Assembly: GCF_037392515.1 (NCBI RefSeq)
Contig: NC_090292.1
Coordinates: forward strand, 46,551,747-46,615,746
Direction of reading: 5' to 3'
DNA length: 64,000 bases
Origin: Haliotis asinina
Taxonomy: Eukaryota; Mollusca; Gastropoda; Lepetellida; Haliotidae
Shown: in pieces, positions 1 through 64,000 of the stretch
Numbering within the stretch: the first letter of the stretch is position 1
How the letters are laid out: each line of letters starts with the position of its first letter
Program-made: the position numbers and the translations under genes
Notes under the pieces: model-generated
Told to the model about the DNA's origin: nothing
Seen by the model: the letters and a program-made list of their open reading frames with translations, nothing else
Database searches by the model: none

Positions 1-81
1 TTCGCACACTGTGCTCATGTGAGGATTCAAATCCAGGAATACTCCCCAAACAATATTCCCCATGTGAACCTTCATTCCTAC

Positions 82-156
82 CTGTGCTAGTTGTAAAAGT
101 TGTGCTATATCAGTTCTCCCATTGGCGATGGCAATGTCCAGTGGTGTTCGGTCAAA
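82..156 (-). CDS. GABPB: GABPB coding exon 4 (residues 136-160)
   Basis: It has 25 codons, acceptor TTACAG|TTT and donor CAG|GTAGGA. It codes the half repeat [16 protein letters not shown] followed by IAQLLQLAQ, which corresponds to the end of the ankyrin domain. The remaining exons lie outside the window. Confidence 0.93.
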
Positions 157-2441
157 CTGTAACGAAAAAATTAGACAGGAGTGATGCGATTTTTCCACGA
201 GTCTATAGAGTAGACCTGTAACAACTACTCATGCATTGATACACATTGAGATACACTGTGATACACAAAAATGATACAAACCATTTCCTTACAGCTAAAA
301 TCAACTGGAATAACAGCTTTCTATAAATATCAATTTTCAGAGTGAGTGAGTTTAGTTTTACGCCGCACTCAGCAATATTCCAGCTATATGGCGGCAGTCT
401 GTGAATAATCGAGTCTCAACCAGACAATCCAGTGACCAACAACATGACCATCGATCTGCGCAACTGGGAACCAATGACATGTGCCAACCAAGTCAGCGAG
501 CCTGACCACCCGATCCCTTTAGTCGCCTCTTAAGACAAGCATAGTCGCCTTTCATAGCAAGCATGGGTTGCTGAAGGCCTATTCTACCCCGGGACCTTCA
601 CGGGTCTCAATTTTCAGAAGAATCGATGTGAAGATTTGCATAAGAATTTGTCTTCAGCAACATATGTTTGGTGTTTTTAGTAAAAGCCTCGCTGACTAGA
701 ATGATGCATATTATCATACCTAAACCATGTGCATCGATGCTCATGATACCAATCACTGGATTGTCCTGTTCAAGTTTTAATATTTACTAACTGACACACA
801 CAGAAGGATTATTGATGAGGTTTTAACAACAGAAAACACACCTAATTCATTAGGCAGACAGACCAAAATTTTATGGAATGAGAATTTACTTATCAAGGTC
901 ACAGGTGGTTCTTCATGGACACTAGTGAATGCAGAGTTATCTCACCTTGTTTTCAAAGTTGGTGTCCGCAGAGTGTTTCAGGAGAATCTCAACGACTGGA
1001 ATGTGTCCTTTTTCTGTGGCCCAATGAAGTGGCGTCATCTTCAGCTTAAACAACAGACACAAAATGGTTACATCTGAATTCTACATATTGCTTCAAGGCC
1101 ACTTTGACCGGAAATTGTAACTTAGGACATCCTTCAGGTTTGATAATGTCTGCCTAATTTAGAAACTTTGACGTCTTCTCACCGAGATTCATATTGCCCT
1201 TCTCAATTTCGGAATTTCAAGACAGACCACCGCCATATTGCTGGAATATTGCTGTAAAACTAAATTACTGATTTCTGATGCTACACTTTCTTGAAAACCT
1301 GGTTTGCAAAACAGCATATATGAGAACAGCGTATATTTATTACTGCCAACCCAGATGCTTGAAAGCACAAGAAATTGACTGTTCTCCAACTGCAACCGTA
1401 GTGATAATCCTTGCATGCATCACTTCCTGTTTTTAGGGGTTCAAGCCGTGCGAACCTAATTACTGTGCATGTGCTATGGACCCAGCAGAGCTGGTGAAAT
1501 CCCTTTTTCCTCCAGTGTGCGTTTGAAATGCCATTCAGGGGCTTGAATTCATTGCAATATTTTTCAACTTTATGTGTTGAATTTGCATTTTTGAAAATTT
1601 GTTTCTGTAAGCCAATGCCAAAAGGTATCAGAATCTGCAAGGTTGTGTTTTACGTTGCATGTGACCTTCAAGCAGTAACATCCGAGTACAAATAGCTCTG
1701 CAGTCTATACTGACCATGTCTTTAGCATCAATGTCTGCTGAGTTGTCCAGGAGAAGCTCCACAATCTCAACATGGCCTTCCTGAGCGGCAACATGGAGGG
1801 GTGTGCGGTCCACCTTGGTGCGAGCATCACGACTAATGCCTGCTCTCAGCAGGACTTCTGCCGTTTGCTGGTGGCCAAACTGGGCGGCAAAGTGAAGAGG
1901 GGATGTTCCCAGCTGAAGCAGTTAACAAAAAACAAATAATAAAAATATATATGTATCACTCTCAACTAGGTCTGCAATGATTTGCTTTGATTCATCAAAA
2001 ATCGAAGGAGAAGAAACAAGTTTTATGGATGATCAACTTCTTTATTTTCACAATAGCAACGTTTCAGTATGGATTCTTATACCGTTTTCAAGCATATGAG
2101 AGGACAAGGTGTAACAGTTTATATACAGGTACATGAGCTATAGCTGAGGAGATTGACAAAAAACATCAAAGGATATAACTAGAGTTGTTGATATAACCAG
2201 TGATTAGTGTGAAGCCTCAATTATGTTGTTATTGTTAATCTCCTGATCATGTAAGTCACATCTTACGACAAGCATAGTCGCCTTTTGTGGCAGGCTGGAT
2301 GTACTAAATGGTGGAGATAGATCTGTAACTCACCCAGTCTGTTGTAAAGGGTGCACCATTGGACATCAACGCCCGGACAGCATCTGTGTCTCCACGCTTG
2401 GCTGCCTCTAGAAGTTTCTTTCCCAGGTCAACGAGCGACAT
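82..2441 (-). CDS. GABPB: GA-binding protein subunit beta (5' half, 4 coding exons; runs off left edge)
   Basis: GABP-beta is the ankyrin-repeat partner of the ETS factor GABP-alpha. The nuclear heterotetramer activates genes for mitochondrial and basic cell functions. Read on the minus strand, the coding exons are 2441-2334, 1912-1715, 1044-946 and 156-82. They give 160 residues in phase 0 at every junction, each with AG acceptor and GT donor. The product starts [20 protein letters not shown] and continues [46 protein letters not shown] and [16 protein letters not shown]. From memory these match vertebrate GABPB1 repeat by repeat (about 4.5 ankyrin repeats, residues 5-160). The C-terminal activation and leucine-zipper regions must lie left of the window. 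The Met at 2441 is chosen because it matches the family start; the longer frame upstream (to 2528) crosses a splice acceptor. Introns carry SINEs at 342-606 and 2255-2300. Confidence 0.95.
342..606 (-). repeat. SINE-A copy with target duplication
   Basis: Full-length copy of the dominant SINE, shown reversed: (GTGA)n tail end at left, CTTCACGGGT at right. TCAATTTTCAG is duplicated at 330-340 and 607-617. It lies in a GABPB intron. Confidence 0.92.
946..1044 (-). CDS. GABPB: GABPB coding exon 3 (residues 103-135)
   Basis: It has 33 codons, acceptor TTTAAG|CTG and donor AAG|GTGAGA. It codes the fourth ankyrin repeat, [11 protein letters not shown]...[10 protein letters not shown]. The acceptor has AAG instead of the usual CAG, but the protein match fixes the boundary. 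Confidence 0.93.
1715..1912 (-). CDS. GABPB: GABPB coding exon 2 (residues 37-102)
   Basis: It has 66 codons in phase 0 at both ends, acceptor CTTCAG|CTG and donor ATG|GTCAGT. It codes ankyrin repeats 2 and 3, with the typical TPLH..A..GH pattern at [11 protein letters not shown] and [11 protein letters not shown]. Confidence 0.95.
2013..2092. mobile_element. Half copy of the foldback MITE
   Basis: ATGGATGATCAACTTCTTTA followed by TTTTCACAATAGCAACGTTT. No matching right arm was found nearby. Confidence 0.55.
2255..2300 (-). repeat. SINE-A short fragment
   Basis: TCTTACGACAAGCATAGTCG and following bases match the interior of SINE-A. Confidence 0.7.
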
Positions 2442-2509
2442 GCCACCTGACCTTGAACTTAAAATCTGGACAGGGACTTCGCTTACAATTTTGGTAGCCA
2501 CGGTGCTGA
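2334..2509 (-). CDS. GABPB: GABPB exon with start codon (5' UTR plus residues 1-36)
   Basis: The acceptor is a pyrimidine-rich stretch ending TTTGCAG just above 2509. The ATG is at 2441-2439 and the donor is TGG|GTGAGT at 2334. Bases 2509-2442 are 5' UTR, so at least one upstream noncoding exon must exist, as is usual for this family. It codes the first ankyrin repeat helix pair and ends ...APFTTDW. Confidence 0.93.
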
Positions 2510-2787
2510 CTGCAAATGAAACAGACACATGTTAAAGCTGGATAGAAATGCAGTTTTTCAGAAAATGCCAAAAAAGCACAGAAAACTTGGGTGTGCCTTT
2601 GTGAAAATAGGAGCATCCATATCTCTTCAAAACAACACACTAACGTTATTTCAATTCATTGTTCATTAAAACTGTAAAGATCATTCACACCTGTAACTGT
2701 AAGAGCTGGATTTACTGAACACTATCAAGGATTGAAGAATGGTTGTTTCAGTTGTCCTGGGCTCAGACACTCTCCCACAAACCGTGT

Positions 2788-3059
2788 GAGTGAGTGAGTG
2801 GGTTTAGTTTTACGCCACATTCAGCAATATTCCAGCTATATGGTGGCAGTCTGTAAATAATCAAGTCTGGACCAGACAATTCAGTGATCAACAACATGAC
2901 CATCGATCTGCGCAATTGGGAACCGATGACATGTGTCAACCAAGTCAGCAAGCCTGACCACCCGATCCCGTTTGTCACCTCTTACAACAAGCATAGTCGC
3001 CTTTTATGGCAAGCATGGGTTGCTGAAGGCCTATCCTACCCCAGGACCTTCACGGGTAT
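2788..3059 (-). repeat. SINE-A copy with target duplication
   Basis: Full-length. Flanks ACAAACCGTGT (2777-2787) and ACAAACTGTGT (3060-3070) are an 11-bp duplication with one mismatch. Confidence 0.92.
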
Positions 3060-3930
3060 ACAAACTGTGTTATCACACAAAACAGCATCTACTGTTGCAT
3101 GCAATGACAAACGGTCTAGTGGTCTTCCAACTGACTGAAATAATAAAAGATTGGTCACAGTCACCAAATGACCATGTTGTCGATAACATTTTCTTATAAT
3201 CGAAAACAATTTTGGAACTACTGTTTTAGTGTTTGAATCGCTTGACGATGGAACATATCTTCAAAGATGTCTAGGCCTGAAAACATGTTTATTTCTTAGG
3301 AAATTCACTTCACTAACTGAAAAGTCATGACTGAATATTTCTTGAAGACTCCAGGAAGTTTATGTTCATGATATATTAGACATTACTTCAAAGCAGCAAG
3401 CTGCATCATGTTATACATATCTGCAATACCATCCTGTACAGGAAAATCTGGAAAATGACGCTAACCAATTTTTTTTCAATGATTGTTTGCTGGTGATGAA
3501 GCAATCATCAATTGTGGGATTTCGACCAGTTCCCAACACTAAAACAGCCACAACTACATTAAGCTGTGAGACAGCTATTACACATAATGTTTCAAAAGGA
3601 TCTTAGTCCTGCCACCAGGCAACATTGAAATTACTTGTACTTGCCATTTTAATTTGAACATGCCATAGCAAGAAGAGTCAGCATTATTTTAGACCCTATA
3701 AATTAATTTACTTGAAAAGTCAGGGCTTCAATTCTCAAAGCCATTGTAGCGTTATGATTATGGCAAATATAGGTAAAAGTAAGGGAGTTAGGGTTTATAA
3801 TCACACTGAGGAACAGGGCTCGGGGTATTCTTCCCATTACTGTAATTATCTCGTTTCACCTTGTGACAAACAGGTTTACTTTGAGGCAGTTATTGTGCAA
3901 AGAACCCATGAAGATCCAGAGTACAATAAG

Positions 3931-4178
3931 TCAGCTACCCATGTTTGCCACAAAAGGCAACTATGCTGGTTTTAAGAGGTGACTTAAGGGATCGGATAGT
4001 CAGGCTCACTGACTTGGTAGCCACATCACTGGTTTCCAGTTGTGCAGATCGATGCTCATGCTGCTGATCACTGGATTGTCTGGTCCAGAGTTGATTATTT
4101 ACAGATGGCACCCATTATAAAAGATAATATATATAGCTGGAATATTTCTGAGAGTGGCATAAAACTAAACTCACTCAC
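3931..4178 (+). repeat. SINE-A diverged copy
   Basis: Starts near the CAGCAACCCATG segment and ends AAACTAAACTCACTCAC. It lacks the first 40 bp and is clearly older than the copies at 342 and 2788. Confidence 0.85.
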
Positions 4179-4495
4179 TATTATACTAAGGAGTTTGTTT
4201 ATTTTCTTCAGTTTTCTTCAACTGGGATACCATGCAGCTGTTCAAAAATCCAATTGCCTGACACCTGTGACTACTCAGTTTTCATTTTGGGCAATCAATT
4301 AATAGTATCTTGCGTCTCCATGCACTACTAGATAATTTCTGCTCATGATTTCACTTGGAAAACTTGGATTCATTTCATATCTGCTAAAAATGTAGTTATT
4401 AAATTTCACAATGATAATAAAGTAGAGTTATCTTTTTTGCTATTTATCACTTCTCAATGAATAATCCACTAAACATTAAGATTAAATACTGTAAG

Positions 4496-4671
4496 GAAGG
4501 ATGACAATATATGGATGTACAACTTCTTTATTGCTATGAGAATGATGTTTTGGTGTACGTTCTAACACAGTTATCAAAGTTATCATATAAGAAACAGTGT
4601 CAGAACCTTCACTGAAACGTCACTCTCATAGCAATAACAAAGTTGTTCATCCATACATTGCCATCATTCAT
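4496..4671. mobile_element. Foldback MITE with about 50-bp inverted ends
   Basis: Left arm GGATGTACAACTTCTTTATT GCTATGAGA; right arm TCTCATAGCAATAACAAAGT TGTTCATCC. The interior is not palindromic. It shares the arm motif with the 6151 element. Confidence 0.78.
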
Positions 4672-4757
4672 TACTGCCCCAACTTCAAAATGTCTCTAAA
4701 AGAAGTTATAAGTGCCATGTTGATTTATTCTTTCAATATTACATCGTCATGATTACA

Positions 4758-4929
4758 GGTACTGTGAAAGGCAGGGGCCATGGGCCAATTTGCACATTAG
4801 AATAAAAAATGGCCCATTAAAATTTTGAAGTTTTCTTTTGATACAAGGGCAGGGGCCCATTCAAAATTCAGAAAATGGTTAATAATTCTGAAAATGGCCC
4901 TTTGTCAAAGTTCTCTTTCCCAATCCCAG
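4758..4929. mobile_element. hAT-like MITE, second copy
   Basis: 172 bp, about 85% like the copy at 16501. Flanked by TGATTACA (4750-4757) and TGATTATA (4930-4937), again 8 bp with one mismatch. An 8-bp duplication suggests mobilisation by a hAT transposase. Confidence 0.75.
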
Positions 4930-6150
4930 TGATTATATCATATAATTCAGGGCAAGTGGAAAATTAGTCAGGACAAGTTCTTTCTTAAAGTCACAAGCCC
5001 TGTGGCAAGTGGCTTTTTAAATAACAAATTGAGCCCCTGCCACGATATGTATTAACAGTCAGCAACTCTGACTTCCCCATTACTATCCTCTTTCTAAAAG
5101 CATGGGTTGATGAAGACCAATTCTAACACTGACTTACACTTAGTCTCTGAACAGATATAAATTTGACAGTAACAAACAAACCATATAAAATAGAAAAAGC
5201 CCCAGGGAGAACAGACGTTCAGAACTTAACAAATCTAGACTCTATTAAGGGCTTCAGCATTGCAGAGTGGGATTATAAGACCCACAGTTAGTGTTTTGAC
5301 AACACTTAGTCCAGATGAGCCAAAGTCTGTTTCAACAAAATGCTCAGCTAGTGAATCGTTTGGAGGATCTGAGGAAGTGCTCATTTGGCCAGATAAGTGA
5401 AATTTGTATTTAAGTGAGTAACACTGATATAATATTATTTTAAATTTTTTGAGGATTTCTAACATAACTGAGGGAAGTAGTTTAGAACCAGTATCCTTCC
5501 CTGATCACACACTGCATCCTGGTTTAAAGGCCACAACAACCACCTTCCCTTTTCACAGCTGAGCACTGCATGATAAAAAGTACTGGAAAGCCAATGCTGT
5601 ATGGCATCTTTTGATGGTGTGTGCATGCATGCTTGCATGTGTGTGTGCATCTGTGTGTGTGGGGGTGTGTCTGTCTGTCTGTCTGTCTGTGTTCATGCGT
5701 GCATGCGTTGTCTTTTGTATCTGTTGTAAAGAAGGGTCATGACAATAGCACAGGTGATCACATATTGACTGAGGATATGTATTTACAGTAATGCTGATAC
5801 TGTGACAACAAAGATATCGGTTAAGAAACCGGTTTGGGTATTTGACATGAAAAGAGTGAGAATAATGAAACTGGTTTGGTTTAACATCCGGAAGCGTTTA
5901 TCAATATGATTCACGGTCTTGTTTAAATATTTACCAAGGCTGCTTTTGATATGTGATATGTAAATACCTCCACACCTTACGCAGATGCGTGAGTTGACAC
6001 AATATGATAGGTACATGGTCATGTATATTGTGTGACACCCTGCATCGATTTTCATTTTTTGCAGACGATGTACATGAAAAAAAAGGGAATCCTGAAATCA
6101 TGCAGGTTGCATGCAACACAGACACTGGATATGTACAAAACTTCCACAAA

Positions 6151-6310
6151 TATACAACAAAATGTTACGGATGTCAACTTCGTTATTGTTTTCACAATGT
6201 TTCTGGGCTATTCCTTGCCCCTTCCACCTGACAAAGGGGCAAAGGAATAGCCCAGAAATGTTGTGAAAACAATAAAGAAGAAGTTGATATCCATATCATT
6301 TTGTCGTATA
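6151..6310. mobile_element. Foldback MITE (near-perfect palindrome)
   Basis: 160 bp. Left arm TATACAACAAAATGTTACGG..., right arm its near-exact reverse complement, meeting at CCACCTGACAAAGG. Arms carry TTTCACAATGTTTCTGGGCT. Related hairpins are at 4496-4671 and, as a half, at 2013-2092. Confidence 0.82.
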
Positions 6311-7129
6311 TTAGAATACCGACTTCTAAATGCCTCTCAAGAACCTCATCTCCACAATGTTCTGAAATTCCTGCAACATCACTGTCATACCAAGCAGACA
6401 TCAGTTAAAGATTTCTTTAAGCCATAGTAGATGAACGCTGATCAAAAGGATTCATTATTTGAATAATGTGTGTATTCATCAGAGCAAATTGTACACAAAC
6501 ATGCCTGAGAGTGCATGTGCTATGTAGGTGAGGTGGAATTGGACTTAATATTGCACTATTAATTACTTCACTCATACGACATGCGTATTATGTGTGGCTG
6601 CTTGCAATAGCGTAGACTAAGCTGTAGCTGAGAGCGATACTGGGTCATGTCTTGACTGTGTTATGTATAGGACCGCATCACAGCTCTCAGCTAACTAAGC
6701 AGGTGTGATAGTGCTCACTGAGATTCCATGTTTTCTTATATTTGTGATTAAATTGGTTCACAGATTTGTGGTTGTCAGCTGATACTATTGAAAAAGGTTA
6801 CGTCCTGCAGACCCGTTTGGTAACAGAAACAAGTTCATGTAATTGTGTGAAAATGAGGATGTTCTTCACCATGTAAATGTTTTGGGAGAACAGGTTGATG
6901 CCCTTGATTATTTGTCACGATTTTAATTTCTTACTAATTTATTTTTTATAATTATTACTTCATGTTTGAACAAATCAATCCCAAAAGAAAGGAATGCTGG
7001 GATAATTTTCAATAAACCTTGCCTTTTCCCTTTCATCAATTTTGTCAGCGAACGACAACCGATACGCTAACATGGATAGAAAACTACGATGTATATACAA
7101 AAATAAAAAGAAGAGAGTGATAATACTCT

Positions 7130-7690
7130 GAACACTTCCCGGAAAGAACACGACACCATCCTTCTTTGAAACGCGTCTTTTTTAATTAAACCTAAACAAA
7201 TCATTCGATATTCGGATATCTAAGATGGCGCTTTAGAGGGCCATACAAACCTTGCATAAGCGTTTATTGTTCAAGTGATATTTGGCTGCGGGTATGTGCA
7301 CATTCCAAGGTAGATCTTTACGAGAAGAATATGAAATGAACGTGCAAAATGTCCGTGAGAAACAACATCCGCCATTTTTAATCAGATGAGCGGAAGTTGC
7401 ATGTGGACAGAACGGAAAAGGACGTTCATCTACTTCACTTCCGCTACAGTCACACAGACAAAAGTCCAGACATATAAGACCAACGTATATCCTACCTTTA
7501 AATGTATATTTTACCGAAACAGAAACGAGGGGCAACTCTTAAATCTTCGCAATTTTCTTCCACGGCTATTTTGCCGGAAGTAGCTTGCTTGATGCGAACA
7601 ACCGGAAGCTGCTGACGTAAATAGTGAATTAGTCCGCGTAACAGCCGTGTCTGTATGTCCGAGTCCGGGATTGTATTGGACATTTTACAC
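7130..7690 (-). promoter_or_regulatory. GABPB: Probable GABPB promoter and noncoding first exon region
   Basis: This is a CpG-richer stretch in AT-rich surroundings, about 5 kb upstream of the GABPB start-codon exon, where the untranslated first exon is expected. It has four ETS-type GGAAG cores: GCGGAAGT at 7390-7397, ACTTCCGC at 7437-7444, CCGGAAGT at 7574-7581 and ACCGGAAG at 7601-7608. YY1-like AAGATGGCG lies at 7222-7230, its reverse CCGCCATTTT at 7370-7379, and a CRE half site TGACGTAA at 7613-7620. I cannot fix the transcription start or the first donor site. The 61-residue frame at 7683-7498 resembles no family and is probably leader sequence. Confidence 0.55.
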
Positions 7691-9270
7691 CTAAAATACG
7701 TTTGATATGTCTATGTCAAATACAATGGGGCATTTATTTTATATAATATGTCATCCATGGCAGGCACTATATTTCTTCCCTCATTTTTGTTGTGACCGAA
7801 TGTGACCTAGCGCGCGCTTTGATTAGCTTGACCAACTTTGAGTGCATGAAACTATATTCCCTACAACCAGTTTTATTTTGTTAACATACCTGAAATGGAA
7901 ATGTATGTCATGTTTCATTGATTTTTTCGGCAGCTGTGTATGGGACCCTTGTTCATAATTTATGGCCAGGGGTGTGTCACCTACTTTGTACATGAATTTT
8001 ATGGAGGTCGTTCACATTTGAAATGCTCCTCCAAACAAATCATCATTGATCCATACCCTCAGCCCCACCCCTACTCACAAATCATGAAAGGTCAACTACT
8101 GATCGATCGATTTTATCACCTGAAAACAAACCGGAAATATTTATTCGCAACTTTCAGAAACGAAGAAGCGTAACTTTGCAGATATAGTTTGATAAACAAA
8201 TAAAAACTATGCAGATTATAAAATAAACACAATTTCATTTCTCGTGGATTTAAATTTATTAACTGCCCATCAAGTGAATGATGACAAATAAGCAAGTGTA
8301 GGTTTATATCACTAAACACGAGGTGTAGCAACTGAGTTGTAATCGCTGTATTGCATGTAATTTTAATTGCCTAAACAATTATAATTAGTGGTTGGCGCTC
8401 TTTTGAGGATATGATGAACAAAACTTCCACGTTGCTTGAGAAATGCAGCATTGTCTGTGTACGAAAGTATTTTCCTGATCACCGAGTAATTTTGTAGATT
8501 TTTTTCAGCAGTGGCAAAGTTAGTTGAATTTAGTATGCTCATTAAAACAAATCAAGCATGTGGGGTTTCATTTCATATTTTAGGTCAAAGGACATCGTAT
8601 GTTTCATGACAGGTAAAAAGCACAGAAATAGGATCGAAGGAAATCAGTCATCACACCATCCATACATGATGAAATATGAAAAAGCTGGTGTCCGAACTTG
8701 ACATTCACTTCTTATGACTGACCTCATGACCGACCATACACATCAATAGATGTTAATGATAAAAAGTGTTCACTATAAGTTGTTAAAAAAAACCCAGCAA
8801 ATGAAAGATTACAGTTCATGAACACTGATCACCTGGACAGGACTAATTGCTGTTGTACACTCGAACCACATTTCACACTGTATTGTCACTTACCCGGGAA
8901 CACCAATCTTCCCTTACAAAAGTGAGAATATCCGAAAAACGTACACTACTGGCATACTTTAATCTAATCACGCAGAAGTACGGGGATATTTTCTAGTAAT
9001 TGCATCCACCGTTAATTCTTATTGTCTCGTTAAGGTAGAGGAGATTCTGGTCACGTGATCAGTTTTCCCTTTTTTGATACTTTTTTGAATATTATATGAA
9101 ATGGAATTTCATAAGTCTCGTTAACCTATTCATGTGCGGGCATGTAATGGCCATTTTCTACGAAACTTGAAGTCAGATATAAGCTCATTAATTTGAGACG
9201 ACTCCATTGCAGGAAGTGAAAGTTATTATAATCTGAATACGGAGCGAAACGTCTCTTTACTGAGTTTCGC
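7691..9270. other. Intergenic stretch between divergent GABPB and TLNRD1, no gene seen
   Basis: AT-rich DNA with only short frames and no recognisable protein, RNA or repeat family. It separates the GABPB promoter region (minus) from the minisatellite at 9.27 kb and the leader of TLNRD1 (plus). Confidence 0.5.
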
Positions 9271-9272
9271 CA

Positions 9273-9590
9273 GACACATCCATCACATCGATCACACCGA
9301 TCACATCGGACACACCGATCACATCGGTCACACCGATCACATCGGTCACACCGATCACATGGGTCACACCGATCACATCGATCACACCGATCACACCGAT
9401 CACATCGGTCACACCGATCACACCGATCACATCGGTCACACCGATCACATCGATCACACCGATCACATCGATCACACGGATCACACCGATCACATCGGTT
9501 ACACCGATCACATCGGTCACACCGATCACATCGGTCACACCGATCACATCGGTCACACCGATCACATCGGTCACATCGATCACATTAGTC
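9273..9590. repeat. 18-bp minisatellite built from 9-bp halves
   Basis: Tandem array of an 18-bp unit, GATCACATCGGTCACACC with variants, about 17 copies plus partials. Because the unit is a multiple of three, both strands stay open and spell repeats such as TDVIGV or THRSHR-like peptides. These frames have no start context or flanking exon and are treated as non-coding. A SINE fragment follows at 9662. Confidence 0.9.
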
Positions 9591-9661
9591 CCCTGTTACG
9601 AACAGCATAGGTTGCTGAAGATAAATTTTGAACAGGATCTTCAAAGGTGCACTGGTTTGTC

Positions 9662-9810
9662 AGACCCGTGAAGATCGCGGTTATTCTTAACCATCAAAAA
9701 CCCATGCTTGTATCCAGATTACGTAGATCGATGCTTATGCCGTTGATCACCGGATCGTCTGTTTATACTAGAATATTGCTGAATGTGGCGTACAACTAAA
9801 ATCACTCACA
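9662..9810 (+). repeat. SINE-A partial copy
   Basis: Segments ACCCATGCTTG, GATCGATGCTTATG and AATATTGCTGAATGTGGCG with a TCACTCACA end. The interior is deleted. Confidence 0.75.
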
Positions 9811-10071
9811 CTTTAAAAGATCAGTTTCTAACAGGATCTTCGTGGGTGCACTGGTACACTTTGTCTCCTAGGCATATGACACGCGTCTCGCTCATAGAAA
9901 CCCTCACAGACCCATTTCACCTTCGTCTTTCCAATTTACTCAGTGCAAGACAGGAATACTGTCCAAAGCATCGTGAAATTAAATTAATTTATGAAATTTA
10001 TGAAACAGTTTTCACTTTCGGTTGCAAAGACAAATTAAATTACCGGTATCAGTTATACAGTCACGTTCCCA

Positions 10072-10207
10072 GTGAGTTTAGTTTTACGCCGCTTTTAGCA
10101 ATATGACGTCGTGGGATCCGACCTTCACACACTGTATCCATGAGGGAATCGAACCCGGGTCTTCGGCGTGATAGGCACACACCTAATCACTGCACTATTG
10201 CGCTCCA
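10072..10207 (-). repeat. SINE-B copy, tRNA-derived
   Basis: Reverse-strand reading gives a pol III box B (GGGTTCGATTCCC, forward 10150-10162) and an upstream GCAGTGATTAGG box A-like segment. The 3' end is GCGGCGTAAAACTAAACTCAC, the same tail as SINE-A. Confidence 0.85.
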
Positions 10208-10360
10208 CAGAGTTTTGATCGTGACGTTCCACTCTTGAAAACGATCTTTATATCTTTCTGCGAAAACGTTCTATGTTTATGATTACATATATACCATAAA
10301 TACATAGTTTTTGTCAACTTTGATATTACATTCTTCATATTAACATTCTTAGTAATCTTA

Positions 10361-10438
10361 GTCTCAGTATATTTCGTTACACTCCACTCAGTGGTGGAGA
10401 GTAACGAAAAGTACTGAGGATAAGTTTACTTAGACTGT
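10361..10438. mobile_element. Internal-deletion remnant of the 26.5 kb MITE family
   Basis: The two inverted ends meet at CACTCCACTCAGTGGTGGAG, making a hairpin of about 30-bp arms ending TTACTTAGACTG. Confidence 0.7.
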
Positions 10439-11507
10439 TTATATTAAAGGTATTAAGAATTAATATTTCCGATAAAAGTTCCACTAGTAAACTCATATAA
10501 GGAATAGTCCTGTACAGACAACACTGTAATAACAATTATATTTATGCATGATATTAATGCATTTATAATGTAAAGATGTACAAGGCATTAAAACATTATC
10601 GCAGTAATACGCAAGTATGGTATAATACTTTTTTGTCAAAAAGGCTGCTATGAGGCTGTCTAATGGTCACCAATTGACATTCTCTTATTATGAGATAGTT
10701 ATATAGTGCTAATATCCAAGAACCTAGAACATGGTCAAGGCGTTGGTACATTTTTCCCACGATCACGGGATTTCATTCTCAACGGCACATCATGTTATCA
10801 ATCACTACTCCCTAGGGCATTTTGTAGCTGGGGCAGTTCGACTGGTACCGATTATGCACACTTAGCAGTTTTACTCCAATAACCCACATACAAATGACCA
10901 TGACCTATCAACAAATTCGTTTGTAGGTCAAAAGTCCAACAGACACCCATTATCTACAAAGCGACATGTTATATGTTGTTAGGAAAATATTGCGTTCGGA
11001 AGTGCACTCTTCCATGTGTGGACCACACCCAAAGTCTAAATACAAGCCCGGGGAAGCAGCTGAATTTGTATGCCAGGACAGAATTATGTGTTGAACAGCT
11101 GGGTGGGGCTGTAATTACGAGCGTAAATTATTTGCAACTTGACGAAATAGCTGATTCAAGGGGCACAGCTATGGTAGCCGGACCGCTGTGTCATTGTTTT
11201 GATAATTTGCATATAACACGTGCTTTCAGGGAACAGTAACCGGAGAGTGTTTGACAGTTGAGGGATGTGTAGAAGATGAACGGTAAAGTGTTTGACATTT
11301 GTCACGTCGACTGCATGGAATAACGCTCCACTACAAACAATGTTTCATTGCAGTTATTATTTCAAATTTACTTCAGGCGGGAAAGGAATAGTAGCAACTC
11401 GAACTGCAATGATGGAAACATATCAACACTTGAATCGTGCAGACGATTACGGAATACAATTATATTTGAATAACGGACGGTTTATATGTGCATGATGGAT
11501 ACCGCAT

Positions 11508-12405
11508 ATGGAAATGTGGACATTATGCAGTAATTTTCTGGTAGATATTAGTGGAGGACGAGTGTTTGAGGGAGATAACGCGAGTCTGCATGATTTGCTT
11601 CAAATGGTGATGCCATCAGACAACGCCAGGGGAGTCGCCATGACGTGCGACAGGTGTCACTCGAAGATGCAGTCCATTGCAGAACTATTGTTAATATCAT
11701 GCGACGCTCGGCCTGTGTCAAGTGAAGATCTTTCACCTTTTACGAAATCCTATTCTCGCTGTCGTGACGAAATCCTGGATATTTTACGACGGCTGAGTAA
11801 CTTGATGAAAGATGTTGCTTCTCAGTTAAACAGTGTGACTTCAGTACACTGGCATGATATTAGCGCCTGTATTCAAGACATGTGTGATTTTGTGGTAAGA
11901 CTTGTAGAGTGCTGCAGCCACCTTGCCTACCTCACAGCAATCGACTTCCCCGATTGTTCACCATCACAAGCAGGAATTATCGACAGGTATAAAATCTGTC
12001 GAGCAAATCTAGACATCAAAATAAGCTGCACTCGTCTCAAAAGATCCAGACTTCACGACCTTCATTCACAGTTTCTAGTCGATATATGCTCAAATATATC
12101 CCAAGCTTTATCAATCATGACGGATGTTTGTCGTACAGCTGGAGAGAATGCTTCTGACTCGAGTGATCAAGAACAGTTTAAGCTGTGTGTGAAAAGCGTG
12201 ACATCAAGTACAAGTTGTCTGATTGCTAGTATCAAATGTTTTAAGTCTCATCCCAATCAACGTCATCTTGGTCGAATTGTTGCGTTCTGTGATCCAGTTA
12301 TGACTGCCAGTAATGCCCTCGTGACTTTCACTACCGAAGACGGGTTTATCGGGAAGCCTGCAAATCTCACAGCGGATGCCAAGGAAAGCCAGAAGTCAAT
12401 TTTAG
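11508..12405 (+). CDS. TLNRD1: TLNRD1 exon 1 (residues 1-299 plus one base)
   Basis: The frame opens after an in-frame stop at 11493-11495 and reaches the donor G|GTGAGT at 12405/12406. Read-through into the intron would add only ELIVKE before a stop, which replaces a strongly conserved helix, so splicing is favoured. A short upstream frame (ATG at 11492, stop ending 11533) overlaps the proposed start in another frame. Confidence 0.92.
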
Positions 12406-15400
12406 GTGAGTTAATAGTTAAGGAGTGAGTGAGTTAAACCTTGATGAATTCTTGCATTAACTCATTTTCACTTGTTACAGGACCAAAGCCTTTTCTTTAT
12501 TATTTCATCAAAATGCAAACCTAAAATAACAGGGCTTAATTTAAGGAACTGAAACCTGCTTGCACCTCATGTAAACTTACATAGAAACATAGTTGCACCA
12601 TGTGCAATCTGACAAGGAATGGTTGCACAACATGCAATCTCATGTAGAAACATTGTTGCACTGTGTGAAATGTGACATGGAATTGTCATTTGGATCTCAT
12701 TTAGAAACCACATGCAATCTTACATAGAAACCTTCTTGCACCTGGTTCAACCCTACGTAGCCACCTTGTTGCACTAAACAAAAACAGGTTGCTGGATGTA
12801 CACTCAACTTGACTCCAGCAATATTGCTTTGGGTGACACCAGAAATGGGAATCACACATGTTTTACCCATGTGGTGAATTGGAACTCAGGTCTTCAGTGT
12901 GACAAGCGAACACTTCAACCACTGAGCTGTCTGACATCCCAGTTAACATTTTTAATTGTGTCAGCATTGATTCAGCCTGCAGTAATGAGACCAAGGTAAA
13001 ATTTGTCATTTAACTTTGCACAGTTGCCTTCAGCAAGATTTTACCTATATGGGATGGTCTGTAAATAATGAAGTGTGGACCAGACAATCCAGTGATTGAC
13101 TTCATGAGCATCATTCAAAATCGGGATTTAATGATGTTACCACCAAGTCCGTGACTCTGAACACCCAATCCCTTTACTTTACTGGCATCTCCTGACATGT
13201 GAGGGTTGTTGAAGATCAATTCTAACCTGGATATTCACAGGTGCCAATTTACGGTATGACCTGCAGTGCCTGTGCATTGATCTTCTTTAATCTGTTACAA
13301 CACAGCCTCCATGGTGTAGTGCTTAGAGTGTCAGTCCCCAGCAGTGTCATGTCTAAGGATGTTAAAATATGGTGCTTCTTGGTGCCTGCATACTGTTCGA
13401 CATAAACAGATACAGCAAGGACTGGGTGGCTTGGTGTCAGTACAGTGTGCCTGAGTGGGGTATTCAGACTTATGCTGTGGTATGGTATCTCAGTGAGCTA
13501 GCAATCATGTGAGCGAAATATTCTCAATTATGACGTTCAACCCAATTTCACATCACAAGTGCACAACTGAAAAAAATCATTGTCCTAAGTCTAAAACATG
13601 ATCTCCTTGAGAAGATCTGGACAAGAAGTGATCTTCAGCAAACCATGTTTTTCTCCACTCCCCAGGCCCTCCAAATAAAGGTCTTGTTGGAAAATGGTCT
13701 TCCAGACAGCATCTGTTCCAGTACACATGAGGCTTTCATGGTCATTTGTTAACAATGCTTCTTATAAGAAGCGACAAACAGAATCAAGGGGTCAGACTGA
13801 CATGCGCTTTGTATCCCAGTGCTCATGTTATCAACCATTGGATTATTTGCTTCATAAGCTGCAGTGTTTCTGAGTGCAGCATTCAACAGCAGAAGTACAT
13901 GGCAAGGGTTGATTAGGCATCATATTGTCTGGACAGAGGCCTAGATAATCTGCGTATCTGGGTAAAATCTGCATAGAAAATTTCCAGTTACTTTTCATTT
14001 GTACTTCATGTGAAACCTTGACTGAGGCATTCCCAGTTCTGCAGAAATTTTGAAAGCAAGAATGTAAACACGATCACATTTTAACCATGATTTTGCCCAA
14101 TATGATAGCCAAAAGAACTTTGTCTGGAATCCTGGGTGAATGTCATCATTTTTCAGGAAGACATATCAATATTCATCGATCGTCATGATACACCTGAAAT
14201 AATGCTGACTAAGCTGTTTATCAGCCTGCTAGGCATCTCATACTAGATCCTAGCTATGTCCCAGCATCTACTGCTAAATGCAATGTTGGCTCATCGCTAT
14301 GTCCCAGCATCTACTGCTAAATGCAATGTTGGCTCATCGCTATGTCCCAGCATCTACTGCTAAATGCAATGTTGGCTCATCGCTATGTCCCAGCATCTAC
14401 TGCTAAATGCAATGTTGGCTCATCGCTATGTCCCAGCATCTACTGCTAAATGCAATGTTGGCTCATCGCTATGTCCCAGCATCTACTGCTAAATGCAGTG
14501 TTGGCTCATCGTCATCTGCTAATATGTTGGCCCAAAACTACTAAATTGTGGTTTGGTCAAGTGAACATTTTGTGATGGTGATCCTCTTTGACTGGAAGCA
14601 TTTGTGGAATGTAAATCTGATTAAGATCTCAGCGTTATAATTTTGCATAAAGCTGTAAACATTTCTGTAACATTTATTGCCAACAAATTCTAAGGAAATG
14701 CTACGATGCCTTTTTTTTTTCTTTTTGTTTGGTTGTTGTCTTATGTTTTCCAAATCATAAAATGAAATTTACACCAGTCCAAATCATGAAAAGATTTCTA
14801 CGTGTTTATATTGAGAAATTTTGTTGTTTTGCAGTTTAAAAAAAGAAAGTTGAGTTAATTTTTGTGTTTGTTTTAATGTTTAATTTTTTTAAAATACACA
14901 GAATTAAGATAACACTTGTACATCACCAGATCCTGAAAACATTTTTATGTAAGGCAGTGTTTGTGTTAAAGCAGAAATCTGTGTTTTTTTAGGCCAAAAA
15001 AGAAAATAAAAACACCAACAAAATATTTTGCGTGCATGTTTTGGACACATCGAATCTGATCTACTTCTTTTGAAAAAGATTTGGACTACATATTTCCTAT
15101 TTCATTTCTGCAAAACCTATAAAACCTACCGTGAACGTTGAAGGCTGCACCAGTACATATTGTCAGAATGTACTTGTACTGAAGTTTTCAGTTTTGACAA
15201 TGCAAGCAGGTAGATACATTGAGAGCTGACAAGCACTGCATTAAATCTGGTGATTCAGAGGTAATGTGCAGCTGATACCTCACAGCAAACTATAACAGCC
15301 GGTGACATGTTGTACAGTCATTCTTGTTAAACTCGAACCTTATTCATGTCAGTTTGCATACTCATCAAAAATAAGAAAGAAACAGACAATTACTTAGGAA

Positions 15401-18400
15401 GAAAGGCCTTTCTTTCCAGTTTGGGCAATTCAGATTTCATCAATGGCAGCTGTATTCTCAAGGACCATTATTGTTGAAGGAACTGCTTTCTCTCAGGTTT
15501 GGACAATGTAGATTCCATTGTATAAAGTTTGTATGCTAAAGGAAAAGGCACAGGAACAGTTCAGTTGGGCTTTACGTCACATTGGCATTGTTCTGCCATT
15601 TAGTGGTGAGATCAAATGTGAATTCATACACATTTCAAGTAAAAAGTACAAATAATTTTAGAACATATGTGTTCATTGCATCATTATTTTAAAAACAGAA
15701 AATGTCATAGCACAAAATATGAAAGCAAGCAATTCAGATTTTTTTAACATAGTTACATTTTATGATATAGGCCATCTTCCCTCACGTAATTAACGACCAC
15801 ATGCCCGCTCACATGGAAAAATAGATCTTTCCGATGTCTAACATCCAAAAGTGAGTCCTTTGCAGTGAATGTTTAAGAATGTAAAAGAACACTAGACTGG
15901 GACATCGGGCAGTTGGTTATTCCCACCCCTGTTGTATATAATTGACAGCAGCTGTATGTGTATACTTATGAATAAAAATAAAGGAATGTGCAATTATCGT
16001 TCAAGAAACCACTTTCTTCCCTCTTCAGTAATTGTTCATTTTTGAAGGATTTCATTGCAGGTTTGAAACTTAATAAATCTGAAATACTGAAGGGAGTGCA
16101 ACGATTAACCTTGAGTCATGCATTTGAGAATTCCTGGGACTCATGTTTGTAATTTTCAGAGGTCCTGGACTACAAAACGGGGGTGCCAGACACTTAAATA
16201 TTATTGTCAATACTGTTATTGTATTTTGTATCATGATCAACACATCAGTTGTTGCAGCAATGAAGTATCAAATGACACCTTAACCCAGCCTTAAGCAAAC
16301 TCAGTGATAACCTACTTCAAACCACGAAGATCGGGCTTAGACCTTCAGCAACCCATGCCAGATTAGAAGACAACTGATTGGGTGGTCAGGGTCTCCGACG
16401 TAGTTGATATGTCATCGTATCTCAGTTGTGTATATTGATGCTCATGCTATTGATCACCGGATCGTCTGGCCCAAATTCTATTGTTTACAGACTTCTGCCA
16501 GGGATTGGAAATGGCAGGGGCCATGAGCCATTTTGCACATTAGAATGAAAACTGGCCCATTAAAATTTTGAAGTTTACTATTGATACAAGGGCAGTGACC
16601 CATTCAGAATTCAGGAAATGAAATAATAATCTGGAAAATGCCCCATTGACAAAGTTCTCTTTCCCAGTCCCTGCTCTGCCATATAGCTGGAATATTGCTG
16701 ATCTGGCGTTAAACAAGAAATGAACTAACACTTATTTTTCAATTTTTAGCTTTTAAAAATCATTTTGTACCCATCCTTCTATTTCAACCAAAATTGAAAA
16801 CCCTGCACCCGGTATTATTGTACAAGTGTATTACTTTAGAACTGTATAATACTTCACAACTTTACCATAGAAAAATATGTAATTTATGATATCATCAAAT
16901 TCAAATTCATTAGTAACTAATCTCGAGCCTCCAAGGACCCTTTACTTTCCAAATGTTGTGTTGACATTGATTTGTGCAGTGTCGACATCAACAACCTCTC
17001 CCAGCCAGGAGGAAGTAGTTGTCAGATAGTGATCAACAATGCAGCCAAGGACATGGGTGTGGCCGCTTGCTACTCTTCACTGTGACCTAGTGAAGATTAC
17101 AGAGATATGATCACCCTTAGTGCATGCTCAATGTGTTGATAACACCTTCAGGTGTGGTGAGGAAGCATTGAAGGTTGTGTTTTTTGGGTGTGTGATTGCT
17201 GCGTGGGAACTGGAGGTGAGGAAAATGTACAGGAAATGTCAATGGGCCGAGTTGGTTGTTCTTGTTCTGTAATGCTGCTTTAAACAGTATTTCAGCAATA
17301 TGGTGGTGGTGTGTAAATAATCAATTCTGGACCAGACAGTCCAGTGATCAACAACATGAGCACCGATCTGTGCAATAGGGATACAATGATTTGCGTCAAG
17401 CAAGTCAGCAAGCCTCACCACCTGATCCAGTTAGTTGAAATGCCGGGTAGTTATCTAGGAGTCAAAACCGGCTGCCCTTTGTGAGAAATGCTTGTTCAGA
17501 ATTGAAATTTTAGTAAATTCATTAGTTTCCGAGATATTTTTATGTTGCATTTCAGTGCACGAATAAGTATTTTGAATTTGCACAGGTGCAACCTGAAACT
17601 GCAAAATATATATTTTTATACCACTTCATGTTAAGAGTTTGCTGTTCAAGAGCTCAAACTTGTGAGAGTGAGTGAAATTAGTTTGTTGCTGCTTGAGACA
17701 AAATCTTGGCAGGGAACACCAGAAATGGGCTTCACACATCTTACCCATGTTTGGAATTGAACTCAGGTCTTCGAACTGACAAACAAACACTTTAACCACT
17801 GGGCTACCAATGTGCCCCCTTGTGATGATGTGAGAATGATGAGGAAGCCTGTAAATAATCAATTCTGGACCAGACAATCCATTCACCAACAGCATGAGCA
17901 TCAATCTACCGAACAAGGACATGATGACGTGTCAACCATGTCAGTGAACCTAACCACCCGATCCCGTTAACCCCTCTACTGACAACCATAGGTTACAGAT
18001 AACCTGTTCATCAGAGCCAAAATAAGTTTTCATAATGTCGTTTTAATAACCAGTACCCAAACTCAAGCATTATAGTGTATACTGAGCAACCTGTTTTAGG
18101 CTGGTTCAACGAGGTTTTTACCTAAGGTTGCACCAGGTGCAAATGGAATATTGCCAGAAGTGGTGTAAAGCACCTCACTCACCCATACTATTACTGGGCC
18201 ACACCAAGTTTATTTCTTGTTTACAGACTTTGTCTTAAAAAAACAGGAGAGGAAGAATCACCAGTCACCAGTAATATTCCTTATGAATGCTAAAATATTT
18301 TACTTAGAAATTTCTTGTAATTGTAAGCATTAGAATTTTAGTTTTTTGGGTGGAAAATTACTTTTTAGTTTAAAATATTTAAAATTGCATTTGTGTTTTG

Positions 18401-20633
18401 TACTCAGCTGTTTCTTCACATATACTTCTAATGTTCAATTTACAGAAAAGTGGGATACATTTTGAGGATTTTACTATATTTTTGATCCAACTTATTACAA
18501 CATTTTGACAACCAGTTTTTCTTGAGGCTGATTGTACCGGTTAAGATCCAGGTAAAAATCAGCCTTCAGCAACCCGTGCTTGTCATAAGATGCGACTACG
18601 AGGATCGGGTGGTCAGACTCGCTGACTTGGTTGACACGCCAACCAGGTATTTACAGGACACAAATTCCTGTGTCCTACATGCATTAAAAATTGACAGTGA
18701 ATGCAGCGAAATTTATTAGCACATCCACAGGGAATCAGGAAAAGTCCAAGTACTTTTGTGAAAATTCCAATCAAGCCACAGTAAGTAATCACTGAGTTTG
18801 CTTAAGGCTGGGTAACGGTGTCATTTGCTATTTCATTGGCACAAATATTGATATGTTGATCATGAAACGCAATACAATAACAGTATTAACAATAATATTT
18901 AAGTGTCTGGCACCCGCATTTAATAGTCCAGGACCCCTGAAAATTATAAGCATGAGTCCCATCGACTGTTAAATGCAAGACTCCTGGTAAATCCCCCGGA
19001 AATCCACAGATTTAAATACAAGTCAATCAATCCTGCTGCACCCAGATCCTCAGCTGATTTTCAGCTGAAACACTATCAGTTGTTGCCATCCCTGGATTAT
19101 TTACAGAGCTATATAGCTGAAATATTGCCGGGTGTGATTTTAACTAAACTTACTCATTCTTGTGGCTAGTAACCAGTTAAGATGAAAGCTTCCTCTACTG
19201 ACCCCAGCAATGGCACCTCCTGAACCTTCTTAGTGAATGATGATTAGGTTTCAAGTCTGAACTCAACCCTTTGAGATTTGCTTTTTCCACTTTTATCATT
19301 CATAACTGCGTTCCACAGAAGATATCGCTTGTATGAGAGCCGACATTATCTCGTAGGAGATATCGTTTTGACAGTAGATTTTATACAATGCCTTGACAAT
19401 GCTATGATGTCATTAAAGTTGATGACGTCACAATGCTATGACATCGCTATGCTGAAAATCTAATGGCAGTTCTTAGTTCAGAGATATACATGTTTCACTG
19501 AAAACTGATGAAAAATGATTTTGGATGTTAAATATGATAAATAGATTCTCACCCTCATGTCTGTCGATATCAATTATATCAACACTCGCTGATAAGGTTA
19601 AAATACCCTTGGCAAGCCTGGAATATTTGTTACTTTATCAACTGGTGTGGATATGTTTGATATCAGCAGACAATTGGGAGAGATTCTCTATATATTCTAA
19701 GTTGACAAGGCCTGCTAGGCCACTGTTTGTACAGAGGAATCAAGTTCTCGAAATTGGCCTCAAAGAAATGGTCCAGTTTTTCAGCATGACTGCTTGGTCA
19801 GCATTGAGGTGTTGAAGTGTCTGTGAGAAGGTTATTGACCTTTGACCCTGACATAGAGGGCACTGCTCAGCCAGACTGTTGATAAGACAGTATACATTAC
19901 TCACTTCTTGAAGCTGTCAATACTTAGAAATGCTTGGTAGGGGCAGGAGGATGATTTGATAAGCCCCTAATCTGTGTTTATGAAGTGGGAGATAAGTCAA
20001 GTATATGTGTATGCCAGAACTGCAGATTTGTAAACACTGTTCTGTAACAGCATAGATAGCAACTACTACACACACAAGTTGAAAAATAAAAACTTTTTTC
20101 CTTCTGAAACTGATTTTAAATTTGCCATGAAGAAAAGTCACATCCAGCTTATGAGTTTAGGTCTTTAAATGGTATTTAGAAGTGATACACATAAGGGAGA
20201 GAGTGTTTATGGATGTCGACCCGTCATGAAGATGACATCCATGAAAACTATCTTCCTCAGCTGAGAATTTTTCTTCAGTCCTGCAGTGAAGATCTGAATC
20301 TTGCAGTGGGTAATTATAGGGTGGCCAGGTGGTTAAAGCATTTGCTGGTTAAGCGCAAAACACAGGTTCAATTCTCTACATGGGTACATTCTGCACTCCT
20401 CTGTTCCAGGTGCCTGTATGAGCATTGTGTCTGCGAACGTCCAAACATGTCGGTCTGTCCGGGACCTAGCCTACGATGTCATGAATGCTCGTCACCGGGA
20501 GAGAATAGCTCTCTGTACGGAGTCAATGGACCGGGCGTCATCACAGCTTCAGGACATCATCATGAGTTACAGCATCGACGATTCGTCCTCGGACACAACA
20601 TCGTCAACTGTATCATCAACATCTTCCAGATAG
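11508..20633 (+). CDS. TLNRD1: Talin rod domain-containing protein 1, two exons
   Basis: TLNRD1 (also MESDC1) is a dimeric talin R7-R8-like helical protein that bundles F-actin in filopodia and is linked to the CCM complex in vertebrates. Exon 1 is 11508-12405 and exon 2 is 20410-20633. They join in phase 1 (G|GT, Gly300) to give 373 residues; the human protein has 362 from memory. Matches to the family include CDRCHSKMQSIAELLLISCDARPV-like residues 47-70, then SYSRCRDEI, LVECCSHLAYL, GIIDRYKICR, EQFKLCVKSV and, across the junction, QKSILG|ACMSIVSA. The last stretch corresponds to human AILGGAMSVVSA. The acidic, serine-rich tail is lineage-specific. The start is uncertain: Met1, Met3 and later Mets near residue 45 are possible, and only residues from 47 on are clearly conserved. 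The 8.0 kb intron is filled with SINEs, MITEs and tandem repeats. Confidence 0.93.
12545..12780. repeat. Degenerate tandem repeat with TTGCACC...GTGCAA motif
   Basis: About five loose units of CATGTAGAAACATTGTTGCACCATGTGCAAT type. Related TTGCACCAGGTGCAA palindromes occur at 18123-18138 and 21832-21848. Confidence 0.65.
12813..12940 (-). repeat. SINE-B diverged copy
   Basis: Reverse reading CTCAGTGGTTGAAGTGTTCG, GAGTTCCAATTC, then CATTTCTGGTGTCACCC and CAATATTGCTGGAG. Confidence 0.78.
13028..13250 (-). repeat. SINE-A diverged copy in TLNRD1 intron
   Basis: Contains GTCTGTAAATAATG, GACCAGACAATCCAGTGATT and the GATATTCACAGGTG end. The tail side is lost. Confidence 0.8.
14253..14510. repeat. 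43-bp tandem array, six copies
   Basis: Unit GCTATGTCCCAGCATCTACT GCTAAATGCAATGTTGGCTCATC. Six near-identical copies start every 43 bp from 14253; only copy 6 has a single change. A partial unit follows. Confidence 0.95.
16108..16316. repeat. Dispersed repeat, arm 1 of an inverted pair
   Basis: TCATGCATTTGAGAATTCCT... to CTTAAGCAAACTCAGTGATA is about 85% identical to the reverse complement of 18785-18990. Both lie in the TLNRD1 intron. Confidence 0.75.
16321..16730 (+). repeat. SINE-A copy interrupted by a MITE
   Basis: The SINE body runs from 16321 to 16500 (...TTTACAGACTTCTGCCA) and resumes at 16674 (CTCTGCCATATAGCTGGAAT). The 173-bp element at 16501-16673 sits inside it. Confidence 0.88.
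16501..16673. mobile_element. hAT-like MITE inserted in SINE-A
   Basis: 173 bp with near-terminal inverted GGGATTGG / GGGACTGG. Flanking 8-bp repeats are TTCTGCCA (16493-16500) and CTCTGCCA (16674-16681). The same element is at 4758-4929. It has no coding capacity. Confidence 0.78.
17285..17436 (-). repeat. SINE-A truncated copy
   Basis: TTTCAGCAATATGGTGGTGG through ACCTGATCCAGTTAG. Tail and 5' end are missing. Confidence 0.8.
17663..17818 (-). repeat. SINE-B copy
   Basis: Reverse reading GCCCAGTGGTTAAAGTGTTT, GAGTTCAATTCC, CATTTCTGGTGTTCCC and a CACTCACTCTC tail. Confidence 0.82.
17848..17991 (-). repeat. SINE-A truncated copy
   Basis: CTGTAAATAATCAATTCTGG through CCCGATCCCGTTAACC. It lies next to a SINE-B copy in the same orientation. 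Confidence 0.8.
18531..18658 (+). repeat. SINE-A partial copy
   Basis: CAGCCTTCAGCAACCCGTGC and ATCGGGTGGTCAGACTCGCT segments, with an internal deletion before TATTTACAG. Confidence 0.78.
18785..18990. repeat. Dispersed repeat, arm 2 of an inverted pair
   Basis: AGTAATCACTGAGTTTGCTT... to ATGCAAGACTCCTGG is the reversed partner of 16108-16316. Confidence 0.75.
19085..19158 (+). repeat. SINE-A 3' fragment
   Basis: GGATTATTTACAG, TATAGCTGAAATATTGC and TTAACTAAACTTACTCA match the SINE 3' end only. Confidence 0.72.
20319..20390 (+). repeat. SINE-B 5' fragment just before TLNRD1 exon 2
   Basis: GGGTGGCCAGGTGGTTAAAG (box A region), CAGGTTCAATTCTC (box B) and ACATGGGTACA. It ends about 20 bp before the exon 2 boundary at 20410, so it lies over or beside the branch point and pyrimidine tract. 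Confidence 0.8.
20410..20633 (+). CDS. TLNRD1: TLNRD1 exon 2 (residues 300-373)
   Basis: The acceptor is CTGTTCCAG|GTGCC. The first two bases complete Gly300, then A-C-M-S-I-V-S-A continues the conserved final helices, with ...NARHRERIALCTESMD aligning to the family C-terminus. The stop TAG is at 20631-20633. The last 20 residues are a Ser/Thr/Asp-rich tail. A candidate polyadenylation signal AATAAA lies at 21370-21375. Confidence 0.92.
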
Positions 20634-20802
20634 ATAATAGATAATGGATAATAGATGATTCTCCAAGCAATTCCGTTTCTTCTTCTAAGTCAAAGACAAT
20701 GACAGCATAATGTTGATATCTAAGTCAGTGAGGTAACTCGAAGTCATGCATCTACAATAGTCATTTAATCTACATTAGATAACGTGTTGATAAGTTATGG
20801 CC

Positions 20803-20803
<1 letters not shown>

Positions 20804-20855
<52 letters not shown>
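20804..20855. repeat. GAT trinucleotide microsatellite
   Basis: About 17 GAT units ending GATTATGG, downstream of the TLNRD1 stop and probably in its 3' UTR. The His run read on the other strand is not considered coding. Confidence 0.9.
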
Positions 20856-20856
<1 letters not shown>

Positions 20857-22956
20857 ATGGAGAAGCAAGCACAATACAAATGACCCCCTAAAATGACTCT
20901 CCCCCAACTGTGTTACATGTACAAGATCAATGACCATCCTCCTAATACAAGTGTACAAGTGACACCCCGCACCCACCCCCTCACACACTTCCCCATAACA
21001 AACTGGGTGACCTCCCTTAAAATCATCATCACGCTCTAAGGGATAAGTTATGCACAATCCCTTAAGGATTATTCTAATATTTGACCTTAACTCAGTAACT
21101 GTGAATTTGTAACATCAGGAATGGAATGTTCGAGAAAATGTGCCACAGCGAATAGGGAAAGGAGTTACTTGGTTGCTGAACAAAGATGTCCCATCTAGTC
21201 AAAGACATGTACCGCTGGCATTGATTCTAGGCACTGCCCTTTGTCATTTGTGTTCTAGCACACTAAGTAGATCGGTCTGTGTCGGGGCTGGTTCCATAAA
21301 TGTAAATCTGAAACAGAAGCCAGCAAATCTCCAAACTAAGTAGGTTTTGTGAAAAACAAAACCAAATAGAATAAAGCAAGAAACAACAAATTCTGATTTG
21401 ATTGAACATTATAAAAAAGTAAGTGAACTCATACTAGTGATTATGGCTGACAAGGCACCGCAACTTGACATGACCCATAATTTGACATGAACCAGCTCAC
21501 AATTAAGATTCTATCTAATCATGGTCTCATTTTCTAAGTGACCCACTGAATTGAGGGTTGGTTGGCCATGACCCTACTCTTTGGAACTCCTCTAATGAAT
21601 ACCACCTGTTATGGGGCTGGGATTAAGAGTGAAGTGAACCCTGGGGGCATCATGAAGTATTCATAATAGGGAGGAGGGTTTGATTTTTCTTAAGTGACAA
21701 GACATATTTTTTCTGTCAAGGGTTTAAAAACTGTGGTTTTCATTGTGAAAAGAGGCACCAAATGAATAAGATAAGATTGACTGAGACAATGGTAATAAGA
21801 AGGGCTCATTTTATGAGATTGTTAACCTACTTGCACCAGGTGCAACCAAAGATATGAACCTAATTGCACCATCCAAATTCCAGTTTGCGCTGCCTCTGGT
21901 TCACATCGAACCTGTGTATTAATTTTGTCTGTAGATACAATTATTTAGATGATTATTTGGAAGTTTACCCACTCAAAAATTGGTTTGCACATGATGCAAG
22001 TTAGATTAATAACTAGGTTGCTCTTTGTAATATTGGGTTGCACCAGTGCAAGTAACAAAACTCTTAATTGAGCTGCCAACAGTGGTCAGGTCTTCGAAAC
22101 ACATATTTTCAATATAAAGAAAATTTCTCACGGAATATGTACATTTAGGATTTTATTCATGGTCAGCTGCTCAGTTATGTTTAGGACTTTTTCTGTTAAT
22201 CCATGCATGTTGCCACACACCAGTGATGTAAAATTATATTAATTTATTCAGACAATATTGTCATATTTGCCCAAAGTTGTATCTCCAATACTCATCAATT
22301 ATCCATCAATATTTAGATAATGATTATGGGTCTCTGTAATCTATGGGTTCAGTGGGCTCTGTTCTAGTCAGAGAATACTTAGACTCACATTTATTCATTA
22401 TGCAGCTATACTGACTCTTAACAAACACCAGTAGAATGTTGCATCAGCTTACCTTTTGGAGTGACTAATCACAATGCACCTCACCAAATAGTGAAAGTTA
22501 ATGTTCACACATATGGTTTTAACATTTATCTTGAAAATGCACTCAAACGATTCAATACTATTTCACCCATGCAAGTGTAGATTGGAAACTATCATTCAGT
22601 TTGGTCTGCTAGAGGATGATTATCTTGATACAACATGGCACCACCTTTCTTCAAGCTCATAAAACAGAAGAGAGTTGGTCCCTCTGTCAGGTTGCCAATA
22701 AGAGTTACCTCCCTTTGCATCTCTTTCCCTGTCATCAGAATCTTGTGTTTTTCTGCTACATATTAATGATCTTTTTCCATGAAATTACCCCTGACCTTCT
22801 TCCATCAGGTTTGTCTAATCCATTGTTGGGTCTTGGGCAAATATATTTATTTTGCCCTGTCCATGTTAAGATTGCAGTGATAGAGATGAAATATTGCCAT
22901 CTTTACATCCTGTATGTGCTTGAAAACTAGTCTTTGTTTCTGTTGGTTATTGTGCA

Positions 22957-23270
22957 GGTGTGTTGTTACTAAGGCAGGACTGTTGTTGCCCAAGCAAGGA
23001 TGTTGTTTCTGACAGAGATGTTGTTGTGAGTGTTGTTCATGAGGTAAGTTTGGTAAGTCAGGTGTGTTTTAGTTGAGGCAGTAGTCATATTGCTGCGACA
23101 TGTACTTTGTTTGCTAAGGCAGGGATGTTTAATGCTAAGGCAGATGTGTTGTTGTTGACCCAGGTATGTTGTTGGTGAGGCAGGAATGTTGATTTTTGAG
23201 GTAGGTTTGTTTGGAAGGAGTGTTGTTGGTTAGGCAGCAGTGTTGTTGCTGATGCTGGAATGTTGTTACA
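22957..23270. repeat. Degenerate minisatellite rich in TGTTGTT...AAGGCAGG
   Basis: A loose 25-30 bp unit, GGCAGGAATGTTGTTGNTGA type, repeated about ten times with much drift. Confidence 0.65.
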
Positions 23271-26200
23271 ATACCATTGTCTATACACAGCTCAGTATCT
23301 GTGAGCTGTTACCTCACCGTGATGCCGATAAATATACTCAAAAGTTCTCAATGACTGACCAGATGTGTTTTCCAAATCTCTTATGCTAACAATGAGAAGA
23401 CTTTAAAATGCTAATTATACCATTCATTGCCATGATTTTGAGGGTGCAAAATGAATATTTGAATTTGGCAGCTTTTTTTCAAAATTTATGGCTAGGGAAG
23501 AGTATTGATAATTTGTATTTAGAAGAAAGTACAATGTAAGGATCCCCGCCCACCCGTCAACCTTGTGGTGCCTTGCAGGCAGATTGGGTTGTATACACCG
23601 AGGGAGCTGAGCATGAAGTTGAGTGCATGGTAATCAATTAATGAAGTGATATTAAATTCCTATCATGAAGAACCTGACTTAAAATGAAAATAGAGCTTTT
23701 AAGTTGACATTAACTATACCAGGTGATCAGACTTTGTCTTGGGTGATGCAAGTTGAGCATGCCAGATCTGGTTCACTTTATGGCCTGTTGTCTGTCACAA
23801 TTTTCATATTGATAATCATCAATAACTTTCCCCGTTGATGATGTTTCCAGCAATCATTGTATTTAGCCAGCTTTGTTTCTTTGCATGGGGATGGACAGCT
23901 CCGTTTTGACTCTGATATTCTCACTCGTGATGATCAGAGTATCTAGTGAAATATCAACATGTAATTCATTGCCTAAGTCATTCTCTTCCCACAGAGGTTA
24001 CTTGTCATATCTTCCTACGAACCTCTGCTCTTATAATACCAAATATAACCACAGGAGTTGATTAGAGTTACAGATATCCGAGGCATGCTGAGGATAGTTT
24101 GAAGGTGATCAATGAGTGATAATATGTTTGATATCAGAAGACATGAGGTTGAGATTAATTATCATCCCAAATCATTCTTCATCAGTTATCAGCAAAAGAA
24201 TGAATTTCTCTTACACAAAACTGACATTAGCTTTCTTGAGCAGTGATCCAAGTGAGGTCATAATATTTTGATGTCATCAGCTTTGTGACATCATAGCATT
24301 GTCAACTGTATTCATAAGGATGTAACAGCATTGGGTGCGTTGTTAGTGAAGAATCGCTTAGAGTAAGCAAATGAATCACTTATCCTGGGCTTGCAACAGC
24401 TCAAAGCATTTCTTGCTTTTGTCAGAATGGCGGGATAATTACTGTTTGCTCTCCTTGACCTACTGAAAAAGGTAAAAAAGGAGTCTTGGTGGCGAGTGAT
24501 GAATTTGATTGTTGATGACTACATGGAACCTCTGGAACAAACTGAGGATGCTGGCATGCAACCTGTCTTCACCATTTCCCAGCTGACAATTTTTGTTCAG
24601 ACATCCAATTCAAATTTTCCTAAGCAGCCATTTTGGTTTGAGAATGAAGTAACCTCCTACAGCTGAAAGTTAGCACTCCGTTGTCAGAAGAATTGCAGTA
24701 CATCGCTTGCAAGCGATTGGTTGTTTGCAGTGCACCCATTGTGGGGCTATTAACAGTTCAATGTACGTAGTGCCTGTAGATACATTTTGGTCTCACACAA
24801 GTGATATCTACTGTGGGAGCCAGATTTGGATAAGATATGCTTTTTTCAGGTGTCGGTATTCCACAGACAGTTATTTATCATGTGAGCTGACCCAGGAAAT
24901 ATATTCAACAAATTAGGAGACTTTTTATTTATCATTTCAAGTTCACAGATTGTCACCTAACATCAGTTCAACACTTTTTACACTTATCAGAGGAATACAG
25001 AAAGTCCGTTGTCCAGACTGCCAGTTATCCTACTTCCATTATAGTGAAAGCTGTGGTGGCTGCGTCGGGTAGACAAGCTGACTTTGTGTCTTGACAAGTA
25101 GGTGCCTGACCCTCAGGGAAAAGCACTCAACCCAACAAGGGTACTACGATCTGTACTCTACTGAGAAATTGTTATCACAAATATAAAGTTACAAAGTTTT
25201 CATGCAGGTTTGCAATTTCACTGTCTCCTTACAAATTGTTTCAAGTTTTCAGTGAGAGAAGTAAGATCTATTCTTGCTTATTCGTCTGGAGAATTTGGTT
25301 TGAAAAAGAAAATCTCAGATGATTCAGTGTACTGACTAAAATATCTTTCATTAATTCTAAGCATCATCATCAGTTATTCAGTGTAACAACATTTTAGTTT
25401 AATAGGCTACAACTTTTCAAATGGAGAATTTTGTGATTTTGTATCAATGCATTCTTCATTTAGGATCTGTGTTTTGTATCGTAGGAAGGTAGAGTGATCC
25501 TTGTCAATAATTGAATAATATATAGACTCCATACTTCTGTTTTTAGTCTTCATATCAGTTGAGCTTGCCTTTTGTCACTCTGACCATTCCCCTTTGAGTC
25601 AAGCTTGAATTATCTCCCTTTGATGCATTATTACCTCCCTTGCTTTAAGGGGACCCTGCTGGTCTTTGTAGAATGGGAACAGTCAGATCCGTGAAATCAG
25701 GTATTCTGAATTGTCCTATGTTTTTGTATGTTTCTTAAAGTAAGAGTTGCTTTCACGAAAAAAGCTGACATATAGGATTTTATGTTAAAAAGAGCATCTC
25801 AAGAATGAGAACTAGGTGTATCTGCTATACTTGTATTTCTTATGATATTGATCTATTTACATTTTAACATGTTCTGTTTATACATGTTGTTTCTTCAGTG
25901 AATTCTTATCTTGATTGTTGGTGGTATCTTGATTGCTGTTATATAATTGTCAAGAAAAGTGTATATTTGTTCTTTGCCATACCAAGACATCAGGAAGTTG
26001 TCAGGAAGATAGCTTTAGGACTGGGATGGGTCCAAACGTTCAACCCAAGTTCCCTACCCCTATTACCCAACCTTACCTGGACACCCATTATTTCAATACC
26101 TGAGATCAAATTTGCAAGAAACGACAATATAATCTTTAGCTCATAGGATAAAATTTTGAGTTTTTCAAGATCTTAAACATGTATATTATTAAAGAGAGAC

Positions 26201-26528
26201 TTAAAATTTTTGCCTAAATCTTCAAAGACAATACAATCTTTTACCACAAGAGAATAACATCTATTTGTCACATGATCTTAATGGGTCTGGGTATTGAGAC
26301 GGGTATCCAGGTCCAGCTCAATACCCACCCGTCCTTGGTAACTTGGTTATCCATCCCAGTTGGTGATATCATGTACATTTGGTCTTGCAGGAGCAATTTA
26401 CCCGTGCCTGAACATTTACTTTGTACTCTACCTGGCTGCACTGAATTGAAATTGAAAGAATTATGTAAATGTGTTATATTTTCAGGATCGTGCTTCATGA
26501 CATTATTCCTAGAAGTATGACATGCCAA

Positions 26529-26950
26529 CAGTCTGAGTAAACTTAGCCTCAGTACTTATCGTTACACCCCACTACTGAGTCTAACAAAACCTTATGAGAG
26601 GACGTGTCAGGTAATTTTTGAGATTGACCAATTGACCACAGCTTACCAAATCACGAAAGTGGACATTCGCAGATACCTTTTGAACTTTATGTCTCGAAAA
26701 GACTGGTACCTGAACGATTCTGAATGCTATTTAGCATACACGTGCTTCCGGGTGATGCACATGCTGAATATTTTGTAAGTCCGTCTGATTCCTAAATACT
26801 AGCCCTTGTTTGATTGGTTAAATCTGTTTAACCGTCTCATTAGCGGTCATAGGTCGCTCAAAGGTTACCTGACGCGACCTACTACTAGGGTTTGTTAGAC
26901 TCAGTGGTGGAGTGTAATGAATAACACTGAGACTAAGTTCACTTAGACTG
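26529..26950. mobile_element. MITE with about 60-bp inverted ends and 10-bp target duplication
   Basis: 422 bp. The left end CAGTCTGAGTAAACTTAGCC and the right end, read inward CAGTCTAAGTGAACTTAGTC, continue as matching arms to CCACTACTGAGTCTAACAAA. Flanks GACATGCCAA (26519-26528) and GAAATGCCAA (26951-26960) fit a 9-10 bp duplication, typical of Mutator-like elements. A joined-ends remnant is at 10361-10438. Confidence 0.8.
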
Positions 26951-28040
26951 GAAATGCCAAAGTCCCCAAAGTTGCATTTTGGGTTGTTTTGTTTTATAAT
27001 TTATTGCCATGACTCACAATCTTTTTTGGAACACAAAAGCAACTCATGGTTTTACAGAGACTTTGAGAGACGAGAGTCATGGTTAATCACAGTATTATTT
27101 TTGGGAGTCATGAAAATTTTAGTGTAATATTTATAAATGTGTGTGTATCAAAAAGCAAAGATTTTATTGTTTTGTGTTGTACTGTCATTTATATGTTAGT
27201 TAATAAATAGTATATTTTTCACTGAACAGTTCAGTCATAACAAAGTATACTTGAACAAATAATCATGCTTGTGATTTATTCACTGTAACGTACAGTGAAT
27301 AATATGAATTAGAAGAAATATCTTAATTCATAAAGACTTCAGAGTCTCTTGCAAAGTTGTGTCATATGCACAGGAATCGTGCGTCGTTCAAGCCTGGCAA
27401 GTGGAGCCTCAGAGTGTTACATGTATATGTCAACCATATTCTCAGTATTATTTACCCAACATTTTGGTGTGGTTCATCAAAGCAATACACTCATGATTGC
27501 CTTCAGACTCCCTTAATGATAGTCAAGATATATATTGTGTGCCCTTTGTTATTGAATGCAAGGGTATGGTGCAGACTGGCAGCAAAATGTTGTAAAAGGG
27601 GATTTGAATGTTTCCTGCTTGCCACTGCACAGGAGTATAGTTTATAAGGATCTGATTTTTTCTCAATTCTAACTTTTAGACATAAAATCACATTATTCTT
27701 TGCGAAATAGCAAAATGTGATCAAACTTTATCATAAAAAAATATGATTTGATTGTCATTTTTTGAGGTGCATTAAGTTGTCACGGAAACTTGATGTCATG
27801 GAGTTTTAGAGTGATGACGTGTGTGACTGGTCATTTTTACAGAGTTACGAATACTTTCATTTCCATGTTAAATTTTTAGGCAATGAATACTCAGCTGAAC
27901 TTGTAAAGTGTAAAACATGTGGTATCCCTTTATCAAACATGCCAGACATTTTGTTTGAGTTTTGTTTAGTCGAGAAGTGTCTGTTGTCATGTCCCCCTGC
28001 AAAATAGGGCTAATTTATGTCATTCCCTTTTCAAGTTAGA

Positions 28041-28320
28041 GTGAGTGAGTTTGGTTTTTGCTTGGAGACAGGTGAAAATCGGAGTTAGAATTGTCTTCAG
28101 CAACCCATGTTTCTTGTGAGAGGCGACTAACTGGATCAGGTGGTCAGACTCGCTGTCATAGTTGACACATGTCACTGGTTCCCAATTGCACAGATTGATG
28201 TTCATGCTGTTGATCACCGGATGGTCATGTCATGGTATCCCATATTTGTACATTGATGTCCATTATGTAGAGAATGCTGGAATATAGTTGGAATATTGCT
28301 GATATAAAGACAAACAACCA
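28041..28320 (+). repeat. SINE-A copy with CAAC-type tail
   Basis: The body runs from GGTGAAAATCGGAGTTAGAA to GGAATATTGCTGATATAAAG and ends with ACAAACAACCAACC in place of CTCA repeats. A remnant tail in reverse orientation (GTGAGTGAGTTTGG) precedes it at 28041. Confidence 0.78.
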
Positions 28321-29139
28321 ACCAGCCTTCCAGTTTTGAATAGTCTCCGGCAGGTCATGCCCTTGGAAAAGGCCATGGATCAGATGATCAGGTTTCATGA
28401 CTTCATTTGAAATCTGTTACGGGAACCCAAAGATAAAAATTAAATATCAGGGATCATTTATCTGAATGAACGGAATATGTGGTCAAGACCTCATCATCAT
28501 TCCTAATTGTAAAGAAATTGTTCATCAATGATATCTAGTCCTTGCTAAACACCTGCTCTTCATAGAATCATACTGCAGGATCTGCTTTCAAAGGTGACTG
28601 TTACCATGGAAACAGATCATGTTTGCTTTACAGTCTTTGCTGGTATGGGCAGAACATGCTTGGGGTTTGAAAGAAAGTCACATTTGTTCTTAAAAGGAGA
28701 GACAGTTGTGATGATGATGACACTCGACCCCATGTCAGTTTGACGTTTTTGCAGGACGCCTTTTCAGACAATTCTATAGTCACTTACTCATTCTTGTCAA
28801 CTTGAACTTTCTGAATCACTTTTCATGCCTACATAGACCACTCAGCATTTGCAGAGGATCAAAGTTGATCTTCAATAAGTATGCTCTGACTATTGTTGAG
28901 TGATCTATGACAAGAATGCTGAACCTTGTTTGGGTGCTTTTGTCACCAGTAATTTCTAGTGGTTTGGTCCTTGTTTGTTTGCCTTATTTCTTTGCCATTT
29001 TACTGTTCTAGTCTGTTCATACAAGGTGCCAAATCTCTTTTCCTATGTGTTATATACAGTCAGTTCTCACCAACAAGGCTGCAGAAGGAGACATGTATGC
29101 CATACAATTTTAAGCCTGTCAAAACAAGGTTAATATGGC

Positions 29140-29401
29140 AACCCGTGAAGGTCCCGGGGTAGAATAGGCCTTCAGCAACCTACACTTGCCTTAAAAGGCG
29201 ACTGTGCTTGTCGTAAGTGGCGACTAACAGGATCGGGTGGTCAGACTTGCTGACTTGGTTGACGCATGTCATCGGCTCCCAATTTGTGTAGATCAATGCT
29301 CATGCTGCTGATCAATGGATTGTCTGGTTCACACTCGATTATTTACAGACCGCGGCCATATAGCTGGAATATTACTGAGTGTGGCGTAAAAGTAAACTCA
29401 C
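29140..29401 (+). repeat. SINE-A copy with target duplication
   Basis: Full-length, 5' ACCCGTGAAGGTCCCGGGGT. GTTAATATGGC (29129-29139) and GTTAATGTGGC (29402-29412) flank it. The tail is a single ACTCAC. Confidence 0.92.
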
Positions 29402-29464
29402 GTTAATGTGGCTGTGATGTGAGTAAGTTATTTTACACAGTTACAGAACTATCACGGCTTGGTG

Positions 29465-29520
29465 TGCCAGGTCTTTGGCATGAGCAGACGCTTTAACCAT
29501 TAGGCTACTCAAACCACCCC
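29465..29520 (-). repeat. SINE-B fragment
   Basis: CAGGTCTTTGGCATGAGCAG and CTTTAACCATTAGGCTACTC match the 5' part of SINE-B in reverse. Confidence 0.65.
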
Positions 29521-30219
29521 TAACATCACCTAAACCTGCCTGGAATTGATCTAAAAATCATCTTATACTATAAGTCCTTTTGAACTGCATGAATTGTGGT
29601 GCACGTTTTCTTCAGTTCACTGTGTAGTTCAAGTTTAGTCCCTTTGGCGTGACTAAACCTTCAGGATTGATATGGACGACTGATTCACCAGGTTTGTCCA
29701 AAACTGAAACTCGATGACTTGGTAGACACACTATATCGTGTAGATATGTGCTCATACTATTGATCACTTGGGCAGGGGGTTGGGTAGGGGTAGTCTACTT
29801 GTTAAAGCATCATGTTCAAATGTCATGAAACAGACCCCCTTGATATTTTTAATCCGCCCGAAGTGAGAGCTGACTGTGAAACCAACTTTCCTTGTTTTCT
29901 GTTTCTACCTTTATGCATTGTGTATAACAAGGTGTACTTGTGAATTAGTGATGTTATATATTTGTGAATGGTTTGGATATACTGATACACTGTAAGTTAA
30001 AAAAATGTCAAAATATGTTTCCAGGATGTATTGACAGCAATATATATGATGTATACATATGGTGTTCTTGACTTGTATCTGTTTAAAACTATTTAGAGTG
30101 ATTTTGTTGTGCAATTATTTTTTGCCTGCTTGTGATCTGTCCCTGCTCTCAATGCATGATAAAACAGCTTTAATGCAGTAGAAATTATGTCCTTTTTATG
30201 TTCGACTGGTCTATAGTTG

Positions 30220-30350
30220 GCTCACCTGATTCAAGGTTTAGCTCACCCGATCTACAGTTAGCTCACCTGATTTAAGATACAGCTCACCTGATCTACAGTT
30301 AGCTCACTTGATTCAGGGTTTAGCTCACCTGATCTATAGTTTATCCTACC
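30220..30350. repeat. About 21-bp tandem repeat, six units
   Basis: Unit AGCTCACCTGATCTACAGTT alternating with AGCTCACCTGATTCAAGGTTT, giving a 42-bp higher-order period. Confidence 0.75.
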
Positions 30351-31454
30351 TGAAGGCAGGGTAAAATCATGTGGATTTGCAATCTCAATTTCACTTTGAT
30401 TTTTTTTTAAAGTGAAATTCTTCAGTATGGTTTTACTGTAAACAGACTACATCACTTCTGATCACCTTACATAACATGATATAGCTCATTAGTTGATGAC
30501 AAAATACGGCCGATCATATGATTTATCTTATCAGTTCCAGCATAACATGACATTCACAGAAACAAATATTTTAGTAGTGAACTGAAAAGTATGGGTTTTT
30601 CCATCAACTCACCTAGCAAGCCACCTATGAGATCATGTGAGAGGGATTGAAAAGTAATTATTGAACTAATTAATCATCAAATTAAGTACCTCCCCTGTCA
30701 ACAAAATGAAGCATATTCCAAGGTGAGCCAAATTAAAGACTTCACACCTGTTTGACGTTCGGGCCTTAAAACATATTATGAGCACCGCCCCCAACTCATT
30801 GTCTCCTCATGGAATGACTGTAGTAGTACTATCGGCGTCCACAAATCCCCCTTTCGACAGATCCACCCAGAACCGACGCTGATTGGCTAATCCAAGTCAT
30901 GTGATCATAAATATGCTTAAAGCTCACGACTATTCATTGAATGCATGACGTCATAGGTTAGCTTGGTTAATTCATCGTAGCCGTAACAACGGGTGAGGTC
31001 TTTGTAATATACGGTTCAAGAGCCCAATTTAACCAATGTAATTCGCCATATACGCTGTCATGTCCTCTACTGTCAGTTCCGGACTCACCATGCGGTCAAA
31101 TTGCTTCCACACCTGTGTTTGCGAGGTCTGTTTCGTGTACTATACTGCGTCAAAAAGGAAACTTCACAAAATGTTATTTTAAAAAATAATTAATAATGTT
31201 TCTCTGATGATACATCTATGTATCCGAAATGGGATCCCCATCTTTCGACTAAAGAAAAACGTTAGCAAAACCCACTCAAAACCATCCATTCGTCGTGGAA
31301 ATGACGTTAGTAACAAATCAGGGTTTGCACATGTGATCTTCGCATCGAAGTTTTTCTTCATTTGCACGTGTTTGCATTGGCCTCAAGAACTGAGAAAAAA
31401 CACACTTATAAACCACAGATCTAACGGTACTTTAAATGCTACGATGGTCAAATG

Positions 31455-32260
31455 TGCAAAATGAACGTGCCGTTGGCGTGTTGCAAGCGGGAAGATCAGT
31501 TATTAACGTCGCAAGAGCAATGGTATGCAGCCGTTGTAGTGAGTGAGTGAGTGAGTTTAGTTTTACGTCGCACTTAGCAATATTCCAGCTATATGGCGAC
31601 GGTCTGTAAATAATCGAGTCTGGACCAGACAATCCAGTGATCAACAACATGAGCATCGATCTTTGCAATTGGGAACCGATGACATGTGTCAACCAAGTCA
31701 GCTAGTCTGACCACCCGATCCCGTTAGTCGCCTCTTACGACAAGCATAGTCACCTTTTATGGCAAGCATGGGTTGCTGAAGGCCTATTCTACCCCGGGAC
31801 CTTCACGGGTCGCAGCCGTTGTTCTGTGTATGACATCCGATGTCGTCTACAACAAACTGGCACCACTTCTGATCGCCAAAGGTCGGGTCGTCCACGTGTG
31901 TCACGAGCAGAGGACCGTCAATCGTCCTACGTCACCTACGTCCTACGATTTCTGCCGGCTACATGAACCAGTGATGAGATGTTTAGAGGTCGACTGTCCT
32001 CACAGACCATTCGAAATCAGTTGCGGGCTGCCAGTCTCCATTCTCTTCAATACTGACGCCTTTTCATCAATGTCAACGTCTGTTGTGGGCCCAACGTCAC
32101 CTCAGATGGACCCAGAGAGACTGGAATCGAGTCGTTCTTTATCGATGAATCTCGGTTTACCCTTAGAATCGCAGATGGCAGGCATCGAGTCTGGAGACTA
32201 CGTCGTGAGCGGTATGTATGTACAGGAAGTCGACAGATTCGGGGGTGTCTATGGCTTTGA
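31455..32260 (+). mobile_element. Decayed Tc1-like transposon fragment, split by a SINE
   Basis: Conceptual reading shows ERAVGVLQAGRSVINVAR (helix-turn-helix) before 31527. After the SINE come LQQTGTTSDRQRSGRPRV and pieces like LLWAQRHLRWTQRDWNRV, DESRFTL and ADGRHRVWR. These are typical of a different Tc1-like family from the two intact-length copies. Several frame changes are present, so it is inactive. SINE-A at 31538-31811 interrupts it with an 11-bp target duplication. Inverted ends were not located. Confidence 0.8.
31538..31811 (-). repeat. SINE-A copy with exact 11-bp target duplication
   Basis: Full-length with four GTGA units. GCAGCCGTTGT is repeated exactly at 31527-31537 and 31812-31822. 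It is inserted in the helix-turn-helix part of a decayed Tc1-like transposase. Confidence 0.95.
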
Positions 32261-32414
32261 TTTCTTCATGTTGGAGACAAAGAGGTAAATGTTTTGGTGG
32301 ACTTTGGAAGTAAGGTTTTTCTGCTTCAGGTGCCACCCCTGGAGGTGGTTATTAGCTCGCACTCCAATGTTTCCATACTGCCATGATGGTTGACACGTCG
32401 AAGTCTGTCTGGAT

Positions 32415-33122
32415 TTACACAAGTTGTGCCCCTACTTTGTCCATAACAACATCATTGAACAATGTGAATAGTCTGACATAGGCAGCCCGCGTACGATTTG
32501 GCAACAGTGCATGCACACATGGATGCATATCCCCACTCACTATACAGTGGATGACGTACAACTGGTCCCATACGACTGGTGCAACACAGAGAGTTCCATC
32601 CATATACGACTTGTCAGCACGGTGGAGCATGCTTAGCATGTTCTCTGATGCAAAAGTCAGTATTTCGTTGTTGTCACCATCATCGGTGCGCAGGAATAAC
32701 CCTCTATCATTTATCAGAGTCCATGGTCCTTCGAAGTGAACTTCAGCCAGAGGCTTAGGTAGGTTTGGCAGGGGGTAGAGGGAGGACTTTACATTCGAAA
32801 AGGGTCCTTCAGATGCTGGATGATCAGCCTTGGACAACTCTTCGTCGTACAGCTGCCGAATGGATGTGACGTACTCCTGTACGCGCTGGCGGAGTCTGAT
32901 AAGGAGTGGAACCTCATCTTCCGATTCCATTAGAACATGGTTGTGTGGTGTTGTTGATTTCACGAAGTCTCCACTTGTAGAACAGTGGCATACAGAATGT
33001 ACACACATCCAATGTGTTGTGGTCAGTCGTCTGACGTTGAGGTGATATGGGCACCCATCATAAAAAACTTGCTGTCCTCCTGCTTGAGAGGTGATGAATT
33101 CAAAGTGCTGGACATTTGCCAT
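32415..33122 (-). CDS. FLYWCH zinc finger plus truncated MULE transposase-like ORF
   Basis: Open frame of 235 residues. Residues 7-65 fit a FLYWCH-type zinc finger (HWMCVHSVCHC...PHNH). Residues 68-100 form the linker VPLLIRLRQRVQEYVTSIRQ that usually follows. From about 155 the frame reads SYMDGTLCVAPVVWDQLYVI, the start of a MULE transposase core with the first catalytic Asp. The frame stops soon after VVMDK, so most of the core is missing. It could be a cut-off Mutator-like element or a small FLYWCH gene derived from one. No terminal repeats were found. Confidence 0.65.
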   Translation of the reverse strand: MANVQHFEFITSQAGGQQVFYDGCPYHLNVRRLTTTHWMCVHSVCHCSTSGDFVKSTTPHNHVLMESEDEVPLLIRLRQRVQEYVTSIRQLYDEELSKADHPASEGPFSNVKSSLYPLPNLPKPLAEVHFEGPWTLINDRGLFLRTDDGDNNEILTFASENMLSMLHRADKSYMDGTLCVAPVVWDQLYVIHCIVSGDMHPCVHALLPNRTRAAYVRLFTLFNDVVMDKVGAQLV

Positions 33123-33544
33123 TTTCTGATGGATGCAGTTTATCCCTTTGTAATTTATTAGGAGTTTAATTAACGGAGAAGGTGAGATCTTCTCGACACG
33201 TTAGTCCTTACCATGTTTAAGACAAAATCTGACAAAGACAGACAAAGCATGTGACAACATAACTTCCGTAAGAGGCATTTACAACTCTCCTCGTTGTTCT
33301 ACACAGTTTGATTATTGAATGGAATTGAGCTAATCCTGCTCTGGTGATAACAGCATGAACGTGTTACCTGCTTGCCAAAACAAAATAAAACAATATCATC
33401 GTACATGTCGTACACGACGCACCCCTTCTTCATTGATAACTAGGCTGTTACATCATTCTACAGGGCAAATAAAAATCATTTCCCACTCTGCCTACTATAC
33501 TTTGGGTGGCAGTTCGGAACTGTAGGCAGTATGGGATCTAACCT

Positions 33545-33590
33545 GTGTTGTGAGTGTGTGTGTTGGCGTGTGTGTGTGTGTGTGTGTGTA

Positions 33591-33626
<36 letters not shown>

Positions 33627-33630
33627 TCCG
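33545..33630. repeat. GT and GA microsatellites
   Basis: Compound (GT)n followed by (GA)n. Frames through it on both strands are low-complexity and not coding. Confidence 0.9.
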
Positions 33631-33809
33631 TGCGTGTGTGCAAGCAGTATGGTATTTCGACTGCTAGTGCTAGTGAAAGGAAGCCCACGATCAGGATTGT
33701 AAGAAACGCCCTGAGTTTGAGCTGGTCCTCCCCTCCCTTAATTTTTGATGGCCGCAAACTCAGCTCACTATTGCCTTGTCAGTTGTGCATTGCATAACCT
33801 TCTGATGAC

Positions 33810-33975
33810 GTTATGACCGAACATATCCTTCTAAAGACGTTATGACCGAACATATCCTTCTAAAGACGTTATGACCGAACATATCCTTCTAAAGACGTTA
33901 TGACCGAACATATCCTTCTTAAGACGTTATGACCCAACATGTCCTTCTGAAGACGTTATGACCCAACACATTCTT
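33810..33975. repeat. 29-bp tandem array, five copies plus a partial
   Basis: Unit GTTATGACCGAACATATCCT TCTAAAGAC starting at 33810, 33839, 33868, 33897 and 33926, with a partial from 33955. The paralogous block at 44065 has a single unit, so the array expanded in this copy only. Confidence 0.92.
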
Positions 33976-35405
33976 TAAAATAATTCAGAGCTATTTCCCC
34001 AATATATAAAATACATATTAATATCCAATGTTTTAAGTTTGCCTGGCCTCCTGTTTAGGACAGTAGCGAAACATTATCCGATGAACAACAAACGAACTTG
34101 AAATAGTAATGTTGAATATGTTAAAAATCAATATATCAACGTCTACACAACATAACTGAAATGCACAGTGATCGAAGTCTGTATCATGGCCATAAGTCAA
34201 CATAAAAATAAAATTAGCTTTGGGGCCTCAGCTTACCCTGCAACACAAAACAAAATTCTCTAGCTTCAGATGTAGATGAGTAGGACGCGACGAATGTGGA
34301 TGACACAAGCATTCTGTCAATAACAACAGGGTTGGATCTTAGGCGAAAAAACATGAAATGGCTACTTGCAATAGATGCGGCGATGTGTCTCTGTAAACAC
34401 TAACACAGTTATCAAGCAAGCAATACACAACATTTAGCACAAGTAAAATACATAAATGAACGATATAGGGTTCAGAGTTTATAGGCTGATGTTCAATATG
34501 ACTACAATGTAGGTAGTTGTGATGATAGATAATAGATTTGAGCCCGAAAGGACATGGAACCATTTTGCTTAATTGTATCTTAGAATGTTTATACGTCAAA
34601 TCCAAGCATTAAAGGACACACAAATCGCTACATTATTACATAAATCTGTTCGTGCCTTACATTCATTATTCGTTCTGATTGTGTAACATAATGGCATGGT
34701 CGATTTCCACACAACTACTATTATGCTCAACACATGTCAATTCTACACTGATGACGATCACTCGGATATCAGGAAGAACTGTTGCAGGCAATACTGTGAT
34801 TGTCTGGCTGTTTGATCAGTGCTGTTCAAGTTCACTTCTCGAAGGGATAGAAGGGATGATCTTTAAATCTGAAACATAGGAACAATGACGGTTCTTTGGA
34901 AGAAAGTATGTGCAACGTTCAAGTCGGATTATGTCATGATTCCACCATGATATGATTCTCAAACGAATGCTTTCACATATATTATGAGTATGGTGAATTT
35001 AACTGTTTTATTAAGAGGATCTGTTAGAGATGTCCTCTGAAGTGCCGGAAATGCCCCGTCAGATTTGCGTCCCTTGGGCAAACGGGGGGTTTCACCAAAA
35101 TAGCGAGCATCTGAAACTAGCACTATGAATATCTGTATTAATCCTTACCCGATACACCGTTACATATTATTTTTATTCCCGTAGACATGATACGGAGTGT
35201 TCCTTTGAATAGTCATTCTACAGGAGATGAAAACTTAAAATAAATTTAAATAATTAAAAAAAATAACGAAACGAAAAAAGAAAGAAAGGGAGAAAGAAAA
35301 AACCAACTTGAAAATTGAAAATAACCTAAATAATTAAGTAGTTCATTGAAAAAATGAATAAACATCATTCATTCAGACTTTCATACCCATGCATACATGC
35401 CTACA
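33955..35405 (-). repeat. Duplicated block D2, copy A
   Basis: Matches 44065-45082 plus 46483-46926 at high identity; the CA run and Tc1 element interrupt the other copy. A partial third copy follows at 35440-36275. The minus strand contains a decayed frame related to the 35433-35777 ORF. Confidence 0.85.
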
Positions 35406-35432
35406 AGATATAATTAGCTTTGAATATATGCA

Positions 35433-35777
35433 TCACAGAACAAATTTCTCTAGCGTCCGATGTAGATGAGTAAGACGCGACGAATATGGGATGACACAAG
35501 CACTGTCAATAATAACAGGAACAGATTTTGGACAAAAAAACCCAGATGTTTTATGAAATGACATCTCCTTGTAATATAGGCGACGATGTTTCCCTGTTGA
35601 CCCTACCGCATTTATCAAGCAAGCAATACGCAACATTAACCACAAGGAAAATGCATAAATGAACGATATTTGGAGGTTGATGTAAAGCGTGATTACATTG
35701 CTTAACGTTGTGATGGCAGACAACAGGTATGAAGCGAGAACGACATGGAACCATTTTCCAAGTTTGTCCAATTGCAT
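35433..35777 (-). CDS. Hypothetical 114-aa membrane-like ORF in the third D2 copy
   Basis: The frame starts MQLDKLGKWFHVVLASYLLS and has two to three hydrophobic stretches (residues 10-35, 38-58). I recognise no family. In the two other D2 copies the same peptide frame is interrupted, so this may be one exon of a decayed membrane protein gene or chance. No splice partner was identified. Confidence 0.3.
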   Translation of the reverse strand: MQLDKLGKWFHVVLASYLLSAITTLSNVITLYINLQISFIYAFSLWLMLRIACLINAVGSTGKHRRLYYKEMSFHKTSGFFCPKSVPVIIDSACVIPYSSRLTHLHRTLEKFVL

Positions 35778-36369
35778 CTTAGACTGTTTTACTTTTGCAA
35801 AACCAAGCCTTTAAGCATACACAAATTCCTACATTATTACACGAGTCTGTACGTGCCTTGCATCCATTATTCGTTTTAATCATGCAATGGCATAATGACA
35901 CGGTGGGTTTCGACTATTATATGCAGGATATTTGTTCCACATTAACGATCATCACACAAATATCAGGAACAACTGTTGCTGGCAATACTCTGATCATCGT
36001 CGACTGTCTGGCTGTTTGATCTGTGCTGTGCAGTTTCACTTCTAAAAGGGATAGAAGGGGTGGTCTTTGCATCTGAAACACGGGAATGGTGCCATGAATG
36101 GACTTGATAATGCGTCGTTCAAGGCGACCTATGATAGAACTATCAAAAGCTCATATTGGCTTATTGTCGGTTTAAAATGATGACTCTTAGGACGAAAGTA
36201 TGTGCAACGTTCAAGTCGGATTGTATCATGATACGACTATCATATGCCCGTTTTTGAAACGATTGCTTGAGACATTTCAAAGGCGAAACTTGCTAACCAC
36301 GCTGTTGTCAAAAGAGAATTATGTTTTACAGATTAAGATTAAATTGCAGCAGAGAGGGTTCGGGTGATC

Positions 36370-36740
36370 CTGGCACAGTCTGGCTTGTAAAGCTCATAAT
36401 CAGCTCAGGGCTCTCGCCCCCTCTACACGCAGCCCAGACAGCGAATGGGACTTCTCCCAGGAAACACTGCCAAGTCGAACCAAACAGGAACTTTCCGGAG
36501 AATATGGAGGCTCCCCAACACTGCAGCCTTCTGCATTACCCAGATTGTCAGAAGGGCTGAACTCCCGATGGAGAACCTGGGCACTCTCCTCATCTGCGCC
36601 AAGAGATCAGGAGGTACCAAACCAAGGGCACCGAGGACAATGGGGAGCCTGACGACTGTGTACTTGGGATGCAAGCGAGACATTTCAAAGGCAAGGTCCG
36701 CATATTTATCATGCTTTTCCTGAATCGTGCCTAAATCTTG
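36370..36740 (-). mobile_element. Retroelement ORF tail fossil
   Basis: On the minus strand it contains EKHDKYADLAFEMSRLHP, VVRLPIVLGALGLVPPDL and QKAAVLGSLHILRKV. This corresponds to the GALG...LLGTARILRKVL tail common in reverse transcriptase ORFs of marine invertebrate retroelements. It is a short, broken fossil. Which class of retroelement it came from cannot be decided from this tail alone. Confidence 0.6.
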
Positions 36741-36829
36741 CTGTCAAAAGGGACAGAATATTGTTATTGCTATTATTATTAAGAAAATCCTCATACGAGC
36801 ATACGCTGAACGCCAAACCAAACGTCACT

Positions 36830-37010
36830 CTCCATCTTATCAAGAAAAATTTTCAGAGGCATTAGTTTGCAAGAAAGCTGAAAAACACAGCTTCTGGATA
36901 TCATGGAAAAAACTCTCCAATACATTCATTTTTATGTGAAATGCATCGTTTTCAGAAGAGTTAAATTGTCCTATTTTCGACCATGCCGAAATACCTCATA
37001 ACAGTGAGTG
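36830..37010. repeat. Block D3, copy 1
   Basis: AAACGTCACTCTCCATCTTA ... GAAATGCATCGTTTTCAGAA ... TTTTCGACCATGCCGAAAT. Other copies are at 38590-38790 and 50770-50995. Confidence 0.8.
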
Positions 37011-37029
37011 AGTTAATATTTAATCGTGC

Positions 37030-37122
37030 TTACGTGTTGAAGTGTAGAACGTCGCATCTGTAGCCTCTGTCAAGAGCTAGCATTGCTATCATATCCTCCT
37101 CATTGAGCTTGAAATCAAATAT
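37030..37122 (-). CDS. Duplicate AKR exon 9' (distal copy, stop)
   Basis: 93 nt with acceptor TTTCAG|ATA and stop TAA at 37032-37030. It codes [20 protein letters not shown] and YRCDVLHFNT. The first 23 codons nearly equal exon 9. The last eight codons differ at 10 of 24 bases and 7 of 8 residues from the proximal copy. Confidence 0.85.
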   Translation of the reverse strand: MFDFKLNEEDMIAMLALDRGYRCDVLHFNT

Positions 37123-37208
37123 CTGAAACAAGTACGGTTGATACGTTAAACCGACGTGGAAAGAGTGTGTTCATTTCAAATGCACTGAGGGACACATTTC
37201 GCTAGAAT

Positions 37209-37383
37209 GTGTATATTTAGTTTTAGGACAAAGTGATCAACTGCATGAACATCGATCTGCGTAATGGGGAACCGATGACATGTGTCAACCAAGTCAGCGA
37301 GCCTGACCAACCGATCCCATTAGTCGCCTCTTACGACAAGCATAGTTGCCCTTTGTGGCAAGCATGGATGCTGAAGGGACTAT
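37209..37383 (-). repeat. SINE-A truncated copy with 16-bp target duplication
   Basis: CACATTTCGCTAGAAT (37193-37208) and CACATTTCGCTGGAAT (37384-37399) flank it. The paralogous locus near 49340 has a single TATTTCGCTGGAATTT and no SINE. It lies between AKR exons 9' and 8'. Confidence 0.85.
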
Positions 37384-37557
37384 CACATTTCGCTGGAATT
37401 TCAATATCTGAATTCTCATTTTTCAGTGTCGGAAAGAAACCACTTTAGTTGTCTGTCTTGTGTTTTCGTGCAAACACCAGGGCCATGACAGGCATAAAAC
37501 ACAAAACCACATGCTCCTCGTTGAATTGTTACATAGTGACATAGAACAAACACTCAC

Positions 37558-37641
37558 ATCCACGTTTTGGGCCAAACGAGAAGGATTCGTACTCTTGGGA
37601 ATCAAAACCAACCCTCTCTGTATGCCCCATCTGAGGATCAC
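37558..37641 (-). CDS. Duplicate AKR exon 8' (distal copy)
   Basis: 84 nt, same length and phase as the exon at 49440-49523, with acceptor GCATCAG|GTG and donor GAT|GTGAGT intact. It codes [19 protein letters not shown] and PSRLAQNVD. It keeps the canonical PKS lysine. It differs from the proximal copy at 11 of 84 bases, 7 of them changing residues. No AKR exons 1-7 were found between it and 49 kb. It is either an alternative terminal cassette of the gene starting at 57148 or a relic of a duplicated gene. Confidence 0.85.
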
Positions 37642-37799
37642 CTGATGCACACGTGAAAATTTGGGGTTAAAGGAAATAACTGTGAGCATCAAGAGTACAT
37701 TGTGAATAGTACCATATGTCAAGGAACAGTCGTATATGGTAAACATCATGTCTTTAAAGACCAGTATCATATCGTAAAAAAACGTATCTGTTTCAGAAA

Positions 37800-38025
37800 G
37801 TGAGCAAGTGAGTTTCGTTTTATGCCGCACTCAGCAATATTCCTGCTTTATGGCGGCAGTCTGTAAATAATCGAGTCTGGACCAGACAATCCAGTCATCA
37901 ACAGCATTAGCATCAATCGATACAAGTGGGGACCGATGACTTGGTTGGCCACTTGATCCCGTTAGTCGCCTGTTATGACAAGCATGGGCTGCAGAAGACT
38001 AGTTGTAACCCGTCTCTTGACGGGT
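37800..38025 (-). repeat. SINE-A copy shared with the 49.7 kb paralogue
   Basis: GTGAGCAAGTGAGTTTCGTT to CTTGACGGGT. The same copy with the same decay is at 49690-49932, so it predates the duplication. Its CCCGTCTCTTGACGGG end is the seed of the 49-bp array that follows. Confidence 0.88.
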
Positions 38026-38302
38026 GCATGTAACTTTTGACAGATATCATATTGTTGCCCGTCTCTTGACGGGTGCATGAAACTTTTGACAGATATCATA
38101 TTGTGACCCGTCTCTGGACGGGTGCATGTAACTTTTGACAGATATCATATTGTGACCCGTCTCTTGACGGGTGCATGTAACGTTTGACAGATGTCATATT
38201 GTAACCCGTCTCTTGACGGGTGCATGTAACTTTTGACAGATATCATATTGTAACCCGTCTCTTTATGGGTGCATGTAACTTTTGACAGATATCATATTGT
38301 AA
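38009..38302. repeat. 49-bp tandem array with hairpin core, six copies
   Basis: Units start at 38009, 38058, 38107, 38156, 38205 and 38254. Each holds CCCGTCTCTTGACGGG, able to form a 6-bp stem, plus GTGCATGTAACTTTTGACAG. The 49.9 kb paralogue has one unit. Confidence 0.93.
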
Positions 38303-38589
38303 ATAACATATAAGCTACGACCAATATTACATTGTGATCAACATGATATCTTTATCGCATCTTTACAAAATATCCGATTAGAAGAGATATATCATAATAT
38401 TTAAGGGCTAAACAGTACTTTATTACACTATACATAGGGGTAGAGAGAACTCTAATTCTTGCATCTATACATCATTGCTCCACTATCACCTGCAGTCGCA
38501 GGCTAATTGATACCAACTGGTTTGAGATTCTTCCTCCGAAGGCATTCATATATGAAACACATGTCCGTTAATAACTACAACCCACGACA

Positions 38590-38790
38590 TACACTGAACG
38601 CTAAACGAAACGTCACTCTCCATCTTTTCAAGAAAACAATTCAGAGGCATCAGTTTGCAAGAAAGCTGAAAAACACAGCTTTCTGGATGTCACGGAAACA
38701 AATCTCAATTACATTCATTTTTATGTGAAATGCATCGTTTTCAGAAGAGTTAAATTGTCCTATTTTCGACCACGCCGAAATGACCTCATA
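38590..38790. repeat. Block D3, copy 2
   Basis: Nearly the same as copy 1, followed by the SINE-D start as in copy 1. Confidence 0.8.
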
Positions 38791-38796
38791 ACTGTG

Positions 38797-39165
38797 AGTG
38801 AGTTAATATTTAACGTCACATCGGCAATATCTCAGCCACATCTCGTGACGAGAACATTTAATGCTGAAATGAAATATATGTTTACCATAAAAACCTGTCG
38901 ACGAAGGACAGTAACACAACTAGAATATCACAATTTGAATTAAAACTAGCTTGGAAAGTTAAAACTAATATTAATATTCGGACAATACAATATAAAAAGG
39001 CTATAGATTGCCACCAACTGAAGGTAGTTCACCACACTAGGGACCATGAGGACTTACAGTACCTTAGGTAGCTTGCATGGACCCTAGTTTGATTTACACC
39101 ATCCCTTCAGCTGCTGGCGAGTGTACAAAATGCTAGCCAAAATCTTCATTGTTGACAACAGTAGT
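38797..39165. repeat. SINE-D-like repeat, copy 1
   Basis: Starts GTGAGTGAGTTAATATTTAA, then CGTCACATCGGCAATATCTC. It later contains CAACTGAAGGTAG...TGCATGGACCCTAGTTTGAT...CCCTTCAGCTGCTGGCGA. A second copy is at 48267-48480. A start-only fragment is at 37003-37022. Confidence 0.65.
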
Positions 39166-39465
39166 TTTAATTGCAATTTAAACGTGAAAATTGTGCGGAT
39201 TTGCATTTGCATTTAAGAGAATATAATCGACAAACCACTTTCCACATACAGAAGAAATCATTGCCAAAGCCGAGTCGACTGTACACATGTGACTATGTCA
39301 TGAGAAGATATTTATTTCAGCAGTATTAAAACTGAATGATGGATCTGAACCAGACAATCCAGTGATTGTCACCATTTGATAGGATGGCAGAGCATGTTTA
39401 TATGAATCACTATGAAGAAGTGATCGTACTAGGTGTTTAGGCGTTCCTTAAGTGAGGAGAAAATA

Positions 39466-39542
39466 TGAAACAATATGAAATATGAAACAATATGAAATAT
39501 GAAACAATATGAAATATGAAACAATATGAAATATGAAACACA
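39466..39542. repeat. 17-bp tandem array
   Basis: AAACAATATGAAATATG repeated about four times. The paralogue at 57940 has one copy. Confidence 0.9.
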
Positions 39543-39769
39543 AACAACACAAGTACTTTTGACACGTGGATAATCGGCCCGGGTGGAGTCACCTGTGCCT
39601 TGATGAGGTGTAACAAACAACATATAGCACTGATGTACAAATACACCAAGATGGCGCTCACGTGTATCGCATCATCCTCTAACACTACCGGGCCTTCATG
39701 CAGTAGATGTGTGTCCACCGTTCACATAACATAACAATATCAATTGCACAGACCAGCGTAAAATATAGT

Positions 39770-39975
39770 TACCGAAGCCAACAACCAGTTTGTCAGGCGT
39801 CCACTCAATCGATGACAGGTCCAGGACAGAACTCACACATTTGTGACTGACGACAAACTTGCGCCCTTTACAAAAGATCACGGTGACCTTGACATTCTTG
39901 ATAACACAGAAATTTTTCAGGCATGCTAAGTCAACAATAATCCCGGCTGTATTGTAATCAGACGGATCATCCTCC
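39770..39975 (-). pseudogene. Possible exon relic, WD-like peptide, in D1
   Basis: The open minus-strand frame reads VVSHKCVSSVLDLSSIEWTP then DKLVVGFG, followed by GTAACT. The paralogue at 58195-58340 has stops but a canonical GTAAGT at the same point. The peptide faintly recalls a WD-repeat blade. I cannot name a gene. Confidence 0.3.
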
Positions 39976-40019
39976 CATTAGAGAAGGGAGTAATATTTTT
40001 CTTAAATCCAAGATGAATA

Positions 40020-40050
40020 ATAGTGTGTGTGTGTGTGTATGCGTGCGTTC

Positions 40051-40120
<70 letters not shown>

Positions 40121-40200
40121 AGAGAGAGAGAGAATTAGAGGGGAGAGAGAGATATAGATAGATATATGGATAGATAGAAAGACAGATAGATAAATGGACA
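40020..40200. repeat. Compound GT / TA / GA microsatellite
   Basis: (GT)n, about 30 TA units, then (GA)n and GATA-like steps. The corresponding (shorter TA, longer GA) microsatellite is at 58441-58590 in the paralogous block. Confidence 0.92.
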
Positions 40201-42168
40201 CACGAGATCGAAGGTGTCATTAATAATGTCTGTATTTCAAATATTCTAATTTATATGTTTACAATATATGCTGGTATGTAATACAGTGGTTTAAAACAGT
40301 TAATCAAGTTTGAACCTGGCAAGGAAATTAGAAACACCTGTGGTAGACGAGGACTCATCTCGCTCTCTGGTACTCTTATAGAGGAACGTTGAACCTTGAG
40401 AAAAGAGTTCCTTCAAGAAACATCTCCAACGGTCAAGCCTATCCTGGTCATGTAAACAACCATGACCTGATATCTTCAGTCATAACTAAATCTTATTTCT
40501 TTGTACTGCATGGTATATGAGCATTCCGAATATTTATATATATATCATAAACCAATGTTAAAGTTTCCAGAGCGGACAGGACCCTTTGTTCAAACTGACC
40601 AGGTTCTCAAAAATGTTGCTAAACCATGTTTTCAAAGTCTTCTCAAGTACTACGTAGTCCTGTTATATTTAATTATAGAGGAATCCGTATTCCGACTTAG
40701 AATTACGTTTTTATTAATAAGCAAGCCTCCCTCTAGTAGCAAGCATGCCAGCGATCAGAGCCTGCCTGAGTAACATATCACGAAACACATAAGTGATTCA
40801 ACGTAACAATCAGTGCTGATTAACACCACTTTAACTAACCCGCGAGTGGCCCTGGTCACTGGTCACCTGTCATTGATCACTTCAGATATCTTTGTTGTTT
40901 AACGCAACTCAGCAATATTGCAGGTGTGTGACAGCAAGAGAGATGCAAACCATTTCAATTTTATCGTAATTATTACGATTTTGCAGGTACAATTACGCTA
41001 TTACGCACACATAGTCGGTAATTACGGTTTTGCAATGGTTTTTGTATTTTCTAAATTAACTGAATTTCATCGGAGGCGAATTCCCTTTACACGGGGTTAC
41101 TAAATCTAAATATCCAATGAAAACTGTGCATTCAAAGGCATAGTGTTAAAGTACAAGGTAGTGGATGAAAGGAAGAATTTGATTGGTCGTTCGCTTTCTC
41201 GCTTGAAATAGAAAGTGACCTTACTTGGTCTGACACCGGTTTGACACCTGGGCTCGTTACATTGTGTTGTTACGCAAATATCATAAACCATGGTTATGGA
41301 CTGGGAGTTGCGCCATTTTGCTGACAACGAAATCGTTCCGATGTCACCGAAACTAGTAGCAGTAAATCAGATCAAACTTCTTGTTGCACAAAAACTCAAG
41401 AAAGACTACAGAGTCGACTCTGGATGCTTAATCGACTATGTATGCATTCTGTAGTCTCTGCCATACGGACTTCTCGATTTCACCCATTGGCCATAACAAC
41501 TGTAAGAAGACACGTGTGGATCAGAAACTATTTGGATTAAATATTTGCAATCAAATAAGTCATTATCAACATTCTCAAACCTGACCATAACGATCTTGTA
41601 ACCAGTGTAACGAAAGCTGAAGTACTGTTTCCTCAGTATTTAATTGACCATATTTTGTCAACTGCTGCTGCTGACCTCGCCGAACATTTGTTAAGGAAAT
41701 GTTACCAGATTCAGATATCGTTTCAAAGTACGATTGTGGGAGAAGCAAGACAACTGTTACTGTTAAACTCTTGCGGAGGAGAAAACTACTTTGATTTCTG
41801 GTGTCTATCGTTCTGAGCTGACTTAATAGTACGAGGCAATACATTTGTGTTTGACAGATCCATCTTCACTGCAGGCTTACCGCATTAGTTACACATTAGT
41901 TACGCTTTGAGGTAAGGAGCCCTGCTCTATGAAATGCCCTTATATCATCATTCTCTTCCCACAGTGGTTACTTGTCACATCTTCCTACGTAACATCGCTA
42001 AACGGGACGATGCAAGGATGTACACCGGTACACAGATGATACAAAGTTACGAAAATAATACAAGTGCAACTGTTTCTTTGTTTTCTACATGTTATTTGTC
42101 AACAGCTAGCAAATTCGTTTTGTTATGTCAGCTTCGCGAGCCTCATTTAGATTCACTCTTTGTCTTGG

Positions 42169-42175
42169 TACCCCC

Positions 42176-42206
<31 letters not shown>

Positions 42207-42219
42207 ACACACACACACA
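42169..42219. repeat. Poly-C followed by CA microsatellite
   Basis: About 22 C residues then about 14 CA units. This is a likely assembly-sensitive site. Confidence 0.92.
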
Positions 42220-43865
42220 AATGCCAAATCGTCAATAAATTCATCTCAAACTTCAAGAAACAAAATATGCAAGAAAGATTGCGTGTGCTTGAGACTAGCA
42301 CGAGTCCGCTAGAATCAAACTTAGATATTAAAGTGCATAAAATTGTTAAAGTGACTGTGGTTGGTTGAAAAACATGATCAAATGGTATTAGATTCCAGGA
42401 AACCGCAAGACTATTCACTGCGTATTGACACGTAAACAATTGTTTTGTTGTGTCATCAACAGTGGTGACGTCATTCAAATCAATTTTTCATTTGAAACCT
42501 CCGGCTAACGCCGTCGGTTCCAAATGCATTCCCGTGCTTCAAATACTCAATAACACTCGGAAATTGGCCAACACATGATGCTTATCTCCTAATTCACACA
42601 TAATGCCAAGTGTTCGAATTAAATACTGAATGGCCATAAAAAATGTCAGCTGTCAAGTGTATTCAATTTGTACATTGGAATAGCACCTCATCGCAGGACG
42701 TGCCCACTGTTGCAGATAATTCTCGGCTGTACATGTTATACCTTACTTCCTCAGTTACACCGATCTGCAATTCACCTAAATGTGACACCAATAAGTCCCA
42801 AACCCAGTCAAACTAAATATCCCACTCTCCGACACGGAGTCACCACGTACACCAGATCGCAATAGATGATATTTTGTGAGCTCTTACATTGATAGGCATT
42901 ACCCGACCACTCAGAAATTGTCAGAACAGACAGTTGGAAAGGAAGTTTGATTGTCCGAACTACGAGCGTCTGCACACACATGCTGGATTATGTCACTTTT
43001 TCACGTTCTGTCGTGTGTTAATTACTTCCTCAAAGTTCTTTTTTTATTGAAGGGTGGATGAATTTTGTCAAGCGGAAGCCGACGTATTAACAAATGTGAT
43101 TTATTTCTACAATTTTCACTTCTTTTTTTTTCACAAACAACAGCGGTCGTAAATATTGCGATACCACAAATATCACATAATGTTTCGCTCATTTGGCGAG
43201 CTGGGTAGGTCAGCAATGTGATTTTTTTCTGAAGTGTTTCTTTTGAGTGCAATGGAGACTTGACTTGGCATGTGGTTTCTTTTCACGAACACCGGAAATC
43301 ATCACCTCTGATACAGATTCCTAGATAAGTGCCAGTGACGTAGTATCGTTTGTTGGATTCCGTCTTCTGTAGAAATTCCTGTAGATGGTTTGTCACAGGC
43401 AACTTTGCTTGACGAGCTGATGATGCCACAGAGACGTTTCTAGTGCCTTAAGTGAATATGTATGGGTTGTTGAACTCTTGAACGATCTATATCTTCGTGA
43501 GTTTTAAATGTCTTGGTTGCAGGCAATACTAATCTCACCTTTTTACCCACGTTCACTGTCAGAATCAGTTGATTTTCGTTAGCAATTATTTCAGTTATAA
43601 AACATTTACTAGTATTCATTTTTGCCGTTGAAAAACTTAAACAATTATTTAATCAGTAATATTGTTTTTACTTATAGACAGAGTTAAAATTCTTTTAGTT
43701 GAAATGGCTGTGATAAAGTCGGTAAGACTTCGTCAGATTTCCTTGAGGTTAAACTGAAATCCAGCCACGAACCAGCTGGGCAGACGCGATACCCTGGAGC
43801 AGGCAAGCCTTTTACATTCATCCATACATACGCGGGTGCGTGTATTTAGATATTTAGTTGTGTAG

Positions 43866-43945
43866 GTCTTTGCTGATCACCGGATCATCTGGGTCAAGCG
43901 CGATGAATAACTGACCCCTGTCATACAGCTGCAATATTGCTCAAA
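43866..43945 (+). repeat. SINE-A 3' fragment
   Basis: GCTGATCACCGGATCATCTG and CATACAGCTGCAATATTGCT match the SINE-A second half. Confidence 0.65.
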
Positions 43946-45079
43946 ATCACCCTGTAATTCTTCATGTTTTACTTAACACTGTGTGAACTTTGATTGTAAA
44001 CTTATTTTCAACAAAGGGAGTATACTAGAACCCCAACAAGATGTCGTTGTCTGTGCAGTGATGAAGTTACGACCCAATATATTCTTTGAAATAATCCAAA
44101 GCTGTTTTTCCTGTATTTAAAATACATTTTAATATCCAGTGTTATAAGTTTGCCTGATTTCCTGTTTTGGACAGTAGCGAAAGAATATCCGATGAACGAC
44201 AAACGAACTTGAAATAGTAATCCGTGCTGAATATGTTAAAATCAATATATCAACGTCTACACAATATAACTGAAATGCACAGTGATCAAAGTCTTTATCA
44301 TGGTCATAAGTCAACATAAAAATAAAATTTGCTTTGGGGCCTCAGCTTACCCTGCAACACAAAACAAATTTCTCTTGCGTCAGATGTAGATGAGTAGGAC
44401 GCGACGAATGTGGATGACACAAGCACTGTCAATAATAACAGGGTTGGATCTTGGGCGAAAAAAATGAAATGGATACTTGCAATAGATGCAGCGATGTGTC
44501 TCTGTAAACACTAACACAGTTATCAAGCAAGTAATACACAACATTTAGCACAAGTAAAATACATAAATGAACGATATTTGAGTTTATAGGCTGATGTTCA
44601 ATATGACTACAATGTAGGTAGTTGTGATGATAGATAATAGATTTGAGCCCGAAAGGACATGGAACCATTTTGCCTAATTGTATCTTAGAATGTTTATACG
44701 TCAAATCCAAGCATTAAAGGGCACACAAATCGCTACATTATTACATAAATCTGTTCGTGCCTTACATTCATTATTCGTTCTAATTATGTAACATAATGGC
44801 ATGGTCGAGTTCGACACAACTATTATTATGCTCAACACGTGTCAATTCTACACTGATGACGATCACACGGATATCAGGAAGAACTGTTGCAGGCAATACT
44901 GTGATTGTCTGGCTGTTTGATCAGTGCTGTTCAAGTTCACTTCTCGAAGGGATAGAAGGGATGATCTTTAAATCTGAAACATAGGAACAATGACGGTTCT
45001 TTGGACGGAAGTATGTGCAACGTTCAACGTCGGATTATGTCATGATTCCACCATGATATACCCATTTTGCAAACGATTG

Positions 45080-46472
<1,393 letters not shown>

Positions 46473-46944
46473 TATATACATATATATATTATGAGTATGG
46501 TGAATTTAACTGTTTTAAGAGGATCTGTTAGAGATGTCCTCTGAAGTGCCGGAAATGCCCCGTCAGATTTGCGTCCCTTGGACATGCGTAGGGTTTCACC
46601 AAAATAGCGAGCATCTGAGACTAGCACCATGAATATGTGTATTAATCCTAACCCGATACACCGTTACATATTATTTTTATTCCCGTAGACATGATACGGA
46701 GGGTTCCTTTTCCCATCGGATAGTTATTCTACATTAGATGAAAACTTAAAATAAATTGAAACAATTAAACAAAAATAAATTTTAAAAAACCGAAAAGAAA
46801 AAAGAAAGATAGAAAAGGAGTAAAAAAACAGACAATTGAAAATAACCTAAATAATTAAGTAGTTCATTGAAAAAATAAATAAACATCATTCATTCAGACT
46901 TTCATACCCATGCATACATGCCTACAAGTAAGCAAGTCATATAA

Positions 46945-48050
46945 TTTCAGTAGCAGAATTAGATCAAGAGTTTCATCCATCCGAAGGGTGGGAGGGCAAC
47001 CAATAATTATCACATCAACCTGAAGGTTTATAATACTGGTTTGTGAACAGTTTTGCTCAGTCCCTCGGGACATGTTTTTTACATTCCAAAAAAGATGTAT
47101 GGGTTCAGGCTTTGAACCACAAAATATGCACAGATAACTCTCGACTGTATGCATTTTAATCAAGTATATACTGACTGCGGGAATTGCTCCCATCTTAATT
47201 TAGCATCATGACTGGTTTTAAAGGGTTTTATGAAGATATTAGTCCAGTTTATATTTATGAAAGTCTCACTTCCTATTTTTCAATAGTTGTCAATATTTCT
47301 TCTCTTTCATTTTTGAAATAATAGTTGGTTCATCCTTCTTTTACATGAAATTAAATTTTGTATAATTATGTTTGTAAAACTATTAAGTATCACATTTGAG
47401 CTATTTTCAATACCAGCTGATGTGAGGTATTTACTAATGGCCTTAACAATTCCATGAAACTCTTGAAATTTTATCCTGTAAAATTTATGACAACTTTGTT
47501 CAAGTGTCATCATTCACTAAATATTTCCTGTAAAACGATTTGGTATATTTTCATATATTTGGCAAATGCCTGCAGAGTAATTTTCCACCAAATAATGAGG
47601 GGTTCAAATATTGTGGAATATTGTCTATCAACAGGTTTTTGCACTTTCTTTAATAATCGAAATGAAGTTATTTCCTAATTCATGTTACTTTCAATGTATC
47701 AACATAGGCACATTGATCAAATATTCACAATCCTCCCTCAGCAACTGCATTTCAAATAACTGTTCTTTTAATTTCATCCGGTTTGTTATCCCCAAGAAAA
47801 CCATATTAAAACTTTTTAAGAAACTCGTCGGATGGGTTGGGCAGAATAAGAAACAGGACATTTAGTTTGGAAATAAGCAATGGCTTCATAATAGCAACTT
47901 TTCCCATTGGAGGTATGGTTCTTTTCATCCATCGTTTAATTATTTCTTCAATTTCATAAATCTTACTTTCTCAGTTTAATCATTTTGTTAACATGGACCG
48001 AAAAGATTATACACCAAATCCTAAAACTTTCTGGGTTCCAACTCAGGTTT
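46945..48050 (-). mobile_element. LINE fragment, C-terminal part of reverse transcriptase ORF
   Basis: On the minus strand, scattered frames read FRIWCIIFSVHVNKMIKL, EIEEIIKRWMKRTIPPMGKV, ILPNPSDEFLKK, NKPDEIKRT, AEGGL and then INWTNIFIKPFKTSHDAKLR, followed by CIFCGSKPEPIHLFWN. This order (thumb, EGGL motif, FKT...W, terminal Cys knuckle) is that of non-LTR retrotransposon ORF2 C-termini. It has many stops and frame changes and no 5' part. The exact clade is not determined. Confidence 0.75.
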
Positions 48051-48266
48051 AGGTGTGATCTGACTTTATAATATATCATTACTATTTTCGCAACTTCCTA
48101 TCCCCGCAACTTCTGATTTAAGTCGAGAAAATTGTGAATATAAATCAAATATGTCAATGACCCATTCCAAAATGTCTTGGAAACACGGCAACATTGTTTC
48201 ACGTAACATCACTCCAAATGAAATCATGCAGATCCTTAGCAATATTCCCATGGGCAAGCGGAGAGA

Positions 48267-48480
48267 TTCACGTCACATCGGCAATATTTCAGCCATATCG
48301 TGATGAGAGCGATAAGTTTCAAAGCTACATATTAATTAATGGCACATTATATCGCCAGCAACTGAAGGTAGATCACCATACTAAGGACAATGGGGACATA
48401 CAGTGCTTTTGCTACTTGCATGGACCCTAGTTGGATTTACATCATCCCTTCAGCCGCTGGCGATTGTACAAAATGCTAGC
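48267..48480. repeat. SINE-D-like repeat, copy 2
   Basis: CGTCACATCGGCAATATTTC, CAACTGAAGGTAGATCACCA, TGCATGGACCCTAGTTGGAT and CCCTTCAGCCGCTGGCGATT, in the same order as copy 1 but shorter. Confidence 0.65.
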
Positions 48481-48831
48481 CGAAATTAAAACAACAAGAA
48501 TACTACGATTAAAAAACTGGTAGACTTAAATTTACTGTGAATATTTTTGGACTTGCGTACCCTCTCAGGACAATAATTTTACAATACTTCAACCTCCTTT
48601 GAGGGTACACGGTAACATTGTTTCATGTAGCATCACTCCAAATCAAATCATGCAGATCATTAGCAATATTCGGTGAGTTTCACGAGTAACGAGTGATTGA
48701 GAGTAGAGTTGCATCACCAAGACATTTATGCACCATAACCCAAAACATCGTAACATATTGTTTCAAGTAGCGTCAAAGCAAACCAAATGATGCTGATATT
48801 TAGCGATATTCTAGAAATATCACAAAGGAAA

Positions 48832-49036
48832 GTGATGTAGTGGTTCGCATACTGGCCTCTAATGTCAAATGCCCGTGTTCGAATATCGGGGGACACACCA
48901 CGAATTTGTGGCCTGGGTGTAATACTATGTTGTGTCCCTGGGCAAGGCACTTCAATGACATTGCCCTGCCTCCAACCAGCTGTTTACAGTGGGTACCGGA
49001 TGTATCGGCCCATGTGGTCGCGCATAGAGCTCAGTA
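48832..49036 (+). repeat. SINE-C copy, tRNA head with GGGCAAGGCACTT central domain
   Basis: Head GTGATGTAGTGGTTCGCATA (box A-like) and GTGTTCGAATATC (box B-like), then GTCCCTGGGCAAGGCACTTC, CAGCTGTTTACAGTGGGTAC. The central domain resembles one shared by SINEs of many animal phyla; I believe it is the MetaSINE type but cannot check. It lies just after the AKR gene end. Confidence 0.75.
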
Positions 49037-49151
49037 ACAGATCTGAAAGAATGATTTCGTTGGGGTAATGATGTAACGCCAGACAGAAGCATCGCGTTGG
49101 ATTCTATCGAGACAATCCTCATTCGAACATAATCTAGTTTTATAATCGTGC

Positions 49152-49244
49152 TTACGCGCTCAAGAGTAGGGAGTTGATTCTGTAGCCTCTGTCAAGAGCT
49201 AGCATTGCCTTCATGTCCTCCTCACTGAGCTTGAAATCAAATAT
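49152..49244 (-). CDS. AKR exon 9, proximal copy (residues 271-300, stop)
   Basis: Acceptor TTTCAG|ATA, stop TAA at 49154-49152. It codes [20 protein letters not shown] and [10 protein letters not shown]. The last eight residues form the variable C-terminal tail. Confidence 0.92.
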   Translation of the reverse strand: MFDFKLSEEDMKAMLALDRGYRINSLLLSA

Positions 49245-52200
49245 CTGAAACAAGTACAATTGATACGTTAAACCAACGTGGAAAGCGTGAGTTCATTTGA
49301 GGGAGACTTCCGGATCCTGGATCTTCACTGTTATATTTCGCTGGAATTTCAGTGAATCTGATTTGAATCTCAGACACAGAACACAAAACCACATGCTCCT
49401 CGTTGAATTGTTACATAGGTACAAAGAATAAACACTCACATCCATGTTCTGGGCCAAATGAGATGGGTTCTTACTCATGGGAACCAAAGCAAAACCTCTC
49501 TGTATGCCCCATCTGAGGATCACCTGATGCACACGAGAAAGTTTGCGTTAAAGGAAATAACAATGATATAAGATAAGCATCAAGAGTACATTGTGAATAG
49601 TACCATATGTCAAGGAACAGTCGTATATGGTAAACATCATGTCTTTAAAGACCAGTATCATATCGTAAAAAACGTATCTGTTTCAGAAAGTGAGCAAGTG
49701 AGTTTCGTTTCATGCCGCACTCAGCAATATTCCTGCTTTATGGCGGCAGTCTGTAAATAATCGAGTCTGGACCAGACAATCCAATCATCAACAGCATTAG
49801 CATCAATCCATACAAGTGGGGACCGATGACGTGTCAACCAAGTCATCGAGCCTGGCCACTTGATCCCGTTAGTCGCCTGTTATGACAAGCATGGGCTGCA
49901 GAAGACTAGTTGTAACCCGTCTCTTGACGGGTGCATGTAACGTTTGACAAATATCATATTAAAAATAGCATATAAGCTACGACCAATATTACATTGTGAT
50001 CAACATGTTATCCTTATCGCATCTTTACAAAATATCCGATTAGAAGAAATATATCATAATATTTAAGGGCTAAACAGTACTTTATTACACTATATACATA
50101 GTTAGAAAGATAAGCATCAAGAGGACATTATGAACAATAACATATGTCGTATATGGTAAACAACATATCTTTTATAGAGATATCATATCGTAAATAGCAT
50201 ATCTGTTTGGCTGAGTGACTTTAGTTTACAACGCACTCAGCTTTATGGCCGCGGTGTGTAAATAATCGATTCTGGACCATACAATCCAGTGATCAACAAC
50301 ATGGGCATCTCCACAACTGGGAATCGATAAATCTGCCAAGTTATCGCGCCTGGCCACTTGATCCCGTTAGTCGCCTTTTACGACACGCATGGGCTGCTGG
50401 AGATCAGTTCTAACCCGGATCTTCAAAGGTACATATCTGTTTGGACAGACATCACATCTTCAGTAACATATGAGCTAGGGTCAGTATTGCATTGTAATCT
50501 AAATATTATCTGTTTGGACAAGTATCACATCTTTAAAAAATATCCAATTAGAGGAACATATCATTGTTTGGGCTTTAACCATAATACGTAAGAACAAAGC
50601 AGTACTTTATTAAACTATACAGGGATAGGATCTCTACTTCTTAAATATATATGCCATTGTACTATTATCACCTGCAGTCTCAGGCTAATCGATACAAATT
50701 CTTTCTTTTAAAGCATGCATACATGAAACACCTGTCTTTTGTGTCTGCCATACTTCAATCCATGACATATACCGAACGCCCAAAACAAACGTTACCGTCC
50801 TAACTTTATGAATTACTTAAAAACTTTCAAATACTAGTATATGTCAGAAGGCATTAGTTTATAAGAAAGCTGAACACAGCTTTATGGACGTCACGAAGAG
50901 CAATCTCAGCTGTATTCCTTTTTATGTGCAATGCTTCGTTTTCAGAAGTGTTACACTGTCCTATTTTCGACCATGCTGGAATGAATCAATAACAGTGAAT
51001 CAGATGTCCAAAAGAAACGCTGGCATACAATTCTGCTTTGAGACAAAGATAAACCATTTAAAGTCACTATTGCTCAACTACAATGGACACCTGCTGAAGA
51101 ATTCCATGATTTCCGTCATTTCTAACATTTTCTGTTGCTTTGCACAGGTAAAACAGTTAAAACGTGTCTTTGATGTTGTGAAAAGTGTTTAGGAACATCT
51201 AAGATTATATTTTTTTTAACATTTTTGCTTACAAATAAACATTTTTCCTTTTGTTGTTTACACTTAGCAATATCAGTCCCCAATACGAGAGTGTAAAATT
51301 GTTAAGCAATCATTCCTATGATTTCAATCTTTTAAAAACATTTTCTGCTGATTTGCATCAATGAAAAGAAGTAAAACGTGTCTTTCCTATTGTGAAATAG
51401 TGTTTAGGAACATTAGAATTTTCCTTAACAATTTTGCTTGCTTGGCAACATTTTTCCCATTTTCGGTTAACTTACAACAATATTCAAGCAGTATTTGCAC
51501 CCATCTCATGTATAGAATGATTGTATGGGGTATAAAGAGAGACTAGAATACATGATATGATATACAAGTACGGGAAATATGCCACGATTAACACCTGAAA
51601 GAGAGAAAGTGCCATTTGGAGGATACAGACAGGGTCGGCATACAATGGTGTTACCACCGCATCACAGTTGCAAGACTTACTCAGCGCCTAAGAGAGACTG
51701 GGGTCACCATAGACACTTCTAGAAGTGGACACCCATGCATCACAGCGCCATCTGAAGATAGGTACCTCCGTCATTACGGAAGGAGGGTAACGTGTTTTCT
51801 TTTTTCTTTTCTGTTGTTGTTTTTGTTTTGTTTTTGTTTTATAGGGGTTTTTTTGTTTTGTTTTTTTTACGTGTAGTGTACATGCATGTCACTGAGTTAG
51901 ACTATCAGAGTTATCAGTTAGTTCCAAGCAATGATATAATTAAAATTTAAGAATATGTGACTCTTTACACATTGTTTATATAACAGTATACCTGAGCTGA
52001 AGACTTGTTGTATTTCTTTCCGATTTCCACAATGGTCGGGTCTTCTAGGATCTTTGGAGCATCCTTGGGTATGCTGAAATACATAAACATAAGACACATC
52101 TATGGGACTCCCGTGAGGGCTAGGTGTAGCAAATAATCGTAATATAATCGTGGTATCGTCTGAAATCCACATTTCTTTACCTGTTCGCAAATTAATGTGC

Positions 52201-55200
52201 CCGGCAAAATATATTGTACCTATGAATGGGACCTCCCCATCATACAACACCACAAACTATAAAAATACGTCATAATACTCTTTTACGTAATTTTGTTAGC
52301 TTAGCTTAGGGTAGGTTAGGTTAGGTTAGGGTAACCCTAATGTCCTGACAAGAAGTTGTGGTGCTGTTTTCTAAAGGTGTTCCCTGGTGTGTTACGGTTA
52401 CGAATTTGCTGTGACAAAAGGTGTAAGAAATCCCATGTGAACCATGAAAACAGACCAAAGACAGGTCTAAAACATTCAGATGTTGTATTCTTAAGCAAGA
52501 GGGCAAATCATACAAAGTCACAAGTCAACTTCACAATGTCGATTTCCAGTACAATACAAATAGGACAAAATCTAAGGCAATGGGTCACAAAATATATAGT
52601 AAACTCACCAAAGTCATAATGCGAGAGAGAAACAGTTATGCAGAATGTAACACAGCAAAGAGTCTGACAGAGGCTAGGAAGCTGAAGCGTTGGCAGCCAT
52701 TGATGATTGTGTATGCCCCAGTTATGTGTGAATGTGTCTGTCTCCAACACAACTAGCATTCATATATACTTTCAGTCATTTCCCGAAAGTTCGAGCACTT
52801 ACGGCCATCGCCAACACCATAGAGAGATCTAGAACGAGTCTTAGGGAGGTAACTCTAAAGTACTGCCTTAGAGGCGTACCGCTTAAAGAATTTTCCGTAG
52901 GAAATATGACCCATAATAGAACACTAATATTGTGACCCAATTGCAACTACAGTAATAATTATTAATAACAAGTCAAACCATGGAAAATACACTCTCGTAA
53001 CAGATGTGTTTCCGACGTTCGCCGGAAGGGTTTTGTGACACTGACATAGAACACTATATCTTTTTTAGTATGAGAGATCTACAGCAAGTCTTAGTGGTCT
53101 CGTGTGGTTGTTTAGTCAAAGGCAGGTAACTCTAACTCAACTTACTAGTTATGCCACGGGGCCCCGAAGGATCCGTAGCCAGTAATTGAAATGCCGGTTT
53201 TGAGGGAGAACTGGAGAAGGTCTTCCTGGGCCAAATATGGAGTCATCTCCACCTAAAACACACAAGTCAAGTGGATTTGTCACGATGCTTTAAACAGCAT
53301 TCTACTCATAGTACCATGTGCCTTGGGTGAAATCCTGATGTGATGCCGTCTCAGGTGATTAGCATTTTGGTGAACCACACGAGATCGGGGTATATTAAAA
53401 ACATTAAAAGAGATTCCATTTGGTCATATTCATATATATTAAATGCATGAAAAGATATACTATGTGTTCATGTTTTACAAATGATATCTACTTGGTTATT
53501 CGCTGGCTTGTACTTGAGGCCGTCCATTTTGAGAATCCTCTCCACCTGTTCTTTATTGAAATTGGAGACGCCGATAGACCTGACAAGACCTTTGTCCACC
53601 AGCTTCTCCATGGCCTGTTGGGGAGGAGAGTGTTATGAAATCCTTTAACATGAATGTTCATAACAGAATTCATTATTTTACTCGACATTTTTTTCTAAAG
53701 CTGTTTCGTTCTCGCTCAACATCCAATGCAATTATCTCAATATCTGCAACAATGAAACCTCTTCCTTTTCATTGTGCTTTTTTACATCATATCAAAGAAG
53801 TCTTTGCAAGGCCAATATATAGTTAAAACTACAGAACAGGTTCCAAAATTATACTTATACTTTCATCATCAGTGACGGTTGGATGAAATGTCGCTCATTG
53901 ATTCTATTTATTGTATTTACTATGTTCATTTTTTTTCTCAGCCTGTAACTTTGCAATCAATGTACGTGTCACCTGATGGGATAATGCATAGGGGAGTTAT
54001 ACTGGAAGCTACTTACTCTCCACGTGTCTAGATAGTCTATCATATTCGGCGTTGTCACCTCCACGTCCTGGGGAAACACAGACATGAACAGATAATGTAA
54101 TTTAAAATAATAAATAATATCAGTTATTGAGTATAATGTATACTCTTTGGGGAGAGACTAGAGACATTCTAGATGTAGTTTGCTAAGACATATGGGCAAT
54201 GTACACACACTCTTAACACCATATAGTATGTGCCTTTGATACAGCGTTATGCAGGAAACAAAGTAACTAACTCCTCTTAGTTAGTGCAAAATTATTTCCT
54301 AAAACATTTATAAATCAATAATTTGATATGAGATTAGATGATAGCAGCTGAAGGCAGGAGGCAGAAGCATTTTTTACTCACTTCGAAAGCCATAGGAAAG
54401 TGGATTTGATACAGATCGATATAATCCGTGCTCAGGGCCTCCAGTGACAGTCGACACGCTGGTTCTACCTGATCTGGTTCGCGAAAGTGAACCCAAAGCT
54501 GAAATGATAACAAGGGTCACTAATCCATTTAACGTTGTCTTGGAAGAGATTTGCCATTATGGCACAATGTGACGGCCTAAGACGTTGCCATACCCTCAAA
54601 CAAATTTATTTTCAAAATTGAAAAGAAAGACACCAGAGGCAAACTATACGGCAACGATCCAAATGACGATTCTTTTAAAACGGCAGGCGTAGATCAATCG
54701 CTTTTGGCATGACAGTTTGCCTGAATTGAAGCTGGGCACCAAAGACAAGCATTGATGAATATGGGCACACACGTCTAAAATTGTTCAGTGGCACGTCATG
54801 TTAATGGCATGGCCAAACCTGCTCACAGAAAAATCAGTTATCTGATAACGTCACGTACAATATGCCGTTCTGTTTTTTCGGTTTGTTTTTATCAGTTCTT
54901 GCCTATTGCCTCTGTAGATCATGGATCATGTCCCAGAGATGGGCTACAGGATGTGTCTAGATAGGGTGCAGTTCATAGGAAAACGTTGACGTTCTAGGCA
55001 GCAAGACTGCGTTGTCGAGGCAGCTGACGAAGCCATTTGTGTAACGCTAAGCGGCCAGGTGCATGTTAACGATAAGCAGCGGTGTTAGCTCCTGTCCTCA
55101 AATCCCTCTTCTACTTTGGCCACTCGCGTTCTCTGGGCGTCAGTCATTGCGGTATACTGCTGTCTTTGTTTTGTTTACCGACCGTTGTCGCATACAAGGA

Positions 55201-57148
55201 GCAGCACTGCGCCGCAACAGGCAAATGTGCCGTCCGATTTTCTGCCAAATTTTGTGAATAGCAGGTGCTACCAATAGGGCAGTGAATACTTACACTTTTC
55301 TCAAAGACACGCTGTCATCATTGATTTTCACTGGTCCATATATATACTAAATCGTAAATGACATCGACAGGTTTTAATTCGCTCTATGGTCTATTTGGGT
55401 GAAAATGATCCAAAAGGGTTTATGATCAAATATTCATTTGAACGCAGAATGTAATGAAAACATCAGACCAGCTGTGGGTAAACATGCACACCCATACTTG
55501 TTGACCCCGAATCTGACGAGGTGTCACAGTGTCATGTGCCAGTCTTCCTACCTTCGTCACAATGAACAGCTCCTCCCTCTTTATTTTCCCTTCTTGGATT
55601 AGTTCTTTAACGGCGGCACCAATTTCCGATTCCGTTTCAAAGCTCCAGGCTGTGTCAATCTTGCGATATCCCATCTGTATTGCAGCCTTCACGACATCAC
55701 CCATCTCGTTTGGCTGTTGGGGCAAAATATATTGATATTCTACATACATGCTTCATGATTGGAGCTGTGCAGTGTTGCCACTGTTTATTGTGTCATGATT
55801 CGTGTATTCAAATTCCAGATTTCCCAAATTATGATCCATTGTTTGTCAATATCTTAACATGTTTTGACCAAAATGGTGAACCAGTGCCACCTTAATCATC
55901 TCCAACAAAATACAGCGAATATGCCGTGTCAACTGAATGCTGCATAAAGCCTTATTGCTCTGACTCTTGAAGATCCGGGTTAGAATCGGTCTTCAGGAAC
56001 TCCTGCTTGTCGTATGTGGCGACTAGCGGGTTTGGTTGGTCAAACTCGCTGACATGGATGACACATGCATCCCAGATCGATGCTTAGACTGTTGATTGTT
56101 TGGTCCAGACCTCCCCAATAGCTTTAACATTGCTGAGTGCTACGTTAAGCAACCAACCAACCAAAGCGACCAACACACGAGCGTTCATGATCTTTCATGC
56201 ACGCAGGAAACAATTTTTTAAACAATACAGGCAATAACACTAATACTCACCCCTCAGCAATAGTATTCTGACCTGTAACGGTAGGCCTAGGGAGGGTGTA
56301 TGATCATTACACACAACGCTGGTAACTTGGGATTAGGGTTATCAGCTGGGCTAATATTAATCCACGTTGTTAGCGCACTGAACATGTGCCTTGTATATTC
56401 CGTTTGGCTTCAAAGCGGACCGATGAATTGCAATCTAACTCGAAAACTATTAAACATAGCATACTCAGTGGACCGCTGATCGTCATCAAAACATCTGCCA
56501 ACTCTGTGAGGTTTTGGAGAATTTTGTCCTAAACATAAAAAATGTTCTTTAACAAGCTACCATTAACATACTGATGCAGTTCAGGAGGAGTGCAGAGAAA
56601 GAGACAGCCAGCTGTTCATGATTTGTATTTTTGACATTAACCCTTCCCTGCACCCCTGGCTGTTTTCGAGTTATGCTGCAATTCATCGGATCACTTTTGA
56701 GCCAAACAGACCAGAATTTAAAAAAAAAGCTTATTATTTGGGTGGCGGTGTGCAGTTCGGTGCATTGAACCCAGGACACAATTCATTTGAAATTAAGTAA
56801 CCAACATTCTTTTCACCCAGCAGAAAACGGCTCGAACTATGCTCAGTTATAGTTTACAAATTTGTGTTAATCGCATCAAAGGTAAATAAAGGTTCACCGC
56901 TAGACAAAATACACAAACCAGTCAGCTGGTTGTTTATTTAAGGTTTATTGGCCAAGCACACTTTCTGCTCAGTCCGGATTATTACGTTATTATACGTATT
57001 GTGCGTTATATACAGATTCCGAATTGGACAGTGTGCACTGTATGTATATATTCCAACTACCAACCTTCAAACTGTTGTAGGTCCCTAAGCCAAGCATAGG
57101 CATGTCATAACCGCTGTTCAGACGTGTGGAAGGTACTTTGTCCGCCAT
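49152..57148 (-). CDS. Aldo-keto reductase, nine exons, 300 aa, altered active site
   Basis: AKRs are cytosolic TIM-barrel enzymes that use NAD(P)H to reduce aldehydes and ketones. The exons, 5' to 3', are 57148-57065, 55713-55552, 54498-54382, 54067-54017, 53614-53492, 53252-53146, 52073-51992, 49523-49440 and 49244-49152. All junctions have AG/GT signals and the frames fit, giving 300 residues. Family marks are [84 protein letters not shown] and ALDRGYR. Catalytic Asp48, Lys82 and His115 are present, but the catalytic Tyr is Phe53. The cofactor-site PKS motif reads PMS (Met258). Activity may therefore be changed or lost. It resembles the AKR1-type branch. Abalone are known to have an AKR (HdRed, 371 aa) reducing alginate-derived DEH, but I have no evidence that this shorter gene is related to it. 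Exons 8-9 are duplicated at 37 kb. Confidence 0.93.
49440..49523 (-). CDS. AKR exon 8, proximal copy (residues 243-270)
   Basis: Acceptor CATCAG|GTG, donor GAT|GTGAGT. It codes [19 protein letters not shown] and PSHLAQNMD. Met258 stands where the family has the cofactor-contacting Lys of PKS. Confidence 0.92.
49690..49932 (-). repeat. SINE-A copy shared with the 37.8 kb paralogue
   Basis: Same junctions as the copy at 37800. It keeps the GACGTGTCAACCAAGTCATC segment that is deleted there. Confidence 0.88.
50211..50430 (-). repeat. SINE-A diverged copy in AKR intron
   Basis: TGACTTTAGTTTACAACGCA through CGGATCTTCAAAGGT, with short internal deletions. Confidence 0.8.
50770..50995. repeat. Block D3, copy 3
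   Basis: More diverged copy between AKR exons 7 and 8. It keeps CAATGCTTCGTTTTCAGAAG and CCTATTTTCGACCATGCTGG. Confidence 0.75.
51575..51795 (+). mobile_element. Tc1-like transposase N-terminal fragment
   Basis: It begins MPRLTPERE at 51579 and, after a frame change, reads [20 protein letters not shown], then [11 protein letters not shown]. This is the DNA-binding half of a Tc1-like transposase of the same type as the 31.5 kb fragment. It lies in the AKR intron between exons 7 and 8 and is followed by a T-rich stretch. No catalytic domain remains. Confidence 0.75.
51992..52073 (-). CDS. AKR exon 7 (residues 215-242)
   Basis: Acceptor ATTTCAG|C, donor CAG|GTATAC. The first base completes Tyr215, then [20 protein letters not shown] and YNKSSAQ follow. 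It ends in phase 0, compatible with either exon 8 (49523) or the duplicate (37641). Confidence 0.92.
52306..52340. repeat. Short interstitial telomere-like repeat
   Basis: AGGTTAGGTTAGGTTAGGGT followed by AACCCTAA, in the AKR intron before exon 7. Telomeric TTAGGG-type units are read on both strands around one point. Confidence 0.6.
53146..53252 (-). CDS. AKR exon 6 (residues 180-214 plus two bases)
   Basis: Acceptor TTTTAG|GTG, donor TA|GTAAGT (phase 2). It codes [15 protein letters not shown] and [16 protein letters not shown], the strand with the usual YSPLG/YGSLG cofactor segment. Without splicing the frame would stop at TAG right at the donor. Confidence 0.92.
53492..53614 (-). CDS. AKR exon 5 (residues 139-179)
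   Basis: Acceptor CCAACAG|GCC, donor CAA|GTAGAT, 41 codons. It contains the second AKR signature region, [20 protein letters not shown], and ends at KPANNQ. Confidence 0.93.
54017..54067 (-). CDS. AKR exon 4 (residues 122-138)
   Basis: Short 51-nt exon, acceptor CCCCAG|GAC, donor AGA|GTAAGT. It codes [17 protein letters not shown], the helix before the AMEKLVDKG segment. Confidence 0.9.
54382..54498 (-). CDS. AKR exon 3 (residues 83-121)
   Basis: Acceptor ATTTCAG|CTT, donor GAA|GTGAGT, 39 codons. LW follows the catalytic Lys, and [10 protein letters not shown] carries catalytic His115. Confidence 0.93.
55552..55713 (-). CDS. AKR exon 2 (residues 29-82), Tyr-to-Phe at the catalytic position
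   Basis: Acceptor CCAACAG|CCA, donor AAG|GTAGGA, 54 codons. It has catalytic Asp48 in YRKID and Lys82 at the end of ELFIVTK. Phe53 (codon TTT) sits five residues after Asp48, where AKRs normally have the proton-donor Tyr. Confidence 0.93.
55965..56165 (+). repeat. SINE-A copy with CCAA-type tail in AKR intron 1
   Basis: GAAGATCCGGGTTAGAATCG to GCTGAGTGCTACGTTAAGCA, then CCAACCAACCAA. It shares the tail type of the copy at 28041. Confidence 0.8.
57065..57148 (-). CDS. AKR exon 1 (residues 1-28)
   Basis: ATG at 57148-57146, donor AAG|GTTGGT. It codes the N-terminal beta hairpin and first strand, with [11 protein letters not shown] at residues 16-26. The start matches the normal AKR N-terminus. 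Confidence 0.92.
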
Positions 57149-57689
57149 GTTGAAACCGCCTTTTCAGCACCTTGGCACAAACATAACTTAAATCACTGGA
57201 TCTGTATTATTTAATGAATAACTAATGATCACAATTAAATTTAATACAAACAATATTTTTGTACAGCTACGATAGTGTTTGGTACATACTACTGCATAAA
57301 ACAGAAAGTAGAGCATAACTCACCTCCGATCGGTCACAGGTGCAGTGACTTGTCGATAAGCGCACACACAATGCATCCTAACTATTTAACCAACTGTATG
57401 ACGTAATTGACCTACATTTTCGTGTTATCCCCAAGACGACGCACGCTATCCTGCATATCACATGCACTGACGCCGTGCACACAGATTATGTGTGTTTGTT
57501 TAGTAATAGGGAGTGGAGCGAGCAGTTGAAGGAGGAACACTGACGTTCTTTGTATGCGACGATTATAATCCAGAGACGAACTGATTTTATATCAGCGATA
57601 AACACCATGTACTCTCAGTTCACGCTCCACTTTTGTGTGTCCCGGCAGAAAATCATCAGTTTGGGAAATATCGTAGTACTTTTCAGTGC

Positions 57690-58990
<1,301 letters not shown>

Positions 58991-58999
58991 AACTATCTG

Positions 59000-59280
59000 G
59001 CACCCGTGAACGGCCACCTCCTCGTGGTGGGTGCTAGGTAACGCCAAGAGCCGTTCACCCGCGTCGTGGACGTGGGGGCATATTTGGTCCACCAACCCGT
59101 TTGCTGTGGGTTGCGGCCCTGTGTCGGTGGAGGAGGGGATCCTGGTGGTTGAGGGCATGGGAGCAGGACCAGTGTTCCTAATGCTCAACACACCACTTCG
59201 GCTCTAACTTCACCTAGACGGGTGGTTGAATGGGCCCGGTTCAACCAATCGGCTGGTCACGCCAAGCCCTGAGCGTTACT
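59000..59280. repeat. GC-rich dispersed repeat of unclear class
   Basis: GGCCACCTCCTCGTGGTGGG ... GTTTGCTGTGGGTTGCGGCC ... AATCGGCTGGTCACGCCAAG. The GC content is far above the surroundings. From memory such sequence is common in mollusc genomes, perhaps the 5' part of a non-LTR element. It lies exactly at the right end of block D1. Confidence 0.5.
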
Positions 59281-59469
59281 ATATGTAATGTTGCACGAAA
59301 TTTTGAGAATTGTTATTTGCGTATTATTAGGTCTTGGTATATTTTTGGAATTTCGGAATTTCAATTTTACAAATTTATGTTTTTGCCTAGAGTACAGTAG
59401 ATATAAATTTCATTCTACAGCACAGACAATAGAAACTATGTCAAAACAATGGTAAAACAATGCGGTAAT

Positions 59470-59605
59470 TAGCTAAAACAATAACCCATGACCCACATCC
59501 CTCATCCCTCATTTCGTGCTCCAATTAGCAAAGACAATGAAACCAGTGACCGTAAATCCCCCATCCCTCATTTATCCCTCATCCCTCATCCCTCATTTGG
59601 CCCAC
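59470..59605. repeat. CATCCCT-type simple repeat
   Basis: Irregular CATCCCTCATCCCTCATTT runs in three clusters. Confidence 0.75.
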
Positions 59606-59826
59606 ATTTCATCCCAAAAATAGCTACACGTGACAGTCATTATCTAATCATATCAATTTCATTAAGCCTAGTGATACATAATATCACCATGATGAAAAGA
59701 AGTTAATGATGTTTAAGGAGAAATTATCAATGGATGCTTCACACTATAGTTGATGGTTATTTGTTACAAAACGATTGGAATGCTGTCTGTTCAAATAAGT
59801 TGTTTATACAGAACAGTCACGACAGG

Positions 59827-59955
59827 GTGGCATGACCGGTTGATACCCAGTGCACGGTGCACTCTATATATAGAATCAACAAACCAGGGGTAGCATGACC
59901 GGTTGATACCCAGTGCACGGTGTACTCTGTAATATAGAACAACCATGAAAGGTGT
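59827..59955. repeat. 63-bp direct repeat, two copies
   Basis: GCATGACCGGTTGATACCCA GTGCACGGTG starts near 59830 and 59893. A third, weak unit begins after 59945. Confidence 0.85.
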
Positions 59956-62374
59956 CATGTGACTGGTTATCTTGGCGACGTCTCGACGGTGTCTTTATGA
60001 TCTAGCGTTTTTTGACCAAGTCACATACAAACCCTAACCCATCGCGATCCCATTTCATGCGTTGTAATGACACTTAATCAGCAGCAAGAGAAACGCTGTG
60101 TCATGCTCATGCACCACTTTTTCCGCCATTGCCCATTGTGTAAAAAAGTGCTGACAAGTAGGTTTGATCTGTAGGTCAAGATGGTTTGATCTGTAGGTCA
60201 AGATGGGTTTGCTTTAAATTACTGTTTATTTAACCGAGATGTGCAAGACCCTCCCTGCTATGTTTTTAAATTCAGTAGAATTAGGGATGAAAAGAAAATT
60301 GTTAGCAGCAGACAGCTCGTTTTCCACATTTAAGAGTCTGCTAATTCGTTTACGTCTTAAAACGCACCACCGCTCGCAACAGCTTTAGTTGGAATATTTC
60401 ACGTAATGCCTGTTCGCGTTTCATTTAATGCTCAAAGAACAGAGTACGAACTTAAAATTATAAAGAGTACTAACGCTTCTGATTCAATTACTTTGTAACA
60501 CTTTACCGAATCAAAAATGTCTGTTATGTGATGTGTATCCTCAGTGTTTCCACTCTTAATGAAATTCGTTATGATAATCATGCTGTAACAAGTGATAGAT
60601 CGTTAGATAGAATCGTTAGAACGTACCTCGACTTTACACAAACGTGAGAGTGAATTCACTAGCAAAGTGGGAGAGATTTTGATGCAAACATTACATGTTA
60701 AACCATGTGATTAGTGTTCTGTTGAAAAGTTGCAGAACCTAACGCGCAGGTACTTTGTAACTTTGATCATCATCTATGTTACCACAATCACGTATTAACT
60801 ACCATGTGATTACTTTATCTGATTGATAAGTGGTTTATAATTCTGTTCGTGCGATCGCCTTGATTAAAGACGATATTCACGAAATGATACATGTTGATAG
60901 GTGTACTGATAATGACCTTGTATCCTATTGTAGGCGACTACGAATTTTATGAGAACCAGAAATTCACAAAAAGTGTTCTTACCTACATCATAGTGTTGGA
61001 TAAATTATTACTAAGATGTGAGAAGTACAAGTTTTAAAATACGTTATTATCACTGCGCTGTTAGTATCATGATGGGTGGTAGATATTCTGCGAAGCAATC
61101 GAAATGGACACATGAATGGCGGTGCTTGCGCAATGTTTCTCACCAACGGGAACACGTGCTTATCCGCTCACTGAGTTTGTTTAGTTAGACTTGAATATAT
61201 GCGTGAGGTGATTTCATTCTAGTAAGCATATCGTCTTGAATGAAAAGCGGTGAAGGTAGACGACGGGTGATAGGTTAGGTTACAGCTGTAGCTATGTCCT
61301 GACTTTAATCGTATTGTTCGCTCAACAACCGGGTTCATTCCGGTTAAAGCGGCGAGCTGGTGATAGTGATCTGTCTAAAACAGAAACGTTCCTCCGGCTT
61401 CGTTAGTTATGAATGAATTTACTCATATGTTCACCAAAACCAGCTTCTCACAATGCGGTGTCTAATAAATTTATATAGATTACTGTCTTGAGTAAGTCAC
61501 ATTTTTTGTCTTAAACAGTTCACATAATTGTGTGTGTAAAGTCTAATTATAGCAAGAAGGTTTTTTTTTCAAATTATTTGCAAATCCGATTTAGAACACA
61601 CTGATATACAGTGCGACGTCACTACCACTCGTCCAATCACGCCCCTTCTCATGTAATGATGTAGTACTCCTATCGTAAAGTTACTTAACATTAATTCTGT
61701 TAAAAACCGTTTACACACATGAGTTCTTCTTATAATTTTTATTATTTCAGAAGTGGTACGAGTCAGCACAACCACGTTGTCGCTGATTGTGCTGAATGTA
61801 TGACTGTGTTGAGTGTATTCGCAATCGATGTGGCTGTCTTGATCCGTGCCATCCGAGATGATAAGATCCCTTGTAGTCTGTCTCACAGCCCCCGACCCAT
61901 ATTATTTCCCAAACACCATAGCCCTAGCTGCAGCGCTCAAGCCCTATAATCTCTGGTCTCCCTGATGCTCCTTTTGAATTTGAATGTGTTTGTGTGTTAC
62001 TATCAAAATGATATGTATTCAGAAACTAAGCGTTAGTCTACATTTCCTGTTGCTGTCACAAGGTATCAAGGGATCCTCTTGATGCAGTGACACAGTGTCA
62101 GGCACGGGTCCCCTACGCTTTCCCCACAACACCAACAAACAACGTCCTTGAAATAAGACACGTACCACACTGAACGCGGGGTGAGGTTTGGTCGTCAGAG
62201 CTACCTGACAATGAAGTCGACGGAGCTCCCCAGCAATTTCTAACTTAATGAAAAGGAATTATTAATTTAATAAAACGAATAATTACTTTGAAAAGTCTTG
62301 TTGTTATTCACTTTCACCCGTAGTCTAGCAGTGTCGACTTCTCACTCTGTGTGCGTGCATGTGGTTCGATGGCT

Positions 62375-62410
<36 letters not shown>

Positions 62411-62690
62411 AGTGTCCATGTAAATCCGCGCATATACAAGAATATCAGTCAAGACAACATCATGAGTGATGGTGAGCAGTATATATGAGCGACACACCCC
62501 TCTATCATTTCCAAAACACGTTGTATCAACGTCTCTACATGTACCGAGCAACCACGTTGTACTGTTGAAAAACAGAAGCGAAGTAATCGTGACTCATCAC
62601 TTTTTTCAAAACGCGGCGATCCCAGTCGCATCCCCCTTTCGATACAAGACATGAGAAATAGCAAGCAACATAGCGCACTTACACGGTATA
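59956..62690. other. Interval before Tc1 copy 2, no gene recognised
   Basis: A 22-bp direct repeat (TTTGATCTGTAGGTCAAGAT) lies at 60163-60205 and a TG run at 62376. Otherwise AT-rich DNA with short frames. The 105-codon frame at 61569-61886 has no recognisable similarity. Confidence 0.45.
62376..62406. repeat. TG microsatellite
   Basis: (TG)n followed by CGCGCGCG. Confidence 0.85.
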
Positions 62691-63979
62691 TAGTCTGGTT
62701 CATAATTATTGAGAATTTTTCTTCTTACTTTGAGCTATCCTAACACCTCAGCTGATTCACTGATACTTAAAACTAAGTAATGGTATAAGGGAGGCCTACT
62801 GAGTATAGTACAATTAGAGTTACCTCCCCTGAATTTGTAGCAGACGTCATTTTCCTCAGCACTGTCAACAATGTCTGCTGAAGATAAAAGAAGGTTGATT
62901 TTTGAGTTGTGTAATCAAGGAATTGATGATGTAAATACATTGGCAGAGAGAACAGGAACGCCTCTTTCTACTGTGTATAGGATTAGGAAGAATTTTAAAG
63001 AGGGAAAGGATTTGGGGCACCAGAAAGGAGCAGACAGACCCAGAAAATTGGACTTCTCAGATCGCGTCCGGCTGGGAATTTTAGCGTCTAAAAAGCAAAG
63101 GGCAAGCATCTCCAACATCAGGTATGAAATGATAGAAAGGGGATCAACAGTTACATCAAAATCTACAGTTAGAAGAAATTTGATTGATATTGGATGGGAG
63201 AAAAAGACTGGAATTCCTTCTCCTCTCATGAAACAAGAACATAAAGACAGGACAGGCGTGTTGAGTGGTGTTTGGCACATGAAAACCTTGACTGGGAAAA
63301 TGTGATTTTTACTGATGAAAGCTCAATATGGGTATATCCCAATAATGTGAAAATATGGACAAAGTCTGCGTCAACACCGTTGTATCGACGACCTAAATAC
63401 AGCCCAAAGTTTAATGTATGGGGAGGGATATCCTTATTAGGAACGACCCCGCTGTGTGTGTTTAAGGGATATCTGACAAGTCAACGCTACACTAACATAT
63501 TAGATAATTTTCTCCTTCCATGTGCACATGTGTTTTATGGAAATGACTGGATTTTGCAGCAAGATAATGATCCTAAACACACCGCAAAACATGCCAAGCA
63601 GTGGTTTCAGGAGGAAAATGTGACTGCATTACCATTTCCTGCATATAGTCCTGACTTAAATCCCACTGAGAACATTTGGGGGATGATGAAGGAATGTGTG
63701 AATCAAAAGGGGTTGACAAAAATTGAAGACATGAAGAGAGAAGTGGTCCGATACTGGGACAGCATAACTCACGAGACACTAACCTCTCTGATAGGAAGTA
63801 TGCCTACCCGTCTTAGACTGTGCCGTGAAGCTCAAGGAGACTTGATAAAATATTAAATTGTTACCTACACAACATGAAAAGGTCAGTTCACTTTCACAAT
63901 ACATTCAATTTTATCTGATTTGTTCTCGTTTAATAATATGAAATGCTTTAGCTATTCTCAATAATTTTGAACCATACTG
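62691..63979 (+). mobile_element. Tc1-like DNA transposon, copy 2
   Basis: 1289 bp, same ends and TA flanks as copy 1, about 98% identical by eye. Its transposase frame is broken at a different place: an extra 5 bp (repeat of GACAG) near 63250 splits it into 62871-63305 and 63272-63856. It also lacks 13 bp of leader present in copy 1 and reads NPTENIW in place of NPIENIW. The catalytic acidic residues are otherwise kept. The high identity suggests recent activity of the family. Confidence 0.95.
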
Positions 63980-64000
63980 TAAAAAGGGTAAGGTTATGCA

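Follow-up and report, generated by a model that had tools for sequence, protein, structure and literature searches.

Two kinds of described locus lie closest to the one reported here: genes with alternative 3' terminal exons, which carry two terminal exon sets in compatible phase, and partly deleted tandem duplicates, also called truncated unprocessed pseudogenes. The gene concerned is an aldo-keto reductase (AKR) gene. Asp43, Tyr48, Lys77 and His110 are given as the catalytic tetrad of AKRs in PMC6395642, and Lys262 and Arg268 of aldose reductase are described as NADP contacts in PMC5056380. PMC8778563 describes HdRed, an abalone reductase for alginate-derived DEH, as an AKR. Our literature search found no AKR work on the alternative splicing of a terminal exon.

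The stretch of DNA analyzed here, 64,000 nucleotides in full and called the window below, contains an intact AKR gene whose last two exons, E8 and E9, recur about 12 kb downstream as a second pair, E8' and E9'. We propose that E8' and E9' are very probably the remains of a neighboring AKR gene that has lost its first seven exons, and hence the kind of debris that gene duplication commonly leaves, not a new mechanism by which one gene makes two enzymes.

Results

The intact gene occupies positions 57148 to 49152 on the minus strand, where nine exons spliced together give a 300-aa open frame, with GT/AG splice signals throughout. E1 (57065-57148) begins with the ATG at 57148 and is followed by E2 (55552-55713), E3 (54382-54498), E4 (54017-54067), E5 (53492-53614), E6 (53146-53252, ending in phase 2), E7 (51992-52073, ending in phase 0), E8 (49440-49523) and E9 (49152-49244, stop included), all placed by exon joining. 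The product matches Pfam PF00248 (Aldo_ket_red; E 4e-50), a domain that assigns it to the AKR superfamily, and its best match among solved structures is aldose reductase (E 1.1e-82).

The second pair lies on the same strand and resembles the first closely in form. E8 (49523-49440) and E8' (37641-37558) are 84 nt each, with AG/GT signals and a shared phase, while E9 (49244-49152) and E9' (37122-37030) are 93 nt each counting the stop, which is TAA in both. The frame of E8'/E9' is open, with no internal stop, frameshift or splice loss. A first-pass annotation had reported these positions, lengths, phases, splice signals and stops, and had noted that E7, with its phase 0 end at 51992, could join either pair; frame and splice checks bore all of this out. 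The match in length is limited to the exons, as intron 8 is 195 nt and intron 8' 435 nt. Across the exons the pairs are 85.9% identical (25/177 nt differ), and part of intron 7 is 98.5% identical; on these figures the likeness is not a matter of chance.

Compatible phase and intact splice signals are what one would find in an alternative 3' terminal exon set, and the first-pass annotation had offered this as one of two readings, the other being a partly deleted duplicate. In the former, some transcripts of the intact gene would omit E8-E9 and have E7 joined instead to E8', 14 kb further on; the resulting reductase would regain its NADPH site and end in a different C-terminal loop. The annotation had also seen no second E1-E7, and this held up. 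In the window, a relaxed tblastn of the intact 300-aa protein gave no further AKR exon above chance (next match E 0.36), and in the 10 kb on either side the sole match was 20 aa long (E 0.66). Nor did a second set of E1-E7, which carry the catalytic residues and are essential to the product, show up elsewhere on contig C13: of the 127 genome matches listed, every one on C13 falls within the window, in a search that overlooked E9' and from which weaker distant exons may escape.

As a yardstick we used an array on contig C15 (10.72-10.97 Mb) with 12 AKR genes of this type among the matches listed. These matches include 12 each of E1, E2, E3, E5, E6 and E8, 11 of E7 and 7 of E9, at E <= 0.001 with 131/158 candidates scored; the search overlooked the window's E9' and the E8-E9 of a decayed remnant described below. 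We read 60 kb of the array in full and obtained the E8-E9 regions of all 12 genes. Phase, signals and lengths are alike in 12/12 pairs (E9 having 29 or 30 codons), and the structural match of E8'/E9' to E8/E9 is therefore the normal structure of the family. Recurrence among paralogs would support, without strictly defining, an alternative 3' terminal exon set, but no array gene has a second E8 among the matches listed (12 E1 and 12 E8 at E <= 0.001). What the array does contain, between g11 and g12, is a second AKR remnant (C15:10939854-10941492) consisting of E8, E9 and an E3 interrupted by an in-frame stop, with no other AKR exons at the cut-off used. By its content this is a partial gene, more decayed than the E8'/E9' copy. 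Strand or position makes its orphan E8-E9 unsuitable as a 3' end for g11 or g12, which also speaks against the cassette reading.

The surroundings of E8'/E9' point to a gene that was once longer. Immediately upstream, the copy retains the 3' part of intron 7 (37642-38448, minus strand), which includes a 49-bp tandem repeat. The good match to intron 7 extends to about 38448 and then drops to about 70%, partly repeat-based (38584-38816), within the stretch that holds the E1-E7 deletion (38449-39192). Beyond it, a block of about 1.3 kb (39193-40488, minus strand) aligns in the same order and strand with the 5' flank of the intact gene (57686-58995, minus strand) and ends about 0.5 kb short of the expected ATG. 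On the other side, a repeat has been inserted in the 3' UTR right after the stop (36795-37027; second instance at 38584-38816, 91.5%), an interruption that does not favor use of the pair as a cassette, and array-type 3' UTR picks up again at about 36803. Canonical polyadenylation signals are absent from most stretches inspected, that of the intact gene among them, and so are uninformative.

When searched against the genome (1.14 Gb), with array E1 positions taken from a separate exon search, the flank block was also found upstream of E1 and on the gene strand in at least 5 of the 12 array genes (g3, g4, g5, g6 and g7, among the matches listed). Its alignment with g4 is piecewise and ends 520 nt before the ATG, whereas the intact window gene, aligned with g4, carries on through E1. 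Query positions 1052-1270 of the block are a dispersed repeat as well, and two of the listed array matches have no adjoining known E1. We considered a mobile element and rejected it for most of the block's length, since its matches precede array genes and share their strand. Because the copy retains an AKR 5' flank in order and strand, it would represent an AKR gene with E1-E7 deleted, and not a mere 3' cassette, for which such a flank is superfluous. Of the two earlier readings, then, the partly deleted duplicate is strengthened by the retained flank; nothing found speaks positively for the cassette, and the features put forward in its favor occur in ordinary array paralogs.

Part of intron 7 appears younger than the exons beside it. 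Two of its blocks together show 5/335 differences and a third 10/185, while introns on the exon side differ at 16/161, compared to 25/177 for the exons (p 0.25). Selection pushing the exons faster than the introns was rejected, as the contrast between 25/177 and 5/335 is restricted to one intron 7 stretch. This stretch (49577-50110, minus strand) is 95-98.5% identical to the intron of the copy. The intact gene carries two versions of the segment in tandem, of which the older (50113-50640) is 76% alike and is the better fit for array gene g3 (80.7% vs 73.6%). Positions 49577-50110 probably derive from a recent exchange between the intact gene and the copy locus, which would account for the youthful appearance of intron 7.

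Exons and nearby introns of the copy diverge alike, yet its frames are open and its dN/dS resembles that of the array. For the window pair, dN is 0.148 and dS 0.205 with the C-terminal tail, and 0.101 and 0.202 without it; against the 12 array genes, E8'/E9' without the tail give dN/dS of 0.19-0.54, where the array median is 0.33 (66 pairs). Changes private to E8'/E9' are 2 nonsynonymous and 1 synonymous, vs 28 and 20 in the array (p 1.0). The open frame, array-like dN/dS and ordinary private changes together suggest that E8'/E9' were mostly under selection through their history, a constraint that would also suit a working cassette. In simulations with 0.1 or 0.2 indels per substitution, respectively, a freely drifting copy came through 3.5% change without any damage in 33% or 18% of runs, and through 6% change in 15% or 5%. 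Prolonged neutrality is thus unlikely, while intactness by itself decides nothing. On this evidence, either the loss of E1-E7 must be recent, or E8'/E9' must keep some use.

The exon differences are concentrated at the C-terminus, with 10/25 (share 0.40) in the last 24 sense bases of the window pair. Under an even spread this would be improbable (0.0003 at this location, 0.015 for a window of 24 bases anywhere), but it is typical of array pairs, where the median is 11 differences and the share 0.38 (45 pairs from the 10 genes with a 30-codon E9), and we rejected special selection on the cluster. Array tails differ at a mean of 0.63 of amino acids, vs 0.17 elsewhere. The first-pass annotation had named a differing C-terminal loop in connection with a cassette; strongly divergent tails also occur among ordinary array paralogs.

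As to the origin of the copy, a genome search with E8'-E9', most of intron 7 omitted, returned g9 as the longest match (76% over 655 nt). Next came g6 and g4, with 86% identity along about 295 nt, whereas two shorter segments matched in the intact gene, one of 212 nt (85%) and one of 156 nt (88%). E8'/E9' are as distant from E8/E9 as array paralogs are from one another, and a cassette newly copied from the intact gene's own end was rejected for that reason. A tree of 153 exon columns groups the copy with g9, at an unstarred branch (81/90), and no branch is starred in any tree built from exons or from intron edges. Sister placement of the two window exon pairs is not rejected (AU p 0.233), and the intact gene is the copy's nearest match in intron 7 (98.5%) and, by length among the matches listed, in the 5' flank. 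Duplication in place is therefore as possible as the joint arrival of two paralogs.

The comparison also brought out unusual residues in the intact gene. Its nearest solved relative is aldose reductase AKR1B (AKR family 1), with which it shares Asp43, Lys77 and His110; it differs in having Phe (residue 53, in E2, by structure alignment) in place of Tyr48, so that the tetrad is incomplete, and Met and His (in E8) in place of Lys262 and Arg268. Its homology to AKRs stands; ordinary AKR chemistry appears doubtful, and with Phe in place of Tyr48 the protein would be expected to reduce carbonyls poorly. At the two cofactor positions, Lys and Arg are found in 12/12 array genes and in E8' of the copy, and bacterial relatives have Lys in 13/14 and Arg in 12/14. 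The Tyr48 position is Tyr in 14/14 bacterial segments covering the site (13 loci) and in 11/12 array genes; the remaining array gene, g3, shares the Phe, while His occupies the position in an AKR locus of more distant kinship (C15:9.89 Mb). Our literature search did not find an AKR with Y48F. When E1-E7 of the intact gene (without E4) are compared with seven array genes (two without E1), dN/dS is 0.15-0.42, and thus the gene does not look to be dying. A Phe at the catalytic Tyr position, common to the intact gene and one array gene, is the more useful by-product of this work. HdRed, too, is an AKR, presumably from the same animal group.

Discussion

We suggest that two array-type AKR genes formerly stood head to tail on the minus strand, and that the upstream one survives as the intact gene. 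The downstream gene would have suffered a deletion that began about 0.5 kb ahead of the ATG and reached into intron 7, removing E1-E7. Spared by it were the 5' flank (40488-39193), the last part of intron 7, E8', E9' and a 3' UTR that was struck by a repeat insertion. The exchange of 0.5 kb between the introns 7 of the two loci seems to have come late. The remains are collinear, the exons are missing, and the gene structure is that of the whole family; the order of events and the disuse of the remnant are what we infer from them. That E8' and E9' are still open and spliceable could be explained by a fairly recent loss, and short coding stretches often remain open by chance for a while.

Splicing of E7 to E8' as a regular alternative end of the intact gene is, in our judgment, very unlikely. 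E8' does carry the Lys and Arg missing from E8, and aldose reductase aligns marginally better with the hypothetical E7-E8' product than with the direct one (285.6 vs 280.7 bits), but the exon pairs alone are near-equal on Pfam (23.1 for E8'E9', 23.7 for E8E9). We regard with similar skepticism the idea that the remnant is transcribed from its own retained 5' flank, giving a short or non-coding RNA, or a tail peptide after a further first exon. The upstream flank, E8', E9' and the splice signals are all kept, but with the flank ending about 0.5 kb before the expected ATG, the core promoter has probably been lost. A first exon did not turn up either, and E8-E9 make up only the last fifth of the protein. 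It is a little harder still to credit that the intact gene, lacking the Lys and Arg that grip the phosphate side of NADPH, borrows E8'-E9' from the relic through splicing, to yield a second protein that has a canonical cofactor site and another C-terminal loop. Were this so, a dead paralog would be providing a living gene with a functional cofactor site. Least credible is that a complete second gene lost E1-E7 in assembly: repeats near the gap (the 49-bp array and the shared intron stretch) might mislead an assembler, but outside the intron 7 stretch the divergence between the pieces is about 10% or more, and the junction itself contains several hundred nt of different sequence.

Unlike the known genes with alternative 3' terminal exons, then, this locus has a second exon set that is paralog-like and accompanied by a gene's 5' flank. 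As the remains of a partly deleted neighbor, E8'/E9' offer a clean, small example of how reductase arrays shed genes, with an internal deletion that left both ends in place. Homology to a gene, retained introns, and non-exonic flank carried along in preserved order are all features of truncated unprocessed pseudogenes, and the copy has them, together with the internal loss of exons and an adjoining intact paralog that mark partly deleted tandem duplicates. The copy is unlike such pseudogenes in that its remaining exons are still open and spliceable, and the same family holds a further remnant in the array on C15.

Repeats and other open frames in the window

Two Tc1-like elements, each with inverted ends and a transposase-like frame, lie at 45174-46476 and 62687-63981 in the same orientation and are 96.8% identical; the Pfam search of these frames covered the element at 45174-46476. 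A 49-bp unit is repeated in tandem 6.1 times at 38003-38302, as against about one copy in an intron of the intact aldo-keto reductase (AKR) gene, and every unit of the repeat contains a small CCCGTC/GACGGG palindrome. Elsewhere, a plus-strand open frame of 310 aa (11496-12428) matches the Talin IBS2B domain in Pfam (E 4e-10), and a minus-strand frame of 261 aa (32415-33200), which may be of transposon origin, has a weak FLYWCH zinc finger match under the Pfam cut-off.

A partial gene and possible further ones in the AKR array

The array of 12 AKR genes (g1-g12) on contig C15 of the same genome holds a second, decayed partial AKR between g11 and g12 (C15:10939854-10941492), comprising E3, which contains a stop, E8 and E9. 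Two pieces of AKR-type 5' flank, at C15:10757193-10757462 and C15:10801471-10801767, have no E1 close by among the matches listed, and are perhaps further deleted genes.

Catalytic and cofactor-site residues

The NADPH-site Lys and Arg are present in all 12 array genes and in the partial copy within the window; exon 8 of the intact gene (49440-49523) has Met and His at these positions. At a distant AKR locus on C15 (9886001-9896000), exon 8 lacks both Lys262 and Arg268, and the position of the catalytic Tyr48 is His. In exon 2 of the intact gene (55552-55713) that position is Phe, as it is in g3 (C15:10740943-10741305), the sole exception among the array genes, 11 of which have Tyr. The Phe-bearing intact gene and g3 possibly form a subgroup with altered chemistry; Tyr occupies the position in every bacterial AKR segment aligned over it (14 of 14).
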